NCBI GenBank assembly: GCA_026210745.1
Contig: CP110631.1
Location: 5,386,148 to 5,450,147, forward strand
Source of the DNA: Exobasidium rhododendri
Lineage: Eukaryota > Basidiomycota > Exobasidiomycetes > Exobasidiales > Exobasidiaceae
Length of the DNA stretch: 64,000 nucleotides
Reading direction: 5' to 3'
Below, in pieces: positions 1 to 64,000 of this stretch. Under the pieces are notes generated by a model, which did no database searches, was not told the DNA's origin, and was given only the letters and a program-made list of their open reading frames with translations. Numbering within the stretch: position 1 is the first letter of the stretch; every line of letters begins with the position of its first letter. Made by a program: the position numbers and the translations under genes.

Positions 1-2
1 GG

Positions 3-818
3 TGGCTTGTTCGTGGTCTCTTCTACCTCGAAAATCAAAACACTTTCGTCCCGCTCGACTTCCGGACGGAAAACACACCAATCAAGCACTTTTGGTCCCT
101 CAGGTGAGTCATGGATGCGCTCACAAAGTGAACAGGATAAGGTAGACTGAATGAAACGTTGTGCAGTACCGAAGAGCAATTCTACATAGTATGGTCTTTG
201 TCCTCACCCCTCGTTACCAGGATCAAGACTATCAGATACCGCACCATCACGATGCTCTCGCTGGTGACAATCTTTTGTTGGACTGCCTGGCATGCTGCAG
301 TCTCTGAAGGTCGAGCATTTGGTGGGATGGATCCTTATGAAGGCATTCTCTCCAATCTGTACAAGATGCTCCTTGGCAGTACGCTGAGGCTGGTGCCTCT
401 TCCACAATCCTTCTTTACACGAAAGGCCAGAGTGACAGCCTATGGAGGAATCTGCATCACATCACTGCTTGCATACCTGGCGCATAACATAGGGTCACAA
501 TACTGGGGTTCAGGACTAATCTCCATCTTCTCGGCGCTGCTCCTCGTCTCATCTCTCGATGAAGGTGATTGGTTCCTCGAACTGCCGTTGTTTCGCTTCT
601 TTGGTCAAATTTCCTATGCATTGTACATGTGGCACTTTGTCATACAGAGACTGGACGGTACGGCTTTCAATCGGGGAAATGGCTTATACTCTGTCGCCGT
701 GGCTATGTGCATCTCCATGTTCTCCACCTTTTACTACGAGGAGCCAATACGAGCAAGATATGCATCATGGAAGAAGAAGCGGACCGTGGCATCGTCGACT
801 ACTACGTCGGAAGCATGA
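3..818 (+). CDS. Acyltransferase-3 family membrane protein, 3' part (5' end outside window)
   Basis: Two exons are visible, 3-103 and 167-818, separated by a 63-bp GTGAGT...CAG intron. The join produces HFWSLSTEEQFYIVW, the signature of acyltransferase-3 family membrane O-acyltransferases, which transfer acyl groups (usually acetyl) to sugars or lipids. The second exon carries several hydrophobic segments and ends with FGQISYALYMWHFVIQR, another recurrent family motif, followed by a short basic tail and a TGA stop. The catalytic His region normally lies near the N-terminus and is outside the window, so activity cannot be judged. The gene runs toward a GT90 gene on the same strand, which suits sugar acetylation at the cell surface, though no shared substrate is shown. 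Confidence 0.85.
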
Positions 819-1637
819 AGTGTTTCCACTCACGATACAATACAATGTATCTTTGTCGGAGTAAATAATATCCACATCACGCTTCAATGATGCATTCACC
901 ATAATTAAAACTTACAACAAAGAGTAGTGGAATGGCAGTGTACCGCTATGCCTTTTACTTCTCCTTTTCGCCCATGATCTCCCAATCGGGTGTCCACAGC
1001 TTTTCTGAATACAAGACTTGCGCTGTCAGATGCTGCCATGGTCTTTTAATCCAAGCATGGCACTCATCATTCTCCCATGTATGACCTACTCAAAAAGCTT
1101 GATGGCTCATCTTTGACCGCGTACATCACCTGCAGTATACAAATGGGGACAATTGTTCGTGGAAAGCTCCTTTCTGTAAAAATCTCAAGCGCAGTACCTG
1201 AGACCCTGATTCCTACTCATTGATTGATGGGGTATAATTACGGGCTGATCTGCATGTGATTGACTGCTTGCAGATGCGTATTTATTCTCTACTGTGATAC
1301 TTTTTAACGTCGGATCGCATACTGTAATCAACGACAATCATTGATAGCACAATGCGCGTAAATTAAATTAATATCTTCATCAAAGTCAATTAAGCCTTCT
1401 CCTGTAGTGCCCGCTAGATTGCTTCCCTTAAGATTGGACACGCTGCAGAGACGAGTTCCCGCCGTCGCGAGTCTTAATTTTCTCACGATTTTTTCTTTTT
1501 CCGAATCGGGAATTTAAGCTTGGCATCACTGACTGTCTGACTGGCAGATGGCGTTGCTACGAGGTAGACGACGAGCAGTGAGGGGAGATGATGGGAAGTG
1601 ATGAGCGAGATGCTCCCCCTCTTTCCTCAAGTCTTCT
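819..1637. other. Intergenic region upstream of the GT90 gene
   Basis: About 820 bases without a convincing gene. The distal part (1300-1400) is AT-rich. The last 150 bases before the GT90 start codon carry pyrimidine-rich stretches (TTTTTTCTTTTTCC near 1490 and CTCCCCCTCTTTCCTC near 1612), a usual fungal core-promoter texture. No TATA box at a standard distance is obvious. Confidence 0.4.
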
Positions 1638-3533
1638 ATGTCAGACATGTTGAAGAATCACCATGAAGAGGAGGAGGAATTCCTGCGTGGCAGCAGCGAA
1701 GGCTATTCAAGAGAAGTCTACCCGCCGACGTCCAACTTCCCTTCGCTTCCTTCCACCATCGTAGGAGGGGCCACATACCTCGGCAGCTTGGTTATGCGAG
1801 GCAGAGATCTGTTCCAGAGACGTACAGGAAGCAGCTCCTACACTCTGCTCAGTCGGGATGGCTTCGACCTCGCAGGACCCGGGGACACAAGGCCGAGTTC
1901 CAGAAGAGGACTGTGTATCCGCGCGGCGCTGCTGTCGATCTGTGCTGCCATGTGCTACTTTATCCTGGTCAGCTTCTCTGTCGACAAAGGCCAAGTCACC
2001 TTTACCCCCTCTATGAGCATATGGAAGAGCGGCGATCTGAAATGCTCGCAGAGGATCGAGCGCAAGGAGGACATCAAGTGCCACATCACCAAGGCCGACA
2101 AGATCTTCACTGCGCTGCTAGAACGGCAGTCAAAGTCCGGCAAGGAAGCACGAAAGGAATACAAGAGGCTTCATCATCGAGATCCTCCTCCAGGCTTCGA
2201 GCAGTGGGTCGACTTTGCACTCAATCATACCTCCTCGATCATCGATGATTACGGCCAGATCGAGGCGAACTTGGCGCCATTACGGGGCACGCCAGGATGG
2301 GTGCTCAAGGAGAGGATGCGCGTGCTGATGGAGAAGAAGCCGTGGGCGATGTCCCAGTGGAACATAAGCCGGGGTGCGATAATGTGGTTCCCAAAGTGGA
2401 ATCTGCAGGATACCTTGGCGGAGATTATTGAGCCTGCCCTGCCCTTCCTCCCCGATGTGAGCTGGATACAGAACCTCGACGACCTCCACCGCTTGAGTGG
2501 ACCGAACGATATACGCACGTATGATAGGTTGGACACTACTGTGCACATGAAAAAGGTGCCTGCTGATGGCGTCTGGAAGCACCTCACTGCCAATTGCCCG
2601 CACACACAATTGACGGACAGCGCGATCAGTCAGGACCGTGGCGACATCAATCTCTGCCACCACCGCAACGACACGGTATTCCAACACCAGCACGGCATGT
2701 TCCAGAGCGGCACCGTTGCCATCAACACAACGCTGCCGGTATTTTCCCTGGCAAAAGCTTCGACGTACCAGGACATCATCGGGCCGCCGTGGTGCTACGG
2801 TGAGGCGCCATACCGTCTGTGGAAGAACAAAGACGACATTACCTTTGCCGAGAAGACGTCGAGCATGTACTGGAGGGGGTCCACGACGGGCATGTTCATG
2901 CAGGACCACAATTGGAAGGAAGGGCATCGACAGAGACTCGCGCTGGCTGCCTCGGACTGGAGGCGGGTGTCGGGTGAGTTGCAGGCCGGTAACGCAAGCG
3001 TGACAGGTGATGTAGACTATGACCGATATACAGACACTCAAGTCGATGCGCTGCGTGCATTGCATCCGGACACGTTCGACATCTACATCTACAAGGTGCA
3101 CGAGCAGAACTGCAAGTCGGCACCAAAGGCGTGTGAGGAGCTTAAGAAGGCGCTTCACTTGACAGGGCAGTGGTTGTCGCCATCCAAGGCATTCGAGAGC
3201 AAGTTTGTGCTTGACGTCGACGGGAATAGTATGTCCTGTCGCTTCTACCGCCTTCTCGACAGCAACTCGTTGGTGTTCAAGCAGACGATCTGGGGCGAGT
3301 GGCACGATGATCGGATCGTACCGTGGCTGCATTATGTACCCGTGTCGCTCGGTCTGGAGGAGTTGCCGATCTTACTCGACTATTTTGCCAACGACGAAGA
3401 AGGCCAAGTGTTCGCCGAGAGACTCGCAAATGCCGGTAGAGAGTGGGCCTCGACAGGGCTGAGGAAGGTCGACGTCACCATATACTACTACCGTCTGCTG
3501 CTCGAGCTGAATACTGTACTGAGCCAGTCGTGA
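1638..3533 (+). CDS. GT90 (CAP10-like) type II membrane glycosyltransferase
   Basis: A single-exon ORF of 631 aa. It has a cytoplasmic N-terminus of about 90 residues, one membrane anchor near residues 92-113, and a lumenal catalytic region. The C-terminal half matches the GT90/CAP10 family (O-xylosyl- or O-glucosyltransferase fold, DUF821): YRLWKNKDDITFAEK around 392-406, YWRGSTTGMF at 411-420, the basic stretch HRQRLALAA near 430, and KFVLDVDGNSMSCRFYRLL near 528. In Cryptococcus CAP10 is needed for capsule; in other fungi these proteins are linked to cell-wall or glycolipid glycosylation. The donor sugar cannot be inferred. The length is usual for fungal GT90 proteins and no motif is visibly broken. 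Confidence 0.9.
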   Translation: MSDMLKNHHEEEEEFLRGSSEGYSREVYPPTSNFPSLPSTIVGGATYLGSLVMRGRDLFQRRTGSSSYTLLSRDGFDLAGPGDTRPSSRRGLCIRAALLSICAAMCYFILVSFSVDKGQVTFTPSMSIWKSGDLKCSQRIERKEDIKCHITKADKIFTALLERQSKSGKEARKEYKRLHHRDPPPGFEQWVDFALNHTSSIIDDYGQIEANLAPLRGTPGWVLKERMRVLMEKKPWAMSQWNISRGAIMWFPKWNLQDTLAEIIEPALPFLPDVSWIQNLDDLHRLSGPNDIRTYDRLDTTVHMKKVPADGVWKHLTANCPHTQLTDSAISQDRGDINLCHHRNDTVFQHQHGMFQSGTVAINTTLPVFSLAKASTYQDIIGPPWCYGEAPYRLWKNKDDITFAEKTSSMYWRGSTTGMFMQDHNWKEGHRQRLALAASDWRRVSGELQAGNASVTGDVDYDRYTDTQVDALRALHPDTFDIYIYKVHEQNCKSAPKACEELKKALHLTGQWLSPSKAFESKFVLDVDGNSMSCRFYRLLDSNSLVFKQTIWGEWHDDRIVPWLHYVPVSLGLEELPILLDYFANDEEGQVFAERLANAGREWASTGLRKVDVTIYYYRLLLELNTVLSQS

Positions 3534-4227
3534 TTTTACATTGAGAATTTGTTGATTTTATAGAAAGAAAGAGAAGACTGACCAGTATAAGACGGAAAAA
3601 GAAAAGTAAAGGCCTCGACCGACGGGAAGTTGGGCATATACAAATGATCCGTGTAAATTGAGCAAGATAACACGATGTAAAAGTGGAGCTGGAATGATCC
3701 GGTCCACTTTGCGTCGCACAGAGGAAAGTGGGACACGTGGCGAGACAAGCGTTCAACGTGAAGCAGATGCACTAGACGTCCGCCAGGTCAAGAAACAACG
3801 AGAGTGGCGTCTCAAAGTGAGCCCACACGTCTTCAATCATACACCTCGGACTAATCCACACCTAGCAATAGATAGCGTGTTATGTGCAGACATCCATTAC
3901 TATTCTCTGCAGTCGTAGGGCTCAGCCTTTCTAAAAGTGGTCTTGATGATAAAGATAAGACAAGGCGTTTCGTGCCCAGCATCACGTCACGGTGGTGTGT
4001 GTACAATAGCTTTGACGTGAAATAATAGAAGCATAGGATGAACCATCGCTCACATGACCGTGGAAGAATAGAAAGGATAAAACGAAGAAGACGAACTTCG
4101 CTTGCTGAGAAGTACCAAAGAAGAAGAAGGAGAAGAAGAAGAAGAAGAAAGCAGGAGGAATAGCAAGAGACAGCCCAAATGTACGGAGAAGAGGAGAGAC
4201 AGTGAGGTAATGAAGAGCAGTAGCGCT
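3534..4227. other. Convergent intergenic region with purine microsatellite
   Basis: This interval separates two convergent genes. It holds an (AAG)n/(GAAGAA) purine-rich run at about 4112-4152 and otherwise nothing gene-like. Short ORFs here lack domains and overlap on both strands. Confidence 0.45.
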
Positions 4228-5369
4228 TCACATGGGTTCGGCGAGGGGTGGCGATGAGTTCCATCCAGAATTGTTGATATGTTGACGGTTCAAAAGTGGA
4301 TTATTGCCCCTGGTGCTTGCCGACATTGTGCTTGGTGGCCGTCCCATGGCCGACATGTTTGGGCTTGTGGGTGGGGAGGAGAAGGTCGTGGCACTTGGCG
4401 TTCGAGGTTCTTCGTAGTAGGACTCCTTTCCGATCTCCTCGCTTTGTGCACCGTAGCTGTGGCTGTGTGGCAGTACGGAGACGATGGGCATCATTCCGCG
4501 TGAACGTCCACCTTGCTCCAACGAGTTATTGTTGTTGTACTGGTGGTCCTTGTTGACTTGATCACGAGCCTTGCGTCGTCGAAGGAAGCAGAAGATGAAG
4601 GCAGCCAGGAGCAATGCAATGCCTCCAGCAACACCTCCAGCGATCGCAGGTACGCTGATCTTTGAAGATGGCGGGGGTGTGGGAGTAGGAGTAGGTGTGG
4701 GTGTGGATATGGGTGTGGGTGTGGTCACTGGAGCTGTGGAAGCTGCGGCTGGCGATGTTGAGGTGACCCTGATAGACGAGCTACTGGTAGAAGGCACGAT
4801 GGTCGAGGCGCCGACGACTGATGAGAGAGCAGATGTAGCTGTCACACTGCTGATGCACGGATTATCATAATAAAAAAAGAGTGTTTCCGATGGAATGAGA
4901 TTCTGGTTTGCATCTAACAAGACGAACTAGAACGTTGCACAGTCAGTCTCCTACTCTTGCCATACGCATCAGATTCAGGGACTCACATCTACATCCCATA
5001 CTGAACCTCCTGGATGGGTTGAGAGAGTCGTAAAAAAGTCAAATGGCACATTGGGCGCATTGATATCACCAGTGGCAGAGATCATGAGGGTCTGGCTTGT
5101 CACAAAATCATTTGCATCGGCATCTGAGGAAGTCCGACACACTAAGGGTGAGCATTCATGTGATTGCTCTGCAAAAATCTCTTTCAAAACTCACCGTTGC
5201 CTACGATGAGTTGTGCATAGTCAGCTGCATTGTAGTCGGCCGGAGCCAGAGTAATGCTCCAGTCGACTTGGCTGCAGCTGACACTATCGACGGTGACAGT
5301 TGTGGCGAGGGTAAAGCCACAGAGTGACAGGATAAAAGGAACGAGAGCAACAAGTGTGAAGGGATGCAT
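4228..5369 (-). CDS. Ser/Thr/Pro-rich single-pass surface protein
   Basis: Three exons (5369-5195, 5141-4987, 4926-4228), with 53- and 60-bp introns, give about 342 aa. The order is: a signal peptide (first ~22 residues, hydrophobic, ending near TLA), a ~110-residue extracellular domain with three Cys, a long Ser/Thr region including a Thr-Pro repeat (TPTPISTPTPTPTPTP), a transmembrane helix starting at VPAIAGGVAGG, an RRRK stop-transfer signal, and a ~125-residue cytoplasmic tail rich in Asn, Ser and Pro. This is the architecture of fungal WSC/Mid2-like wall sensors, but no WSC cysteine pattern is visible, so the extracellular domain remains unclassified. The frame closes exactly across both splice sites. 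A TATATAA element lies about 97 bp upstream. Confidence 0.75.
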
Positions 5370-5465
5370 CGAGGTGGATGTGGTGATATGAGTGATAAAG
5401 GGTGGGAAGAGACGAAGGAGATGAGGTGATGCCGTGACATTGAAAGGACCACTTCTGACCTGGTC

Positions 5466-5472
5466 TTATATA
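5466..5472 (-). promoter_or_regulatory. Probable TATA box for the surface protein gene at 4228-5369
   Basis: On the minus strand this reads TATATAA, 97 bp upstream of the start codon at 5369. Similar boxes lie 60-105 bp upstream of several other genes in the window (7873, 23084, 38886, and the minus gene starting at 22001). Confidence 0.5.
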
Positions 5473-6050
5473 CCCTACCGCTCCCTTCTTATCTTACTCT
5501 CCTTACTTTCTTTTTCTGGAGACTCCATATCCTGCACTGGTCATGTGTTCTTCTCGTGGGGTGACTGCTACTTCCTGACAATGCTGTGCTTGTCGTTGCA
5601 CCATCTCTTCATTAATGCACCGGGCACCTTACCCCCCGAGGCCTCGACCGTGCCTTACCGAGGCCCAGCATCCAGTATTTGGTGGCGCACAATCTTGGTG
5701 AGACGCGTTTTGCATGCTCCCTGGTTATCTCGTGTGAATTTTGACTGCATTTCGGTATCGAGGTGGGGGGCGCCTCACCATCCGAGAACAAGTCTGCGCA
5801 TGGACCACAAAGAGGCTCGATTATCTTACAGCTTCAAGTCTGGCCCCTTCCTCGGATGTTGAAGGACCCTTCGAACCCTTTCTCAGATAAGGAAGATGAT
5901 GGACAGGGACGAGTGTGGGGTGATACATCTATAGCATTGCTCATGTTAAGTATATTACACTCGTGAAAAGGGGAAGGCTATGGTCTAGACCGTACGAGTC
6001 AGCTGAAAGACATGGTCGGGATCATGTTCTCGGCCCGCCAGACCTGAGAA

Positions 6051-7710
6051 TCAATCCGAGCACTGTAGCACAATCAAGTCAGTGAAGCTGTAAGAGTGTG
6101 CTGTCATCGCAAGTCCGGAGTCACTTTGAGGAAAACACCCACCAGATCAAAGTATGCGCATATAGTGCACTGATTTCGCGCTCCGACGATGTCCATCGAG
6201 CAGCCGTCGCAGAAGACGTCTTCGTGGATTGCCAGTGGGAACTCGAGAAAAGGTAGATCAGTCCTGAGGTCTGTTGCCTTCAGCTCTGCAAAGCTGTGCT
6301 TCTCTATGTGGCTTGAATGTGGGCCAAAGAAGAAGCAGTGCTCGCACTTGGACAGAGGAGGTGTGAGAATGAGCCTGAACACTAGAAGAGTGCCAGAAGA
6401 AAATTGGGAGCCATCTCGTAGACTCACAAGATCGAAATCTGCACAATCGACACATGCATACCGAGAGCCCATGATCCCGGAGCAACATCCATCGCAAAAG
6501 ACACCCAGATGTAGCGAACTTATAGCACTTTCCTTCTCCTTTCGACAGTCTGATTTGTAGTCTTTAAGCTGTTGAAATTGGCACTTGTTGCACTGCAGGT
6601 CGGCGGCAGTGATCGCGACGAGCGTCAATATAGAGATGAAGACATGTGGCACCCTTTCAATACACACCATGTGGATGCGTCGTCCTGTGACACCCAAGAC
6701 CGTCGAGAACGACTCCTTGCACCTCTCACATCGAATCTTGGCCGTGATGCCAATGCAGTCTTTCTTTGCAGTAGATGTTTTAGTGTTCCACTTCCTGGCA
6801 AGTGGAATGTCATCAAGTGCAGCTGATCCGATGTATGCGCCTGCCGAGGTGCCCAGGCCAAGAGCAAGTGCATTAAGTGCCCAGGAAAGAGCTGCTTTGC
6901 CGCTATCAGCTAGGCCTTCTGTCATTGCCTGACCAGGGTTCGCCTCGGTCGTGTTCCAAGACTCGTTGAGAGTATCCGTCAAGCTCTGCTAGTCTTGTCA
7001 GTAGACAGCACTTTCCGCCCTTAAAATACACTCACACTCACATTGGAACCTGTTCCACCGACTGAAGATGCAGCCGTGACGACAGAAGTTGTCTCCAAAA
7101 CGTCCAAAGCTTCTCCGATGGCAATAGACAAAGCCGCAAATGCTGCCGTTCTCGCCATTTCTGCCTTTGTCATCTCTCGTGGCGTCAGCCTCCTGTGCAC
7201 GATCTCCTTCATCACCATCTTGTGCTTGCAACTCGCTTGTAAGGCGTGGTATGTCTGCCAAGTCAACTGCACAACAGCCGCTGGTATTGTATGTCCGACT
7301 GAGGCGACCGCTAGTGCGATGTGACTCCCGATGCAGAAACCAGCCGAGATGGAGATCTGATACATGGTCTTGCGATGCTTGACTTCCTTGTCTAAGAGCG
7401 CGTAATCCGGCATCACGTCTGCCCTTAGCTTCTCGCGGTACTTGCCTCGCCATGCTGCTGTGAAGGGGATCCGACCACTGGAACGGACCATGTTCCTCTG
7501 TCCTCGTAGCGAGTGCTGCTCTTTGAAGGACAAGGGAGCAATGCAATATGACCTGCGAGTGTGCCAGATAGAAGTCGCAGTATTAAGAAAAGGCAACTCG
7601 CGGCTTTCATCAAACTTTTTGGAGCGCGACGTGTGGCAGCTGTGGAGGCGTTTGGAATATTTCTGGGTCAAGCGTGAGAGAATTAAAATTTCATGGAAAG
7701 AGTTTTTCAT
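6051..7710 (-). CDS. ZZ-type zinc-finger protein with membrane-like hydrophobic segments
   Basis: Five exons are proposed: 7710-7042, 6985-6668, 6592-6428, 6346-6143 and 6062-6051. Three of the four introns remove an in-frame or early-stop insertion and restore cysteine motifs. Removing 6667-6593 joins two CxxC pairs (CERC and CNKC). Removing 6427-6347 creates a full ZZ domain: CDGC, then CVDCADFDLCEHC, ending in HSSH and HSF. A second ZZ begins (CDGC...CTICAYFDL) but the last exon adds only Cys-Ser-Asp before a stop, so it is truncated. The middle holds two Ala-rich hydrophobic segments. ZZ domains bind peptides or ubiquitin-like ligands; no function can be assigned. The start is uncertain: the first 73 residues look poorly constrained and an internal ATG at 7491 is a plausible alternative. 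Confidence 0.6.
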
Positions 7711-7768
7711 CAGTCAGGTCCCTCTCTAGCCGTTGAGAGTGGCGCATCACTGCAGTCCAAGTAGAAAG

Positions 7769-7774
7769 TATAAA
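7769..7774 (+). promoter_or_regulatory. TATA box upstream of the gene at 7873
   Basis: TATAAA, 99 bp before the ATG at 7873, followed by a CT-rich leader (GGTTCTCTTCCCCCTCTACC), a common fungal start-site context. Confidence 0.55.
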
Positions 7775-7872
7775 GTGGGGGTGTAGCTGTGGTTCTCTTC
7801 CCCCTCTACCCACATCATTTCAAGCAAATCCGCAATACTTCTATTTTGACAGCAACGACACCTTTCTGCATC

Positions 7873-9090
7873 ATGGACGAAACGATGTCAACTACCGGTG
7901 TGGATGGGACGGAACCATCAACGGCCACATCTGATCCGTTGGGTACAACAGCTAAGTCTACCACGGCATTGTCGTCCGCATCTGCTACATCCTCTGTCGT
8001 ATCCAGCTCTACCACTGGTCTACCTTCCCCGGTCTCCACAATGCCTGTCAGCAGAGCATCATCATCCACTGCCGCAGGAACTGCAAAGCAGAGTGGCGTT
8101 GATAGCGGTGCCATCGCCTGTGCTGCAGTAGGAGCGCTGATTGTCGGTCTCTTACTGGGAAGCCTTTTTGGCTTGCTCCTACTGAAAAAGCGACATCAAC
8201 GCAAGATCAAGGCACTGGAGGCGCAGATGGAGAATGAAAAGTACCCCACCGAATCGTCTAGCCCGCCTGCACTCATGTATGCCGATCCAAGCACGGAGAG
8301 AGATCTGAAGAAGTCTCAAGATCGTATCGTGGCACTGGAACGGGAACGCAATGCCGCTTCTGCTTTTGGAGACAAGCTCGACGGGAAAAGCGAGCAAGAG
8401 CTACTCGACTCAAGCGCCTTTGGTCTCTCGGTGTACAATGAGAAGACCAATCAGCTGGCAATGTCTCTAGCCGTATCTGCTTCGGGTCTCACTGCCAGTG
8501 AGGACAAGGGTCCGCCCTCCATTCTTGGACCCAATGCTGCAGGTGCGCTCCATAAGCTTGGAAAACGTGGAGCTCATTCTTCCATTGAGAACGTACTCTG
8601 TCACGTCGTCAACAGTATCATGCTTGATCGGATCTGCACTCCCTTCTGCTTTGTAGCAGCCGAAGAGAACAAAGGCAAGAGCATGATGAAGATGAGCAAG
8701 GATGTTGCCAAGCACTACGATCAAGCCATGTTTGCTCGATGGCGTGCCATGTCTCATGCTGGTCTTAAATTGGGCTGCCAGGATCCATCAGCGAAAAGTG
8801 CCATCAACATCCTTCAACAAGACGTTTCTGACGCTCTCGCTGAAGCAATGGTCTGGGCCGGCATGGAAATCGACACCAAAGCCGCCGTGATCAAGGTATC
8901 AAGTGTCAAGAGCCGCATAGGTGAAGTTGCCCTGTCGCTGTGTAAGCTTATGACTATCCTTCGGGAGGAAATGACTACCGCCAACTACGAGGTGATTGCA
9001 GTCTCCAAGAATGAGATAGTAAAGTCATTAGGTCTAGCTGCCATCTCGCCCGCTGGTGGAAAGTCCCGCGTACTCCTTCCACCCAGATAA
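7873..9090 (+). CDS. Ser/Thr-rich single-pass membrane protein with long cytoplasmic domain
   Basis: A single exon of 405 aa, started at the first ATG because the open frame upstream uses only non-ATG codons. The first ~75 residues are dominated by Ser, Thr and Ala with no clear signal peptide. A strong transmembrane segment follows (AAVGALIVGLLLGSLFGLLLL) with a KKRHQRK stop-transfer cluster. The cytoplasmic part of about 280 residues begins with a charged, possibly coiled-coil region (KIKALEAQMENEK, RIVALERER) and ends in an Ala/Leu-rich, probably helical domain I do not recognise. Fungal proteins with this topology are often wall-stress sensors. It lies head-to-head with the ZZ-protein gene, only about 160 bp apart, so they may share a promoter. 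Confidence 0.75.
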   Translation: MDETMSTTGVDGTEPSTATSDPLGTTAKSTTALSSASATSSVVSSSTTGLPSPVSTMPVSRASSSTAAGTAKQSGVDSGAIACAAVGALIVGLLLGSLFGLLLLKKRHQRKIKALEAQMENEKYPTESSSPPALMYADPSTERDLKKSQDRIVALERERNAASAFGDKLDGKSEQELLDSSAFGLSVYNEKTNQLAMSLAVSASGLTASEDKGPPSILGPNAAGALHKLGKRGAHSSIENVLCHVVNSIMLDRICTPFCFVAAEENKGKSMMKMSKDVAKHYDQAMFARWRAMSHAGLKLGCQDPSAKSAINILQQDVSDALAEAMVWAGMEIDTKAAVIKVSSVKSRIGEVALSLCKLMTILREEMTTANYEVIAVSKNEIVKSLGLAAISPAGGKSRVLLPPR

Positions 9091-9623
9091 GAATCACCAC
9101 TATTCATATGCTGAGGAGTGTATAGTGTGCGTGTAGTGTTTCGTGTGTGTCGTGAATTGCAATGTCAGAATATCTTTCCTCTCTCCACACTTTTTGTCTT
9201 ACCTTCCTTTCTTGCTCGAGTGGGGAAAGTCCGAGCGGCAGCCACAATGCTTTCTGGCTGCGTTACGATCCAACCACATCACACTAATAATACAGACACG
9301 CTACACAGATTTCCCGCCGGCCACAGAGATTGTACCTCTTATCTACGCGTCTTTCCCACACCGCACGTTTCCCCTGAATCCCGATTGTCCCTTCCGTCAG
9401 GGTCTGACGTGAGGCGCCAATCTCTGCACGGCCTACCCAGCTTTTACCGCTGCGTTCCTGACAGAGTCTAGACCCGCGTCCTTTCGTGATGGTCGGTCGC
9501 CCCACTTGCAGGGTCTGCGACGGGAGAGGGTGAAGGTCTTCATGAGAGTGCATGCATGTATAAGAGCACAAAGTCTGCTCTTGACGTTAGCTATATCGTT
9601 CTTCAACAATCGTTCTTTTAAAA
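9091..9623. other. Intergenic region upstream of the first Hsp70-like gene
   Basis: About 530 bases with no convincing gene. A TATAAG element occurs near 9559, about 65 bp before the ATG at 9624, and a short T-rich stretch lies just before the start. Confidence 0.35.
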
Positions 9624-12038
9624 ATGAAAATTGTGAGCAGACGTTTCAACACGCAGGAGTCCACAGCACGTAGCGATGCAGCTCCTTCCAATCACAAGAT
9701 GAGCCGACCAGCTAACACAGGCCACTCCAATAGCCATCAAGGGTCAGCCTCGAACGCATCAAGCTACTTTCCGAAGAATTATAGCTCACCAGCGACGTCC
9801 ATCTCGAGAACTCCCACAGAGGAACCCTTTAAGAACGAGAGAGGAGCAGGACCTAAACGAGCTGGAAAGGAGTGGCTGCCCTACAGAGGACCGCCAAGTT
9901 TGATTATTGCAATCGATCTGGGAACCACCTTTAGCGGCGCTTCCTACTGCATTTTGACACCTGGACAAAAGCCAAAGATCGAAGACGTCAAGAGCTACCC
10001 TGGTCAAGCCACATCCGGAAGCAAAGTTCCTAGTGTCATCCTGTACAGCAGCGACGGCAAGCCTGCACTATTTGGGGCAGAGGCAGTAGACGGTGCAGCA
10101 GCCTCGAAAGTGCTCGATCAGGGAGGAGCAGCCGCAAGATGGTGGAAGTTGTACCTCAAACCATCCCATCTTGAGCTCATCGTCGATCTCGAATCGGCTG
10201 CACCTGACATGGACCCACTACCGTTTGGCGTCACTGCCGAGACGATCGCTGCCCAATTCTTGTCGTACATGGTGTCGTGTGTTGGAGCGTACATCCAGTC
10301 AAGACACTCTAATGGAGGAGACGTGCTTGCTCAGATGGCGGAGTCGATCAGCTATGTGATTACTATACCGAACGGGTGGGAATTGCCGCAGCAGCAGGTG
10401 CTCAGGAATGCATGCATCGAAGCCGGCATGGTCAGCCAAGATCGGGCGAGCACCATCTCATTCGTCAGCGAGGCAGAAGCGAGCATGAATTTTTGCGCTC
10501 AGAGCTCAGCAGCAAGTGACTGGCTCGAGTATCCTGGTCAGCACTTGATCGTGTGTGACGCCGGTGGAGGCACGATCGACATTAGCACGTACGAGGTCAA
10601 ATCTACAGCACCGACTTTGAGCCTGTCGGAGACTAGTGCAAGCGATTGTCTCATGGCTGGATCTACGACAGTCGACAGACGAGCAAGAGAGCTTATTCAG
10701 CGACGCCTTGCCGGAACCGAATGGGACAACGCGCAGGACTTGGAGGACTTCCAAGCACGTTTTTGTTCTTCCATCAAGGAGACCTTTTCCGATAAGGGCG
10801 AAGAACAGTATCTCGCCATTGGAACAGCCGGCCTGAATCGTGATGAACTTCAACTTCGGAGAGGAAAGCTGATCTTCAGTGGAAACGAGATCGCAAGCCT
10901 ATACGAGCCTAGTATTCGGGTTACTGAAGCGAGTATCCGAGCACGCATCCACGATAGCAGTGGAATTACCACGGTGAGCTCTTCACACTTTGTTTTGATC
11001 ACTATGGCGTATTCACCTCATATCTTGTCTTTAGACCATTGCAATGGTCGGTGGCTTTTCCGAATCGGTTTACTTTCGAAAGGAGCTTCAAGCACGACTG
11101 GGCGATCTCGTTCAGCTTTGCAAGCCCGACGAAGCAACGTGAGTACAGCAGCGTATTTCAGTCGATGGACTATTGTAGCAGTGTGAACATTGTCGTGCTG
11201 AGCCCTCTGTCCACCCAGCTCTAAAGCGGTCGCGAATGGAGCTGTTGCTTGTGAGAGCTTGATAAGGAGGTTTGCGCCGTGAACATCGCTCACTGATAAG
11301 TTCACTGCAGGGCTAATCGATGGTGTCGTCGCTACAAGAGTCTCGAGGATGACGTACGGTATTCGATGTAGTACGGTATATAAGGGAAACAACCCTAGTC
11401 ACATTGCAAGGGCCCGCCAGAAATTTACAGGAAACGACGGCAAAGTCAGACTACCTAGCAGCTTTGGGACCGTTCTTCAGAAGGTGAGAAGCAGAGCCAT
11501 GTGACGTCGTCGAAGCACAAAATTGACGAGCGACCGACAATTCCGTACAGGGCGAGAGTGGGCGGGAAGACGAAGAATTTCTCGAAAGCTTTTCCATGAC
11601 GTGGATGATGCAGATGCAAGCGCACAAAGAAGTCAGTCTGATTGTGTATCGTGGTGACGAGGACAAGCCACCAGAGTTCGTCGATGAAGGTGGATTGTGA
11701 GTAGTGCAGCTTAAAGATATCCCTTTCGCCCTATCGTTCATTGTCTTACTCACCCTCTTTGCCACAGCGAGGATTTGTGCAAGTTCCGGGTCGACATGGA
11801 ACCGTTTCGCCCTGTCATGCCGGTGAAGACTACTCCCGATGGGCAGCAATACATTTCTGCACGGATCAAACTGGCAATGAAGTTGAACGGCACGGAAATC
11901 TCAGCGCAGGTTCTCTTCAACCACGAAGGTCAAATTTTCCGGTGAGTTTTCGTCAAAGCTGCTGAAGTTGACGCTTGCTGAACAGTGGTAGCATCTCCTT
12001 GCAGTGGTCCCGTCTCTGTCTTTGCAGATCTTGGGTAG
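9624..12038 (+). CDS. HSPA12-type Hsp70-like ATPase (copy A)
   Basis: Seven exons: 9624-10973, 11035-11138, 11219-11250, 11311-11483, 11551-11696, 11768-11941 and 12005-12038, giving about 670 aa. The splice choices keep the frame and match copy B downstream. A disordered Ser-rich N-terminus of ~90 residues precedes an actin/Hsp70-type ATPase domain: phosphate-1 motif IAIDLGTTFSGASY (95-108), phosphate-2 motif DAGGGTIDIS (312-321), and the adenosine-region motif MVGGFSES (~454). The C-terminal ~200 residues do not look like the canonical Hsp70 substrate-binding domain and no EEVD tail is present, as expected for the HSPA12 branch. Such proteins are multicopy in many fungi and most have no known client. 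The start at 9624 is the first ATG; Met26 is an alternative. Confidence 0.88.
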
Positions 12039-12727
12039 TTCGCCAAACCCGATGTCAAATGTGCATACCTCGTGCTGTCATAGTGTTCTATGGACACCTT
12101 TTTATTTTTGGATTCATTTTTAGCTCCACCGCAAGCTGCCGAGATTTTCGAATGTATTACGATAAACGCAAATCATTCTATACACTGCTCATGTCCATGT
12201 GTGTGCAGCATGGGCGAACCACAGTTACTACTTTGACCTTATTGTGTCTATTCGCTTGACTTCATCTTTGGACAGTCTCTGGAATGACCTTCTGACCTTG
12301 TGCCCCTCTTTCCACGATAGCGGAAGGGTGAAAGAGGGCTTGAGGAAGTCGTGATTGTCTGTAGCATTGCAACCTGAAAGAAGTTTGGGGCTAGACTTGG
12401 GAAGGCGAGACCATGTAATTCTAATATAGATTTCAAATGTAAGTTAACATCAAAATTGGGTCGCCTTACCATGAGCGGGTGTTGAATTTGTCTATTAATT
12501 GTAATTTGAGCCTTACCACTTAGAAAAGATGCAGCGGTTAGTGAACGGATATGACAGCGAATTTGCTTCGTGGGAAAGGCCAGGTCTTATGCTCTTGTTT
12601 CTCTCTCCCCGCGTTTCTGCCTCTAGCATATCGTCTCTTATCTTCTCCCTCCTTCACTTGCTTCCCTTGATCACTTATCCAACGCATCGGCATTACCTAT
12701 CTACTATCACCTCCTCACCGTCGAGCT
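12039..12727. other. Intergenic region between the tandem Hsp70-like genes
   Basis: About 690 bases separating the two paralogues. The first part is AT-rich 3' flank. The last 150 bases contain CT-rich runs (CTCTTGTTTCTCTCTCCCC, TCTTCTCCCTCC) that resemble a fungal promoter. No gene is seen. Confidence 0.4.
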
Positions 12728-15700
12728 ATGGGTGTAAGGACTGGCAAGAGCTGGGACGTGTATAGAGGGCCTTCAGAACGACTCATCATTGCCATTGATA
12801 TCGGCACGACCTTTTCGTGAGTGCAGTCAGAGACTTGAGGGAGAATTCGCACTGAGAAGCTCATTCTTCATTGCAGTGGTGCTTCCTACACGATACTACG
12901 ACCAGGTGAAAAGCCCAAGATTATCGATGTAGGTAGCTATCCGTCACAGCCAGGGGGAAGCTACAAGGTACCTTCCAAGGTCATCTACTCGGAAGATGGC
13001 ACAGTATTAGCCATCGGTAGTGAGACTAATAATGAAAGAATCAGACATGCTGCTCTTGTCACTGGTGCTCAAGAAGCACGTTGGTGGAAGTTGGCTTTGA
13101 GGAAAAGGGAGGACGAGGACCGTCAGGATGACAGCACTGATGATAGTGATGGTTCAGAAGACGATCAAGCAGAAGCAAGCAGGGAGATTCGCATTCCAGT
13201 CGGTAAGAGCGCCGAAGACGTCTTCACCGACTTTCTCGGCTGGATGGTCGACTGTTTGGAGAAGTTTATCGCCTCACACCATCAGGGAGGCGCTGAGTTG
13301 GTAGAAGGAACACGGCCGAGCAGACTGTTGGTTCTCTCGCATCCGAACGGTTGGAGTGGACCACAGCAGGTCGCAATGAGAAGAGCTGCAGTGAAGGCGA
13401 GGGCAGTTGCAGATGTCAACCGCGCAACAACTTTGATCAAATTTGTGTCAGAAGCAGAAGCAAGTCTGACCTACTCGCTCATCAGCCAGAGTATGAGCTC
13501 GTGGACCGAGGTGAGGCAAGCGATCTCTGCCATCGAGTCGATGACTTAGACTTGCTCTGATTGCAGGTCAACTCAAACATCGTCATTGTCGACGCGGGTG
13601 GGGGGACCATTGATGTAACGTGAGTCTCTCCATGACGCCTTACAGCTAGAAGTCTTACATTTCTGACAACATTCATATTCGTCCCGGCAGAGCTTATCGG
13701 ATCGAGACGACAGATCCACTGTTGTCCGTCAAAGAGATCTCTATTCCGCAGTGTCTCATCGAAGGTGCTATCACGGTCGACAATCGTGCAGCTCGACTCC
13801 TTGCCGGTGAGTAGGAAAAGATTAGGAGAAAGACGGCTTGTAGCACATGCAGCTCATACGCGCTTCGCTAGACCGGCTGAAGGGCACACGGTGGGACAAC
13901 GAGGATGATCTCGAGGACATCTTGACTGAATTTGTCAAAACAGTCAAGCTCATCTTCAGCAACCCAAGAAATCCGTGTGTGCTCAAGATCGGCAATAGCG
14001 TTGACTGTGATGAGAAGATTGGCCTGAGGAGAGGCATGCTTGTGTTGGAGGGGTAAGTAGGGAGTGTATGGTAGAACTCTAGGAATAAAATTCCCTGACG
14101 TCGATCTTGAAAACTCTGTCTATGCAGTCATGAAGTAGCGGCGCTGTTCAAACGCTCCATTAATGCTACTGTAAACTCCCTGCGCAGTATCTTTGCTGAG
14201 TATCCTCCCCACGCAGCCAAGGTGAGAGGCGGCACTAGAACAGACAAATCTGTATCTGTACCCGAATTTAATCAACACTCTACATCATTGCAGCGAGTTG
14301 CACTCGTCGGAGGCTACTCGGAGAATGCGTACTTTCGAGATAGTCTAGCGAAAGCGCTCGGTCCAGGCGTAGCAGTTGCCAAACCAGACAATGCAGCTGC
14401 GAAAGCGGTAGCCAACGGTGCTGTTGCTTGGGCGATTGATGGTGTTGTCACGGCTCGAGTGTCAAAGCTTTGGTATGGTGTGAGATGTGCGATACCTTTT
14501 GATTGCAAAAATGCCGAACACACTGATCGAGCGAAGAAGTGCGTCGTGTCTGCTGACGGGCATCGTCGACTACCGAATGCGTTTCAAGTCTTGTTTGCAC
14601 GCGTGAGTAAGGCTAGAATATACCGAAGAAGAAGAAGAAGAGACCCTCAAGCTCGTCTTCTTCTCCCGCTCAACAGAAGCAGGAAGTCACCAACGAGGAG
14701 CTTCGAGCACCCTTTTCCATCTCCAGAAAGGTTGCGGAAGATCTGAAAGGCAGCTTCGAGCTTATCGTCTATCGTGGCCACAATCATCCGCCCACCTTTA
14801 TCGATGATCAGGGTGAGTAGAGATTCGTAAGAATTGAATCGGTCCTGCTAAAGGGATCGTCCTCCTTTCTTATGTGCAGCTGGTTTGTGAGTGTTGAAGC
14901 AGACATGCTAACGTGATGGAATGAAATATTGATAAACATACCCTGCAGCGAGACCCTCTGTCGACTGGAGGTGGATCTGTCTCGGTTGCAGAATGCTCTT
15001 CCGATCCAGACGGTTGGCAATGCAAAGATAATAATTGCCCGCTTTGACATTTGTGTCTCGCTGCTTGAAACGGAGCTGAGCGCCCGATGGGTGTGGAAGG
15101 AGCAGGCCATCGCACACAGGTGAGTGATTAAGATAATCAGCATTACGTACCTCACTGATATGAGGGAGAGCAGTGGAGAGGCACAGACAGTATACCTGGA
15201 TGACCTCGAGTTCTTCACTCGCAAAGCGGCACCTTCACTCTCTCGTGCCAGCCTAGCAGGAGCAGTTAATACAGGAGATGAGGAAGATTCGAAAGATGAA
15301 GAGGATGGCATCAGGAGCGAGTGTGATACCAGTGATTTGAATGCAGAGGAGAAAACAGCCTATGCAAAGATGCAGAAGCATTCAAATCCAAGCACAGGAC
15401 GATTAAACGCACGAGTAACATCATCCAGCGAGGCCTGTGATACCGTATATACCGGAAGAGAAGATGTGCCACACTCTTGCTCAGACGTTGCAAGGACGAG
15501 AAGTCTCGCTCAAGATGATGACGCAATCTCCCTCATCTCCTCGATTCGCGGGTCTTCATTTGTAGGTGATCCCTCACATGTCGAGACACGAGCGAAGTTT
15601 GCAGAGATGGAACTTGATCCGGATAGTGCACCAACACCACCACATGTGCCACCCAAGGACAGGCACGCAGCTGATCGTCTTGACACTCCTACTTTCGCCG

Positions 15701-15870
15701 CTGAATATAGAGATCTCAAATCCGCCCATCAGCATCGACATCGTGGTCAGTCTGCACTGCAACGACTCGGCTACACAGCAAGCCATGCTTCTTATACAAC
15801 AGAAGAGCATGAGACCGGTCAACACTCTCCGCCTCCATATTTATTCCTTGACGCCGAGCCGGAAAGGTGA
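12728..15870 (+). CDS. HSPA12-type Hsp70-like ATPase (copy B) with long disordered tail
   Basis: Eleven exons: 12728-12816, 12877-13510, 13567-13619, 13691-13806, 13872-14052, 14128-14221, 14294-14602, 14677-14812, 14880-14886, 14949-15119 and 15174-15870. The spliced frame is continuous, about 828 aa. Motifs match copy A: IAIDIGTTFSGASY at the N-terminus, DAGGGTID, VALVGGYSEN, and KAVANGAVAW. The intron at 13807-13871 must use the acceptor TTCGCTAG, because only that restores RLKGTRWDN at the same spacing as copy A. Exon 9 is only 7 bases. The last exon adds a ~230-residue acidic, Ser-rich, probably disordered tail absent from copy A. An acidic insertion (residues ~97-125, with DDSTDDSDGSEDD) lies inside the ATPase domain. 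Confidence 0.85.
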
Positions 15871-16011
15871 TTGTGCGAAGAGAGACGGTTGCTACGACAT
15901 CGACGGTCGAGTGGCCAGTATTCTTACAGCAGGAAAGATAGCTCAAGCTTGATCAACAAGAGTCAATTACACGTTGTGTGTGGTAGATCTGCTTTCGTAT
16001 AATATAGCAGC
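15871..16011. other. Convergent spacer
   Basis: About 140 bases between the stop of Hsp70-like copy B and the 3' end of the minus-strand DUF6604-like gene. It contains no gene. Confidence 0.5.
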
Positions 16012-18852
16012 TCACTTGCGCAGATAATCGCGAAAGATCTCGTCGCAATGGCTCATGAAAGCGTCGCTCTTGTTGGCGGCACTCTCTCCTGGCCTGCCCC
16101 TAATCTGCGCTGAAAATTCTCCTCCCTGCTCGTCTTGAGCCATGTACATGAAGACCTTACCGACAAAATGTCCGAGCTGAGCTTCATCGTCGTTCTCAAA
16201 GAAGATCCGGTCCTTCTCGCAGAGCTGCAACAAATTACAATGAAGGGTAGAGAGGGCGTAAGATGGGTCAGTGATACTACTTTTATTTTCCTCCAGATCT
16301 CGCCTCGAGCCTTACCCTCTCAGAGTTAAATTTGCGCGTAGACTCCTGCAGACGCTTCAGCACCTCCAGACACTGGAAATGCATGGTGAGATAGTCGAAA
16401 CAGAGCGCTGTATTCTCCTTTTGAAGGGACGTCTTGAGGGCGCGCAGAAGGTCTGCTTGGGAGCTGAACTGGTTCTGCCTCTGTGGAGACGACACAGTAC
16501 AAGTCGCGCTTTTTTCGTCGCTCCTGCTTTCCTGCTCTTCTGCCTTGAGCTGCTTCCACAGTAGGGCACTCAAGTTCGCCTGCGTCCATAACACTGTCTC
16601 TTGATAGTTTGACCTCACCTGGTACTTGCAGAGGTGCAGTCGATGTGTGATGGCAATGTGCTTGTAGTTGCAGAAGTCGTCGCCGAGGTCGTACTGCTCG
16701 ATCTCGCCTTCGTCGGATGTGGGTGCCGTCAGAAGCGGGTCGTACATGGCCTTTTCAAAGGGCACTTCTCGCACTCTCTCCTTTCTGTGGGTCGGAGTAG
16801 CTTCATGGAAGAGGCCGTGGCTCACTCGCAGGTCGTGGAGGGAGGTGGGGACGGTATTGCTGAAGAAGTAGCCCGTGCCATACCATCGCAACAAACGATC
16901 GGCAGCGTCCCACTTCAGCACTGCGCCGCTCCCTCTTTCGGGTATAGCGCCCTTTTTTGCAAGGAGACCTCGCTGCAGGTGACAGGCGTAGTAGAGCTGC
17001 ACGACTGGATAGATGCTGCGCCACCCTGAAGCGACCATCGCGCCCACATCTCGAAAGAGGTACCGCACCTGAAAGAGCATGACGCCGCAGAAGAGCGAAT
17101 TCCACTCCAGTGGGCAGTAGTCGATCTTCCCATTGAGGAACTCGGCGCTCTGACGGAAGTCGTCACGGTCCTTGATGATGGTGTCGATCCGCTCCTCCAG
17201 TAAGGGAATAAAGCCCTGCAGGGTTGCCTTCAAGTTCTTGCGCTGCTCCAAGATACTGTTCCGTGGTAGCCCCTTAAATTCTGCCAGCGTCTTCCTGATG
17301 TCGAGACACGCAAGTCGCAGGTCTGCATAGGCACACTGGGGCTTTTCATCAAGTGCACGGTGGATGTCAAAGTACAGCTGCGCGCCGAATGCCTGGAGCA
17401 GCGTTACAGGCTTGCTGCCGATCATATCCCGCATGATGAAGTCGTGTGTGAAGTGGTCCATGGTGATCGCTTGGGGAGGACGAAGATTGTAGACGCCGAG
17501 ATGGTACAATGCAAGCCAGCTCCTCTCATCCGTCAGCTGCTTGACATAGCGCTCCTGCTCGTCGTCGAGAGTGGGTGCACACTTGATGAATGCGTGACGG
17601 GCGCCCAGTGGAGAGGGTTGAATGGTGGCAATGTCGTGCATCACCTTTTTCGCCTTCGGAGCGATCATCTTTGCGAACTGGAATCGATAGAAGTTCAGCA
17701 GGTATGCGCTGTTGGCAAAGGTGAGCTCCGACATGTCCATGTCAATGGCGAGGCTCTTGGCGACGGGGCTGTGGTGATCAGGCGACACCGTGTCTCCCTT
17801 GGGGGCGTCTTCAAAGGGGTTGCGTGAGAAGAGGCCGGCAATGGCCTTGGGGGTAATTCTTCAGCAGCGGCTTGATTGCCGGGAAATCGTTTTCGTACGT
17901 CCGAACAATGTCAAAGGCGGCATTGGTCGCGATCGAGACCTGCAGGAGACAGAGAAGGGCAAGAAGGAGTCGGCATTCAGGAGGATAACAAAGTAGAGTT
18001 GAGACGGGCTGCACTCACCGACGCCAGATCGACCTTGCCCAGTCTGTAGTCCACCCACATCTCCGTAATGTTGCTCCTCATCGAGATCAGGTCGGACAAC
18101 AAGCAATCCAGGACAAAGTAGGGGTCCTCCGGCGCATCCTCCTCCAGATCGAGATCGGAATCCAGCTTCATCTCCTCTTCTCCCTGCTACTTTTCATCGT
18201 GGACTTGCGCTCGAAATGCCTTCTGTCGGTCTCTGGCCTTCTTGCTCTTCTTGATCTTGCGTTTTGCTGGCTGATCTGTGGTTAGTGTCTCTAATGTGCA
18301 GTCGCCGAAATCGATCTCGTTGTCGAGTTCCTCCTCCTCCACTTCCTCCGCCTCCAGCAGCTCGAATAGTCCCGCTCGCCACTGATCGTTCGACCTAGTG
18401 TAATCCTGCAACTTCGTCTTATCATCACTGCACAGCTGATGGTGCGCTTCCATCTTCTGATAGACCTGTCGAATGATGGCGATAAAGTGCTCATGCCGTT
18501 TGTCGCTCTGTAGATCCTGCCCCTTCATGAATCGATTCCATTCACTCCTCGCCGACAAATTCACCTCGACCAACTTCACAATCCTTGCTGGTATATTGAT
18601 TCTAGGGTCTGCATTGACGATGAGAATGGTGCAATCTATGAATTGCTTGGTCGAATTGAGTCGATAGTTGCCGCCGCTTCCTTCGATCGCTCCCAAGGCT
18701 TAGCGCCCAAGTCGTTGCGCCTTGCTGGACAGCCATAGCGCGACAGTCGACGTGGCCTGCTTGTAGAACTGATACGTAGTTGTCGCTAGCGGGAGCAGCG
18801 TCGTCTTGTATTCTCTATTGGAGTGATTGGGCATGATGGAGGAATCCCTCAT
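16012..18852 (-). pseudogene. DUF6604-like fungal protein gene, apparently inactivated
   Basis: Coding sequence runs from an ATG at 18852 to a stop at 16012. Two normal introns (18018-17940 and 16315-16225) are intact. The N-terminus has the YK..T..V..WL pattern (TYQFYKQATSTVALWL) of fungal DUF6604 proteins, and the C-terminal part has the long helical region of such proteins. Three lesions break it: an in-frame TAA at 18702-18700, an in-frame TAG at 18189-18187, and a one-base shift at about 17854-17857 (AATTACCCCC), where the upstream frame ends and downstream homology continues in another frame. No GT...AG intron can remove either stop without deleting conserved sequence. Function of the family is unknown. 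If assembly errors explain the lesions, the product would be about 860 aa. Confidence 0.65.
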
Positions 18853-19410
18853 ACTATAGAAGAGTCTATCAGCTACATGCTCACATCCCCGCTACATGCA
18901 GGCCTGAGCTTAAAATGGGCGCAATGACATTTACCACGAAAATAGAAAACAAAGGGAAAAGAGTAGGCCCGGTGACGCGCCGAGTATGGGGAACGTTTTT
19001 GGACGAAGAAAAGCTAATTACACACGTGGGAGAGGCCCGCAACGCGGATTCGAGAATTCTGGCCATCCTCGCCGGTAAAGGACGTCGGATTGGAGAGGAC
19101 AAGTATCCTGCGCATCATAGTCTTGAAATATTGAATCCTTGATATCCGGTTTGAAGCCATATCCATGACTTATACTTACGTGAAATGGTGACACTCTGGA
19201 CTTTGAACATTCCGCACTTTGCAGCTGAGCAATTTGCCAGAGCAACACTTTCAATGTATTTTACGGTATATCTCCTTGCATTACGGCAGTGTCTTCTCTC
19301 ATGTGAGCCCTGCTTCAGCTCTACGTATTGTCGCGATCTTTGTTCCGTCCGCTGTCTCTGTCTCTTGAGATGTGAAATGGAGTGGATTTTCGATTACCAG
19401 AGATAGGGAT
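18853..19410. other. Region upstream of the DUF6604-like gene
   Basis: No gene is supported here. A few short ORFs on both strands have no recognisable domains. Confidence 0.35.
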
Positions 19411-19414
19411 TTTT

Positions 19415-19936
19415 ACGAACTGTGTACACTGTGAATTCCAGAATACGAAGCTCAGCTCTTTCGTTGTATCCTCCCTCTCGTAGGTGTGGCGTTATTGTTT
19501 GATTCGAATGTCATTTCGATCGGATTCCTATTTCCAATCCTGTCTGAAGAAGATGCCCTCGAGATGCTTATCTTCTCTCTTTCTAGAAAATTTTGCTTTC
19601 TATCTTCTCATTCTTCTGAAGAGGTGGAATATTAAACTCGAAAAACATACACTATCAGCTCCATTTCAGCGTCGTACTTTGTGCAAAAAACTCTTCAGGC
19701 TTTTGGCAATCATGAGTCTGGACAGCACATTTCAATTATTCACGATCAAGACTTGCGGAACGACGCACACTGCTGTATCATTGTCTTTACCTGAATTGCA
19801 TCGTACAAAGCTGCCTACCCCACAAGAGTGTGGCAGACGCTTATTGAATAAAGTTCGAGTTCCTCCAAATGTAAGGCAGATCGGAGTGATTTACAAGTCT
19901 GGTAAAAAATCTTCAACATTAGCGAAAATTTGGTAA
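19415..19936 (-). pseudogene. Decayed fragment of a paralogue of the polytopic protein at 27704-30100
   Basis: Nucleotide matches in the same order link this stretch with about 28290-28800. For example, CTGCTGTATC and CCTGAATTGCATCG occur in both, preceded by GGAACGACGCA and followed by ACAAAGCTGCC. The copy has substitutions and indels throughout, and on the coding (minus) strand no frame stays open. A plus-strand open frame of 150 codons at 19484-19936 is only the antisense shadow of the decayed copy. It corresponds to roughly residues 430-600 of the intact protein; the rest is absent. Confidence 0.65.
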
Positions 19937-19959
19937 GGACAGCGCCTGTGCGCGGGTTG

Positions 19960-20250
19960 CCCTACTGGCAAATGATTACGCGGGATGGTGAGGTCTGATC
20001 TGCATGAAAGCGAATAGAGAATATTATAAATTTCTCATGTAAGGGTCTGATGTAGAATATGATAATTACTGAAATTCGGTCGATGACGATACAATTTTTA
20101 ATACCGTTTTTGGCGGGGCCTGAGCCTGAAACTAAACTTTACTTTTTCAGAGTCCGCTGCATTGTTGAAAATCCAGAACGTAAATCGTCGTCGATACTTT
20201 GCTCGCCGAATGCTGATGTTGCCTTACCCCTCGGAGTCCGTCATTGCCTT
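19960..20250. repeat. Duplicated non-coding segment, copy 1
   Basis: Shares ordered matches with 31431-31745: GCGGGA(T/C)GGT(G/A)AGGTCTGATCTGCATGAA near the start, GGTCGAT(G/C)ACGA in the middle, and TACTTTGCTCGCCG followed by TTGCCTTACC or TCGCCTTACC near the end. It lies directly beside the decayed gene fragment at 19415-19936, so both derive from one duplication of the 28-31.7 kb locus with the middle deleted. Confidence 0.7.
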
Positions 20251-20690
20251 TCTAGTACACGGGAAACAAACTCAAAGGCTTTCAGGGTCTGCTTCATGAG
20301 AGAAGATGTTTGTGAGAAAAAAATCTCTTTTCTCAACCTAATGTACAAAAGTATGAAAAGAGCTCGTGAGCACTGGACAGTGGCCGCCACTCGCACGTAG
20401 TGAATATCCCCTTTAGCGCTTCAAATCAATAGATATCCAAGATTGTTCACGAGTATTATTGTAATGAACAATACAATAGCGTAAAAGAAGACACGTCTAT
20501 AAAGATAGATCTGGAGGCTGAACGGCACTCTTTTGGTAGACTGGAGTAGATGACTCTTCGTTTCTCCTCTCTTCTTCACGATCTCTGTTAGATGTATTCT
20601 TGGAGGGGAACATCTCAGGATATTCTCCCCTTTGAAATTCCTAATAAATGAGTGCGACTCCGGTATGTATAAAGCGTCAAATTTTCGCTA
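20251..20690. other. 3' flank of the GH16 gene
   Basis: About 440 bases with no gene-like content, downstream of the minus-strand GH16 gene. Confidence 0.35.
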
Positions 20691-22001
20691 TCAACATTGC
20701 TGCCAGATCTTAACAGAGTCGACCACCATAGCGCGATCTTCGACATTGGCAGGCCAAGATGGAAGCCATTTGTCTTTAGAAGCCCAAAAATCTCGAACTG
20801 GGTTGACGCTCTTGTCGCTCCACGGAGTTCCTTCGGCATCATCAGAGTCGTCAAAGTAGCCATTTGTGGAACCCACGGCGACGGACAGTATTAAATAGAA
20901 ATCTTGATCAAAGGGAGCCGCATTGAGATTCGTTGCGCCAGAGGAAGCAGTCCATGGATTGTTAAGCACCGTGCCATTCGTTAGAGAAGAAGGAAAATCC
21001 CCTTCACCCCAAAAAGTTTTGTCGCCAAACTTGTATGAAAACACTTCATGCGCTCGACTTTGCTGCCAAGTTGTGATACCCTCTTCATCCCATACCATCC
21101 CAATAGTGTGTGTCTTCTGGTTGAAGAAGTTTCGGAAAAGGTTGAGGCTACCGTGCGTGAGTGTATACATATCGAAAGCGGGGAGTGGGCCCCAATGAAG
21201 TGTACTAAGCATACCGCTAGATAAAAAGTCACCTCTCTTCTGTGAAGGATTCCCTTTTGATTCGAAGATGTCAATTTCGCCAGAAGCGGGCCAAGGACCG
21301 TACTTTTCTTCTAGTGGCATCATCCAAATTGCTGGCCAGATCCATTTGCCGGTCGGCATTTTCGCGGTAACCTCAATTTTTCCGTATTTTATCGTCTTTC
21401 TGCTGATCTTTGTTGTCAGGCGGGCAGATTGGACGGGTGGCAAGATAGTTTGCGTACTGCTATTGCTTCGCACAGCACAGTAAAAGTCAGACTTGTTTGC
21501 TGAGGTGCACTGATTTGTGGAAGTCAAATTCAATGAATAACCATCGATAATTGCTGCTTCTCCCACACTGTCAGAAGTGAGTGTGGGAACAATGTAAAGG
21601 CTTCCATCTTTTACAAATGAATTGTTTGTACTATCTGTCGTCCACTCAAATTCTCCGGTTCCCCACCCTCCAGTCTGCTTCTCATGCGCCCAAACGTCTT
21701 GATTCAGCTCTGTCCCTTCGAACTCTTCATCCAAGACCAAGCAATACTTGTGGGTCTTTGGAAGACTGAGAATGGCAGTGACGATCAAGGCTGCAACGGA
21801 TCCTAAACCAAGAACAGTAGCGATCGTACAGAATGTCCAGTACACCTTTCGATCAGCGCGACGCCTTCTTTTGGAGGCCAGCCAAGGCTTTGCACTGTGC
21901 ACGACTGGCTCTTGAGCAGCTTTCACGGGATCGACCGCCTTTTCATCATGTTGTTGTCCCTTCTCCTTGATCTTGTTATGCCTCTTGAATGTGATTCCCA
22001 T
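20691..22001 (-). CDS. Membrane-anchored GH16 beta-glucanase/transglycosylase
   Basis: A single exon of 436 aa. A basic cytoplasmic N-terminus of about 52 residues (KRRRRADRK) precedes one signal-anchor helix (about 53-79), making a type II membrane protein. The lumenal or extracellular part is a GH16 domain with the retaining catalytic motif EIDIFE at residues 242-247; the two Glu would be nucleophile and acid/base. The supporting Trp-rich stretch GKWIWPAIWMMP is typical of the family. GH16 enzymes cut or remodel beta-1,3/1,4-glucans, and the anchored fungal forms act on wall beta-glucan. Six N-glycosylation sequons are visible in the first half of the domain. The gene is divergent from a GT2 glycan synthase across about 1.1 kb. 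Confidence 0.9.
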   Translation of the reverse strand: MGITFKRHNKIKEKGQQHDEKAVDPVKAAQEPVVHSAKPWLASKRRRRADRKVYWTFCTIATVLGLGSVAALIVTAILSLPKTHKYCLVLDEEFEGTELNQDVWAHEKQTGGWGTGEFEWTTDSTNNSFVKDGSLYIVPTLTSDSVGEAAIIDGYSLNLTSTNQCTSANKSDFYCAVRSNSSTQTILPPVQSARLTTKISRKTIKYGKIEVTAKMPTGKWIWPAIWMMPLEEKYGPWPASGEIDIFESKGNPSQKRGDFLSSGMLSTLHWGPLPAFDMYTLTHGSLNLFRNFFNQKTHTIGMVWDEEGITTWQQSRAHEVFSYKFGDKTFWGEGDFPSSLTNGTVLNNPWTASSGATNLNAAPFDQDFYLILSVAVGSTNGYFDDSDDAEGTPWSDKSVNPVRDFWASKDKWLPSWPANVEDRAMVVDSVKIWQQC

Positions 22002-23083
22002 TGTGTATCTATTGGCACTGTGAGTAGTGTAAAGGGAAGTAAATTGTGTGCTTGTTCCCGCATACCTCTCGGAAGCTATGTGCTCTTATATAGATACGGC
22101 AGTATCTCGCAAAGGATAGAATTGCATAGACAAGAGGAAAGGACAGGTTGGCTTTTGAAAAATTATTCACTCATTTCCCGTGTGAAGAAGTCTAATGCAG
22201 CTGCCGACAAAATCCCAGATAATGGTGAGGGGAGCACGGGAGGGGCACATCAATCATTGCCAAGGCAGTGGAACGCAGATCGAGTCAAAGCCGTGTACGG
22301 AGCCAACGTGTCTCCCAAAGATATCAAAGTTTCGTACGGAATTTCAAACGTAGGGAGGAGCAAGGCTCCCGATCGGAGCGTGTATATAAGGTTTGATCTC
22401 AAGAAATTTTGGTGCAATGCGCGCCTTACTTGTAGACAAATTACAGAATATATAGGACTTACTAACTGACAGATCGCAGAATAAATACGAGATCAGGCTA
22501 TCCAGAAGTTTTTCTTGACTTAGAGGTTTTGATCTCCACAAAACGTGCCACCAAGACTCTTAGAGCGACATACGGTACGTCTTAGGTAGACACTGTCGGG
22601 GTTTCGTCTTGGGAATCGTATTTTATCCAGGGATGTTCATGGCTTTTGGCTGTGCAAAAGGGTTTGTGCATCGAGTGTAATTGAGCCAAGTGGACCATCG
22701 TTTCCACCCATTGACAATTATCTGGGTTATTACAGTAAAGATCAATCTGCGGGATGCGCACTGTGCCTAGAATACTCTCTCTTGCCTTCCGAGTGTGAGA
22801 AGGAAAACCTCACCTCCTCAGCCCAATAAGCTGAACAACAAATTTTGTGAATTGTCCCGCTGTCCTCTTCTCATTAATACTGAAGTTGGAATATATGGAA
22901 CGCAGACAGTGGAGGGTCACATTGAAATCGGACGACATTGAATTGCTTTGTAGCTTATCAAGAAGAGTGGGGGCCAAATATGCAACCTTGAAAGACTATA
23001 AAGACGTCTATCTACTCTTTTTCCCAGCCCCTTCAATCGACCATCTATCCTCATTCTTTTCCCCTCTCTCGTTACTGCTTACA
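22002..23083. promoter_or_regulatory. Divergent promoter region between GH16 and GT2 genes
   Basis: This 1.08-kb space serves two divergent genes. A TATATAA (minus strand) lies at 22086-22092, about 85 bp from the GH16 start. A TATAAA lies at 22997-23002, 82 bp before the GT2 ATG, followed by a CT-rich leader. An open frame runs from 22847 into the GT2 gene but its first ATG after the TATA box is at 23084. No other gene is seen. Confidence 0.5.
22997..23002 (+). promoter_or_regulatory. TATA box of the GT2 gene
   Basis: TATAAA, 82 bp before the ATG at 23084, followed by a CT-rich leader. Confidence 0.55.
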
Positions 23084-25961
23084 ATGCCCCTCCGCACTTT
23101 AGGGTCATTGACGCGATTTCTACACAAGGACAGCGAAGATGAGAAGGGCCTCGATGGACTGAATGAAACTATCACTCCGTCGACATCAGACGATACTGAC
23201 GTGCATCTAGATCAAAGTGGAATTCAGACACCCAGACTCTCACCGCTCGGTCTTCGAGCCCGACAACATGCTTTGACAATAATGAGTAGACATACTTTTG
23301 TAGAAGCAAAGAGAGAAGAATTGATCTGCAGTCTTCTCGAAGAGGAGACTGATCGACCAATGTTGCAACTTGTAGCCCTTCGAGTCTCGAAGGGCAATTA
23401 CGCCATTTTTCCTCGTTCAAAGCCAGAGATTATGCCTTTGATCACAGGTCTATGTCTCCTCAACGTCGGCGTGAGTGGTCCGGCTTTCCTTCATATTATC
23501 GTGTGTGGAGATGTACTAATTCTTCCTTTTCTCGAATTGATAGGCGGCTATGACTCTCACAACTTTCATCACAGAAGGGATCGTTGACATGATTCCTCCT
23601 GGAGCCTTGGAAGTTGCTGTCAGTGCATCTTCGCAGATACAAGTTGTCCAAGAACCGGGTGATATCTCCACGGCAAAGAAAGCACAGGGAGCTGCATTCA
23701 TCTTGTCCGAAAAATGTGTGCTGATATGGTCAGACGAGCCTGAAGAACTACTACCAGAAGCGCGCAGAATTCACGAGAAACTAACCCAATTTCTTTGGTC
23801 CGTTGCAAATTGTGCTTCAAATCCTACCGCACCGTCGAGCAACTACTTCAACTTGACGCCAAGATACGCAGAAAATGCTGAATCACCATCTCATTCTTTT
23901 GGCGATATAATCTCGCCCTCTGCATCTTTCGATATAGGAGGCGACAGTCCACCTTTTTCCACTTCCGGCTCTCAGGGTCAGCTTATCCTTGCTAGTCATT
24001 CTGAGGATTTTGACGATGTTGAGGCAGCGAGGATGGAAGATGGCTACGAAGAGCGCCCTACAGTCATTATTGCTGCCGTTAGCCACGGTCTGGCTTGCGC
24101 GCTAGCATGCGTTATTTCAGTCCTGCAATTCCGATCTGCCTTGATTTGGAGTTTTTTGGATGGAATGTGGTTGCGATTGGCAGTCGGAGTTGTCATACCA
24201 TTTTACTTTGGACTTGTGATGTTTTTTTGCGACAACATCATTGTAAGTATTTTTATGTTGTTTGGACCTATCAGACAGCTTCAACAAAACACGCGATACT
24301 ACAGTGGCATAAAGCCCAAACCAGTCCCAGCGAGACAATTGCCGCACATCACTATTCAGTGTCCAGTCTACAAGGAAGATTTTGCGTTTGTTCTAAAGCC
24401 AACTTTCGAATCTATCAAAAAAGCTATCAGAACATACGGTTTACAGGGGGGAAGTGCGTCTATCATTGTATCAGAAGATGGTATGGTTCACCTAACACCT
24501 GAAGAGCGAGCACAGCGACTTGAATATTACGATGAAAACAATATCACCTGGGTTGGACGACCGAAACATGGCAAAGATGGTTTTATGCGGGAAGGGAGAT
24601 TCAAAAAGGCATCCAATTTAAACTTCACCTACGATGTTCTTCTCAAGACGGAAAATTTGGTGGAAGAAAAAAGAGATCCTTTCACTGGTTTATTTGCCGA
24701 AGGAAAGAGTCGAAATGAAGTCTACAGTCAATCAATGCAAGAGATCCTAGCTGCTATCCACCCAGATGCTTGTGGATCCGGACAAGACAGAATCGGAGAG
24801 CTTGTCTTGCTGATCGATTGCGACACTCGTATTCCCGAAGACTGTTTCCTCGATGCTGCTTCAGAAATGACTCGAAGTAAAGACGTCGGCATTCTTCAGC
24901 ACTGCTCGGGGGTCATGTATGTCTCTACGTCCTTCTTTGAGAAGTGCATCGGTTTTTTCACTCGGCTAGTCAACTTCTCTATTTCGTACGCCATTGCAAA
25001 CGGTGACGTTGCACCTTTTATGGGTCATAATGCTTACCTCCGATGGAGCGCAATGAAAGAGCTTGGAAATACAGTCACTCTCCCAGATGGTCGTTCAGCC
25101 CTAAAGATCTGGAGCGAAGACCACGTCAGCGAAGACTTCGTCATGGCTTTGGGCATGATGGAACTCGGATACATAGTTCGATGGGCCACCTACTCCAATT
25201 CTGAATACATGGAGGGTGTCACTTTATCTTGCGACGATGAACTGAAACGTTGGCAGAAGTACGCTTGGGGAGTGTCTGAGATGATATTCCGTCCCATACA
25301 TAAATGGTATCTTGGACCAATAACTCCACTATATCGTCGTTTTCTCTTTGGAAAGGCCCCCATACACTACAAATGGGCTTCTACATCGTATTGCTTCTCC
25401 TACTACGCCATTTCCGTCACTTTTCCAGTCACACTAGCAGTGGCACTTCTTCAAGGTTGGCTTGGACCCGACATTGAAGCGACATACGTCACATCCTTCA
25501 CCGTTTTGGTCGCCTGCATTGTCATATATTACGGACTAGGAACACTCTCACTGTGCATTGGTCGCTTTCGTGCTGGTGCAGGAGGTTTCTTTCCTCTTCT
25601 TTTCGAGCAGTGCACGTATTTGCCCTTTATGATTGTCTTCTTTGGAGGATTGTCGTACCACATCTCCTCTGCTTTGTTAAGTCATCTTTTCTCATTCAAT
25701 ATGACATGGGGATCGACACTCAAGGACATCGAGCTGACGAATTTCTTCCACGAAGTTCCGCTCATCCTGAAACGACATAACCGTGTCTTCATCTCTTCAA
25801 CAATTCTCATTGCAGGACTTGCCATTCTTGATACGGAATTAATTCCTCTAGAGTGGAGAATTAACGGATTCTTTGTTTTGTTCCCTCCAATGCTAGTGTA
25901 TTCTTTTCATATATTGTTCCCTATTGTTCTAAACCCCAACCTCATTCGCTTCTCCTTCTAA
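23084..25961 (+). CDS. Polytopic GT2-family glycan synthase
   Basis: Two exons, 23084-23470 and 23544-25961, with a 73-bp GTGAGT...TAG intron, give about 934 aa. The first ~300 residues are variable and probably cytoplasmic. Two to three transmembrane segments follow (about 303-365), then a processive GT2-like catalytic domain: ITIQCPVYKEDF (donor-binding start), IVSEDG, the metal-binding DCDTR at about 554, SEDF at ~658, and a KRWQKYAWG motif at ~698 that corresponds to the Q(Q/R)xRW region in modified form. Four to five further membrane helices follow. The layout is that of chitin/cellulose/hyaluronan-type synthases and of fungal plasma-membrane GT2 proteins needed for hyphal wall glycans. 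The polymer made is unknown. Confidence 0.88.
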
Positions 25962-27190
25962 CCCTCCCTTCACGCGCTTGTACTGTAACGTGGTAGCCTT
26001 TTCTCACTTTTTCGTGTCTGTCATCTGTTCTTTGGGTGTACGGAGATTATTTAACGACGATATCCAAGAAATATTGAGGAGCGAATGGTATTCGTGTCCC
26101 AAGATGAATTACATGTGCGAGGGTCTGCGGTGGTCAAACTAAACAGATCACAACACCCGTTACATACTACGGCTTGCCCTAGGCCATTGGCTAGCCATGC
26201 AGCTTCTTGGTACACTTCCTTGATTCAGCCAGGAAGCTTGTTGGCAATTTTGACTTGCATGAGGTGGTCGCGACCCGCAGAATGAATACCTTTCAGATAC
26301 TATACAGATGTGATTTTGAAATGGGTGCGTCGCGTTAATAGCAAGCACAGGAGTGTATTTCCCCATTTACGTGCTCGCTTCACCAGCCGACTGTCACAAT
26401 GTCTGCCCAACTGAAACATCGTCGGTGCTTTCGCACATGATTAAATTTTCGTACATCGTGGACTTAAGTATATCAGGCAGAGAGACAATGTGTCGGCCAG
26501 CAAAGAAGATAAGGAAAAGGAGCTTTGAAGCAACTACAGTAAGACGGAATCGTACATCTATGTGTGCGCATTATAATTTACTTACTTTAAATGTAATATT
26601 AACGTATTAGATCTTTACACACACATATTAGTGCGCTTGATGTATCGAGCATGGTTTAGTCAGTGATCATTCTTCAGGTGTCGTTAGTGGTTTCATCCGA
26701 TGCGGGATCATATACAAACCTGAAGAGAAGCTGTCAGGATTATCTTGCCTGCCCCATAACGTGCAAGCGTCTTTCTTAATTTGCTTGCGCATTGAGCCAG
26801 GGGCTAAACAGACTTGTACAATTCAATGTCTGACTAAGGAGCAAGGCCACACAATGATGATCTCGATATAGGCTTGCGCTTGAAGAAAAAAAGCGGGGCA
26901 ATCTAGAATTCTACGCCTCCTCTGGGCCACAAGACAAAAATGATCGCATCGCAGAAGCGCACATCAATCGGTTCTTTCTACCCGAGGTTTAGTATAATCC
27001 TTTGTTGCAAAAGCAGGGGAATCGGCTCGAGCATTCGTGGAATACTTTGCAGCAAGATGCACTGCTTATTGCCATCCCGTCCAGAAGTTGAATTCGCTCT
27101 TGCTACCACCCCCCTCCCCAAGCAGGCATTGGCCTCTCGACGGCCTTAGCGAATACATAGAGACCTTATACAGGTCCTCAGAAGCTCTAG
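25962..27190. other. Gene-free region
   Basis: About 1.2 kb with no supported gene. Short ORFs on both strands are unrelated to known domains. The right edge is a stray copy of the subtelomeric satellite. Confidence 0.4.
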
Positions 27191-27317
27191 GCAATACAAG
27201 GGCGCGCACCCTAACTCCAGCTCTATATCGTCAATATACACTATAAATGTCACTTATTCACCCAGATAAGTACCGATGACCTACATCTGCCAGCAACACA
27301 CCGCAAAAGTTCCTACC
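27191..27317. repeat. Stray monomer of the subtelomeric satellite
   Basis: About 127 bases matching the last monomer of the satellite at about 59986-60112, including GGGCGCGCACCCTAACTCCA, then a conserved CTCTAT(A/A)(T/C)CGTCAATAT tract, AATGTCACTTATTCACC, GTACC(G/A)ATGAC and CGCAAAAGT. By eye about 85% of bases agree, in the same orientation. It lies about 30 kb inside the nearest array. Confidence 0.85.
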
Positions 27318-27703
27318 TCGAATCTAAGTCTATTCACCTCACTTAACGACCATTGTACATAGGCTTCAATCTGACATGCCCATTCAACATCCAAGTAAAG
27401 GCAATTGAGCACATAGGAACTGCTTTGAATGCAGTATTATGTCAAGTCTAAGCTCAAAGTTATCAAGCGTGACACCAGTGCGTTTGTCCGAATGCTGGAA
27501 GCACGGCAACGTGGTCGCCAGTCTTCGGCATTCGTGTATAGGTCGACATGAAGCTATAGTCATCGTTTTGCTAAATCGAGGAACTACAATGTTCTCTATC
27601 TTTAATTTCCTGCTCTCTGCGGTCAATTGCGACACAGAACTCAGCTCATGCAATATAAAGTGTCCTACAAAATTGTTCTTACAACATGGCGTGGAAGTAT
27701 AAT

Positions 27704-30100
27704 TTAAAGTCCATTCGTACGGTCTCTATTGTTAGTTGCACCTGTTTCCACAAGACGCGATGCAGCAGATAGCCAAGCTGCTGAATCACTCAGCTCATGA
27801 TGCGGATGTATGTAGGTGTTCTCCAGCTGGTAAGTCTGAAAGTGAGAAGCATCTTTGAAGCTTGTGATGTTTCGCATGTACCCGGGACGGAAGCAGTGAT
27901 TATCTAGATCCCTTGGGAGGTTGACTTCCAAGAGAGACGGGTGACACGTCACAATAAGCTTAGGCCATTTGAAGTCATTGACGTGAGCAAAGCTGAAGTA
28001 GAGACTTTGTGCTGAGAGAATCCTGTCCAGTCTGACACTTTGTCTGGTATTGCGACGAATGGAAGAGTCGGTGCTTGCCGTTTCTTGTGAAGCATCAGAA
28101 GCACTAGTTGTTCCAGATCGTGACGTCTCAGACGTTCTCCTTGCTTCGGTGATCCGTGTAGCCCTGCTATTCGCTTCATTTGCTGCCCCTATCATTCTGA
28201 GACCTGAGAATTGCAAGATGTTCGACAGCGGATTCGGTGGGTTTGAAACAGAAGTAGGGCCATTACCAGCTATTGAAGAAACTGTCCTGGGAAAAGACTG
28301 TGTAAGCTGTGAGTCCCAAAATACAAAATCAAGTTCTTTTCTTTTTCCCCATCCTTCGTATCTATGTTCTGACTGTATAATACGGAAGCAAAGTTGATCC
28401 GACAATTCTTTGATCTTGATTCTCAGAATGTGAACTCGAGCTGCTTTTCGATTTTCTTTGTCTCTTGCGTAATTTGTACCGTTTCCATCACCGTTATTTT
28501 GAGATATAGCACGGTCAAATTCGAAAAGACAGACTATCATTTCATTTTCAGCGTCATATTTTATCTTGGAGACTCCAGGCTCGACTATTTTGAGTCTAGA
28601 CAGGACATTTGTACCATTAACAATCAGTACCTGTGGAACGACGCATTCTGCTGTATCCTTGTCTCGCCCTGAATTGCATCGAACAAAGCTGCCGACCGCA
28701 CAAGGATGCGGTAAACGATGCTCAATACTTTGAATTAAGACTGCATATTCTTTGATAGCTCGAACGTGTCCCCTCAGTGCGGATTGACCACTGATGGCGC
28801 TATTTTCGCCAGTATATATCTTCCCATATTCTGAGTACCCCTTCTGATCTGTTGGTTCTCGAAAGGCCCGAACATACCGATCAAGTAAGGGGGAAAATCC
28901 TTTCACCAGAAAGACGAGAAGTTGGACTCCAAACCACTGTCCAAAATACTTTATAGAATCTTGTCCTTGATTGCCAAAAGAACTTGCTATGTATAGAACG
29001 TAAGACAGTACTTCTGCTAGCAAACATATCGTACTACACAACAAGACAGAGTTGTAGAAGTAGAAATAAAATCTGCTCGCTGCTTTGCTGATTCTTTTGC
29101 CTTCTTTCTGTGTTCGATCGGATATGAGCCATTGTTTTCGAGGGTCACCTTGCATACTAGCCATGGTAATCTGAACCTTACGATTGATTTGATAGTGGCG
29201 CAAAGAGTGTTGAAAAGGCTCTATAATGATAGAAGAGCCAGCTTTGGCCGGCAGATTGATTTGATCTTCGTAAAGCTGGTCACGAATCTTTTGCTCAAAT
29301 ATACGAATAAGCTTGACAGTAGACGTCAAAGGTCGTCCGCGGTCATCCCTCTGAACATCATCGTGGTCTTCGTCATGTAGACCGATCAGTACCGATCCGC
29401 GGGACACTTTACTAGTCCAGAGCCACTCAGTGATTCCAGTTGTTATCTCTGCAGCGACAACAGTAGCGGAGTAGATGAGTCCGAGAGAATGAGTACGGCT
29501 CGCTGCATACTCTGCTGCGATGGTAAATCCAAACAGCAGGATTGCTTGACCCAACGTGATCAACAGATATGTAATAAGTCTTTCTCGATTATTTCTGATG
29601 ATTTGCGAATGTCTCAAGACCTCCATCCTTTGTCGAGTACTAACGTGACTGACGTCTGCGTCACTCTCCATTTTGAAGTCTTGTTCTCTTCGAACGAATA
29701 CTGTTTCGTTTTTGTCGTTTTCTTGCTTCGTCTCGACAATGTCTACTTTTGCGTCAAATTTTACTCCTTTAACATTCATTCTGCGAATAGATCCGAGTCT
29801 GGATGCGGAGGCCATATCACTGACCGCTAAATTCAATTCCTTTGCTATCTTCTCGCTTACTATGGAAGCGAGATGCACTTTGAGTACTGCTAGAAAGCCA
29901 AAAACGCCGACAGGTGCCAGAAGTCGCACCACCGAAAATCTTCCTCGCGAGCGGCCCATGCGCGACTCTGTCATAGGCACACCTATCAAAGCAACGACGA
30001 CAGTGACTGAGCCCGAGGCAAGCGTGTCGGCCCATGATGTTGTATTACTGAATGTCGAGACGGGGTTCCAATCAGTATGGTACAGTCGTGCTTCGTCCAT
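27704..30100 (-). CDS. Polytopic membrane protein of unknown function
   Basis: A single exon of 798 aa from the ATG at 30100. Hydrophobic segments lie near residues 28-44, 57-76, 175-198, 206-227, 345-374 and 387-405. A charged loop (80-170) lies between the second and third. Residues 230-340 form a charged cytoplasmic-type domain. The C-terminal ~390 residues are soluble, with a Ser/Thr-rich low-complexity stretch near 660-700. I recognise no catalytic motif or named family. A paralogue once existed nearby: the decayed fragment at 19415-19936 matches part of the soluble C-terminal region. The uninterrupted frame over 2.4 kb shows that this copy is intact. Confidence 0.75.
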   Translation of the reverse strand: MDEARLYHTDWNPVSTFSNTTSWADTLASGSVTVVVALIGVPMTESRMGRSRGRFSVVRLLAPVGVFGFLAVLKVHLASIVSEKIAKELNLAVSDMASASRLGSIRRMNVKGVKFDAKVDIVETKQENDKNETVFVRREQDFKMESDADVSHVSTRQRMEVLRHSQIIRNNRERLITYLLITLGQAILLFGFTIAAEYAASRTHSLGLIYSATVVAAEITTGITEWLWTSKVSRGSVLIGLHDEDHDDVQRDDRGRPLTSTVKLIRIFEQKIRDQLYEDQINLPAKAGSSIIIEPFQHSLRHYQINRKVQITMASMQGDPRKQWLISDRTQKEGKRISKAASRFYFYFYNSVLLCSTICLLAEVLSYVLYIASSFGNQGQDSIKYFGQWFGVQLLVFLVKGFSPLLDRYVRAFREPTDQKGYSEYGKIYTGENSAISGQSALRGHVRAIKEYAVLIQSIEHRLPHPCAVGSFVRCNSGRDKDTAECVVPQVLIVNGTNVLSRLKIVEPGVSKIKYDAENEMIVCLFEFDRAISQNNGDGNGTNYARDKENRKAARVHILRIKIKELSDQLCFRIIQSEHRYEGWGKRKELDFVFWDSQLTQSFPRTVSSIAGNGPTSVSNPPNPLSNILQFSGLRMIGAANEANSRATRITEARRTSETSRSGTTSASDASQETASTDSSIRRNTRQSVRLDRILSAQSLYFSFAHVNDFKWPKLIVTCHPSLLEVNLPRDLDNHCFRPGYMRNITSFKDASHFQTYQLENTYIHPHHELSDSAAWLSAASRLVETGATNNRDRTNGL

Positions 30101-31430
30101 ATTTGATTGAGGGACAACTAAACTTTGCGATACGTAGTAGCAAGGAGCCCTTCAAGTACTTCATATAAGGCAACTTTCGTTCGGATTGGACCCACAGCAA
30201 GAAGTACTATCCATGCAAAGCAATCGGGCTGTCACACTCGACAGTATTTTAAGACACCGTTTGACATGCTGGTTCATCACGCGCCGCGCACAATCCAGAT
30301 ATTCCCCCTGGAGGGACTTGATCTGTGCCAAGTAAAGATAGAGTCTTGACTAGAGGTCTGTACCCGTGCGCGTCGGATTTTGTGATACACCGATTTAGGT
30401 TCGCTTATCCTTATCGTGCTGTACCTCTAGGGCGATCTGTGAAAGGTTGTCTTCATCAGTCGTGGGTATGCACGGAGAATGTCTCGCAGGTAGTGCGTAC
30501 CCGGAATACTGCATCATAAAAAGCCTATAAAGCGACGGCAGATACAATAGCTCATCAAAATCTAGAAGCGTTCAAAGTGAAGTGCAGCATTTGAAGTACA
30601 TATAGTATTCTTGTCATCTCGAGGGAGTAGCTCCTGAAACCTAATAGTAGTCGATATCGTCTTAGAGTCTATACTCAAACCCAGATTTGAGTGGATATCC
30701 TCACTCTTATATCGAAGCATTTATTAATATGAGAAAGTCTTTGGCTCAGATGCTGTGTAGACACTCTTTGGGAGCCCTAATGATCACGCGATCAAGATAA
30801 GAGCGTGTCGGTGAAGTGAAGCCCGATATGTCAAATCTTACGCACATGGAAATATAGCTTAAATGTTTGCAGTGACGCAGGGCACCCACACGATTTCGAA
30901 GGGTCTTTGATGCTCCCGTCATTGAAGATGTCAATGCACGACCGGGACGGCGATATCGTCGCATTGCTAGCACTGCTTTGAGAAGGAAGGCATGATCTTT
31001 GCTATTGGTGCAGGAAACGAAAGAAGGACAAACTTAATCAGCTGTAGTCTTGCTACAAATGGGATCGGGCCCATGTTAGATTTGTCGTCGCAGGAATCTT
31101 GTCTTGGTCATACTTCTCGAAAAAAAATGGCTGTCTTGCAAACCATTCGCTCTGATCAATGAAAGTGCAGCAAGAAGATGAGAGGCAATGATACAGTGGT
31201 AAGACGCAGGAGCTCGAAATTTTGCAATTTACAGGCACAAGAGTCAAACATCAGAACCCTTCCATGCTTGTATAATGTAGCTCGGGAGCATGAAAAGGGA
31301 ATTGGGTAAGGGTCAATACTACAGCATACTGGAAGCTTGTTCGTGATTATTGTTTTTCGAGCGCGTCTATAAGATATATTTGAAGAGGCTGACTTTGAAA
31401 CATCACGCGAGGTGGTGAGGTCCACCCTGC
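30101..31430. other. Gene-free region upstream of the polytopic protein gene
   Basis: About 1.3 kb without a supported gene. Short ORFs on both strands have no recognisable domains. The minus-strand promoter of the gene at 27704-30100 should lie in the left part. Confidence 0.4.
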
Positions 31431-31745
31431 ATAAAATCGATGATCGTGCGGGACGGTAAGGTCTGATCTGCATGAATACAATAACGAGCAGGTTAGATGG
31501 ATTGATTATTAAGTTGATCTGAAAGCGTGTATTTATATACAACACGGTCGATCACGACGTAATTTTGCTTGTCATTCCCCGCGTCTTACTTTAATTTCGA
31601 ACCTCAGTACACATATCCCTGATAAGTGCCAGTAAGTAAATATATTACCTTTTCAAGTCCCGCTGCAACTTGTCAATACTATGTGAACATCCGCCTTCCA
31701 TACTTTGCTCGCCGTTCGCTAGTGTCGCCTTACCACCCGTGATCA
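31431..31745. repeat. Duplicated non-coding segment, copy 2
   Basis: Diverged partner of 19960-20250. The shared words are GGTCTGATCTGCATGAA, GGTCGATCACGA and TACTTTGCTCGCCG. This copy is slightly longer and sits between the polytopic protein gene and the Ser-rich gene at 31893. Confidence 0.7.
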
Positions 31746-31892
31746 GTGATGTGCTTATCAGTCTGCGTCAAATATCCTCGCAGTGACCTGAAGATGAGGT
31801 TGCAAACATCAGGATTGTGAGACTTGGCACCTCGCTGAAGCAAGAGCAAGAGGGTTGTCCATCTGCCCCGATCATACTGCTCCTTTTGTGTC

Positions 31893-33592
31893 ATGTCACC
31901 TTGTGAAGATAATATGGCAAGCTTGAGGGGTGGTGGAGTTGCTTCTGGTAGCGCCTGCTCTTGCTCATTTCAACAAAATCCCGCTCACATCGATACGCTC
32001 TCTGCTTCAGCTTCTCCCATCGTCAACTGGTCTATGGCGTCGCCTTCTCTTCTGGCCGCAGAAGGGCACAAGGGAAGCATCACTTCCCCGACGTACGCCG
32101 AAGAACTATTCGATCTTCCTGATCTAATTTATGACGGTATTCTGGCTCGGTCTTGGAGCCCTTGCACTGACGATCACTCCATTGGCAAGTATCTGGAAAG
32201 GATGCGATTGCCTCTATCCTACCGCACACTAGCCTCCCGGTGGGAACAGCTTGGAAAGCCACATTTGAACAATCTGCGCACACCTCTCAACCTTCTCGTT
32301 TCGAACAATTCTTTTCAAAGTGCTGAAAAGCATCGTAGAAAGGATCTTGCGTATGTAGCCCAAATGCAAGAGTCTGCTGTCATCGAAACTCTGAGCAAAT
32401 TCCTAGAGCGCGGGGAGCACGCAAGACACGACAAATTGTTTGTGGGATTTGCTTCTCATCTCGATATATTTTGTACCGTCGATACGGAATTAGCAGCGAT
32501 GGAGCAAGGACTCACAGTCAAAGAGCAGACTGCGCTGTATGAAAGGACTGCACAGAAGCTACTGCAAGATTTCGAGTCGGATCGTCACATCTGCTCCAAT
32601 CGACGACCACACAGCTGCATGACATCAGCAATATGGGGTGAGTGTTTGAATGTCCTGCTTCTTTGTAAATATTTAGTGTTCACAGTACAGATTTCTCTGC
32701 TATTCGCTATACGCTAGGTGAGGTTTTTGAATGGCCAATGGAGGAAACACTTCGTCGCTTCGATGCGTATAGAAAGCGTTCTTCGACACCTTCAAGATCT
32801 CTCAAACCTCCAAAGCAAGGTATCAGTAATACTTCTTCGGCTGCGACAAATTTCACCACACTGCAACCCACACTAGCATGCCCAACAACCCCTTGCATGC
32901 CACGCTTCTTGTTTCAACCAGAACAGACATTAGTACAAGAATTGGAAAGCTTGACGGCGCATAACGATATAGCCGATTCGAATTTGACAGCACCAGACAT
33001 TTTGCACAGATCAGCCGATGATAATTCACTTAGTGTATCGACCGATAGTCCACACACCCCTGTCGTCCAGAACATTACTGATTCGGTATCTGCTAGATGC
33101 AGCAGCATCGACAATTTTGGCTCAATTGGTACACCTTTACTCAGTCTATCACAGCAATATGACGTCGATGCAACAGGAGCGTACTCTTCGAAGCGACACA
33201 GGAGTTGCGAAAAGATGCACCACAGAAGCGAATCACATTCACATTATCAAGACAAATGGCATCCTACATCCGGGCTCAATAGAGACATTCCGCGATCCGC
33301 GTCGTCAAGAGCGTCATTGAGTAATGATATGGGGTACTTTCAAGACGTTGCTTCACGACACAAAGCAGAGCGCCATCGTGATACCGATATCGTCTTGAGA
33401 CGTGATGTTCGAAGCCAAGAGTTGCACAAACGGGATCAATTTGTGCACCATCGCTTCATGCTAGAAGATGCTGCGGAACAGATGTATGCCGCGGCACAGC
33501 TATTGAAAAGAGAAAGTCAGTATTTGCACTACACTGATCATGGTAGGAGAGGACATTCTGGAGAAGATTTCTTCTCCAAAAGGCCGCAGTAG
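31893..33592 (+). CDS. Ser-rich protein of unknown function
   Basis: Two exons, 31893-32637 and 32718-33592, with an 80-bp GTGAGT...CTAG intron (the join gives IWGEVFEW), total about 539 aa. The N-terminal ~245 residues look folded, with a probable helical part (KHRRKDLAYVAQMQ, TALYERTAQKLLQDFE). The second half is Ser/Thr- and His-rich with low complexity and many charged residues (RHKAERHRDTDIVLRRD), likely disordered. There is no signal peptide, membrane segment or recognised domain. It could be a nuclear or regulatory protein, but nothing shows DNA binding. The start at 31893 is the first ATG; a second in-frame ATG follows seven codons later. Confidence 0.7.
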
Positions 33593-33997
33593 GGCACACA
33601 GGACTCTCATTGTACGAAGATTTTGTAGTTCTTTTTTTTTGATTTACACTTATCATGTGTGTTTCCTGCAAGTAGAATTGATGGAAAAGCTCAAATTCGA
33701 CGAAGTGGTGAGATGACGCAAGAATGCTCGTACAATGTTGCGCACCGCAAGTATATCAACTGGTGCTTAGAGCGGTGGGTGAAAAAATTAGTACATGCAA
33801 GACTATGATGGACATGATTCAAGAGCTTCGGTGTGTCGAGACCAACGGGCGCGACTACAATTTCTTCCCATGAGTATGCGTTTAAACTGATCTTACTCTG
33901 CCAACGTTGATCGCGTCACCAGTCTATAAACTTTTGGCTGTCTACGTTTTGTCGGCTTAGTTGCTGTCACCCATGGTCATACAGCTCAAAATGTATA
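33593..33997. other. Convergent spacer
   Basis: About 400 bases between convergent genes, with no coding signal. Confidence 0.45.
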
Positions 33998-35264
33998 TCA
34001 ATTTGCAATAGACAGTTGTATGTAAAAAGGTTCTCCATCGAAAGTGTGCGCATCGAATAGCTTTGGCTCTATCGACCCTTCGATGTCACTACTGAGAGTA
34101 GGGGAAGAACCAAATTCTCTTTGTATGGCAACCACCGCTACCTGATTGTACGTGTAGACGCTTGCCAAAACAATGAAGGCTCCTAATAGACGTAGAAACA
34201 CGACTTCCTCGTGCAGAAATATGAAAGAGCAAAGGAACGTCAGGACGACCGCAATGCTAGTAGCAAAGCTTTTTGCCAAGCTTGACGAGACCTTCATGGT
34301 AATAGCTACCATAAGACCGCCCCAAACGTTATAGAAAATGGATATCCATGCCCACAGTCCAAATGCTTGTAGCAGATCCGTAGGAGCTTGCTGTGTTCGC
34401 CAGCTTCTTTGTAAAGCATCGCTTAGAAGTGGAGTAGCAGCTGGAATAATGCTACACAAAGACATCTGTAGACAATTTGCAAAGATTGAAGAGGTAGAAC
34501 GTGCTATGACCTTCTCCGTATAAACGCCTGCGAATCCAGATAGAAAACAAGAAGCGAGCAAAGCTAACAGGCCTATATTAGAGCGGCTTGCGAGTCCAGC
34601 TATTCTGTCGAAAGGAGCGGAGTGCTTTGCGGTGGAAGTAGAAGTGGGTGAAATCTTCACAAAAGAAATGCCGCAGAAAACTCCGAAAACACAAAGCCAC
34701 TGGTAACGATTGAGCACTCGTCCCAAGATAGCGACAGTAAATATTGCAGTCGTAATAATTTTCACCTGCGAGAAGATGGCGTAGCTCGTCGCATCTAGTG
34801 AAAGCAACTATATTAGTTCAGCTAAGCTCTAAAATTTACAATCTGTACTGCTCACCAATGTTTGAAGCAGCAAGGAGCTGCAGATGATTCTGTCCGACAT
34901 AGAGTGCAGCTGGAAGCATCATCCTCATCATATCTGCCGTAAATACCTCTGACCTAGCGAAAATGATTGTTCTCTTTATATCACTTGAGAAGTTTTCCGC
35001 TCTGCTATAATAGCTTTGATTTGGAGCGCTGCTTTGTTTTTGGTAGTAGCCAACCTCTTCAGTATGTTTGTAGAAGAAGGAAAAGAGCAATATTATCAAA
35101 GAAATATTCGCCTTTATTATCTCTTGGAGGAGCACTGCCACCGATACATTGTAAGTCAATCCTCGGTCATTAGGTATGCGGCTTTGGGTTATAACGATGT
35201 TTTGACCTGCATTCTGAACGATGAGTGCGAGCAAGACGATAACCTTGATGGCTCTCTCATTCAT
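33998..35264 (-). CDS. Nucleotide-sugar transporter, SLC35A (UDP-galactose/UDP-GlcNAc) type
   Basis: Two exons, 35264-34856 and 34794-33998, with a 61-bp intron, give about 401 aa. The acceptor CACTAG at 34795 is chosen because it restores LLAASNID-ATSYAIFSQ, matching the conserved N(L/I)-ATY-Q-K block of SLC35A transporters; the more obvious TATAG acceptor shifts the frame. About ten hydrophobic helices are visible. The signature QVKIITTAIF and the C-terminal KSFATSIAVVLTFLCSFIFL are typical. These Golgi antiporters exchange UDP-sugars for UMP, and in fission yeast the UDP-galactose member (Gms1) feeds galactomannan synthesis. It starts the glycosyltransferase block, which supports a role in supplying donor sugar. 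Which UDP-sugar is carried cannot be read from the sequence. Confidence 0.88.
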
Positions 35265-36431
35265 ATCATGAGATTTGTGAACGTAGATAAGTTTGATGAC
35301 AGGAATTTGGACTAACAACTTGTAGGAATAGACTTAGTAGAGGGTGTCGGAGAAGGAAGTAAACCCTTCGCCTTCCGGCTCTGTAGTCGATTTTACTGCC
35401 TGAATACGCCCTCTATTCTCGTTGCTTACTACTACACGTCTTACCCAATCAGAAAGGGTGTAGAGAACTCTTGAGGCTTACTACAGTGTTTGAAACCCAT
35501 TATGACTAGGTTTTTTTTCATTGTTTCAGAAGAAAATAGATTCGCTGACCCAGCAAATGATTTATTACTGACCCAGCAGCTAATAGAACAAAATCTAATA
35601 AATACAACATTCTTATTGCATGCGGCACGCGCGTGTGTGACTTTATGAATTTGCAGGAAAGGAAGATATGTACTTTTGTGGAATCAAGTACAAGGGCAAA
35701 ACAATTCTTTTGTCAAATAATGATGACCTCGGCAAAATGCTGCATCATTGTCTATACATCAAATCATGTAACAGATCATACAGCCTGCTGGAAATGGAGA
35801 GGTGAGAAAAAGTTCGTGAACCAGAGATCAGTCTCACTATAGTACGCACTCACAGTGAGTCTTGTTGTGCACACGGAAGTCTTTACTGTTAAGATGGGAA
35901 AGGGAACGGTGACTCGTGTCCCATCAAATTGAGATGATAGAGTGTGTAGTTTCTATACATGTAGGGTGTCAACGCAAAAAAAGAAAAGGTAGAGTGGGAT
36001 GTACCCCTAAGTGGCAACGGAAGCAAGAAAGAGAATGCAGAGGCCCAAGCTTGGCTTCCAGTGAGCAAGGTTTAAAGATGAGGTCCAAGCGTGAGAAACC
36101 GCCTGCAGGGAATCAGACGAGGTCAGAAAACCATTTCTACATTTACAGCTTGCTAATGCATCAATTTTGCAAGATCCGTAGATTGCAGCTCGTTTCAAAG
36201 CTTTATATTAGAAAATGTATTTATAGGAATCTCGTGTAGCAACACTTGCGGCAGTGCACCTCGTTTTTTATTGTGCCAATTCTTGCACCGAGGATGTAAC
36301 GCAACTAGTACTATTCTTGCTCGCTCTTGATACCACTGAAATTTAGAGACGACGGAATTGTACATATCTCACTCCTCCCTAAAAAGATTTTGACGGGATC
36401 AAACAATGAGAAAGAGCAGCAGCGAGATGAC
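35265..36431. other. Gene-free AT-rich region
   Basis: About 1.2 kb separating the transporter from the GT32 gene. No coding signal beyond short chance ORFs is seen. Confidence 0.4.
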
Positions 36432-38610
36432 CTAGCCTATATGACCATCTGATTCTTTTCTCCAGCTACCAGAGAACTACAGAAAGAAATTGAGCCAGAT
36501 CGTGTCATTCGGCTGGTCTTAAGTCTGTCATATGCCCAGCACTCACGAGATGATTTACTAGAGCCTGTGGATGGGTGATATCTCCGACAATAGACATGGG
36601 ACCCTTCGTAACGCCTTTCCACCTGCAAGCGATTAAAATCAATACTTATACTACATTTAGACTGAAGAGAAGCTTGCTCACCTCTGCCAGTCTGGCTTCG
36701 CAAAAGGCGCAAAACCTGTGATCGGAACGATTGCTACATCACCAATCCGAGTTACAGTTTGAATATTGTGTAGTTGAGACCAGTGGATGCTGTACCGAGC
36801 TTGTAAATATGAAAAGACAGCATCTGAGAAGGCTCCAGGTCCAGTTGCCTCAATAAGCGATATCACCCCACCATTTTGAATGTCAAATGGGTCCGTGGTG
36901 AGAATATTCTCAATGTCGTTCCAGAAGTCACCCTTCGCGGACAAGAGCTTTTCCCGATCTTTGAGTGTGTGATTTATACTCAAAATGGTTTCAAACATCT
37001 TGAGGGCGGTCTGGGCATTTTTAGCTTCCCAATTCTTCACCATTTGCATTGATTCCACGACTCGACGAATTGAATCGACATAGATTGGATGTCCAGGCGC
37101 CCCAGCCATCGTCCATTGTACAATTTGAATTGGGCGACTGATATTAGAGCAAAAAGGAATTAAGCAAGGCAGTAATTATGCACCCATCATACTTACGGCC
37201 AAAATGTTTCCCAACCGGTCAAATCCGGTACGTCAACTTCAATACCAACTACGACTTGCGGTGGCCCAGATCTAACGTCATCTGAACTTGTCTCATTCAG
37301 GTCCCAGTGCACAACGTCGATTTCTCCCCAATCCTCGATCGGTTTCAGACAATCAGTATCGGTGTCTGACCAAATGGTGCGTGGCAGACAAAGGTTCAAC
37401 AGGACATATATACTATTCTACTCCCTAACTTACCACTGTAGTATCCTCCCTCTACAAAGAGAATTAGATATCTCCAGAAGTCTGCCTGAAGGACCTTTCT
37501 TTCCATGCCGTCCCAAATTTTCTTTATGACCGTACCGGTAAAGTGTCTTGAAGCCCACTCTTCGAGATCCATATCACTGTAAAAATTATAAGTCGCTCTC
37601 GGGTTAAGCTTTTTAAATCCAGTATCGCGTTCAGGCCTTGATATTCCTGTCTGCCATACAAAGGACGGTATCTTTTTGGGCTTGAACGAATCTGCGCCAG
37701 CTCCCTTGATGATTGCGCGACTCCACTTGGCCAGTCTCGGCTGGAAAGCATCGGTAGCAAATTCAGAAAGTATCTTTTCATACGTTCTCCAGTCATTGCC
37801 TGTTAACTTATACATCTCCTCTTGAAAGTTTGGTACTTGTAAAGCTGTATGCGGCGCGGTACCAAACTTGCTTTTCTCCATCCCAAGAAGAGGAACCTTT
37901 TTAGAGATTACTCGCATGTTCCCAAGCATCCAATCGGCGCCATTCCTGTAAAAGGTCTTCTGTGTCTGATAAGGGGTATGATGTATTTCTTCTTTCGAGT
38001 ATGTGTCTGATTTTTTTTTAATGTAGATGAGGGTACTGAGAAAAAGAAGCATGGCAACCAAGAGAAGAAATCTAGCACTCAATCTAATGTGTTTTCTTCT
38101 GTATTTTCCAGACTCAATAGTTTCCTTTTCGCTGATCGTAGGAAGAATAACGGACTGCAAGACTCTCAATGTAAGCAAAGCACCAACTGTGATTAACCGT
38201 CTTGAACTACGCACATTTCGTTCTGGTCCGATCCTCTTTTGCATCATACTGAAATATGAATTGTGAACCAGTGATGGTGTTGGCTTACGAAGAACGAGAA
38301 TTTTGAGGCCGTCTAGCACACTCGACTTCGTCGCGAATTTAAGACCTTTCACGTGCTTTAATGTGGCTTCCTTTTCTTCTTGGACGGCAGTTGTCCTGAA
38401 AAGTAAGCAAATATGGGTCATGACCGAGGGAAATCTTGCATCCAAAAAAACCTTTTGGACGACAGCAAAAAATTTAGGATATTTTTCGTCTACAATAAAA
38501 TGTTTTGATAATAAATTTGAAGCTTGTGTCATTACTCGAACGCGATTATTTATTGGACTGATACCCAGATATCGAATAAGACAAACCTTTCTATCTACGT
38601 CCGTGCGCAT
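36432..38610 (-). CDS. GT32 (Och1-like) alpha-mannosyltransferase
   Basis: Five exons (38610-37434, 37365-37197, 37137-36682, 36622-36547, 36476-36432) give about 640 aa if the first ATG is used. A basic N-terminus and one anchor (LSARFLLLVAMLLFLSTLIYI) make it a Golgi-type type II protein. The catalytic region has IPSFVWQTG, QADFWRYLILF and, across the first splice, SDTDTDCLKP, the DXD metal and nucleotide-sugar motif. The end has GPGAFSDAVFSYL, VAIVPITGFAP and the terminal FSGSWRKE, as in Och1-family enzymes that start or extend alpha-1,6-mannose on N-glycans. The N-terminal ~120 residues before an ATG at 38247 look unconstrained, so the true start may be there. Its 5' end faces a secreted-protein gene 275 bp away. 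Confidence 0.85.
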
Positions 38611-38820
38611 CGAGGAACTCCATAGTCCGAATATTGGAGTCTGTCTGCGATTCAAAAAATTGTTCGAAGAATTTTACGAGCGAATCAGCTTACATTCAAT
38701 GTCGCCACTCGGCTATGATGCTGAGGACGGTTGATGAGAAATTTTCTGAATTCTTGACATATTTAATGTAAAGATACTGTCCATCTTTCTGGGAATCGAA
38801 TTTAAGTCGGCGGATGTACA

Positions 38821-38826
38821 TATAAA
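38821..38826 (+). promoter_or_regulatory. TATA box of the small secreted protein gene
   Basis: TATAAA, 60 bp before the ATG at 38886, followed by a CT-rich leader (CCTCTCTACTTCCC), the strongest core promoter seen in the window. Confidence 0.6.
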
Positions 38827-38885
38827 CACCTTCTCCCCATTTCTCATTTACCTCTCTACTTCCCTATCACAGAAAAGAAAACACC

Positions 38886-39663
38886 ATGATGAAGCTCTTA
38901 TACGCTCAGCTTCTGATCCTCTTGGTAGGGTACGTTTTCGCTTCGTCTGAGAAGCCATTTGCTCCCGAGCTTTTCGATCGCATCACACTCGACTCACAAA
39001 GCGAATATTCCTCCGAAATTGAAGTATTCGCTCCTAATCGACTTGGCAAGCGTAGCTCTATTGACCTCAACTTACATGAAAGGAATCTGACAGAAAAGGA
39101 ATTCACACCCTTTGTAAAAGGAGATATTACCGCGACTACCATCCCAATATTAAAGAATCGATGGTATCGACAAAAGCATCATGTCTGCGAAGAAGATGTG
39201 AGTCCATGTGTTGGAAATGACAAATGCGACTGTTCTGCATGATTTTAACTGAACTCGGCGGTAGTCTCAATGCGAAAGTGATCAGTACTGTAGTCAGAAA
39301 ACCGGATCAAAAGGTCATCAGTGTTATAAGAAGCTACTAAATTACAAACACTGTAGGAGAGATGTGAGTCTTCTAATGCTTAATACCTTTCTTTATTGCG
39401 ATCTTTACTGAACACGACACGAAACAATTTAGTATGCCTGCGAATCTGGTTACTGCTCTCCCAAGGAAAACGTTTGTAAGGCAAAAGCTCATCATCATGG
39501 CAGATGTATATGCGATAGTGGCTGTCGTGGTGGTTTGGAATGTATCAACGGCCTTTGCGAAGAGTATCACCCCCAGCATCATCACCATCGGCCATCGCCA
39601 CAACCTCCAAAGTCAGAACCAAGTGGATCTCATTGGAGGCCTCGCCAATTAGAAGAGATATGA
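38886..39663 (+). CDS. Small secreted cysteine-rich protein, effector-like
   Basis: Three exons (38886-39197, 39265-39363, 39433-39663) give 213 aa. A signal peptide is clear (MMKLLYAQLLILLVGYVFAS). The next ~80 residues have no Cys and include an R-x-x-x-KR-like site (NRLGKRSS), a possible Kex2 cleavage point. The mature C-terminal part holds about twelve Cys in about 75 residues spread over the three exons, in spaced pairs (CESDQYC, ACESGYC, CICDSGC, CINGLC), followed by a His/Pro-rich tail (HPQHHHHRPSPQPP). Exon ends coincide with Cys-module ends, suggesting exon-wise repeat growth. The pattern resembles secreted cysteine-knot or colipase/dickkopf-like folds. No target is known; apoplastic effector or wall protein are both possible. 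Confidence 0.75.
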
Positions 39664-40431
39664 GCTATATCACTCGATCGATGCACTGCTGTGTACTGAA
39701 AAGTGGCGGTTGTATAGTGTATTGGTATCTCTCGCGGATAACTCCTGAGATCTTTTTTCGTAATTGGAAATCAATCTTTTCTTCACCTTCCAGCCTCTTT
39801 CTATCCTTCGCTTTCAACAAACAAATGTCCAGTGAGATACGACCACGCCGTCTACCAAGATACTTGTATAGACTACGTCTCCGCACAGCTTTCATATTGG
39901 GAATCTTCTGCAATAAAATTTTCTTCAGGCCTCAATAGTCGTTATCACCCGATCGAAGACTGCTCTTCTTTGAAATTATTGAGGAGCAATGTGTTCATGA
40001 GAAGGGGAGGGTACTGTGACGGCATATAGAAAGGCAATTTTTTGGATCTTCTTAGCAAAGCTTCGCTTGATCTCGTAGCAAAATCAGCACTCTAAAAAAT
40101 ATCTGTTGCATTTGAGTCGTCTTCCTGCTTGGGTGATTTGCGTGCGCGTAAGGTACCCGTTTTTCCCCTTTGGCTCTTGAATCAAAGGATATTAGAAGGA
40201 CATTAGAAATGAATAACCAGACCGATCGGAACACGACGCAGCTGGGTAGCCGACAGATCCTGCAAGAAAATGGGTATTGAGACTTTCGATCTTGATACCT
40301 TTATCTTATTACAACTATTCAAAGACTAGATTAAACAAAACCTTGCTGATTCAGTATTCCTATCTGACGACGTATCAGACTGGAGAGGATTCTCGATCTT
40401 CGACCTACTTCCTTGCCGCATCATAATTTTA
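39664..40431. other. Intergenic region between secreted protein and GT34 genes
   Basis: About 770 bases, AT-rich, with no supported gene. Confidence 0.4.
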
Positions 40432-41661
40432 ATGGTTCCAACGATTCTTAGCACCACACCAACCCTACTTACGAGATCAAACTTACTCCAGTACATAGTA
40501 CTTGTCCCAAAGAATCCGTCTCCTACAATGCTCAGCAGTAGTAAAAAGGTTGAAGCAGCAGACAACGAAGATTTCTTTCTTCACCAGAGCAGGTCGTTTT
40601 GGAACACTTTTCGGACGAGAATGTCTGGAATTCTGTTATCTACTCTTATTCTTATGCTGCTTTCGGTGTCAACATACACGATGCTGATAAAGCCCCCCAT
40701 GGCTTCATACAGAGCGAGCAGGATATCTCAACGTACAAAGAGCTCGGTCATGAAAGTGACTGGTCTATATGGCTCAGGATCATGGCTGAAGTCGTCCAAG
40801 ATGCAGCGTCAAATGCAAAGACAATATTCGAGGTCGATATCTCTTCACAAGGAACACGCCGACAAGTTTGGACACCAGCAAATTATCTCCACCCAACAAC
40901 TCTTCGGCAAGCATGTCAACAATGCTTATACCAAAATTGGTACTCTGCTGGAGCAGAATTTCAAACAATTGTCGAAACCTTCAGGTGAAAGAATCCAGTG
41001 GCTCTTGTGAGTGGCTAGCATACTTTCCTCTACAAGAGACTTCGATGATTGCAGGCCATTAACATCTTATTCCTTCGTTGCAACTGCTTGAAGTTGGCAC
41101 GATGTAGATACAGTTATAACAAACAACAGGATATCTCTTGACTCTTTCATTCAAGATATAAATGACGATGAGGACGTGCAATTCGTTTACACAAAGGATC
41201 AGAACGGGCTCAATGCAGGGGTGTTCTTTCTACGGATCGGCGAATGGGCATCCATATTCCTTGCCTCGGTACTCGCAATGAGCAAAATCAATCCACCTAT
41301 AGAATTGGGTTTCTGGGAGCAGACTGCGATAGCCACAATAATTCAAAACAATGCTTTCTTTAGCGGTGCAAGCGTGGAAGTGCCAAGGGACTGGTTCAAC
41401 GTATATGCTTATCTGACAATAAATGAGACCTCTGGCGAGCTACATAGTCCATTTCCACCAGGCAACTTTCTGACTCACCTGGTAGGACCTGACAAGTATA
41501 AGTCAGGTTGGTACGAATTCTACTTGACTGCTGGTGAGGGGTCGGATCGTGCTTATCATAGCGACACAGTCGCAAAATTGCTTCAAGAGGAAGTCAGTGA
41601 CTTTTGGACTGATAGATCGTTTCGTTCATCACTACGGAATGCTGCCATTCGAACTGATTAG
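40432..41661 (+). CDS. GT34 family glycosyltransferase (galactosyl/mannosyl), copy 1
   Basis: Two exons, 40432-41006 and 41094-41661, with an 87-bp GTGAGT...GAAG intron, give about 380 aa. The join creates IQWLFWHDVDTVI, with the DXD motif DVD, and the end has GLNAGVFFLRIGEW, FWEQTA and LTHLVGPDKYKSGW. These are hallmarks of GT34, which includes the fission-yeast alpha-1,2-galactosyltransferase Gma12 and Mnn10/Mnn11 mannosyltransferases. One membrane anchor (about residues 70-87, ILLSTLILMLLSVSTYTMLI) makes it a Golgi-type type II protein. A second, diverged GT34 lies at 45571-46899 on the other strand with equivalent exon content, so the two probably arose by duplication. Donor sugar is not determinable. 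Confidence 0.85.
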
Positions 41662-43014
41662 GCACAAGTGACCTATATGCGTCTTTGTCTTTCATATATT
41701 AAATCTCGACTTGCAATAATCTCATACCTACCCTTCTCTACCTACAAGTACTTGATTACAGCTTTAGTGCTTCTCATCATGAAATATGATAATGTCTTGT
41801 TATTTTCAATTGAATTTGTGAGCTCAGATGAAGAGGAGCATTTCTTTGAGTGTGGAAATGAATTCTGGCAATTATGAACAGCGGTAAACTGAATCGGCGA
41901 AATGAGACAGAGGTGTGAGCTTCTGTGCTTAGTAATTAAAACGCTGACGTGAAACATGGGCCTCTATAATCACTTTTGGTATGACACATAGAAATAATTC
42001 TCTAATAGTCTATACGCTAAAGTAAGGCCAAGGAAAAATTCCGATTCGCATACGTAAATTCATTCAAGTACATCTTACTTAGTATTCGTGTTACGAATGG
42101 CGGCATTTCAAGAATTTGTAGGTAAATTCCCTCAAGCAAAAATTCAAGCAAAAACAAGTGATCACCGACCGGACCTAGGTGACTTTCTACATATATTCAC
42201 GTATGCAACGAAGTTATTGCGATTACTGTGTACGTGCAAACATTATTATTTTCAATAATTCACGTATTTGGATAGAAATTTGTATCGGCTTTCATAGTTT
42301 GACCTTCAGCTCGAGCGCGCAACCAGGTAGCTACAGACCGGGTGTTACACGCAAGAGAATGCTCACATTAACAAGAATCTGAACTATTACATTGATGATA
42401 CAATTCGCATTGATGCCTTCCAACTTTAAGGATTAGTGCCACTCATTACCTGACACCAGCTTTCAGCTAAATCTTGATGAAAGGGGGTCAACTTTGTATA
42501 TGACTATGTCCCTTTAAACACTCCAGAATGCTGGACAGAATAGATTCATCACAAAAACCACGAAACAGACCGACACTACGAGCAAGATGTACAATATTGG
42601 TCTAGCAGTACAAGAAACGACGAAGACATTCTTATCTATGAGCAATGACATTGGACCTAGCGACTTGTGAGCTATAGATGGCCATCAAATCACTTTACTA
42701 TCTCATGGGCTCTACTGTAAATTCAATGCGTTTTAGTATATACCATCCAAATAATGCTACGAAGCAGTTCGGTCCGCTAATATTGCCATCACATCGTAAG
42801 GGAAAATCCCAGTGATCCACCAAGCGTGAAGTTAGCACGAGACGATGACTTGTCATTAGCCGATACCGATCTGATATAGGTGAAATTTATATTTCCAGCG
42901 TAAAGTTCGATATGGAGTCAGTTCAATACTAATGGTACTATTGTCCGAGTATATCAGCGCATAAAAGCGACGTACTGTCATTACACAAATTGCTTATAGT
43001 ATGTCAGATACGAC
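41662..43014. other. Gene-free AT-rich region
   Basis: About 1.35 kb between convergent GT34 and GT71 genes. It is AT-rich with scattered short ORFs and no domain. It may hold the remains of deleted genes, but I see no clear homology. Confidence 0.4.
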
Positions 43015-44625
43015 CTACAATGTAGGCCACATATCATCATAATGAAGCTGAGATTTTCGGCAAATTTCGTCTTGAGCTGCAGTCACAGCTGCATTGAATA
43101 AATATGATTGCTGGCAGGCAATGGAGGTCACCTCTTGCCACAATGCTTGCTCAGGATCCTTGACATTCCAAGCAGTTGGTAAATTGCGGGCTGAAAACCA
43201 CTCCCAGATCCGATGACTACGCTGAACAGTTTTTGTAAACCACATCTTCCCGCTTTCTTGAAGATCACTTGCATCATTTCTATGGCTAATAGACGTGACA
43301 AAGTACGGTAAATGCCAGTCAGGACGTCGCTTGTGAAAATCATCACTGGGAGAGTAAAAGACCATACCTGTTGTGACAAAAGGACTTCCAGGTCGATCGA
43401 TGTCCGGGTAACCGGTAGCCTCTGCAGAGCGTTTGACCGTGTAAGCCTTGATTCCGAAGTATTCTGCTGCAGCAAGTAGACTCAAGTCTCCGCCCACCAC
43501 TCCGGAGCCTTGTTGTATCAAAGCATTGTACATGTGCGGCCCGTAGAAGCTGTAATAGATAGCCAATAGAAGGGAACGCGCATGTTTCCGCTTTGAAATG
43601 ACCAATTGAGACAGCTTGATGTTGCGACCACGATGTGGAGGGTCTGCGATCGTATTGACTTTCTCTGTCTTGGCTGATGTATTCGTTTTTTTCTGCACTA
43701 GTGAAAGTGTCCTAGATGGCGACGCCGCCATGAAATCTGGCCACATTACCAAGCCATTTGTAAGAAAAGGTTCCTCCTTAAAGAGATTTATCGGATTGTT
43801 CAAGACTAAATTCGAGGCTTCCAGAAAGAGAATTTCCTCAAATGAAGAGAAGAACATGGTGAAGAGCTTGTAGAGAGTCTCGTCCACTTGCAGTCCTCTA
43901 CTTCGCTGCATTTGGGGACGCCTTGGCAAGGGGTGGTCTTTGAAGGCGTTTTCGAGCGTCTCGCAGCGTGCATGCAGCTTGCGCAGAGTAAAGGCACAGA
44001 ATTTGTGATCGACCTCATTATTAGTCGGCAACATCACCACTATTTGAAGCTTACAACCTGTACGACGCAGAAGTCTGATAGACGCTAGCACCTCGAAAAG
44101 CTGTCCACCAGAGGCACTGATCACGATGCCACGCGATTTATCTTCGTACGGCACGACGATAATGTCTTCCTTGATCAGAAGCACAAACAGTTCGTGAGAG
44201 TCTTGAGCAAGCTTAATGTCGACATCCGAAAATTTAAGTACGTCTTTTGCAGAGTTCTCGCGACCCGATCTAGTGGGATAATCAACTGCGTCAGAATCCT
44301 TCCAAATCAGTGATACACCTCTCGGTCTTGCTTTTTGTAGCCCTTTCGCCAAGGTCGACCAGGCCAAATTTGGTTGGCTGTGATCTGAGACATGTTTGAC
44401 TTGATAGCGTCTACTGGAAGATCTGATCTTATTGGACCGAAACGACAAGATGTTATCTCCATATCTGAAGAATGCATAGATAGAGACGATGATGATACTA
44501 AGAAAGATGATTCGTTTCAAATAAAGACGTCTTTGTAGCATGTGCTGAAGACAAGTCTTGCTGTATAAGAGGGATCCGTCACTCCACGACAGCGTGAAAG
44601 AAGAATGGATAGGGCGTTTCGTCAT
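43015..44625 (-). CDS. GT71 (Mnn1/Mnn2-like) glycosyltransferase lacking the usual DXD
   Basis: A single exon of 536 aa from the first ATG (44625); the open frame begins upstream at a GTG. A short cytoplasmic part precedes a membrane anchor (about 40-57, IIFLSIIIVSIYAFF). The catalytic region has RGIVISASGGQLFEVLASIRLLR and CKLQIVVMLP, typical of GT71 alpha-mannosyltransferases that cap or branch outer-chain mannan. Where the family has LDADN (metal and donor binding) this protein reads LFLEASNLVLNNP, so both Asp are replaced. The rest of the fold (KEEPFLTNGLVMWPDF, QGSGVVGGDLSLL, GIKAYTVKRS) is retained. It may use a different metal mode or be inactive. It sits convergent with GT34 copy 1. 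Confidence 0.8.
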   Translation of the reverse strand: MTKRPIHSSFTLSWSDGSLLYSKTCLQHMLQRRLYLKRIIFLSIIIVSIYAFFRYGDNILSFRSNKIRSSSRRYQVKHVSDHSQPNLAWSTLAKGLQKARPRGVSLIWKDSDAVDYPTRSGRENSAKDVLKFSDVDIKLAQDSHELFVLLIKEDIIVVPYEDKSRGIVISASGGQLFEVLASIRLLRRTGCKLQIVVMLPTNNEVDHKFCAFTLRKLHARCETLENAFKDHPLPRRPQMQRSRGLQVDETLYKLFTMFFSSFEEILFLEASNLVLNNPINLFKEEPFLTNGLVMWPDFMAASPSRTLSLVQKKTNTSAKTEKVNTIADPPHRGRNIKLSQLVISKRKHARSLLLAIYYSFYGPHMYNALIQQGSGVVGGDLSLLAAAEYFGIKAYTVKRSAEATGYPDIDRPGSPFVTTGMVFYSPSDDFHKRRPDWHLPYFVTSISHRNDASDLQESGKMWFTKTVQRSHRIWEWFSARNLPTAWNVKDPEQALWQEVTSIACQQSYLFNAAVTAAQDEICRKSQLHYDDMWPTL

Positions 44626-45570
44626 GTCATGAAACGGATAATTTAGAGAAACAAAAGGGTCTGCTTGAGACACTTTATAGCGTTCTCGTTATTTTTGACT
44701 GTCTCCTTCGAAATTCTGCAATCATTGCGCGAACATTAGCGTAAAGCAAAGAAATGGCACCTCATATTTCGCTCGAATTCTAGCTTAAAGCAAAGTAAAG
44801 GTACCTCATATTTCGCGTTCGGGTAAGGGTGTCTTGATAAACGAGCGTGTTCAAACTTGTACTAATATTGATTTCTAGGTATTTCCCAAAAGTAACGAAG
44901 CACTCCCCTTTGACCTGTTAACTACCAATCTAAAGTCGCGTGCACATGTGTCCTCTCCTATATAGAGAAACTGGGTGATTGCTTTACCTGAAGCGGTGAG
45001 CTCGACGATGACAAATATGATCTGAAGTAATTCATCTTTATTACGCGAAATTTATTGTTAATTGTGATTGACCCCAGATTTGCAAGGGTCAAATATTCGT
45101 CAGTTAGTTGTCGGCTTTAAGCCAATTTATTTCACTCTAGTACGCCAAAATGGTGGTAATGATTTCTCTGCCTTCTGAACACATATATGGCTGCCCACTT
45201 CACGCTTCATATACAGTGCACGTTTAAGTGACATAGTCCATCATCTTAAAGATGCTGGATCCGCTGTATGGGCTAGAGTCTATGATACTACTATGCTATA
45301 TTTTCCCTTCTTGGTTTTTAGATCGGAAGGTCAACGAACGACTCGGAAGATTTCAAAATCGATAGAGAGTCGAATTAAGAATAGACTTTATTCGTACAGG
45401 ATGGCATTAGGCCGAAATATAGAAGAGCTCAATGCGACGTTTCCAGCCTTGAGCTCGAAACGAGATTTCGAGTGTTCTACTTTAATATATGAAATGTGCG
45501 AAAAATTTGAGCTCTCTCCGTGTCTGTTAATTAGTCGGTTGCAGTGTACGACAGTAGCAAAATCCTTGTC
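44626..45570. other. Intergenic region with short tandem repeat
   Basis: About 940 bases. It contains two tandem copies (about 44 bp apart) at 44738-44774 and 44782-44818 sharing AAAGCAAAG and ACCTCATATTTCGC. These lie upstream of the minus-strand GT71 start (44625), so they may be promoter elements. A 93-codon open frame at 45293-45574 has no domain and is left out. Confidence 0.45.
44738..44818. repeat. Two tandem 44-bp repeats upstream of the GT71 gene
   Basis: The shared words AAAGCAAAG and ACCTCATATTTCGC recur 44 bp apart, about 110-195 bp from the GT71 start codon at 44625, a position where duplicated binding sites are common. Confidence 0.6.
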
Positions 45571-46899
45571 TTAGCTTATTATTTTCGATGGAATCTCTTC
45601 CCAAAATTGTTGGACGTCTATTTCCAAATTAAGACTTTGCAAAGGAATCTCAAACTCTGAAGTATGCTTTTCTGCGATCGTCAGGTACTCTTCGAACCAA
45701 TTTCTCCACTTTTTCGCTGGCCCAACGAGATGTAGGAGAAGGTGTCCAGGCTGTATGACCGTTTCAGGGGCTCCTAAATGCATATTATCAAACCATTCGC
45801 TTCCATACGAATTTAAACCCCAGCTTCTGGGAATCTGCTGATATGCTTGTGAGAATAATTCACTTTGATTCAGGATTTCGATGAGAGCGGCTTGATCTTC
45901 CGTCTTTTTTTTAGTCTCTTCCGGCTTTTTAAGTTGAAGAGCTAATATTGATGCGTAGAGAAGATTACTGAGTGGGCTTACTCTTGCAAAGAAAATTCCG
46001 TTGTTCAGGCTCAGCATGTCATGGGTGGCAAGAAGATGAAGGTCAGTCCTGTTGCTGGGCGGTAAGTAGACTTGAAGTGGAATTTCGGGATTCAAAACGA
46101 CAGTGTCGAGATCGTGCCAACTATAAACAAATTGAAGGATTGATCATTAGAATTCAAAGTCAATTTATTGACGTTCGGTACTCACAAAAGCCATTCTGCT
46201 CGCTGTTCTACCGGCTTTCGTAGCTCGCGCATGGTGAGCTGTTGGAGAAGCGCAATCTTATTGAAACTTGGCGGAAGGAGATCGCCTATCAAGGAGTCTC
46301 TCAAAATTACTTGCCCATGACCTTGATAGTTCGCATGAGCTTTGTGTAACTCGATGGCCCTTTTGAATTTTGTATCTTCATCGTCGGTTCCAACGGTAAA
46401 GATCCTTCCTGTGCCTATGTATGCGGTTACCTTGATTATCCTTGTCTGCCCAGCCTGAATGCGAAGGCAAACATCGTCTAAGCAGCCTGTTTCGGAACGG
46501 AGACAGTGTCAGAAAGTCTTTCACAATTGAATTATACGATCCTAGAGTATGGAGACAAAGCGGAAGGCAGATATATCGTCCACATCTCTGCTAGCTGCGC
46601 GGCGTACTACTTACTGTGACTTGCTGCAACATCTTGAGTGTTTCTTTCTGTCGTTCTAGTGCCTTGTGCTTCATAGAATAGCAGTACAATGACTATCGCA
46701 GCTAGAAGAGTGAAGTAAGCTCTCTTAGACTGCTAAGATATAGAATTCATTTTGAGCTTTGTCAAACTTAAGTCTGCGTTCTGTAATCCTGGCATTGACG
46801 TACCAACTTCGATAAGATTGATCGCGCGGTCCGCTTCCTATCCAAAGCAAGTGTCCCCTCCTCTTCATCAAGATAGGTCTTTCTGATATGACCAAGCAT
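45571..46899 (-). CDS. GT34 family glycosyltransferase, copy 2
   Basis: Four exons, 46899-46804, 46732-46615, 46486-46186 and 46120-45571, give about 354 aa. Exon 2 carries the membrane anchor (FTLLAAIVIVLLFYE). The last join yields EWLFWHDLDTVVLNP with the DXD motif DLD, followed by IPLQVYLPP, LLATHDMLSLNNGIFFARV and LLHLVGPAKKWRNW. The same blocks occur in copy 1, and in both the final intron falls inside the WLF codon block. In copy 2 the start ATG (46899) is the first in frame; the open frame upstream begins at TTG. It has the profile of Gma12/Mnn10-type Golgi enzymes. It is the telomere-proximal end of the glycosylation block. Confidence 0.83.
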
Positions 46900-47890
46900 G
46901 TTCGAGAATCCTTTCGACGGGTGTGATGAGATACGAGATGTGATAGAGTGCAATGTACAGCTATTTATTTACGCAAAGTAAAATGTAGTACTCTGTGTGT
47001 CACTACACCCTTTTTTTTGGGTCAGATACTGGGTGGTCGACTCCATACTACAGTAAAGGGCACAATTTCTGTGAGTTTGTTCAGTCGCGTCCCGCTCTTA
47101 CGCCGTCGTCCAGATACCTTGCACGTGGGCGAGAAATTTCGGAAATTGTCGTTATGGGTCCTCATTGGTAAGGATACGCCGTGCACCTTTACCTTTCTGC
47201 GGCACAGCGTCAAAAGGAAGAGCGCAAGTGTAGGGATTTCACAGTACCGGTACAACCACCCAGAAATTCTTGTCATGACCGAAGTCAAGAGTGTAATCTG
47301 CTCTTCGCGTTCATATCTTGCTTTTCTCCTTTCCGGCTGTTCTGGACGCCTTCCTGCACTTTTCCGGTTTGTGCAGTAGCGTATCCATACCCTCCCTCGC
47401 GTACAAGAGTCCAAGTGTGAAGACTGAACCGATGAATATATGTACAGAATAGCTTGTTTTAACGTACACGATGGGCAAAATCTGGTACAACAATTGGGAC
47501 CGCATGTAAGATAAGGAGAATTTGCATAATGATCTTCCCCTTCTTTAAGACCCAAAGGCTATGTGAAATGTTCAGGCAGACAGAACTTTACACTCAATCA
47601 CGAGAGCCGTCTTTTTCAGACTTGTCTGTATTGTGACATACATCACATCGCAGACGTTCATTAGTCATACTCCCTACTGAGTAATCAATTACGTGTCTTC
47701 TCTGCGGGTATGGGCTTCTGGCATGTCTCGAAGATACATGCTTTGAATCCTGAAGCAGTGTATTTCGATGGAAGTGGTCTGTTTGAACAAATGACGAACT
47801 CATCAGAGAGCCGCTTTACGGTCTGACATCTCTTTTGTATCCAATCCTTTACGTTCGTACCTGGCTGGCGAGAACCAAATAAAGATCTGT
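46900..47890. other. Gene-free region
   Basis: About 1 kb. Overlapping ORFs on both strands (for example 47022-47555 minus) lack domains and are probably chance. No supported gene is seen. Confidence 0.35.
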
Positions 47891-47899
47891 TATGAGAGG

Positions 47900-48830
47900 T
47901 AGAGAAGTATTTGTAATGATAATCTTACTTCATCTGGTTGAATCTGAGTGCTAGCCGAGAGCTGCTTCTTCTTAAGGTATTTCATGACACTATTCTCGCC
48001 CAAAAATTTGTTGCTGTCTATGGAAGGATCTCTTGTACGTAGTTTGGCAACATCTGCCAAGGAAAACGCTCATAATCGATCCACCCTCCAGGTAACGTAT
48101 AGAAGTTGAGTCTCAGTATCTAACGCTTGGCACTGTCAATATACGTAAAAGTTCCCAGTAGAGCTACAGGAGTCTCGTAGCTTTCAGTGTTTAGATCGCT
48201 TCTAATTCGTATTTCATCTTTTCTCTGTTCGTGACACAATCTAGTGCAAGTCATGCCGTGATCAAAAGGTCTTGTGCATCTTGGATCTTCCTCATAGCTT
48301 GTATCGATTCATCTACCTACACCACTTATTTCCAATATTCTTCTTTGTCGCTCGCTATGAACATATAAAATCTCCAGAAATCTACAAACTCTTGTACGTG
48401 CCTTGCGTTCTCCTTTGAGCAATTACGGGAAGCTCTTGCATCTCCATGACCCTTACGCGGAAATTAGCTATGATTCCTGTTGCTAGCTCTCTTCGAATAG
48501 TTATTCCCTCGACCAGCTTCTTCCAAACAGTGAATAGATATTTCTATTCTCAACGTCTGTAAATCAATAGACAATAGACAATGCTCTGCTCTGGTTCTAG
48601 AAATTGTACAGATAAGATTTGTCGGAAGTATGAATAATCTTTTCGACCATCCAGATACAAAAGTCAAGCGCACTCGCCACGGAGCTACCACTCATCTCTC
48701 ACCATCTGCCTCGATGCATCCGCATTACTTTGACGCTCTTTGGGAGCTAAGAATCTGAGCTTTTTTATCGCATCTTCCAAAGAAAATTTAGTGAAGTTTG
48801 AGGACTGCGCTCTTCCACACCAATACAGAC
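47900..48830 (-). pseudogene. Decayed multi-frame coding relic, possibly glycosyltransferase-related
   Basis: On the minus strand, protein-like stretches appear in shifting frames: KFSLEDAIKKLRFLAPKERQ near 48790-48730, FVDFWRFYMFIASDKEEYW near 48387-48331, PFDHGMTCTRLCHE near 48268-48227, GTFTYIDSAKR ending just before an in-frame stop near 48121, and FLGENSVMKYLKKKQLSAS near 47999-47943. Stops and frame changes separate them, and only some could be introns. The composition is unlike the surrounding AT-rich spacer. I do not recognise the family with certainty; the position beside the GT34 gene suggests another enzyme of the block. An intact gene with very short exons cannot be excluded. Confidence 0.4.
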
Positions 48831-49385
48831 TTGCTATGAATCAACGCAAGAACGATAGACATTCGGTACCATCCAGCCGAAATTCCGGTAATTTAATGAA
48901 CTGATAGATCATCACCAATTCCTAGAACGAGTGATTCAGTGAACAGGAGATTTATTCAGCCATTGCTCCCAGCTGTAATTGGAAATTGCAAAGTCTAGCT
49001 TGAAGACTACATTTGTTTCTAGAAATGATATCGGAGGTCGATCTCAATAACTTTCGGTAAGAACGTTACACAGTACGTGGAACCCTTCCCAACAAACTAG
49101 TTCAATCTACAATTTTCGCAGTATAAGTCTTGAGATGACCCAATCCTAGTCTATCCTAAATATCACCCGTCTCTGCCGTCATACGAATTGCTTTCGTCTA
49201 ATTAGATCAGCGAGGTGTCCTTCGTGAATCATTGTCAAGGTTGATGTATTGCAAAGACAAAGAAAATGCGCGCGACCTCTTTCTCTCGCATCTGCTGCAA
49301 GAATGACAATATTGCAACACGAATCAAAGACTTCTGAGTATGATTCTTAGACAGACACAATCAATTCTTGGCAGCATTTAGCCCA
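48831..49385. other. Gene-free spacer
   Basis: About 550 bases with no coding signal, 3' of the membrane-protein gene. Confidence 0.35.
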
Positions 49386-50793
49386 TTATGGTTGTAAAAA
49401 TGAAATCTGTGAACAAAGTGATCATCGCCTTGAAAAGATGCATAAGTTTCTGTTGTTCTCTTTCACAAGAGACCGAATACACTCACAAGGTAAGCCCCTG
49501 CGGAAGTTGTGATCGTTAGAAAGTCCGTATTACGCGCCAGAGTATACTTTTGCTGTATAAGGCTTTGATAATTGACCACAAATGTAGAATAGCAAGAAGT
49601 GTTGGTCGAGGTATCACCAAGGGGAATACTACTCGCTGCAATTTCATACGTGTAAGAAGTGCCCAGTCCGCGTACAGTTGAGTCGTTAATAGTTCTTGTG
49701 ATCTCGATCGTATTCATTGAAAACCCGCTTGCACGAAGTAAGGAAGTTCTGTCCGCGTCGAACGAATCTTGAATGAGATTATCAGAGTACAGGCTGAAGA
49801 ATATTGGGGAATTACCACACGTCTGACCGCTCTCTGTAGCCGAATTGAAAATCCTTCAGGTCTACTACTTTATAAAATCTACACAAACACTCACGAGATG
49901 AGATACCGACTTGAAACTCGACGGCTGGTTTCGTACTCGACGTATTTATAGAGAAACCGAGATCGAAGTTCAAAATATCATAAGTGACATTGTTCAACAT
50001 GACAGACTCGACTTCTGAGTTCACGAGTTGGGATGTAGCATTGCAACCTGTACTGTCAAGGACATAGGTCGATCCAAATGGAGATGAGCAAATTTGACTG
50101 CTGTAGTAGCCAAGATAAGCTTGAGGAAATCCACTCATAGACGAAAGATGAGCAGCTGTTCGATCACTCGTCGGATCGCGAGAAATCTGGCTAAGTATTG
50201 CGAGTTTGGGAAACTGTAATATTTGTGCGTCCTGTGTGTAAGAAAGGATCAGACAGGATTTAAGTAGGACATGATGAGACCGACTAGACACTTACAGCAT
50301 CCATAGAAAATTCATAGTGAAAGCTGTGTAGTTGGCTCTTCCACACAGCGAGGTACATCACTCCGAGTACAAAAGACATCATCAGAAAGGTAGGTAATAA
50401 TCTCCACTTGACAGGGCGAAATTCTTCTCCAGGAAATCTACGAAAGAGGGAAATTTGAAGAAGTATCGCACCAACAAAGGAGATTACAAGACAAGTTATA
50501 ATTCCAGCATCAAATAAAACACTGTTTTCGTAGCATGCTGCCACACCGGTAGCTACGGCCCAAAGTATAGCCAGTAGGAACAGACTGACCAGCACTTTCC
50601 CTCTTATTAGATTGATAGTTTTTTGAGGTCTGACGGGCGTCAAGTTGTGATTTCCTTCTTCATTCTCCGCGGGAATTATACCATGGCCCGGATTATTTTC
50701 TTGAAGAGGTATCCATCCGTGAACAGAGCCCGAGTCTGCATCGCAGACATGAAGGACACCAAGTCCAGCGAGAGCATTATATACACGCGCCAT
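49386..50793 (-). CDS. Membrane protein of unknown function abutting a telomere-repeat junction
   Basis: Four exons (50793-50296, 50231-49895, 49833-49487, 49406-49386) give about 400 aa. The third exon uses the acceptor CTACAG at 49834, the only one that fits the phase of the GTGAGT donor. Exon 1 has a charged N-terminus and three hydrophobic helices (VLVSLFLLAILWAVATGVAA, AGIITCLVISFVGAILL, LPTFLMMSFVLGVMYLAVW). The rest is a soluble, probably lumenal or extracellular region with several N-glycosylation sequons and scattered Cys (for example DSTGCNATS and TNTSCYS). The last exon adds six residues. No family is recognised. The start codon lies 15 bases from an interstitial TTAGGG tract, so the gene may be 5'-truncated or use a new promoter. 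Confidence 0.7.
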
Positions 50794-50807
50794 TATGATG
50801 TATTTTG

Positions 50808-50826
50808 TAGGGTTAGGGTTAGGTTA
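50808..50826 (+). repeat. Interstitial telomeric repeat (inner junction)
   Basis: Reads TAGGGTTAGGGTTAGGTTA, about three telomere units in the same orientation as the chromosome end. It marks the boundary between unique genes (left) and subtelomeric repeats (right). Confidence 0.9.
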
Positions 50827-51497
50827 ATGTACAAGGTGATCTGATCATACCTAGGGGGGTCCCCATTTTTTTTTGCAAGGGATGGGCCCGGGGCAGGTTC
50901 CAGTGTCTTGATAGGACCCTATTGAAGCTATACACAAGGTTCAAGGAAAATCCTTAGACAACTTTTTGCGCGACGGCCACTTTTGTGCCGTGGAGCGCAC
51001 ATGCGTCTGATGGCGCTCCACACCCAACCAAGAAACCATCTAGGGTCAATTATACACTATTATAGAGCCTACCTGTCTGTATCTATGTGCAAAGTTTGGA
51101 GGAAATCGTTAGACAGGTTTCCGAGCAAAGGGGACACGCACATGGTTTTTTGACACGATGCGTCTGCCGTTTTTTCATGATTTTTTCTAAGTATCCCAAT
51201 GCTCTCAAGGTATTACTAAGAGATGTTCAGGGTGTCTTAGAGAGTATGCAGGGCAAGTCTTGAGGCATCTCATGCTAGCCTTTTTGGAGCACATCACACA
51301 CTATAATGGGGAACATGTCATATCATTCTTGTATCTATCTATCTACCTAGGGGTTACACATGGTTCTGCGTAAAGGTTGATGTTTTATATGGTATAGTTG
51401 GATAGAATAGATGCCAATGAGTCCCCTGTTACCCCAACCTTACACACAATTGTCAATATTGACGGCGCTAGCCCAATAAACGTCTTTTTGTACACTT
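50827..51497. other. Subtelomeric non-coding block
   Basis: About 670 bases to the right of the inner TTAGGG tract, with G-runs and no gene. It contains the first copy of the palindromic GTCAATATTGAC motif (51452-51463). The words TACACATGGTT near 51356 recur at the start of the X2 block at 61886, suggesting the shared block may once have started earlier. Confidence 0.45.
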
Positions 51498-51792
51498 GGT
51501 TTCCCTCTCAGCGCCATTAGGGTGGGTCCCTTTTATGTTCTAATCAGGTAGAATATATGTTACTCTATCATCTGAATGAGCCACCCTACCCACAATTGTC
51601 AAAATTGATGGCGCTAGCCCGTCAAATGTCTTTTTTGCGTGTCGAGACCATGGTTCGGGTGAATTTCCCAAAGGCACCAGGGTTCCTCTTTTTTTTGATG
51701 CAGACAGGTAGAACATAGACTATTCTCTTGTTCCCATTAATGACCCTACCCCCAATTGTCAATATTGACGGACTTTACTCAGTCAGACGTCT
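51498..51792. repeat. Subtelomeric X block, copy X1
   Basis: About 295 bases duplicated at 61892-62188 with only a few differences by eye. It includes GGTTTCCCTCTCAGCGCC, GGTAGAATATATGTTACTCT and the palindrome at 51758-51769. Two internal sub-repeats share AATTGTCAA(T/A)ATTGA; with the flanking copy at 51452 this makes three, spaced about 146 and 160 bp. Confidence 0.85.
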
Positions 51793-52166
51793 GATTTTCA
51801 TGCCAGAACATACTATCTTTCAAACTATCACAATCTTTCTGTAACTTCACACAGACGTTTAGAGAGACTAAAAAGGGGAGTATGCAAAGAATGGAGAGTC
51901 CTTTAACAGAACTGACAGAGTCCACTCAGTAGCCCGTCCTTCCAAAAACGGGTACATGAGCGCAAAGCGTATTTATTCCAGTCTTCCCAGACCACTCTTA
52001 GCATCATATATGGGCTTAGGGCAGCATTATGAACACATGTATGTCTCATCATACTTAGTGATATTTCTCACTTCACCTGTCTCTTCAAGCCGTCTCACAC
52101 ACAGCACGTATAGGAGACACAATTCATTTCTGGAACACAGGAACTATTTACAGGATACATACAGGA

Positions 52167-55100
52167 CTATGAGGATACAAAGAGGAGCTCATAGTGGTTG
52201 TTGGCGTGGTACAGGCCGTGATAAGAGACCTGCTCACTGTCAGGATAGTATGACCAGGCCAGGGTGCCGTCTTCCTGCAGACTGGCCACTGCCAGAGGCA
52301 GGTTGTATGCAGAGGCAGCCGCAAAGAGACTGAGCTGGTCTCCCCACACTCCTGGCTTGGCCATTGTCTTGAGCCACTGGGCGGTGCCTAGGTGTCCTTC
52401 ATCTTCTGTGGCAAAGTTGGTGATGTAGTGCCGGTTGTCTGGCTGTCCCATCCATCCCACCACGCGTCTCCGGACCGGGTACGCAGAGCGCAGGTTGCCA
52501 AACTGGTGCCAGCTGATGGCAGCAAACTGGCAGTTGCCCTGGGCCGGCACAAAGTCCACCGTCACAGTCAGATTACCTTGCAGCTGCCGCATCTTGGGGA
52601 GCTTGCGTGTGTCTCCAAAGACATCTGTCTTGTTCTTGAGCGGGAGATGGGTATGGGGCTGGTCCATCTCTATGTCACTGTTGATGCTGGCGGGAGAGGA
52701 TGCTTGAGTACTGTGTTGGCTTGGCTCATACTCGTCCTCTGTGTTGTCTGCTTGGTAGACTTCTTCTTCTTCTTCCTCCTCCTCTTCCTCCTCTTCCTCA
52801 CTTGCGTCTACATTCTGTCCTCTCTTGGAGCGTCTTGAAGCTTTCTTGCATGTGGGATTGGGGACTTGCGGCTGGAGTTGGCGGGTCACACGCGTCCTGA
52901 CTGTCAGTGGGGGTGGAAGGCTGTCATCAGAGTCTTCTACATCTTCAACAGTAGCTTGCTCCGCTTGCTTGAGCTGCGCAGGCCAGTCATCTTCTGCCAC
53001 TTCTATATTTCCCAGTCTATATTCCTTTGCCCAGAACACAAGACAGGTCTCCTTGCCAGAGCGCTTGCCACAGTCCTTTGCTTTACATCTGATGCGGAAC
53101 TGACGCTGGAAGCCGTCATAGATAGTGACATCTGACAAGTTGCAAGAAGGACACGGAAGGATCTTCCTGTTGGCCATATAGAACTCTTTGGCTTCCTCTA
53201 CTGTCCAATCTGTCTCTCGTCTGCCTGTCTTGTCCTTTTCTGGGAGTGGGGCGGCATCTTCAGGCAGATCCTCCTTCCACCAGGCATTGTCATTCTTCCA
53301 TGCGGTTGGCTTGAAGAAGCGTGGTGCCCATCCAATGCTGTTCAGGCAGTCTACCAGCACCTCCTTTAAACGTTCACTTGGCTGTCTGTGATCATCTCTT
53401 CTCAGCAATCCCGTCTGCTGGGCCTTGGTGATGGTGTCTTCTGCATGCTCCAAGATCTCTGCCGGGTCCAGCTCCAGGACGTCCACCTTCAAGTTGGCAT
53501 ACTCCTCTGTGAGTGGGTCAGTGTATGCGTCCAGATTGAGCAGGGCAGACTTTCTGACATAATCACAAGCAGCTTGAAGGGTGGGCGCTTGTATGCTGAC
53601 TTCCATGCGGTAGCCGCCTGTGATCTTGATCTTCTTCATCCTGGCTAGCATGGCACAGATGGACTTGTATCTCTTGCGGGCTGCTACATGAGTGAGTGGC
53701 TGGGTGGCCACATGCTTTGCCTTGATGGCCTTGAGGTTGTGGACATAGCGTGGATAGATCTTCATGCCCAGGTTCCTGCCGTCTCTCTTCATCTTGAAGC
53801 TGACTGAGCCACAGCCTTGGCCAGCCTCCAAGAACATAGGCACCGTCTTGACTGGTGTCTTGGTCAAGTAGGCTGCACGGAAGACAGGTACGCTGTCAGA
53901 TGATACCATCCTGCCAATCTCAAAGGTGTTGTATCTAGCCAACGGGTGTTGCTGTGTGCCAGGGTCATAGCGGTAGTGCTTGATGGGGTTCTTGATGCCA
54001 TACACCATCACCCGGACTGCATCACACTCTACTGCTACCAGTGCTTCAATAAGGAGGGGAAAGGAGATGGGATGGCCGCCAGAGGAGAAGGCGGTGGCGT
54101 AGGTGGCTCCTTCAATGGTGATCTTGGTCTTGAGGTACTCCAGTAGTGGCTTCTTGAAGGCTGGCGGGATCTTGAAGTAGCTGATACCCTTGGCTAGCCA
54201 GACCCAGTCGTGGAAGTTGGGCAGGTCCCTGATCAGTGGCTGTGGTGCCTGAGGACAGAGTGCTACAATGGTGTTCTGCGTGCCATGCTCCCACAAGTTC
54301 TTGGGGAAGATGGTGATGTTGTATGAGTCAACGTCTGTTGGCAGTCTCCAGAGGTGGCGGTCTTTGGGCTCTTCAGGCTCTTCAGGCTCTTCAGGCTCTT
54401 CAGGCTCTTCTGTTGGACGGTCAGGGCTGTCTTTGTTGCTGGCGTTGGAGCTGCTGCTGCTGTCACTGGGGTCTGGGTCATCATTGTTGTCAATTCCATT
54501 GTCAGCGTCCATGTTGTAGTCCATGTTGTAGTCCATATTGTTGTCCTGGCTGTTGTTAGTGGGGCTGTCCTGGATGGGTGCTATACTAGGCAGCGGTGAC
54601 CCCACAAGAGTCATTGGTGAGGCTGTCATGTTGTCATTGTCATTGTTGGACCTGTCACTGCTGGCGTAGTCAAGGAAGGATGGTGGTGGGTCTGTGGCAG
54701 AGGTTGGCGGTGTGTCCATGACACTTGACTGGATGCTTGGAGGTGGTGCAGGCTGTACTCCAATAGTGTGATCCTGCAGAGAAGAGGCAAGCGTGTCAGT
54801 ACTGTGTGACGGTACCATAGTATCAATTCTTCACTCACCATGCGCTGCCATTCAGCCAAGAACCGTGCTTCACGCTCTGCTACAGTCCTTCTTGATACCC
54901 TTTCCAGCGTGAACCACACTACACGTCTTGCTGGGCTGGCCCCGTCCCTGACATCCACTGTTGCTTGTGCCGGCTGTATAGTCAGGAGTCAGTATGTGTT
55001 CCTGCTGTATATGTGTCATGTCTGTCACTTACCGTCTCTGTCTCTGTCTCATTATTTACAATCATATCTTCTTCTGGCCCTGGAACGTCCACGTCTGCTA

Positions 55101-55510
55101 GTTCTTGTTCTTGTTCTGGTTCTGATACTTGTTCTGATACTCGTTCTGATTCTGGTTCTGATACTTGTTCTGATTCTGGTTCTGATACTCGTTCTGATTC
55201 TGGTTCTGAGTCTTGTCTGTTTTGTGGGTTTTGTGTCTGCAAAGAAGCGTCATATGAGTCTTAGCGTCTACACAATTCAGATCCAGCCACTCACATTTTC
55301 TGTCTGCATTCTGTTCATCTCAATCTCTACCACTGGTTCTACTCGTCTTCTCTCTATGACTACCTCTATGACTGGCTCCAGTCCAGTCTGTCTTAGTCTT
55401 GTCTCCCGTCTTGGAGTGATACGTGAGGACCTGGCATGGCTGCTGCTTCTCCTCTTCTTCTCCTCTGTCTTTTGTCTTTGCGTCTGTGCCTGTGATCTGG
55501 TGGTCACCAT
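52167..55510 (-). CDS. Large subtelomeric protein with C-terminal OTU-like cysteine protease domain
   Basis: Four exons (55510-55295, 55236-55033, 54973-54839, 54773-52167) give about 1053 aa. The N-terminus is basic (EEKKRRSSSHARSSR), exon 2 is an acidic Ser-Glu-Pro repeat (SEPESERV and variants), and exon 4 starts with a Ser/Asn-rich stretch and a five-fold Glu-Glu-Pro repeat. A folded region of ~450 residues follows, then a zinc-ribbon-like CPSC...CKAKDC, then a run of about thirteen Glu. The last ~150 residues resemble an OTU domain: VPAQGNCQFAAISWH with the candidate nucleophile Cys, KPGVWGDQLSLFAAA, and a final NNHYELL with the candidate His. Canonical OTUs have DGNC, here QGNC. OTU domains occur in deubiquitinases and in some transposons; this may be part of a subtelomeric mobile element. 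No transposase motif was found. Confidence 0.75.
54367..54411. repeat. Five-fold 9-bp coding repeat (GGCTCTTCA)
   Basis: Five near-perfect GGCTCTTCA units on the plus strand encode the Glu-Glu-Pro repeat of the OTU protein. Such a tract can vary in length by slippage. Confidence 0.85.
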
Positions 55511-56211
55511 GATGGCTGGCGTCTGTGTGTGTGTGTGTGCTTTGTGTGTGTTACCAGGCTCTTCAGCTAGAGTGGATGTCCTCTACCCGGGGGCGGCCGC
55601 TGGGAGGCGAAACCTGGATTTTCTGCAAGTGTCCTTGTCAACTATCAGATGGTGCTTTGGTGTGTGTGTGTGTGTGTGTGTGAAGAAGATGAAAGCGTTG
55701 TATCCGATAGTTTGCAAGGGGGGAACTTAACAGCGCCCCCATATATACTCTCATGAACCATAGCGTATATCACTAAGTATGACGCCAAGTTCAACTATTC
55801 TCTAAGACTATAAATCTTTCTTTTCCTTAAGTATATCATGGACATCTGATATCCCTTAAGGAAAAGAAAGAAAAAATATAAAGGAAAGACGTCTTAGTCT
55901 CATTTTACAATCATAGACTAAGAGTGCGCCTTACTACCATGAGCGCACCATCTTTCCATATCCCTCTAAGACATATGATCCCTCTATCATACAATCCCTC
56001 TATGACGCCGCAACTTTCTAAGTATTGAGTATGTGGGACAGAGCGAGCCCTGTCCCGGTTCACCTGGGGGCAATGGTAACAAGAGCAGTAAAGACATGAG
56101 GTGAGTAGTACCTTTCTTCCATTCTTTTCTTTTCTTCTTCTTCTTCTTTCTTTTGCCGGGATGCACGCATGATACCATCACGCCGCGGCAAAAAAAAGAA
56201 GAAGGTGGTGT
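55511..56211. other. Upstream region of the OTU gene with GT microsatellites and an inverted repeat
   Basis: GT microsatellites lie near 55528-55542 and 55661-55682. A 15-bp inverted repeat sits at 55817-55831 (TTTCTTTTCCTTAAG) and 55855-55869 (CTTAAGGAAAAGAAA) with 23 bases between arms. A CT-rich tract lies near 56121-56150. No gene is seen. Confidence 0.55.
55817..55869. repeat. Inverted repeat, 15-bp perfect arms
   Basis: TTTCTTTTCCTTAAG and its exact reverse complement enclose 23 bases containing GATATC, so a transcript would fold into a stable hairpin. It could be a terminator, a small-RNA source, or part of a mobile element end. Confidence 0.75.
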
Positions 56212-56270
56212 CCCCCAGATACATTCTCCCCCAGATACATTCTCCCCCGGTTGCATTCTCCCCCAGATCC
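56212..56270. repeat. 16-bp tandem repeat (CCCCCAGATACATTCT), 3.7 copies
   Basis: Copies run 56212-56270. The third unit is diverged (CCCCCGGTTGCATTCT) and the last is partial. Confidence 0.85.
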
Positions 56271-56596
56271 AACAAATGATCCCCCATGAGCCAAAGACAT
56301 CCCGAGTGCATTCGGATGTGTAGTAGCCAACAGCGCTGTCCCCTCTTTTTGACTACTAATACTAACGCGGCACCTCCAGGACAGCCAGGCTGAGCAAGGG
56401 CTCTGTGTTCTCACATGCCAGCCACTGTACTACTCTTTTCCGTCAAAAAGGGCAGCCCGGTGGCGGCAAACGCAGTCAAGTGGATCAGGGGAAACTATCC
56501 CCCCCTTCACCACAGGGTACAACATAGGCTGTTATAGGCCTCCCCAGAGCCAATAAGCATCCCCACACCTCAGCAGGACTGCTGAGAGATTCACAG

Positions 56597-57205
56597 CAGC
56601 CTCCCGACGAGCAGAGAGCTCTATTCCCCAAGCCAATAGTCTCTAAGTCACTGGACAGCTGAAGAAAATCAGATCTAGGCAGTAGACGTTGAGAAATCGC
56701 CCCCAGAACCCACTATGAGAACTTTATGACTAGCAGAGCTCCAAATGATTGGAAACTATACAGTAGGCCATAGAAGCCTCCCCCCGACGAGCTGCTCCAT
56801 TCAGAATGAAGACTTTTCAGACTCTAAGATAGTCCTCCTAAGGGTCGTCGCATTAAAAATGAGGATCCTATAAGAAGAAAATCTTTTTGTCCTAGAAGAA
56901 TCTTCTTTCTGACTATTGCAGCAGTCTCCCGACGAGCACAAAGCTCTATCCCCCAAGCCAGAAGTCCCTAAGTCACTGGAAAGCTGAAAAAATCAGAACT
57001 AAGCAGTAAACGTTGAGAAATCGCCCCCAGAACCCACTATGAGAACTTTATGACTAGCAGAGCTCCAAATGATTGGAAACTATACAGTAGGCCATAGAAG
57101 CCTCCCCTCGACGAGTTGCTCCATTCAGAATGAAGACTTTTCAGAGTTTAAGTTAGTGTTCCTAAGTATCGCTGCACTAAAAGTGAGGATCCAATGAGAA
57201 AAAAA
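56597..57205. repeat. Two tandem copies of a ~285-bp unit, offset 324 bp
   Basis: Segments 56597-56880 and 56921-57205 match over most of their length, for example CCCCCAGAACCCACTATGAG at 56700 and 57024, and TGATTGGAAACTATACAGTA in both. Differences are mostly single bases. Neither copy has a long open frame. The first copy starts with CTCCCGACGAGCAGAGAGCT. Confidence 0.88.
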
Positions 57206-57989
57206 ACTTTAACTCCTAGAAGAATCTTTTTTTTGACTCTTCTTACATATGCGCTAGGGGGGGGCGATTTTTGTTCCTGCTTTTCAAAACCCTCGGTCAA
57301 CTTTTTAATTGTTTTTTCTCATTTTTTTGACACATAGTTTTCATAGCGATCTGCGGCAGGATAAGGGGCCCTTTTCTGGTCCAAATCTTGGCACTAACCC
57401 CAAACATTTTGCATGTAGGCTACTCCAGGCTACTCTAGGCTTATCACGAGGTGGGTGGGTGTCCAGAAAGGGTTGGTAGGAGTGTGTGGTGGAGGCGTAT
57501 GGGTGCCGTAAAGCCGTAAAGGGGGCGTATGCTCTATGTAGGGGCTCCTTCACATGTCAAAGCTGTTTCTAGGCGTCTGTAGAGGCAATAGGAGGATGTT
57601 TCATCAGTGTTGAGCAGCACCGTTAGTAGTCATCTGGCTGACGTTACCCAGTCCAGACGCTTTTTTTTTCTGACCCCAAGAGAATGAAAAAAAATAAAGA
57701 CAGCTATTATTGTTTCTATAGGTCCGTATGGACTATATGAGCATATTTGACTGCCATGAGACATCGTCTCTAGTGGCCATTTGAGAGACTTTTCCTAGTA
57801 GAGACTTTCTTTTTTTCCCTCCCCGAGAGAATCAGAAAAAATAGAAAACAGCTGACTATGCTTGTGTTCATCGGTATTGGATCATAGGACATGCATCTTC
57901 CACAGATACACTGTTAAAGTGCCTAAATTGTGGTTTTTTCTAGTCACCCGAGACAAGAAGTTTGACCAGCACTCGAGACCAAATACAGA
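57206..57989. other. Subtelomeric spacer between tandem unit and satellite
   Basis: About 780 bases. Two similar segments about 146 bp apart (from 57661 and from 57807) share a T-run, CCC(A/G)AGAGAAT and AACAGCT-like words. No gene is seen; a 70-codon open frame at 57341-57553 has no domain. Confidence 0.4.
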
Positions 57990-60010
57990 GCGCGCACCCT
58001 AACCTCAGCCTGATATCATCGATCGCAAATTACTTCTTCATTGAGATAGGTATGAGTGACCTGCATAGGCCCCGATTACACTGCTAAAGTGCCTCTCAGG
58101 CGGGTAATTCTGGTCATGCGAGCCTAAAGTTGGGAACACGATTCTTGCGAGGGCCAAACAGATGCGCGCACCCTAACCTCGGATTGATAACCTCGACGCG
58201 TAAGATTTATCGTCACTAATCTTCGATACAGATATACAGATACGCGCACCCTAACCTCAGCCTGATATCATCGATTGCAAATTACTTCTTCATTGAGATA
58301 GGTACGAGTGACCTGCATAGGCCCCGATTACACTGCTAAAGTGCCTCTTTGGCGGGTAATTCTGGTCTTGCAAGCCTAATGATAGAAAAGAGATTCTTGC
58401 GAGGGCCGAACGCAGGTACGCGCACCCTAACCTCGGATCGATAACTTTGACGCGTAAGATCTATCTTAGCAATACCCTTAATAGAGAAATATAGATACGC
58501 GCACCCTAACCTCAGCTTAGTACCATCGATCGCAATTGATCTTTTGTTCAAGATAGGAACGAGTGACTTGCATAGGCCCCGATTACACTGCCAAAGTGCC
58601 TCTGTGGCGGGTAATTCTGGTCATGCAAGCCTAAAGTTTGAAACACGACTCTTGCAAGAGCCAAACAGATGCGCGCACCCTAACCTCGGATCAATAACTT
58701 CGACGCGTAAGACTTATCGTCAATGCAGTAATACACGTGCGCGCACCCTAACTCCAGCTGTATTTGTCGATTGCAACTCACTTATTGGCCATATGAGGTA
58801 CAGATGACCTGAATCTTCCTCAATTACACTGCTAAAGTGCCTCTGTGGCGGGTAATTCTGGTCATGCGAGCCTATTGATAGAAATAGGATTCTTGCGATG
58901 GCCAAACACAGATATGCGCACCCTAACCTCGGATCGATAACTTCGACGCGTAAGACTTATCGTCCATGCAGAAATACACGTGCGCGCACCCTAACCTCAG
59001 TCTGAGTTGTCGATCGCAAATTACTTCTTGATCAAGATAGGTACGAGTGACCTGCATAGGCCCCAAACACACTGCCAAAGTGCCTCTCAGGCGGGTAATT
59101 CTGGTCATGCGAGCCTAATGATAGAAAAGCGTTTCTTGCGAGGGCCAAACACAGATACGCGCACCCTAACCTCGGATCAATAACTTTGACGCGTAAGATT
59201 TATCGTCACTAATCTTCGATACAGATATACAGATGCGCGCACCCTAACCTCAGCCTGATATCATCGATCGCAAGTTACTTCTTCATTGAGATAGGTACGA
59301 GTGACCTGCATAGGCCCCAAACACACTGCCGAAGTGCCTCTGTGGCGGGTAATTCTGGTCATGCGAGCCTAATGATAGAAAAGCGATTCTTGCGAGAGCC
59401 GAACACAGATGCGCGCACCCTAACCTCAGTCTAAGTTGTCGATCGCAAATTATTTCTTGATCGAGATAGGAACGAGTGACCTGCTTAGGCCCCAAACACA
59501 CTGCCGAAGTGCCTCTGTGGCGGGTAATTCTAGTCATGCGAGCCTAATGATAGAAAAGCGATTCTTGCGAGAGCCGAACACAGATACGCGCACCCTAACC
59601 TCAGATCAATAACTTCGACGCGTAAGATCTATCTTAGCAATACCCTTAATGGAGAAATACACGTGCGCGCACCCTAACCCCAGCTGTATTTGTCGATCGC
59701 AAGTCTTTTTTTGATAAAGATGGATACAGATGACCTGAATCTTCCCCAAATACACTGCTAAAGTGCCTCTCTGGCGGTTTATTCAGGTCATGCGAGCCCA
59801 AAGTTTGAAACACGACTTTTGCAAGAGCAAAAGCGTAATAAATGCGCGCACCCTAACCTCAACTCAAACTCTTCGATACGCCGGCTCTTTCTTGGCAATA
59901 CCCTTAATAGAGAAATACAGATGCGCGCACCCTAACCTCAGCTCAAACTCTTCGATGCGCCGGCTCTATCTTGGCTGTATTGAGGCGATACAAGGGCGCG
60001 CACCCTAACT
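57990..60010. repeat. Subtelomeric satellite with ACCCTAAC core, alternating 175/75-bp spacing
   Basis: Seventeen copies of (G/A)CGCACCCTAAC (one reads ATGCGCACCCTAAC) start at about 57990, 58164, 58242, 58419, 58497, 58671, 58738, 58914, 58982, 59157, 59235, 59411, 59586, 59665, 59843, 59923 and 59995. Spacing alternates between ~174-178 and ~67-80 bases, giving a higher-order period of ~243-255. The short gap is skipped once (59411-59586). Recurrent words are GATCGATAACTT-like tracts, CACTGC(C/T)AAAGTGCCTCT, GGCGGGTAATTCTGGTCATG and GACGCGTAAG. The core contains CCCTAA, the reverse of the telomeric strand at the right end. No gene lies here. Confidence 0.92.
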
Positions 60011-60548
60011 CCAGCTCTATACCGTCAATATCCACTGTGAATGTCACTTATTCACCAAAATAGGTACCAATGACATACGTCTGCCACAAATACACTGCAA
60101 AAGTGCCTCTTTGGGGGCTTCTTTCTGTCTTCAACGCCTGGTGTGGTGACTCCAGTGTAATGCGGACGTCTAGCAGAGGTACGAGACAGGAGAAGGGAAT
60201 TATTGGGTGCATCAAAAATACAACATTGCTTTGAAAGTTGAGCCATAGCTATAGCTACTATATTCAAGAAACGGTAGACAGATCATCAAGTAGCGTTTGG
60301 CTGTACGCGTGTCCCCGTTTCTAAAAAAGCATCCCTGTCAAAATTTCATCCCGCCAGATTGGGTTCCATTCACTCTTAGTATGCTCCATATACCTTCTAT
60401 ACAGTATACAGATGCCAGAAAAGGTGATTTGCAGGGTAGATACAAGTATACGGCTGAGTGTCTGAGAGGCAAAACATGGTATTTTTCAAAATTGTGTCAA
60501 GGCTTAGCAGCTTGACAGGTATCACTGTAATAACAAACTAACATTCTC
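60011..60548. other. Satellite edge and spacer before the Y1 element
   Basis: The satellite fades into unique sequence by about 60120. From there to Y1 no gene or repeat is clear. Confidence 0.4.
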
Positions 60549-61870
60549 TGTGAAGTTTGAACGCAATTGCATGTCACAGTGAATACTTTACTCAGTAGCC
60601 AATTTCATCAATTTACGTGTCCCAAAACACGTCTCTCTAATGCATGTACGTGTTTTTGTGATTCGATTGAGTTCAGACTTGGTGTGCCATGGTTTTAGAC
60701 CAGATGACACGTCATACTAGAAGCTCATCAGAATCAGAGAGAAAAGTGCGCAAAGTGAACTGTAAATGACAAGTACGGGCACTTAAGCGTACAAACCAAG
60801 ACCATCATTCATGTGAGTTGCAAATGTAAAACAAAAAAGATGTGAATCTATCAGAGGGGTTTATATAATGATATACAAGTGCTTTCAGGAGTCTGTCATG
60901 CATTCTTGTTATACTTGACCCATACAGACATGACTGATCAGACGTCACATAGTGAAGTGTCATTTTTCATGATTCTACTGAGCTCAAACTTGGCGTGGCA
61001 TGTTTTTGGGCCAGTTCACATATCATACTACAAGATCAGACAGATCAGACACTTCTGTGCGCAGATCATTCCCATAGGTTCCCACAAGCGTCAACCAGCA
61101 CCAATGGCCATTTGAGCACAATCTTGTTGTATTTTCCATGTTCAAAAGGCATGAGAGTACAGTGTATGCATGTCTGACTATATTCAAGGCCAAGTAAAGC
61201 GCAACACAGCATTATATGACTGTATCATCCAAGAACAGTGCCTTTTCAGACGGCCATCTGAGCAATGTCTCTCTTTCCATGATTGGAATCTATTGCAACT
61301 TGGCAGGGCATGTTTTTGAGGCCATTCACACGGCATACTAGAGAATCAGGCAGATTGAACAAGAATGCGCAACATTTATCCCACAAATCATCATAAAACA
61401 CCGCAAGAGGACAGGGAATAAAGATCGATGTATTTGTGTGATTTTGTTGTATTTCCAAGACCCCAACGCATGGAAAGGCATGAGAGAGGATAACTAAGCA
61501 TGATGGAGGGCATTCCAGGTGGGTTGCGTGTGTATTCCGAGGCATGATTCTGGGCGTCCAAGGGGGGTGTAAAGTGGTGTTGCTGTTATTATTTGTGGAT
61601 AAGTGAATGATTCAGGGTGGTCTGTGTGCATGTCAGAGTGTGTGCAAGGTGAACAGAAGCCGGTTAGGAAGCAGGAAAAAAAGATGGCCGATGCTGGTGA
61701 AAAAGGTGAAATTTTGCTAAGTACAGAAGAGTGAATGCAGTGTTCAGGGGGGCCCAATACATCCAGAAAGCGCGTCAGAAGCAAGATATGAAGTAAGGAA
61801 AAAAGAGCAAAAAAAAGGAAAAAGGGAAATTTCGGAGGCGGGTCGGGCGGCAGGTTAGGGTTAGGGTTAG
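60549..61870. repeat. Telomere-associated element Y1
   Basis: About 1.3 kb matching Y2 (from about 62281) with an offset of about 1730-1740 bases. It contains three internal repeats of about 310 bp, marked by ACTTGG followed by (T/C/A)(G)(T/C)GCCATG-like words at 60677, 60988 and 61298. It ends in GGTTAGGGTTAGGGTTAG. Open frames such as 61246-61545 (minus) recur in Y2 but differ at many amino acids, so they are probably not genes. Confidence 0.85.
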
Positions 61871-61888
61871 TCACGATAGCTAGGGTTA
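61853..61888 (+). repeat. Interstitial telomeric junction after Y1
   Basis: GGTTAGGGTTAGGGTTAG, then a 10-base spacer TCACGATAGC, then TAGGGTTA. Y2 has the same structure before the real telomere, with TCCCGATAGC. Confidence 0.92.
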
Positions 61889-61891
61889 CAC

Positions 61892-62188
61892 ATGGTTTCC
61901 CTCTCAGCGCCATTAGGGTGGGTCCCTTTTATGTTCTAATCAGGAAGAATATATGTTACTCTATCATCTGAATGAGCCACCCTACCCACAATTGTCAAAA
62001 TTGACGGCGCTAGCCCGTCAAACGTCTTTTTTGCGTGTCGCAACCATGGTTCCGGTGAATTTCCCAAAGGCCCCAGGGTTCCTCTTTTTTATGAAGCAGA
62101 CGGGTAGAGCATAGACTACTCTCTTATTCCCATCAATGACCCTACCCCCAATTGTCAATATTGACGGACTTTACTCAGTCAGACGTCT
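61892..62188. repeat. Subtelomeric X block, copy X2
   Basis: Near-identical to X1 at 51498-51792 over about 297 bases, about 10.4 kb away and in the same orientation. It contains the palindrome GTCAATATTGAC at 62154-62165. Confidence 0.88.
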
Positions 62189-62280
62189 TTCTATGTGAGT
62201 CCAAAATGTATTTTTTCAACCTTTCCCAATCTTCTTGTTACCTTGCAAGGATGTATATTGAGACTATTGGAGTGTGCTTG

Positions 62281-63609
62281 CAAAGTTTGAAGTGTTCCCC
62301 ACCTCACAGTAAATACTTTACTCAGTAGCCAATTTCATCAATTTACGTGTCCCAAAACATGTTGCTCTAATGCATGTACGTGTTTTTGTGATTCGATTGA
62401 GCTCAGACTTGGTGTGTCATGTTTTTAAACCAGATGGCACGTCATACTAGAAGCTCATAAGAATCAGAGAGAAAAGTGCGCAAAGTGAACTGTAAATGAC
62501 GAGTACGGGCACTTAAGCGTACAAACTGAGAGCACCATTCATGTGAGATGCAAATGTAAAACAAAAAAGATGTGAATCTATCAGAGGGGTTTATTTAAGG
62601 ATATGCAAGTGCTTTGAGGGTCTATCATGCCATATTGTCATACTTGACCCATACAGACGTGATGGTATAGACCCCACATAGTGAAGTGTCAATTTCTGTG
62701 ATTTGAATCTTTTCAGACTTGGCGTGGCATGTTTTTGGGCCAGTTCACATATCATACTACAAGATCAGACAGATCAGACACTTCTGTGCGCAGATCATTC
62801 CCGTTCATCCCCACAAGCGTCAACCAGCACCAATGGCCATTCCAGCGCATTCTTGTTGTATTTTCCATGTTCAAAAGGCATGAGAGTACAGTGTATGCAT
62901 GTCTGACTATATTCAAGGCCAAGTAAAGCGCAACACAGCATTATATGACTGTATCATCCAAGAACAGTGCCTTTTCAGACGGCCATCTGAGCAATGTCTC
63001 TCTTTCCATGATTGGAATCTATTGCAACTTGGCAGGGCATGTTTTTGAGGCCATTCACACGGCATACCAGAGAATCAGGCAAATTGAACAAGGTTGCGCA
63101 ACATTCATCCCACAAATCATCATAAAACACCGCAAGAGTACAGGGAATAAAGATCCATGTATATGCGCAAAATTGCTGTATTTCCAAGTTTGCAAAGCAT
63201 GTAAAGGCATGAGAGAGCATAAGTAAGCATGATGGAGGGCATTGCAGGTGGTTTGCGTGCTCTTTCCAAGGCATGATTGTGGACGTCCAAGGGGGGTGTA
63301 AAGTGGTGTTGCCATTATTGTTTGTGATTGAACGAGTGATTCAGGGTGGTCTGTGTGTATGCCAGAGTGTGTGCAAGGTGACAGGAGACAAGTTAGTAAG
63401 CAGGAAAAAAAGATGGCCGATGCCGGTGGAAAAAGGTGAAATTTGGCTAAGTACAGAAGAGAGAATGCAGTGTTCAGGGGGGTCCAATACATCCAGAAAA
63501 CAGGTCAGAAGGGAGATATGAAGTAGGGAAAAAAGAGCAAAAAAAAGGGAAAAATGGAAAAAGGGAAATTTTGGAGGCGGGTCGGGCGGCAGGTTAGGGT
63601 TAGGGTTAG
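62281..63609. repeat. Telomere-associated element Y2
   Basis: Second copy of the Y element, directly before the telomere. Internal ~310-bp repeats are marked at 62406, 62717 and 63026. It ends with the same TTAGGG stub as Y1. Confidence 0.85.
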
Positions 63610-64000
63610 TCCCGATAGCTAGGGTTAGGGTTAGGGTTAGGGTTAGGGTTAGGGTTAGGGTTAGGGTTAGGGTTAGGGTTAGGGTTAGGGTTAGGGTTAG
63701 GGTTAGGGTTAGGGTTAGGGTTAGGGTTAGGGTTAGGGTTAGGGTTAGGGTTAGGGTTAGGGTTAGGGTTAGGGTTAGGGTTAGGGTTAGGGTTAGGGTT
63801 AGGGTTAGGGTTAGGGTTAGGGTTAGGGTTAGGGTTAGGGTTAGGGTTAGGGTTAGGGTTAGGGTTAGGGTTAGGGTTAGGGTTAGGGTTAGGGTTAGGG
63901 TTAGGGTTAGGGTTAGGGTTAGGGTTAGGGTTAGGGTTAGGGTTAGGGTTAGGGTTAGGGTTAGGGTTAGGGTTAGGGTTAGGGTTAGGGTTAGGTTAGG
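63592..64000 (+). repeat. Chromosome-end telomere, (TTAGGG)n
   Basis: A three-unit stub (63592-63609), a 10-base spacer TCCCGATAGC, then an almost uninterrupted TTAGGG array from 63620 to the window end, about 63 units. The final bases carry a one-base-short unit (TTAGG). The G-rich strand runs to the right end, as expected for a right chromosome arm. Confidence 0.98.

Follow-up and report, generated by a model that had tools for sequence, protein, structure and literature searches.

Two related sets of putative Golgi glycan genes in Exobasidium rhododendri, one of them near a telomere and encoding a GT71-fold protein with broken motifs

Introduction

Fission yeast assembles its galactomannan with a UDP-galactose transporter and GT34 galactosyltransferases, and the galactose in this organism is a pyranose. 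Further reference points are Och1, the initiation-specific alpha-1,6-mannosyltransferase of family GT32 (PDB 9n3s), and yeast MNT2, an alpha-1,3-mannosyltransferase of family GT71 (PDB 7xjv, Mn/GDP-mannose form). A co-located set of genes for one fungal surface polysaccharide is described for Aspergillus galactosaminogalactan (PMC4817252). In the openly accessible literature, where a missing report is not proof of absence, we found no published subtelomeric glycosyltransferase gene clusters in fungi and no work on a catalytically inactive mannosyltransferase of the Mnn1 family, and searches for pseudo-glycosyltransferases and GT71 returned only VldE of Streptomyces.

The locus described here belongs to Exobasidium rhododendri, a leaf-gall basidiomycete with a genome of 17.65 Mb in 4 contigs. 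Genomes of E. cylindrosporum and E. phylloplanum have been sequenced as well (PMC13010171). The window (the whole stretch of 64,000 nucleotides that was analysed) corresponds to the right-hand end of contig C2. It shares with fission yeast galactomannan assembly the pairing of a transporter with GT34 proteins, but its genes are physically clustered and are accompanied by those of a GT32, a pseudo-GT71 and a secreted protein. The GT32 protein is like Och1 in family and in its DxD motif, whereas together with a copy on chromosome 3 it sits in a separate clade. The enzymes of the window also differ from those of the Aspergillus galactosaminogalactan cluster, from which neither a pseudo-transferase nor an embedded secreted protein rich in cysteine is known to us.

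Gene content of the cluster

An earlier note, made from the DNA letters, had placed a six-gene cluster within 13 kb, and all six genes were confirmed there (33,998-46,899), with spliced models that have GT-AG introns and 0 internal stops. They encode (i) an SLC35A-type nucleotide-sugar transporter (33998..35264, minus strand; 2 exons, 401 aa; PF04142), (ii) an Och1-clade GT32 with a DxD motif (36432..38610, minus strand; 5 exons; PF04488), the N-terminal start of which is uncertain, (iii) a cysteine-rich secreted protein (38886..39663, plus strand; 3 exons, 213 aa), (iv) a first GT34, here GT34 (a) (40432..41661, plus strand; 2 exons; DxD as WHDVD; PF05637), (v) a GT71-fold protein with broken motifs, which we call a pseudo-GT71 (43015..44625, minus strand; 1 exon, 536 aa; PF11051), and (vi) GT34 (b) (45571..46899, minus strand; 4 exons; DxD as WHDLD; PF05637). 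The proposed families SLC35A, GT32, GT34 (twice) and GT71 were upheld by Pfam, while the match of the secreted protein lies below the cut-off. Among the 41 ORFs in the window that start with ATG and span 120 aa or more, the only non-member ORF within the cluster (39,540-39,938) runs in another frame over the last exon of the secreted protein gene; this agrees with the earlier claim that no unrelated intact gene lies in between.

The transporter matches PF04142 at 3.9e-58 over residues 3-353 of 401. Its PDB matches are three CMP-sialic acid transporters (6oh4, 5.5e-27), which are uninformative on the donor. The two GT34 proteins match PF05637 at 3.3e-11 (a) and 3.0e-7 (b), with 43.8 and 30.9 bits against a cut-off of 23; a PDB sequence search with GT34 (a) at E 1 gave no match.

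The GT32 protein (P0001, CBS101457_005031) matches PF04488 at 2.8e-10 and Och1 (9n3s) at 1.6e-25, and its DxD lies within GGYYSDTDTD. Hydropathy peaks occur at residues 139 and 179 of the model with the uncertain start. Five relatives, 54-57% identical to the window copy, group with the window and chromosome-3 copies in a separate clade, the next matches beyond it being from Tremellomycetes (30-35%). In the GT32 tree, P0006 is a possible orthologue of the window copy (33/41), and the branch of the window copy measures 1.24 versus 0.02-0.39 for the other six members. The GC content of the cluster is 0.427, compared with 0.48-0.50 for chromosome 3 at 955-975 kb; with this and the long branch, the window copy may be under relaxed constraint.

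The deposited model P0001 begins downstream of a hydrophobic segment. The neighbouring secreted protein gene has no match in the protein search, and both genes (36,432-39,663) thus look under-annotated.

Elsewhere in the window, GC content drops from 0.51 at positions 1-18,000 to 0.43 in the cluster. The reading frames at 9,591-11,183 and 12,839-14,743 are neighbours that look Hsp70-like by motif; a Pfam search at E 0.01 with the former gave no match.

A second set of genes on chromosome 3

Four of the window gene families (secreted protein, GT32, GT71 and SLC35A) recur together at C3:960-972 kb. This set is a smaller version of the cluster, in which tblastn and a genome search detected no GT34. 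The GT32 proteins of the two sets share stretches of 59-76% identity and the GT71 proteins are 32% identical. The SLC35A copies share about 32% identity, and the transporter of the window scores 186 bits against another locus (L037) and 167 bits against the chromosome-3 set; a single block duplication thus need not account for all of the genes. In both sets the secreted protein and GT32 genes adjoin and are divergently transcribed, separated by approx. 0.3 kb in the window and by approx. 4 kb, containing short ORFs, on chromosome 3. Inside the chromosome-3 set there is also a short, unassigned ORF that encodes a membrane segment (approx. 4.3-4.9 kb of locus L039, C3:969 kb).

The recurrence of the set, secreted protein included, supports the proposal of a dedicated module, and its distance of almost 1 Mb from the end of the chromosome shows that the module is not confined to subtelomeres. 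We consider it an even bet (probability of about 0.5) that the cluster is one of two related Golgi glycan modules of E. rhododendri, with a non-catalytic pseudo-GT71 and a dedicated secreted client. The SLC35A protein would supply the Golgi with a UDP-sugar by import; an alpha-mannose-based outer chain, possibly decorated with galactofuranose (Galf), would be extended by the two GT34 proteins and the GT32; the pseudo-GT71 might serve, without catalysis of its own, as a subunit by which the active transferases are held or steered; and the cysteine-rich protein would be the dedicated client or carrier of the glycan. If this is true, fungi retain members of a mannosyltransferase family in a working role after the loss of activity, and compact modules that also encode the protein receiving the glycan can carry surface-glycan diversity. 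The genes of the cluster would then be candidates for making the Galf-containing Exobasidium exopolysaccharides, and would offer a direct route to testing pseudo-glycosyltransferase function.

Genome-wide clustering of glycan genes

In total, 38 genes of the families GT71, GT34, GT32, SLC35A, GT90 and GT25 were placed in the genome, exon hits being merged into genes by hand. The set includes three genes that the Pfam exon scans had missed (the window GT32, its chromosome-3 relative and the second window GT34) and one SLC35A below the Pfam cut-off (C2:3593 kb); one sub-cut-off GT90 match (C1:100 kb) stayed outside it. Six of the 38 lie within the window. The GT90 gene of the window (1638..3533, plus strand; beside an Acyl_transf_3 reading frame at 141-815) belongs to the glycan-gene concentration of the same arm and lies outside the 13-kb module. 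Of the 38 genes, 30 lie no more than 15 kb from a gene of a different family in the set, versus 2.0 on average and at most 12 when the genes were placed at random 5,000 times; this is far above random placement, and the clustering is not due to chance.

A rather unlikely alternative is that the six genes share a neighbourhood only, i.e. that such genes pile up in fast-evolving regions and that the secreted proteins are independent, effector-like and functionally unlinked to the enzymes. It is consistent with the concentration of 22 of the 38 genes on one chromosome arm (the last 270 kb of the window's chromosome, or 1.5% of the genome), with the long GT32 branch and low GC of the window copy, and with a protein search in which none of 27 candidates matched the window secreted protein at E 0.01, although the same search also missed the chromosome-3 relative. 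Against it stand the chromosome-3 set, which lies almost 1 Mb inside the chromosome and still has the neighbouring divergent pair of secreted protein and GT32 genes, and the genes outside the arm, 9 of 16 of which have an other-family partner within 15 kb (0.3 on average and at most 5 in random placements).

Divergent GT71 proteins

The window GT71 matches PF11051 at 1.6e-34, and both the family profile and the GT-A fold are present; NCBIfam at E 0.01 gave no match. The earlier note had counted this protein as a GT71 partner enzyme. The family assignment holds, whereas the role of an active enzyme is contradicted at the sequence level by the broken motifs. Where MNT2 has DSD (DxD) the protein reads EAS, and it is missing the Glu, DKET and His residues that are conserved among those of its GT71 relatives that bear the motifs. 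The reference for comparison was 18 motif-bearing GT71 rows, in which the motif residues are kept by design of the test. None of the five members of a clade comprising the window protein and four relatives has retained the second Asp of DxD, the Glu of ExG, DKET or the terminal His. The first Asp of DxD is present in 4/5 (the window protein has Glu) and the Gly of ExG in 3/5. The GT71 of the chromosome-3 set likewise lacks the presumed catalytic residues, yet is intact.

Throughout this clade the reading frames are full-length, structural columns are conserved and the fold has been kept across lineages. Such a clade-wide pattern points to retained function and, together with the agreement of some changed places (Gly at D342 in 5/5, Asp at E300 in 3/5), would also fit catalysis by another chemistry (e.g. 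metal-independent, or with a different donor), in which case the clade would be a new active transferase and not a scaffold. We regard this as improbable, because the four motif losses occur together in every member and most of the lost positions differ among the five proteins.

Cysteine-rich secreted proteins

The secreted protein of the window has an N-terminal hydrophobic stretch, a KR site, C-x5-C repeats and a His/Pro tail. It resembles Dickkopf_N (PF04706) at 2.1e-4, with 22 bits against a Pfam cut-off of 25; its strongest relative in the genome, the secreted protein of the chromosome-3 set (C3:960 kb), reaches 24.5 bits, and 25.6 in the genome scan. The predicted structure of the latter (pLDDT 58.5) had no PDB match at E 0.001, the N-terminal region of Dkk4 appearing at E 0.62, and a PDB sequence search at E 0.1 gave no match. 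Three pithovirus transmembrane proteins were retrieved with the structure at E of 0.001 or below, but with TM-scores of 0.10-0.19.

Five cysteine-rich proteins (window, C3:960, C2:5295, C2:5332 and C3:4890 kb), all with a hydrophobic signal-like start and tandem modules of the C-x5-C type, are encoded within approx. 6 kb of a GT71 gene. Two genome searches revealed, apart from the query pair, six relatives of the secreted protein, three of them beside GT71 genes, and these three had already been recognised in ORF lists before the searches; two of the three extra relatives match weakly (E 0.0046 and 0.19). In the 10 kb read around the GT71 gene at C3:2688 kb, no cysteine-rich secreted protein was found.

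A second duplicated type of module is present at C2:5319-5342 kb (L038, L046) and C3:4884-4904 kb (L042, L043). It contains an intact-motif GT71, a degenerate GT71, a GT90, an acyltransferase, a Stealth-like protein (weak matches, below the cut-off) and a cysteine-rich secreted protein. Its degenerate members (C2:5323 and C3:4898 kb) are a second pair of pseudo-GT71 genes, each in a locus of approx. 20 kb that also encodes a GT71 with intact motifs and a secreted protein rich in cysteine. We tentatively put forward a bolder reading, which we think rather unlikely, that each module is a self-contained glycoprotein factory with its own secreted cysteine-rich client, the decorating transferases, the donor transporter and a conserved, catalytically dead GT71 that recognises the client and directs the active enzymes, the pseudo-GT71 having arisen at least twice.

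Candidate product of the cluster

The other two GT34 genes of the genome adjoin a gene for a UDP-galactopyranose mutase (UGM; C2:5186-5188 kb), a call that rests on PDB matches (4u8j, 1.9e-71), NCBIfam UDP-GALP_mutase giving 14.9 bits against a cut-off of 303.75. The surrounding region (C2:5180-5206 kb; L041, L044, L051), with the UGM, two GT34, an acyltransferase, two GT25, an SLC35A and PIG-L, is likely a Galf locus. Another UGM-like gene is present at C1:5393 kb. According to a study of two E. gracile exopolysaccharides (PMC6600561), their galactose is Galf and their mannose alpha-1,2/alpha-1,6-linked, one polymer being 2,6-branched; the UDP-Galf pathway is also reported as consistent in Ustilaginomycotina (PMC8092308). 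A Galf-bearing mannan is thus a reasonable candidate product. By analogy with the congener, and with the UGM beside the other GT34 genes, the galactomannan proposed earlier is thus plausible, and its galactose may be in the furanose form, unlike the galactopyranose of fission yeast. A fission-yeast-like route, in which a UDP-galactose transporter and GT34 proteins add galactopyranose to N-glycan outer chains alongside an active GT71, would suit an SLC35A and two DxD-bearing GT34 within 13 kb and the location of all four GT34 genes found on the window's arm, but is very improbable given the broken GT71 motifs, the furanose of E. gracile and a UDP-galactose specificity of the transporter that is only putative.

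Subtelomeric DNA

The cluster was correctly described as near a telomere: a TTAGGG-type repeat occupies 63,620-64,000, approx. 17 kb away. The DNA found to be shared with other chromosome ends begins some 4.5 kb beyond the cluster, at approx. 51.4 kb, where a subtelomeric block with an OTU-domain gene (51351..55000) forms the inner boundary of the repeated subtelomere; positions 51,488-55,000 have 91-93% identical copies at both chromosome-3 ends. As DNA, window positions 47.0-51.35 kb have no copy elsewhere. The suggestion of an exchangeable subtelomeric cassette found no support, the chromosome-3 set being almost 1 Mb internal and the end-shared DNA distal, with the cluster compared by protein. 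Recent exchange of the cluster between chromosome ends was likewise considered and not supported by flank DNA and, for the cluster, protein comparison.

Shorter repeats of approx. 380 bp occur close to the left end of each of C1, C2 and C3 and to the right end of C2. In the interval from the OTU block to the telomere, the window (56,594-59,943) carries tandem repeats of 324 bp and of approx. 175-430 bp.
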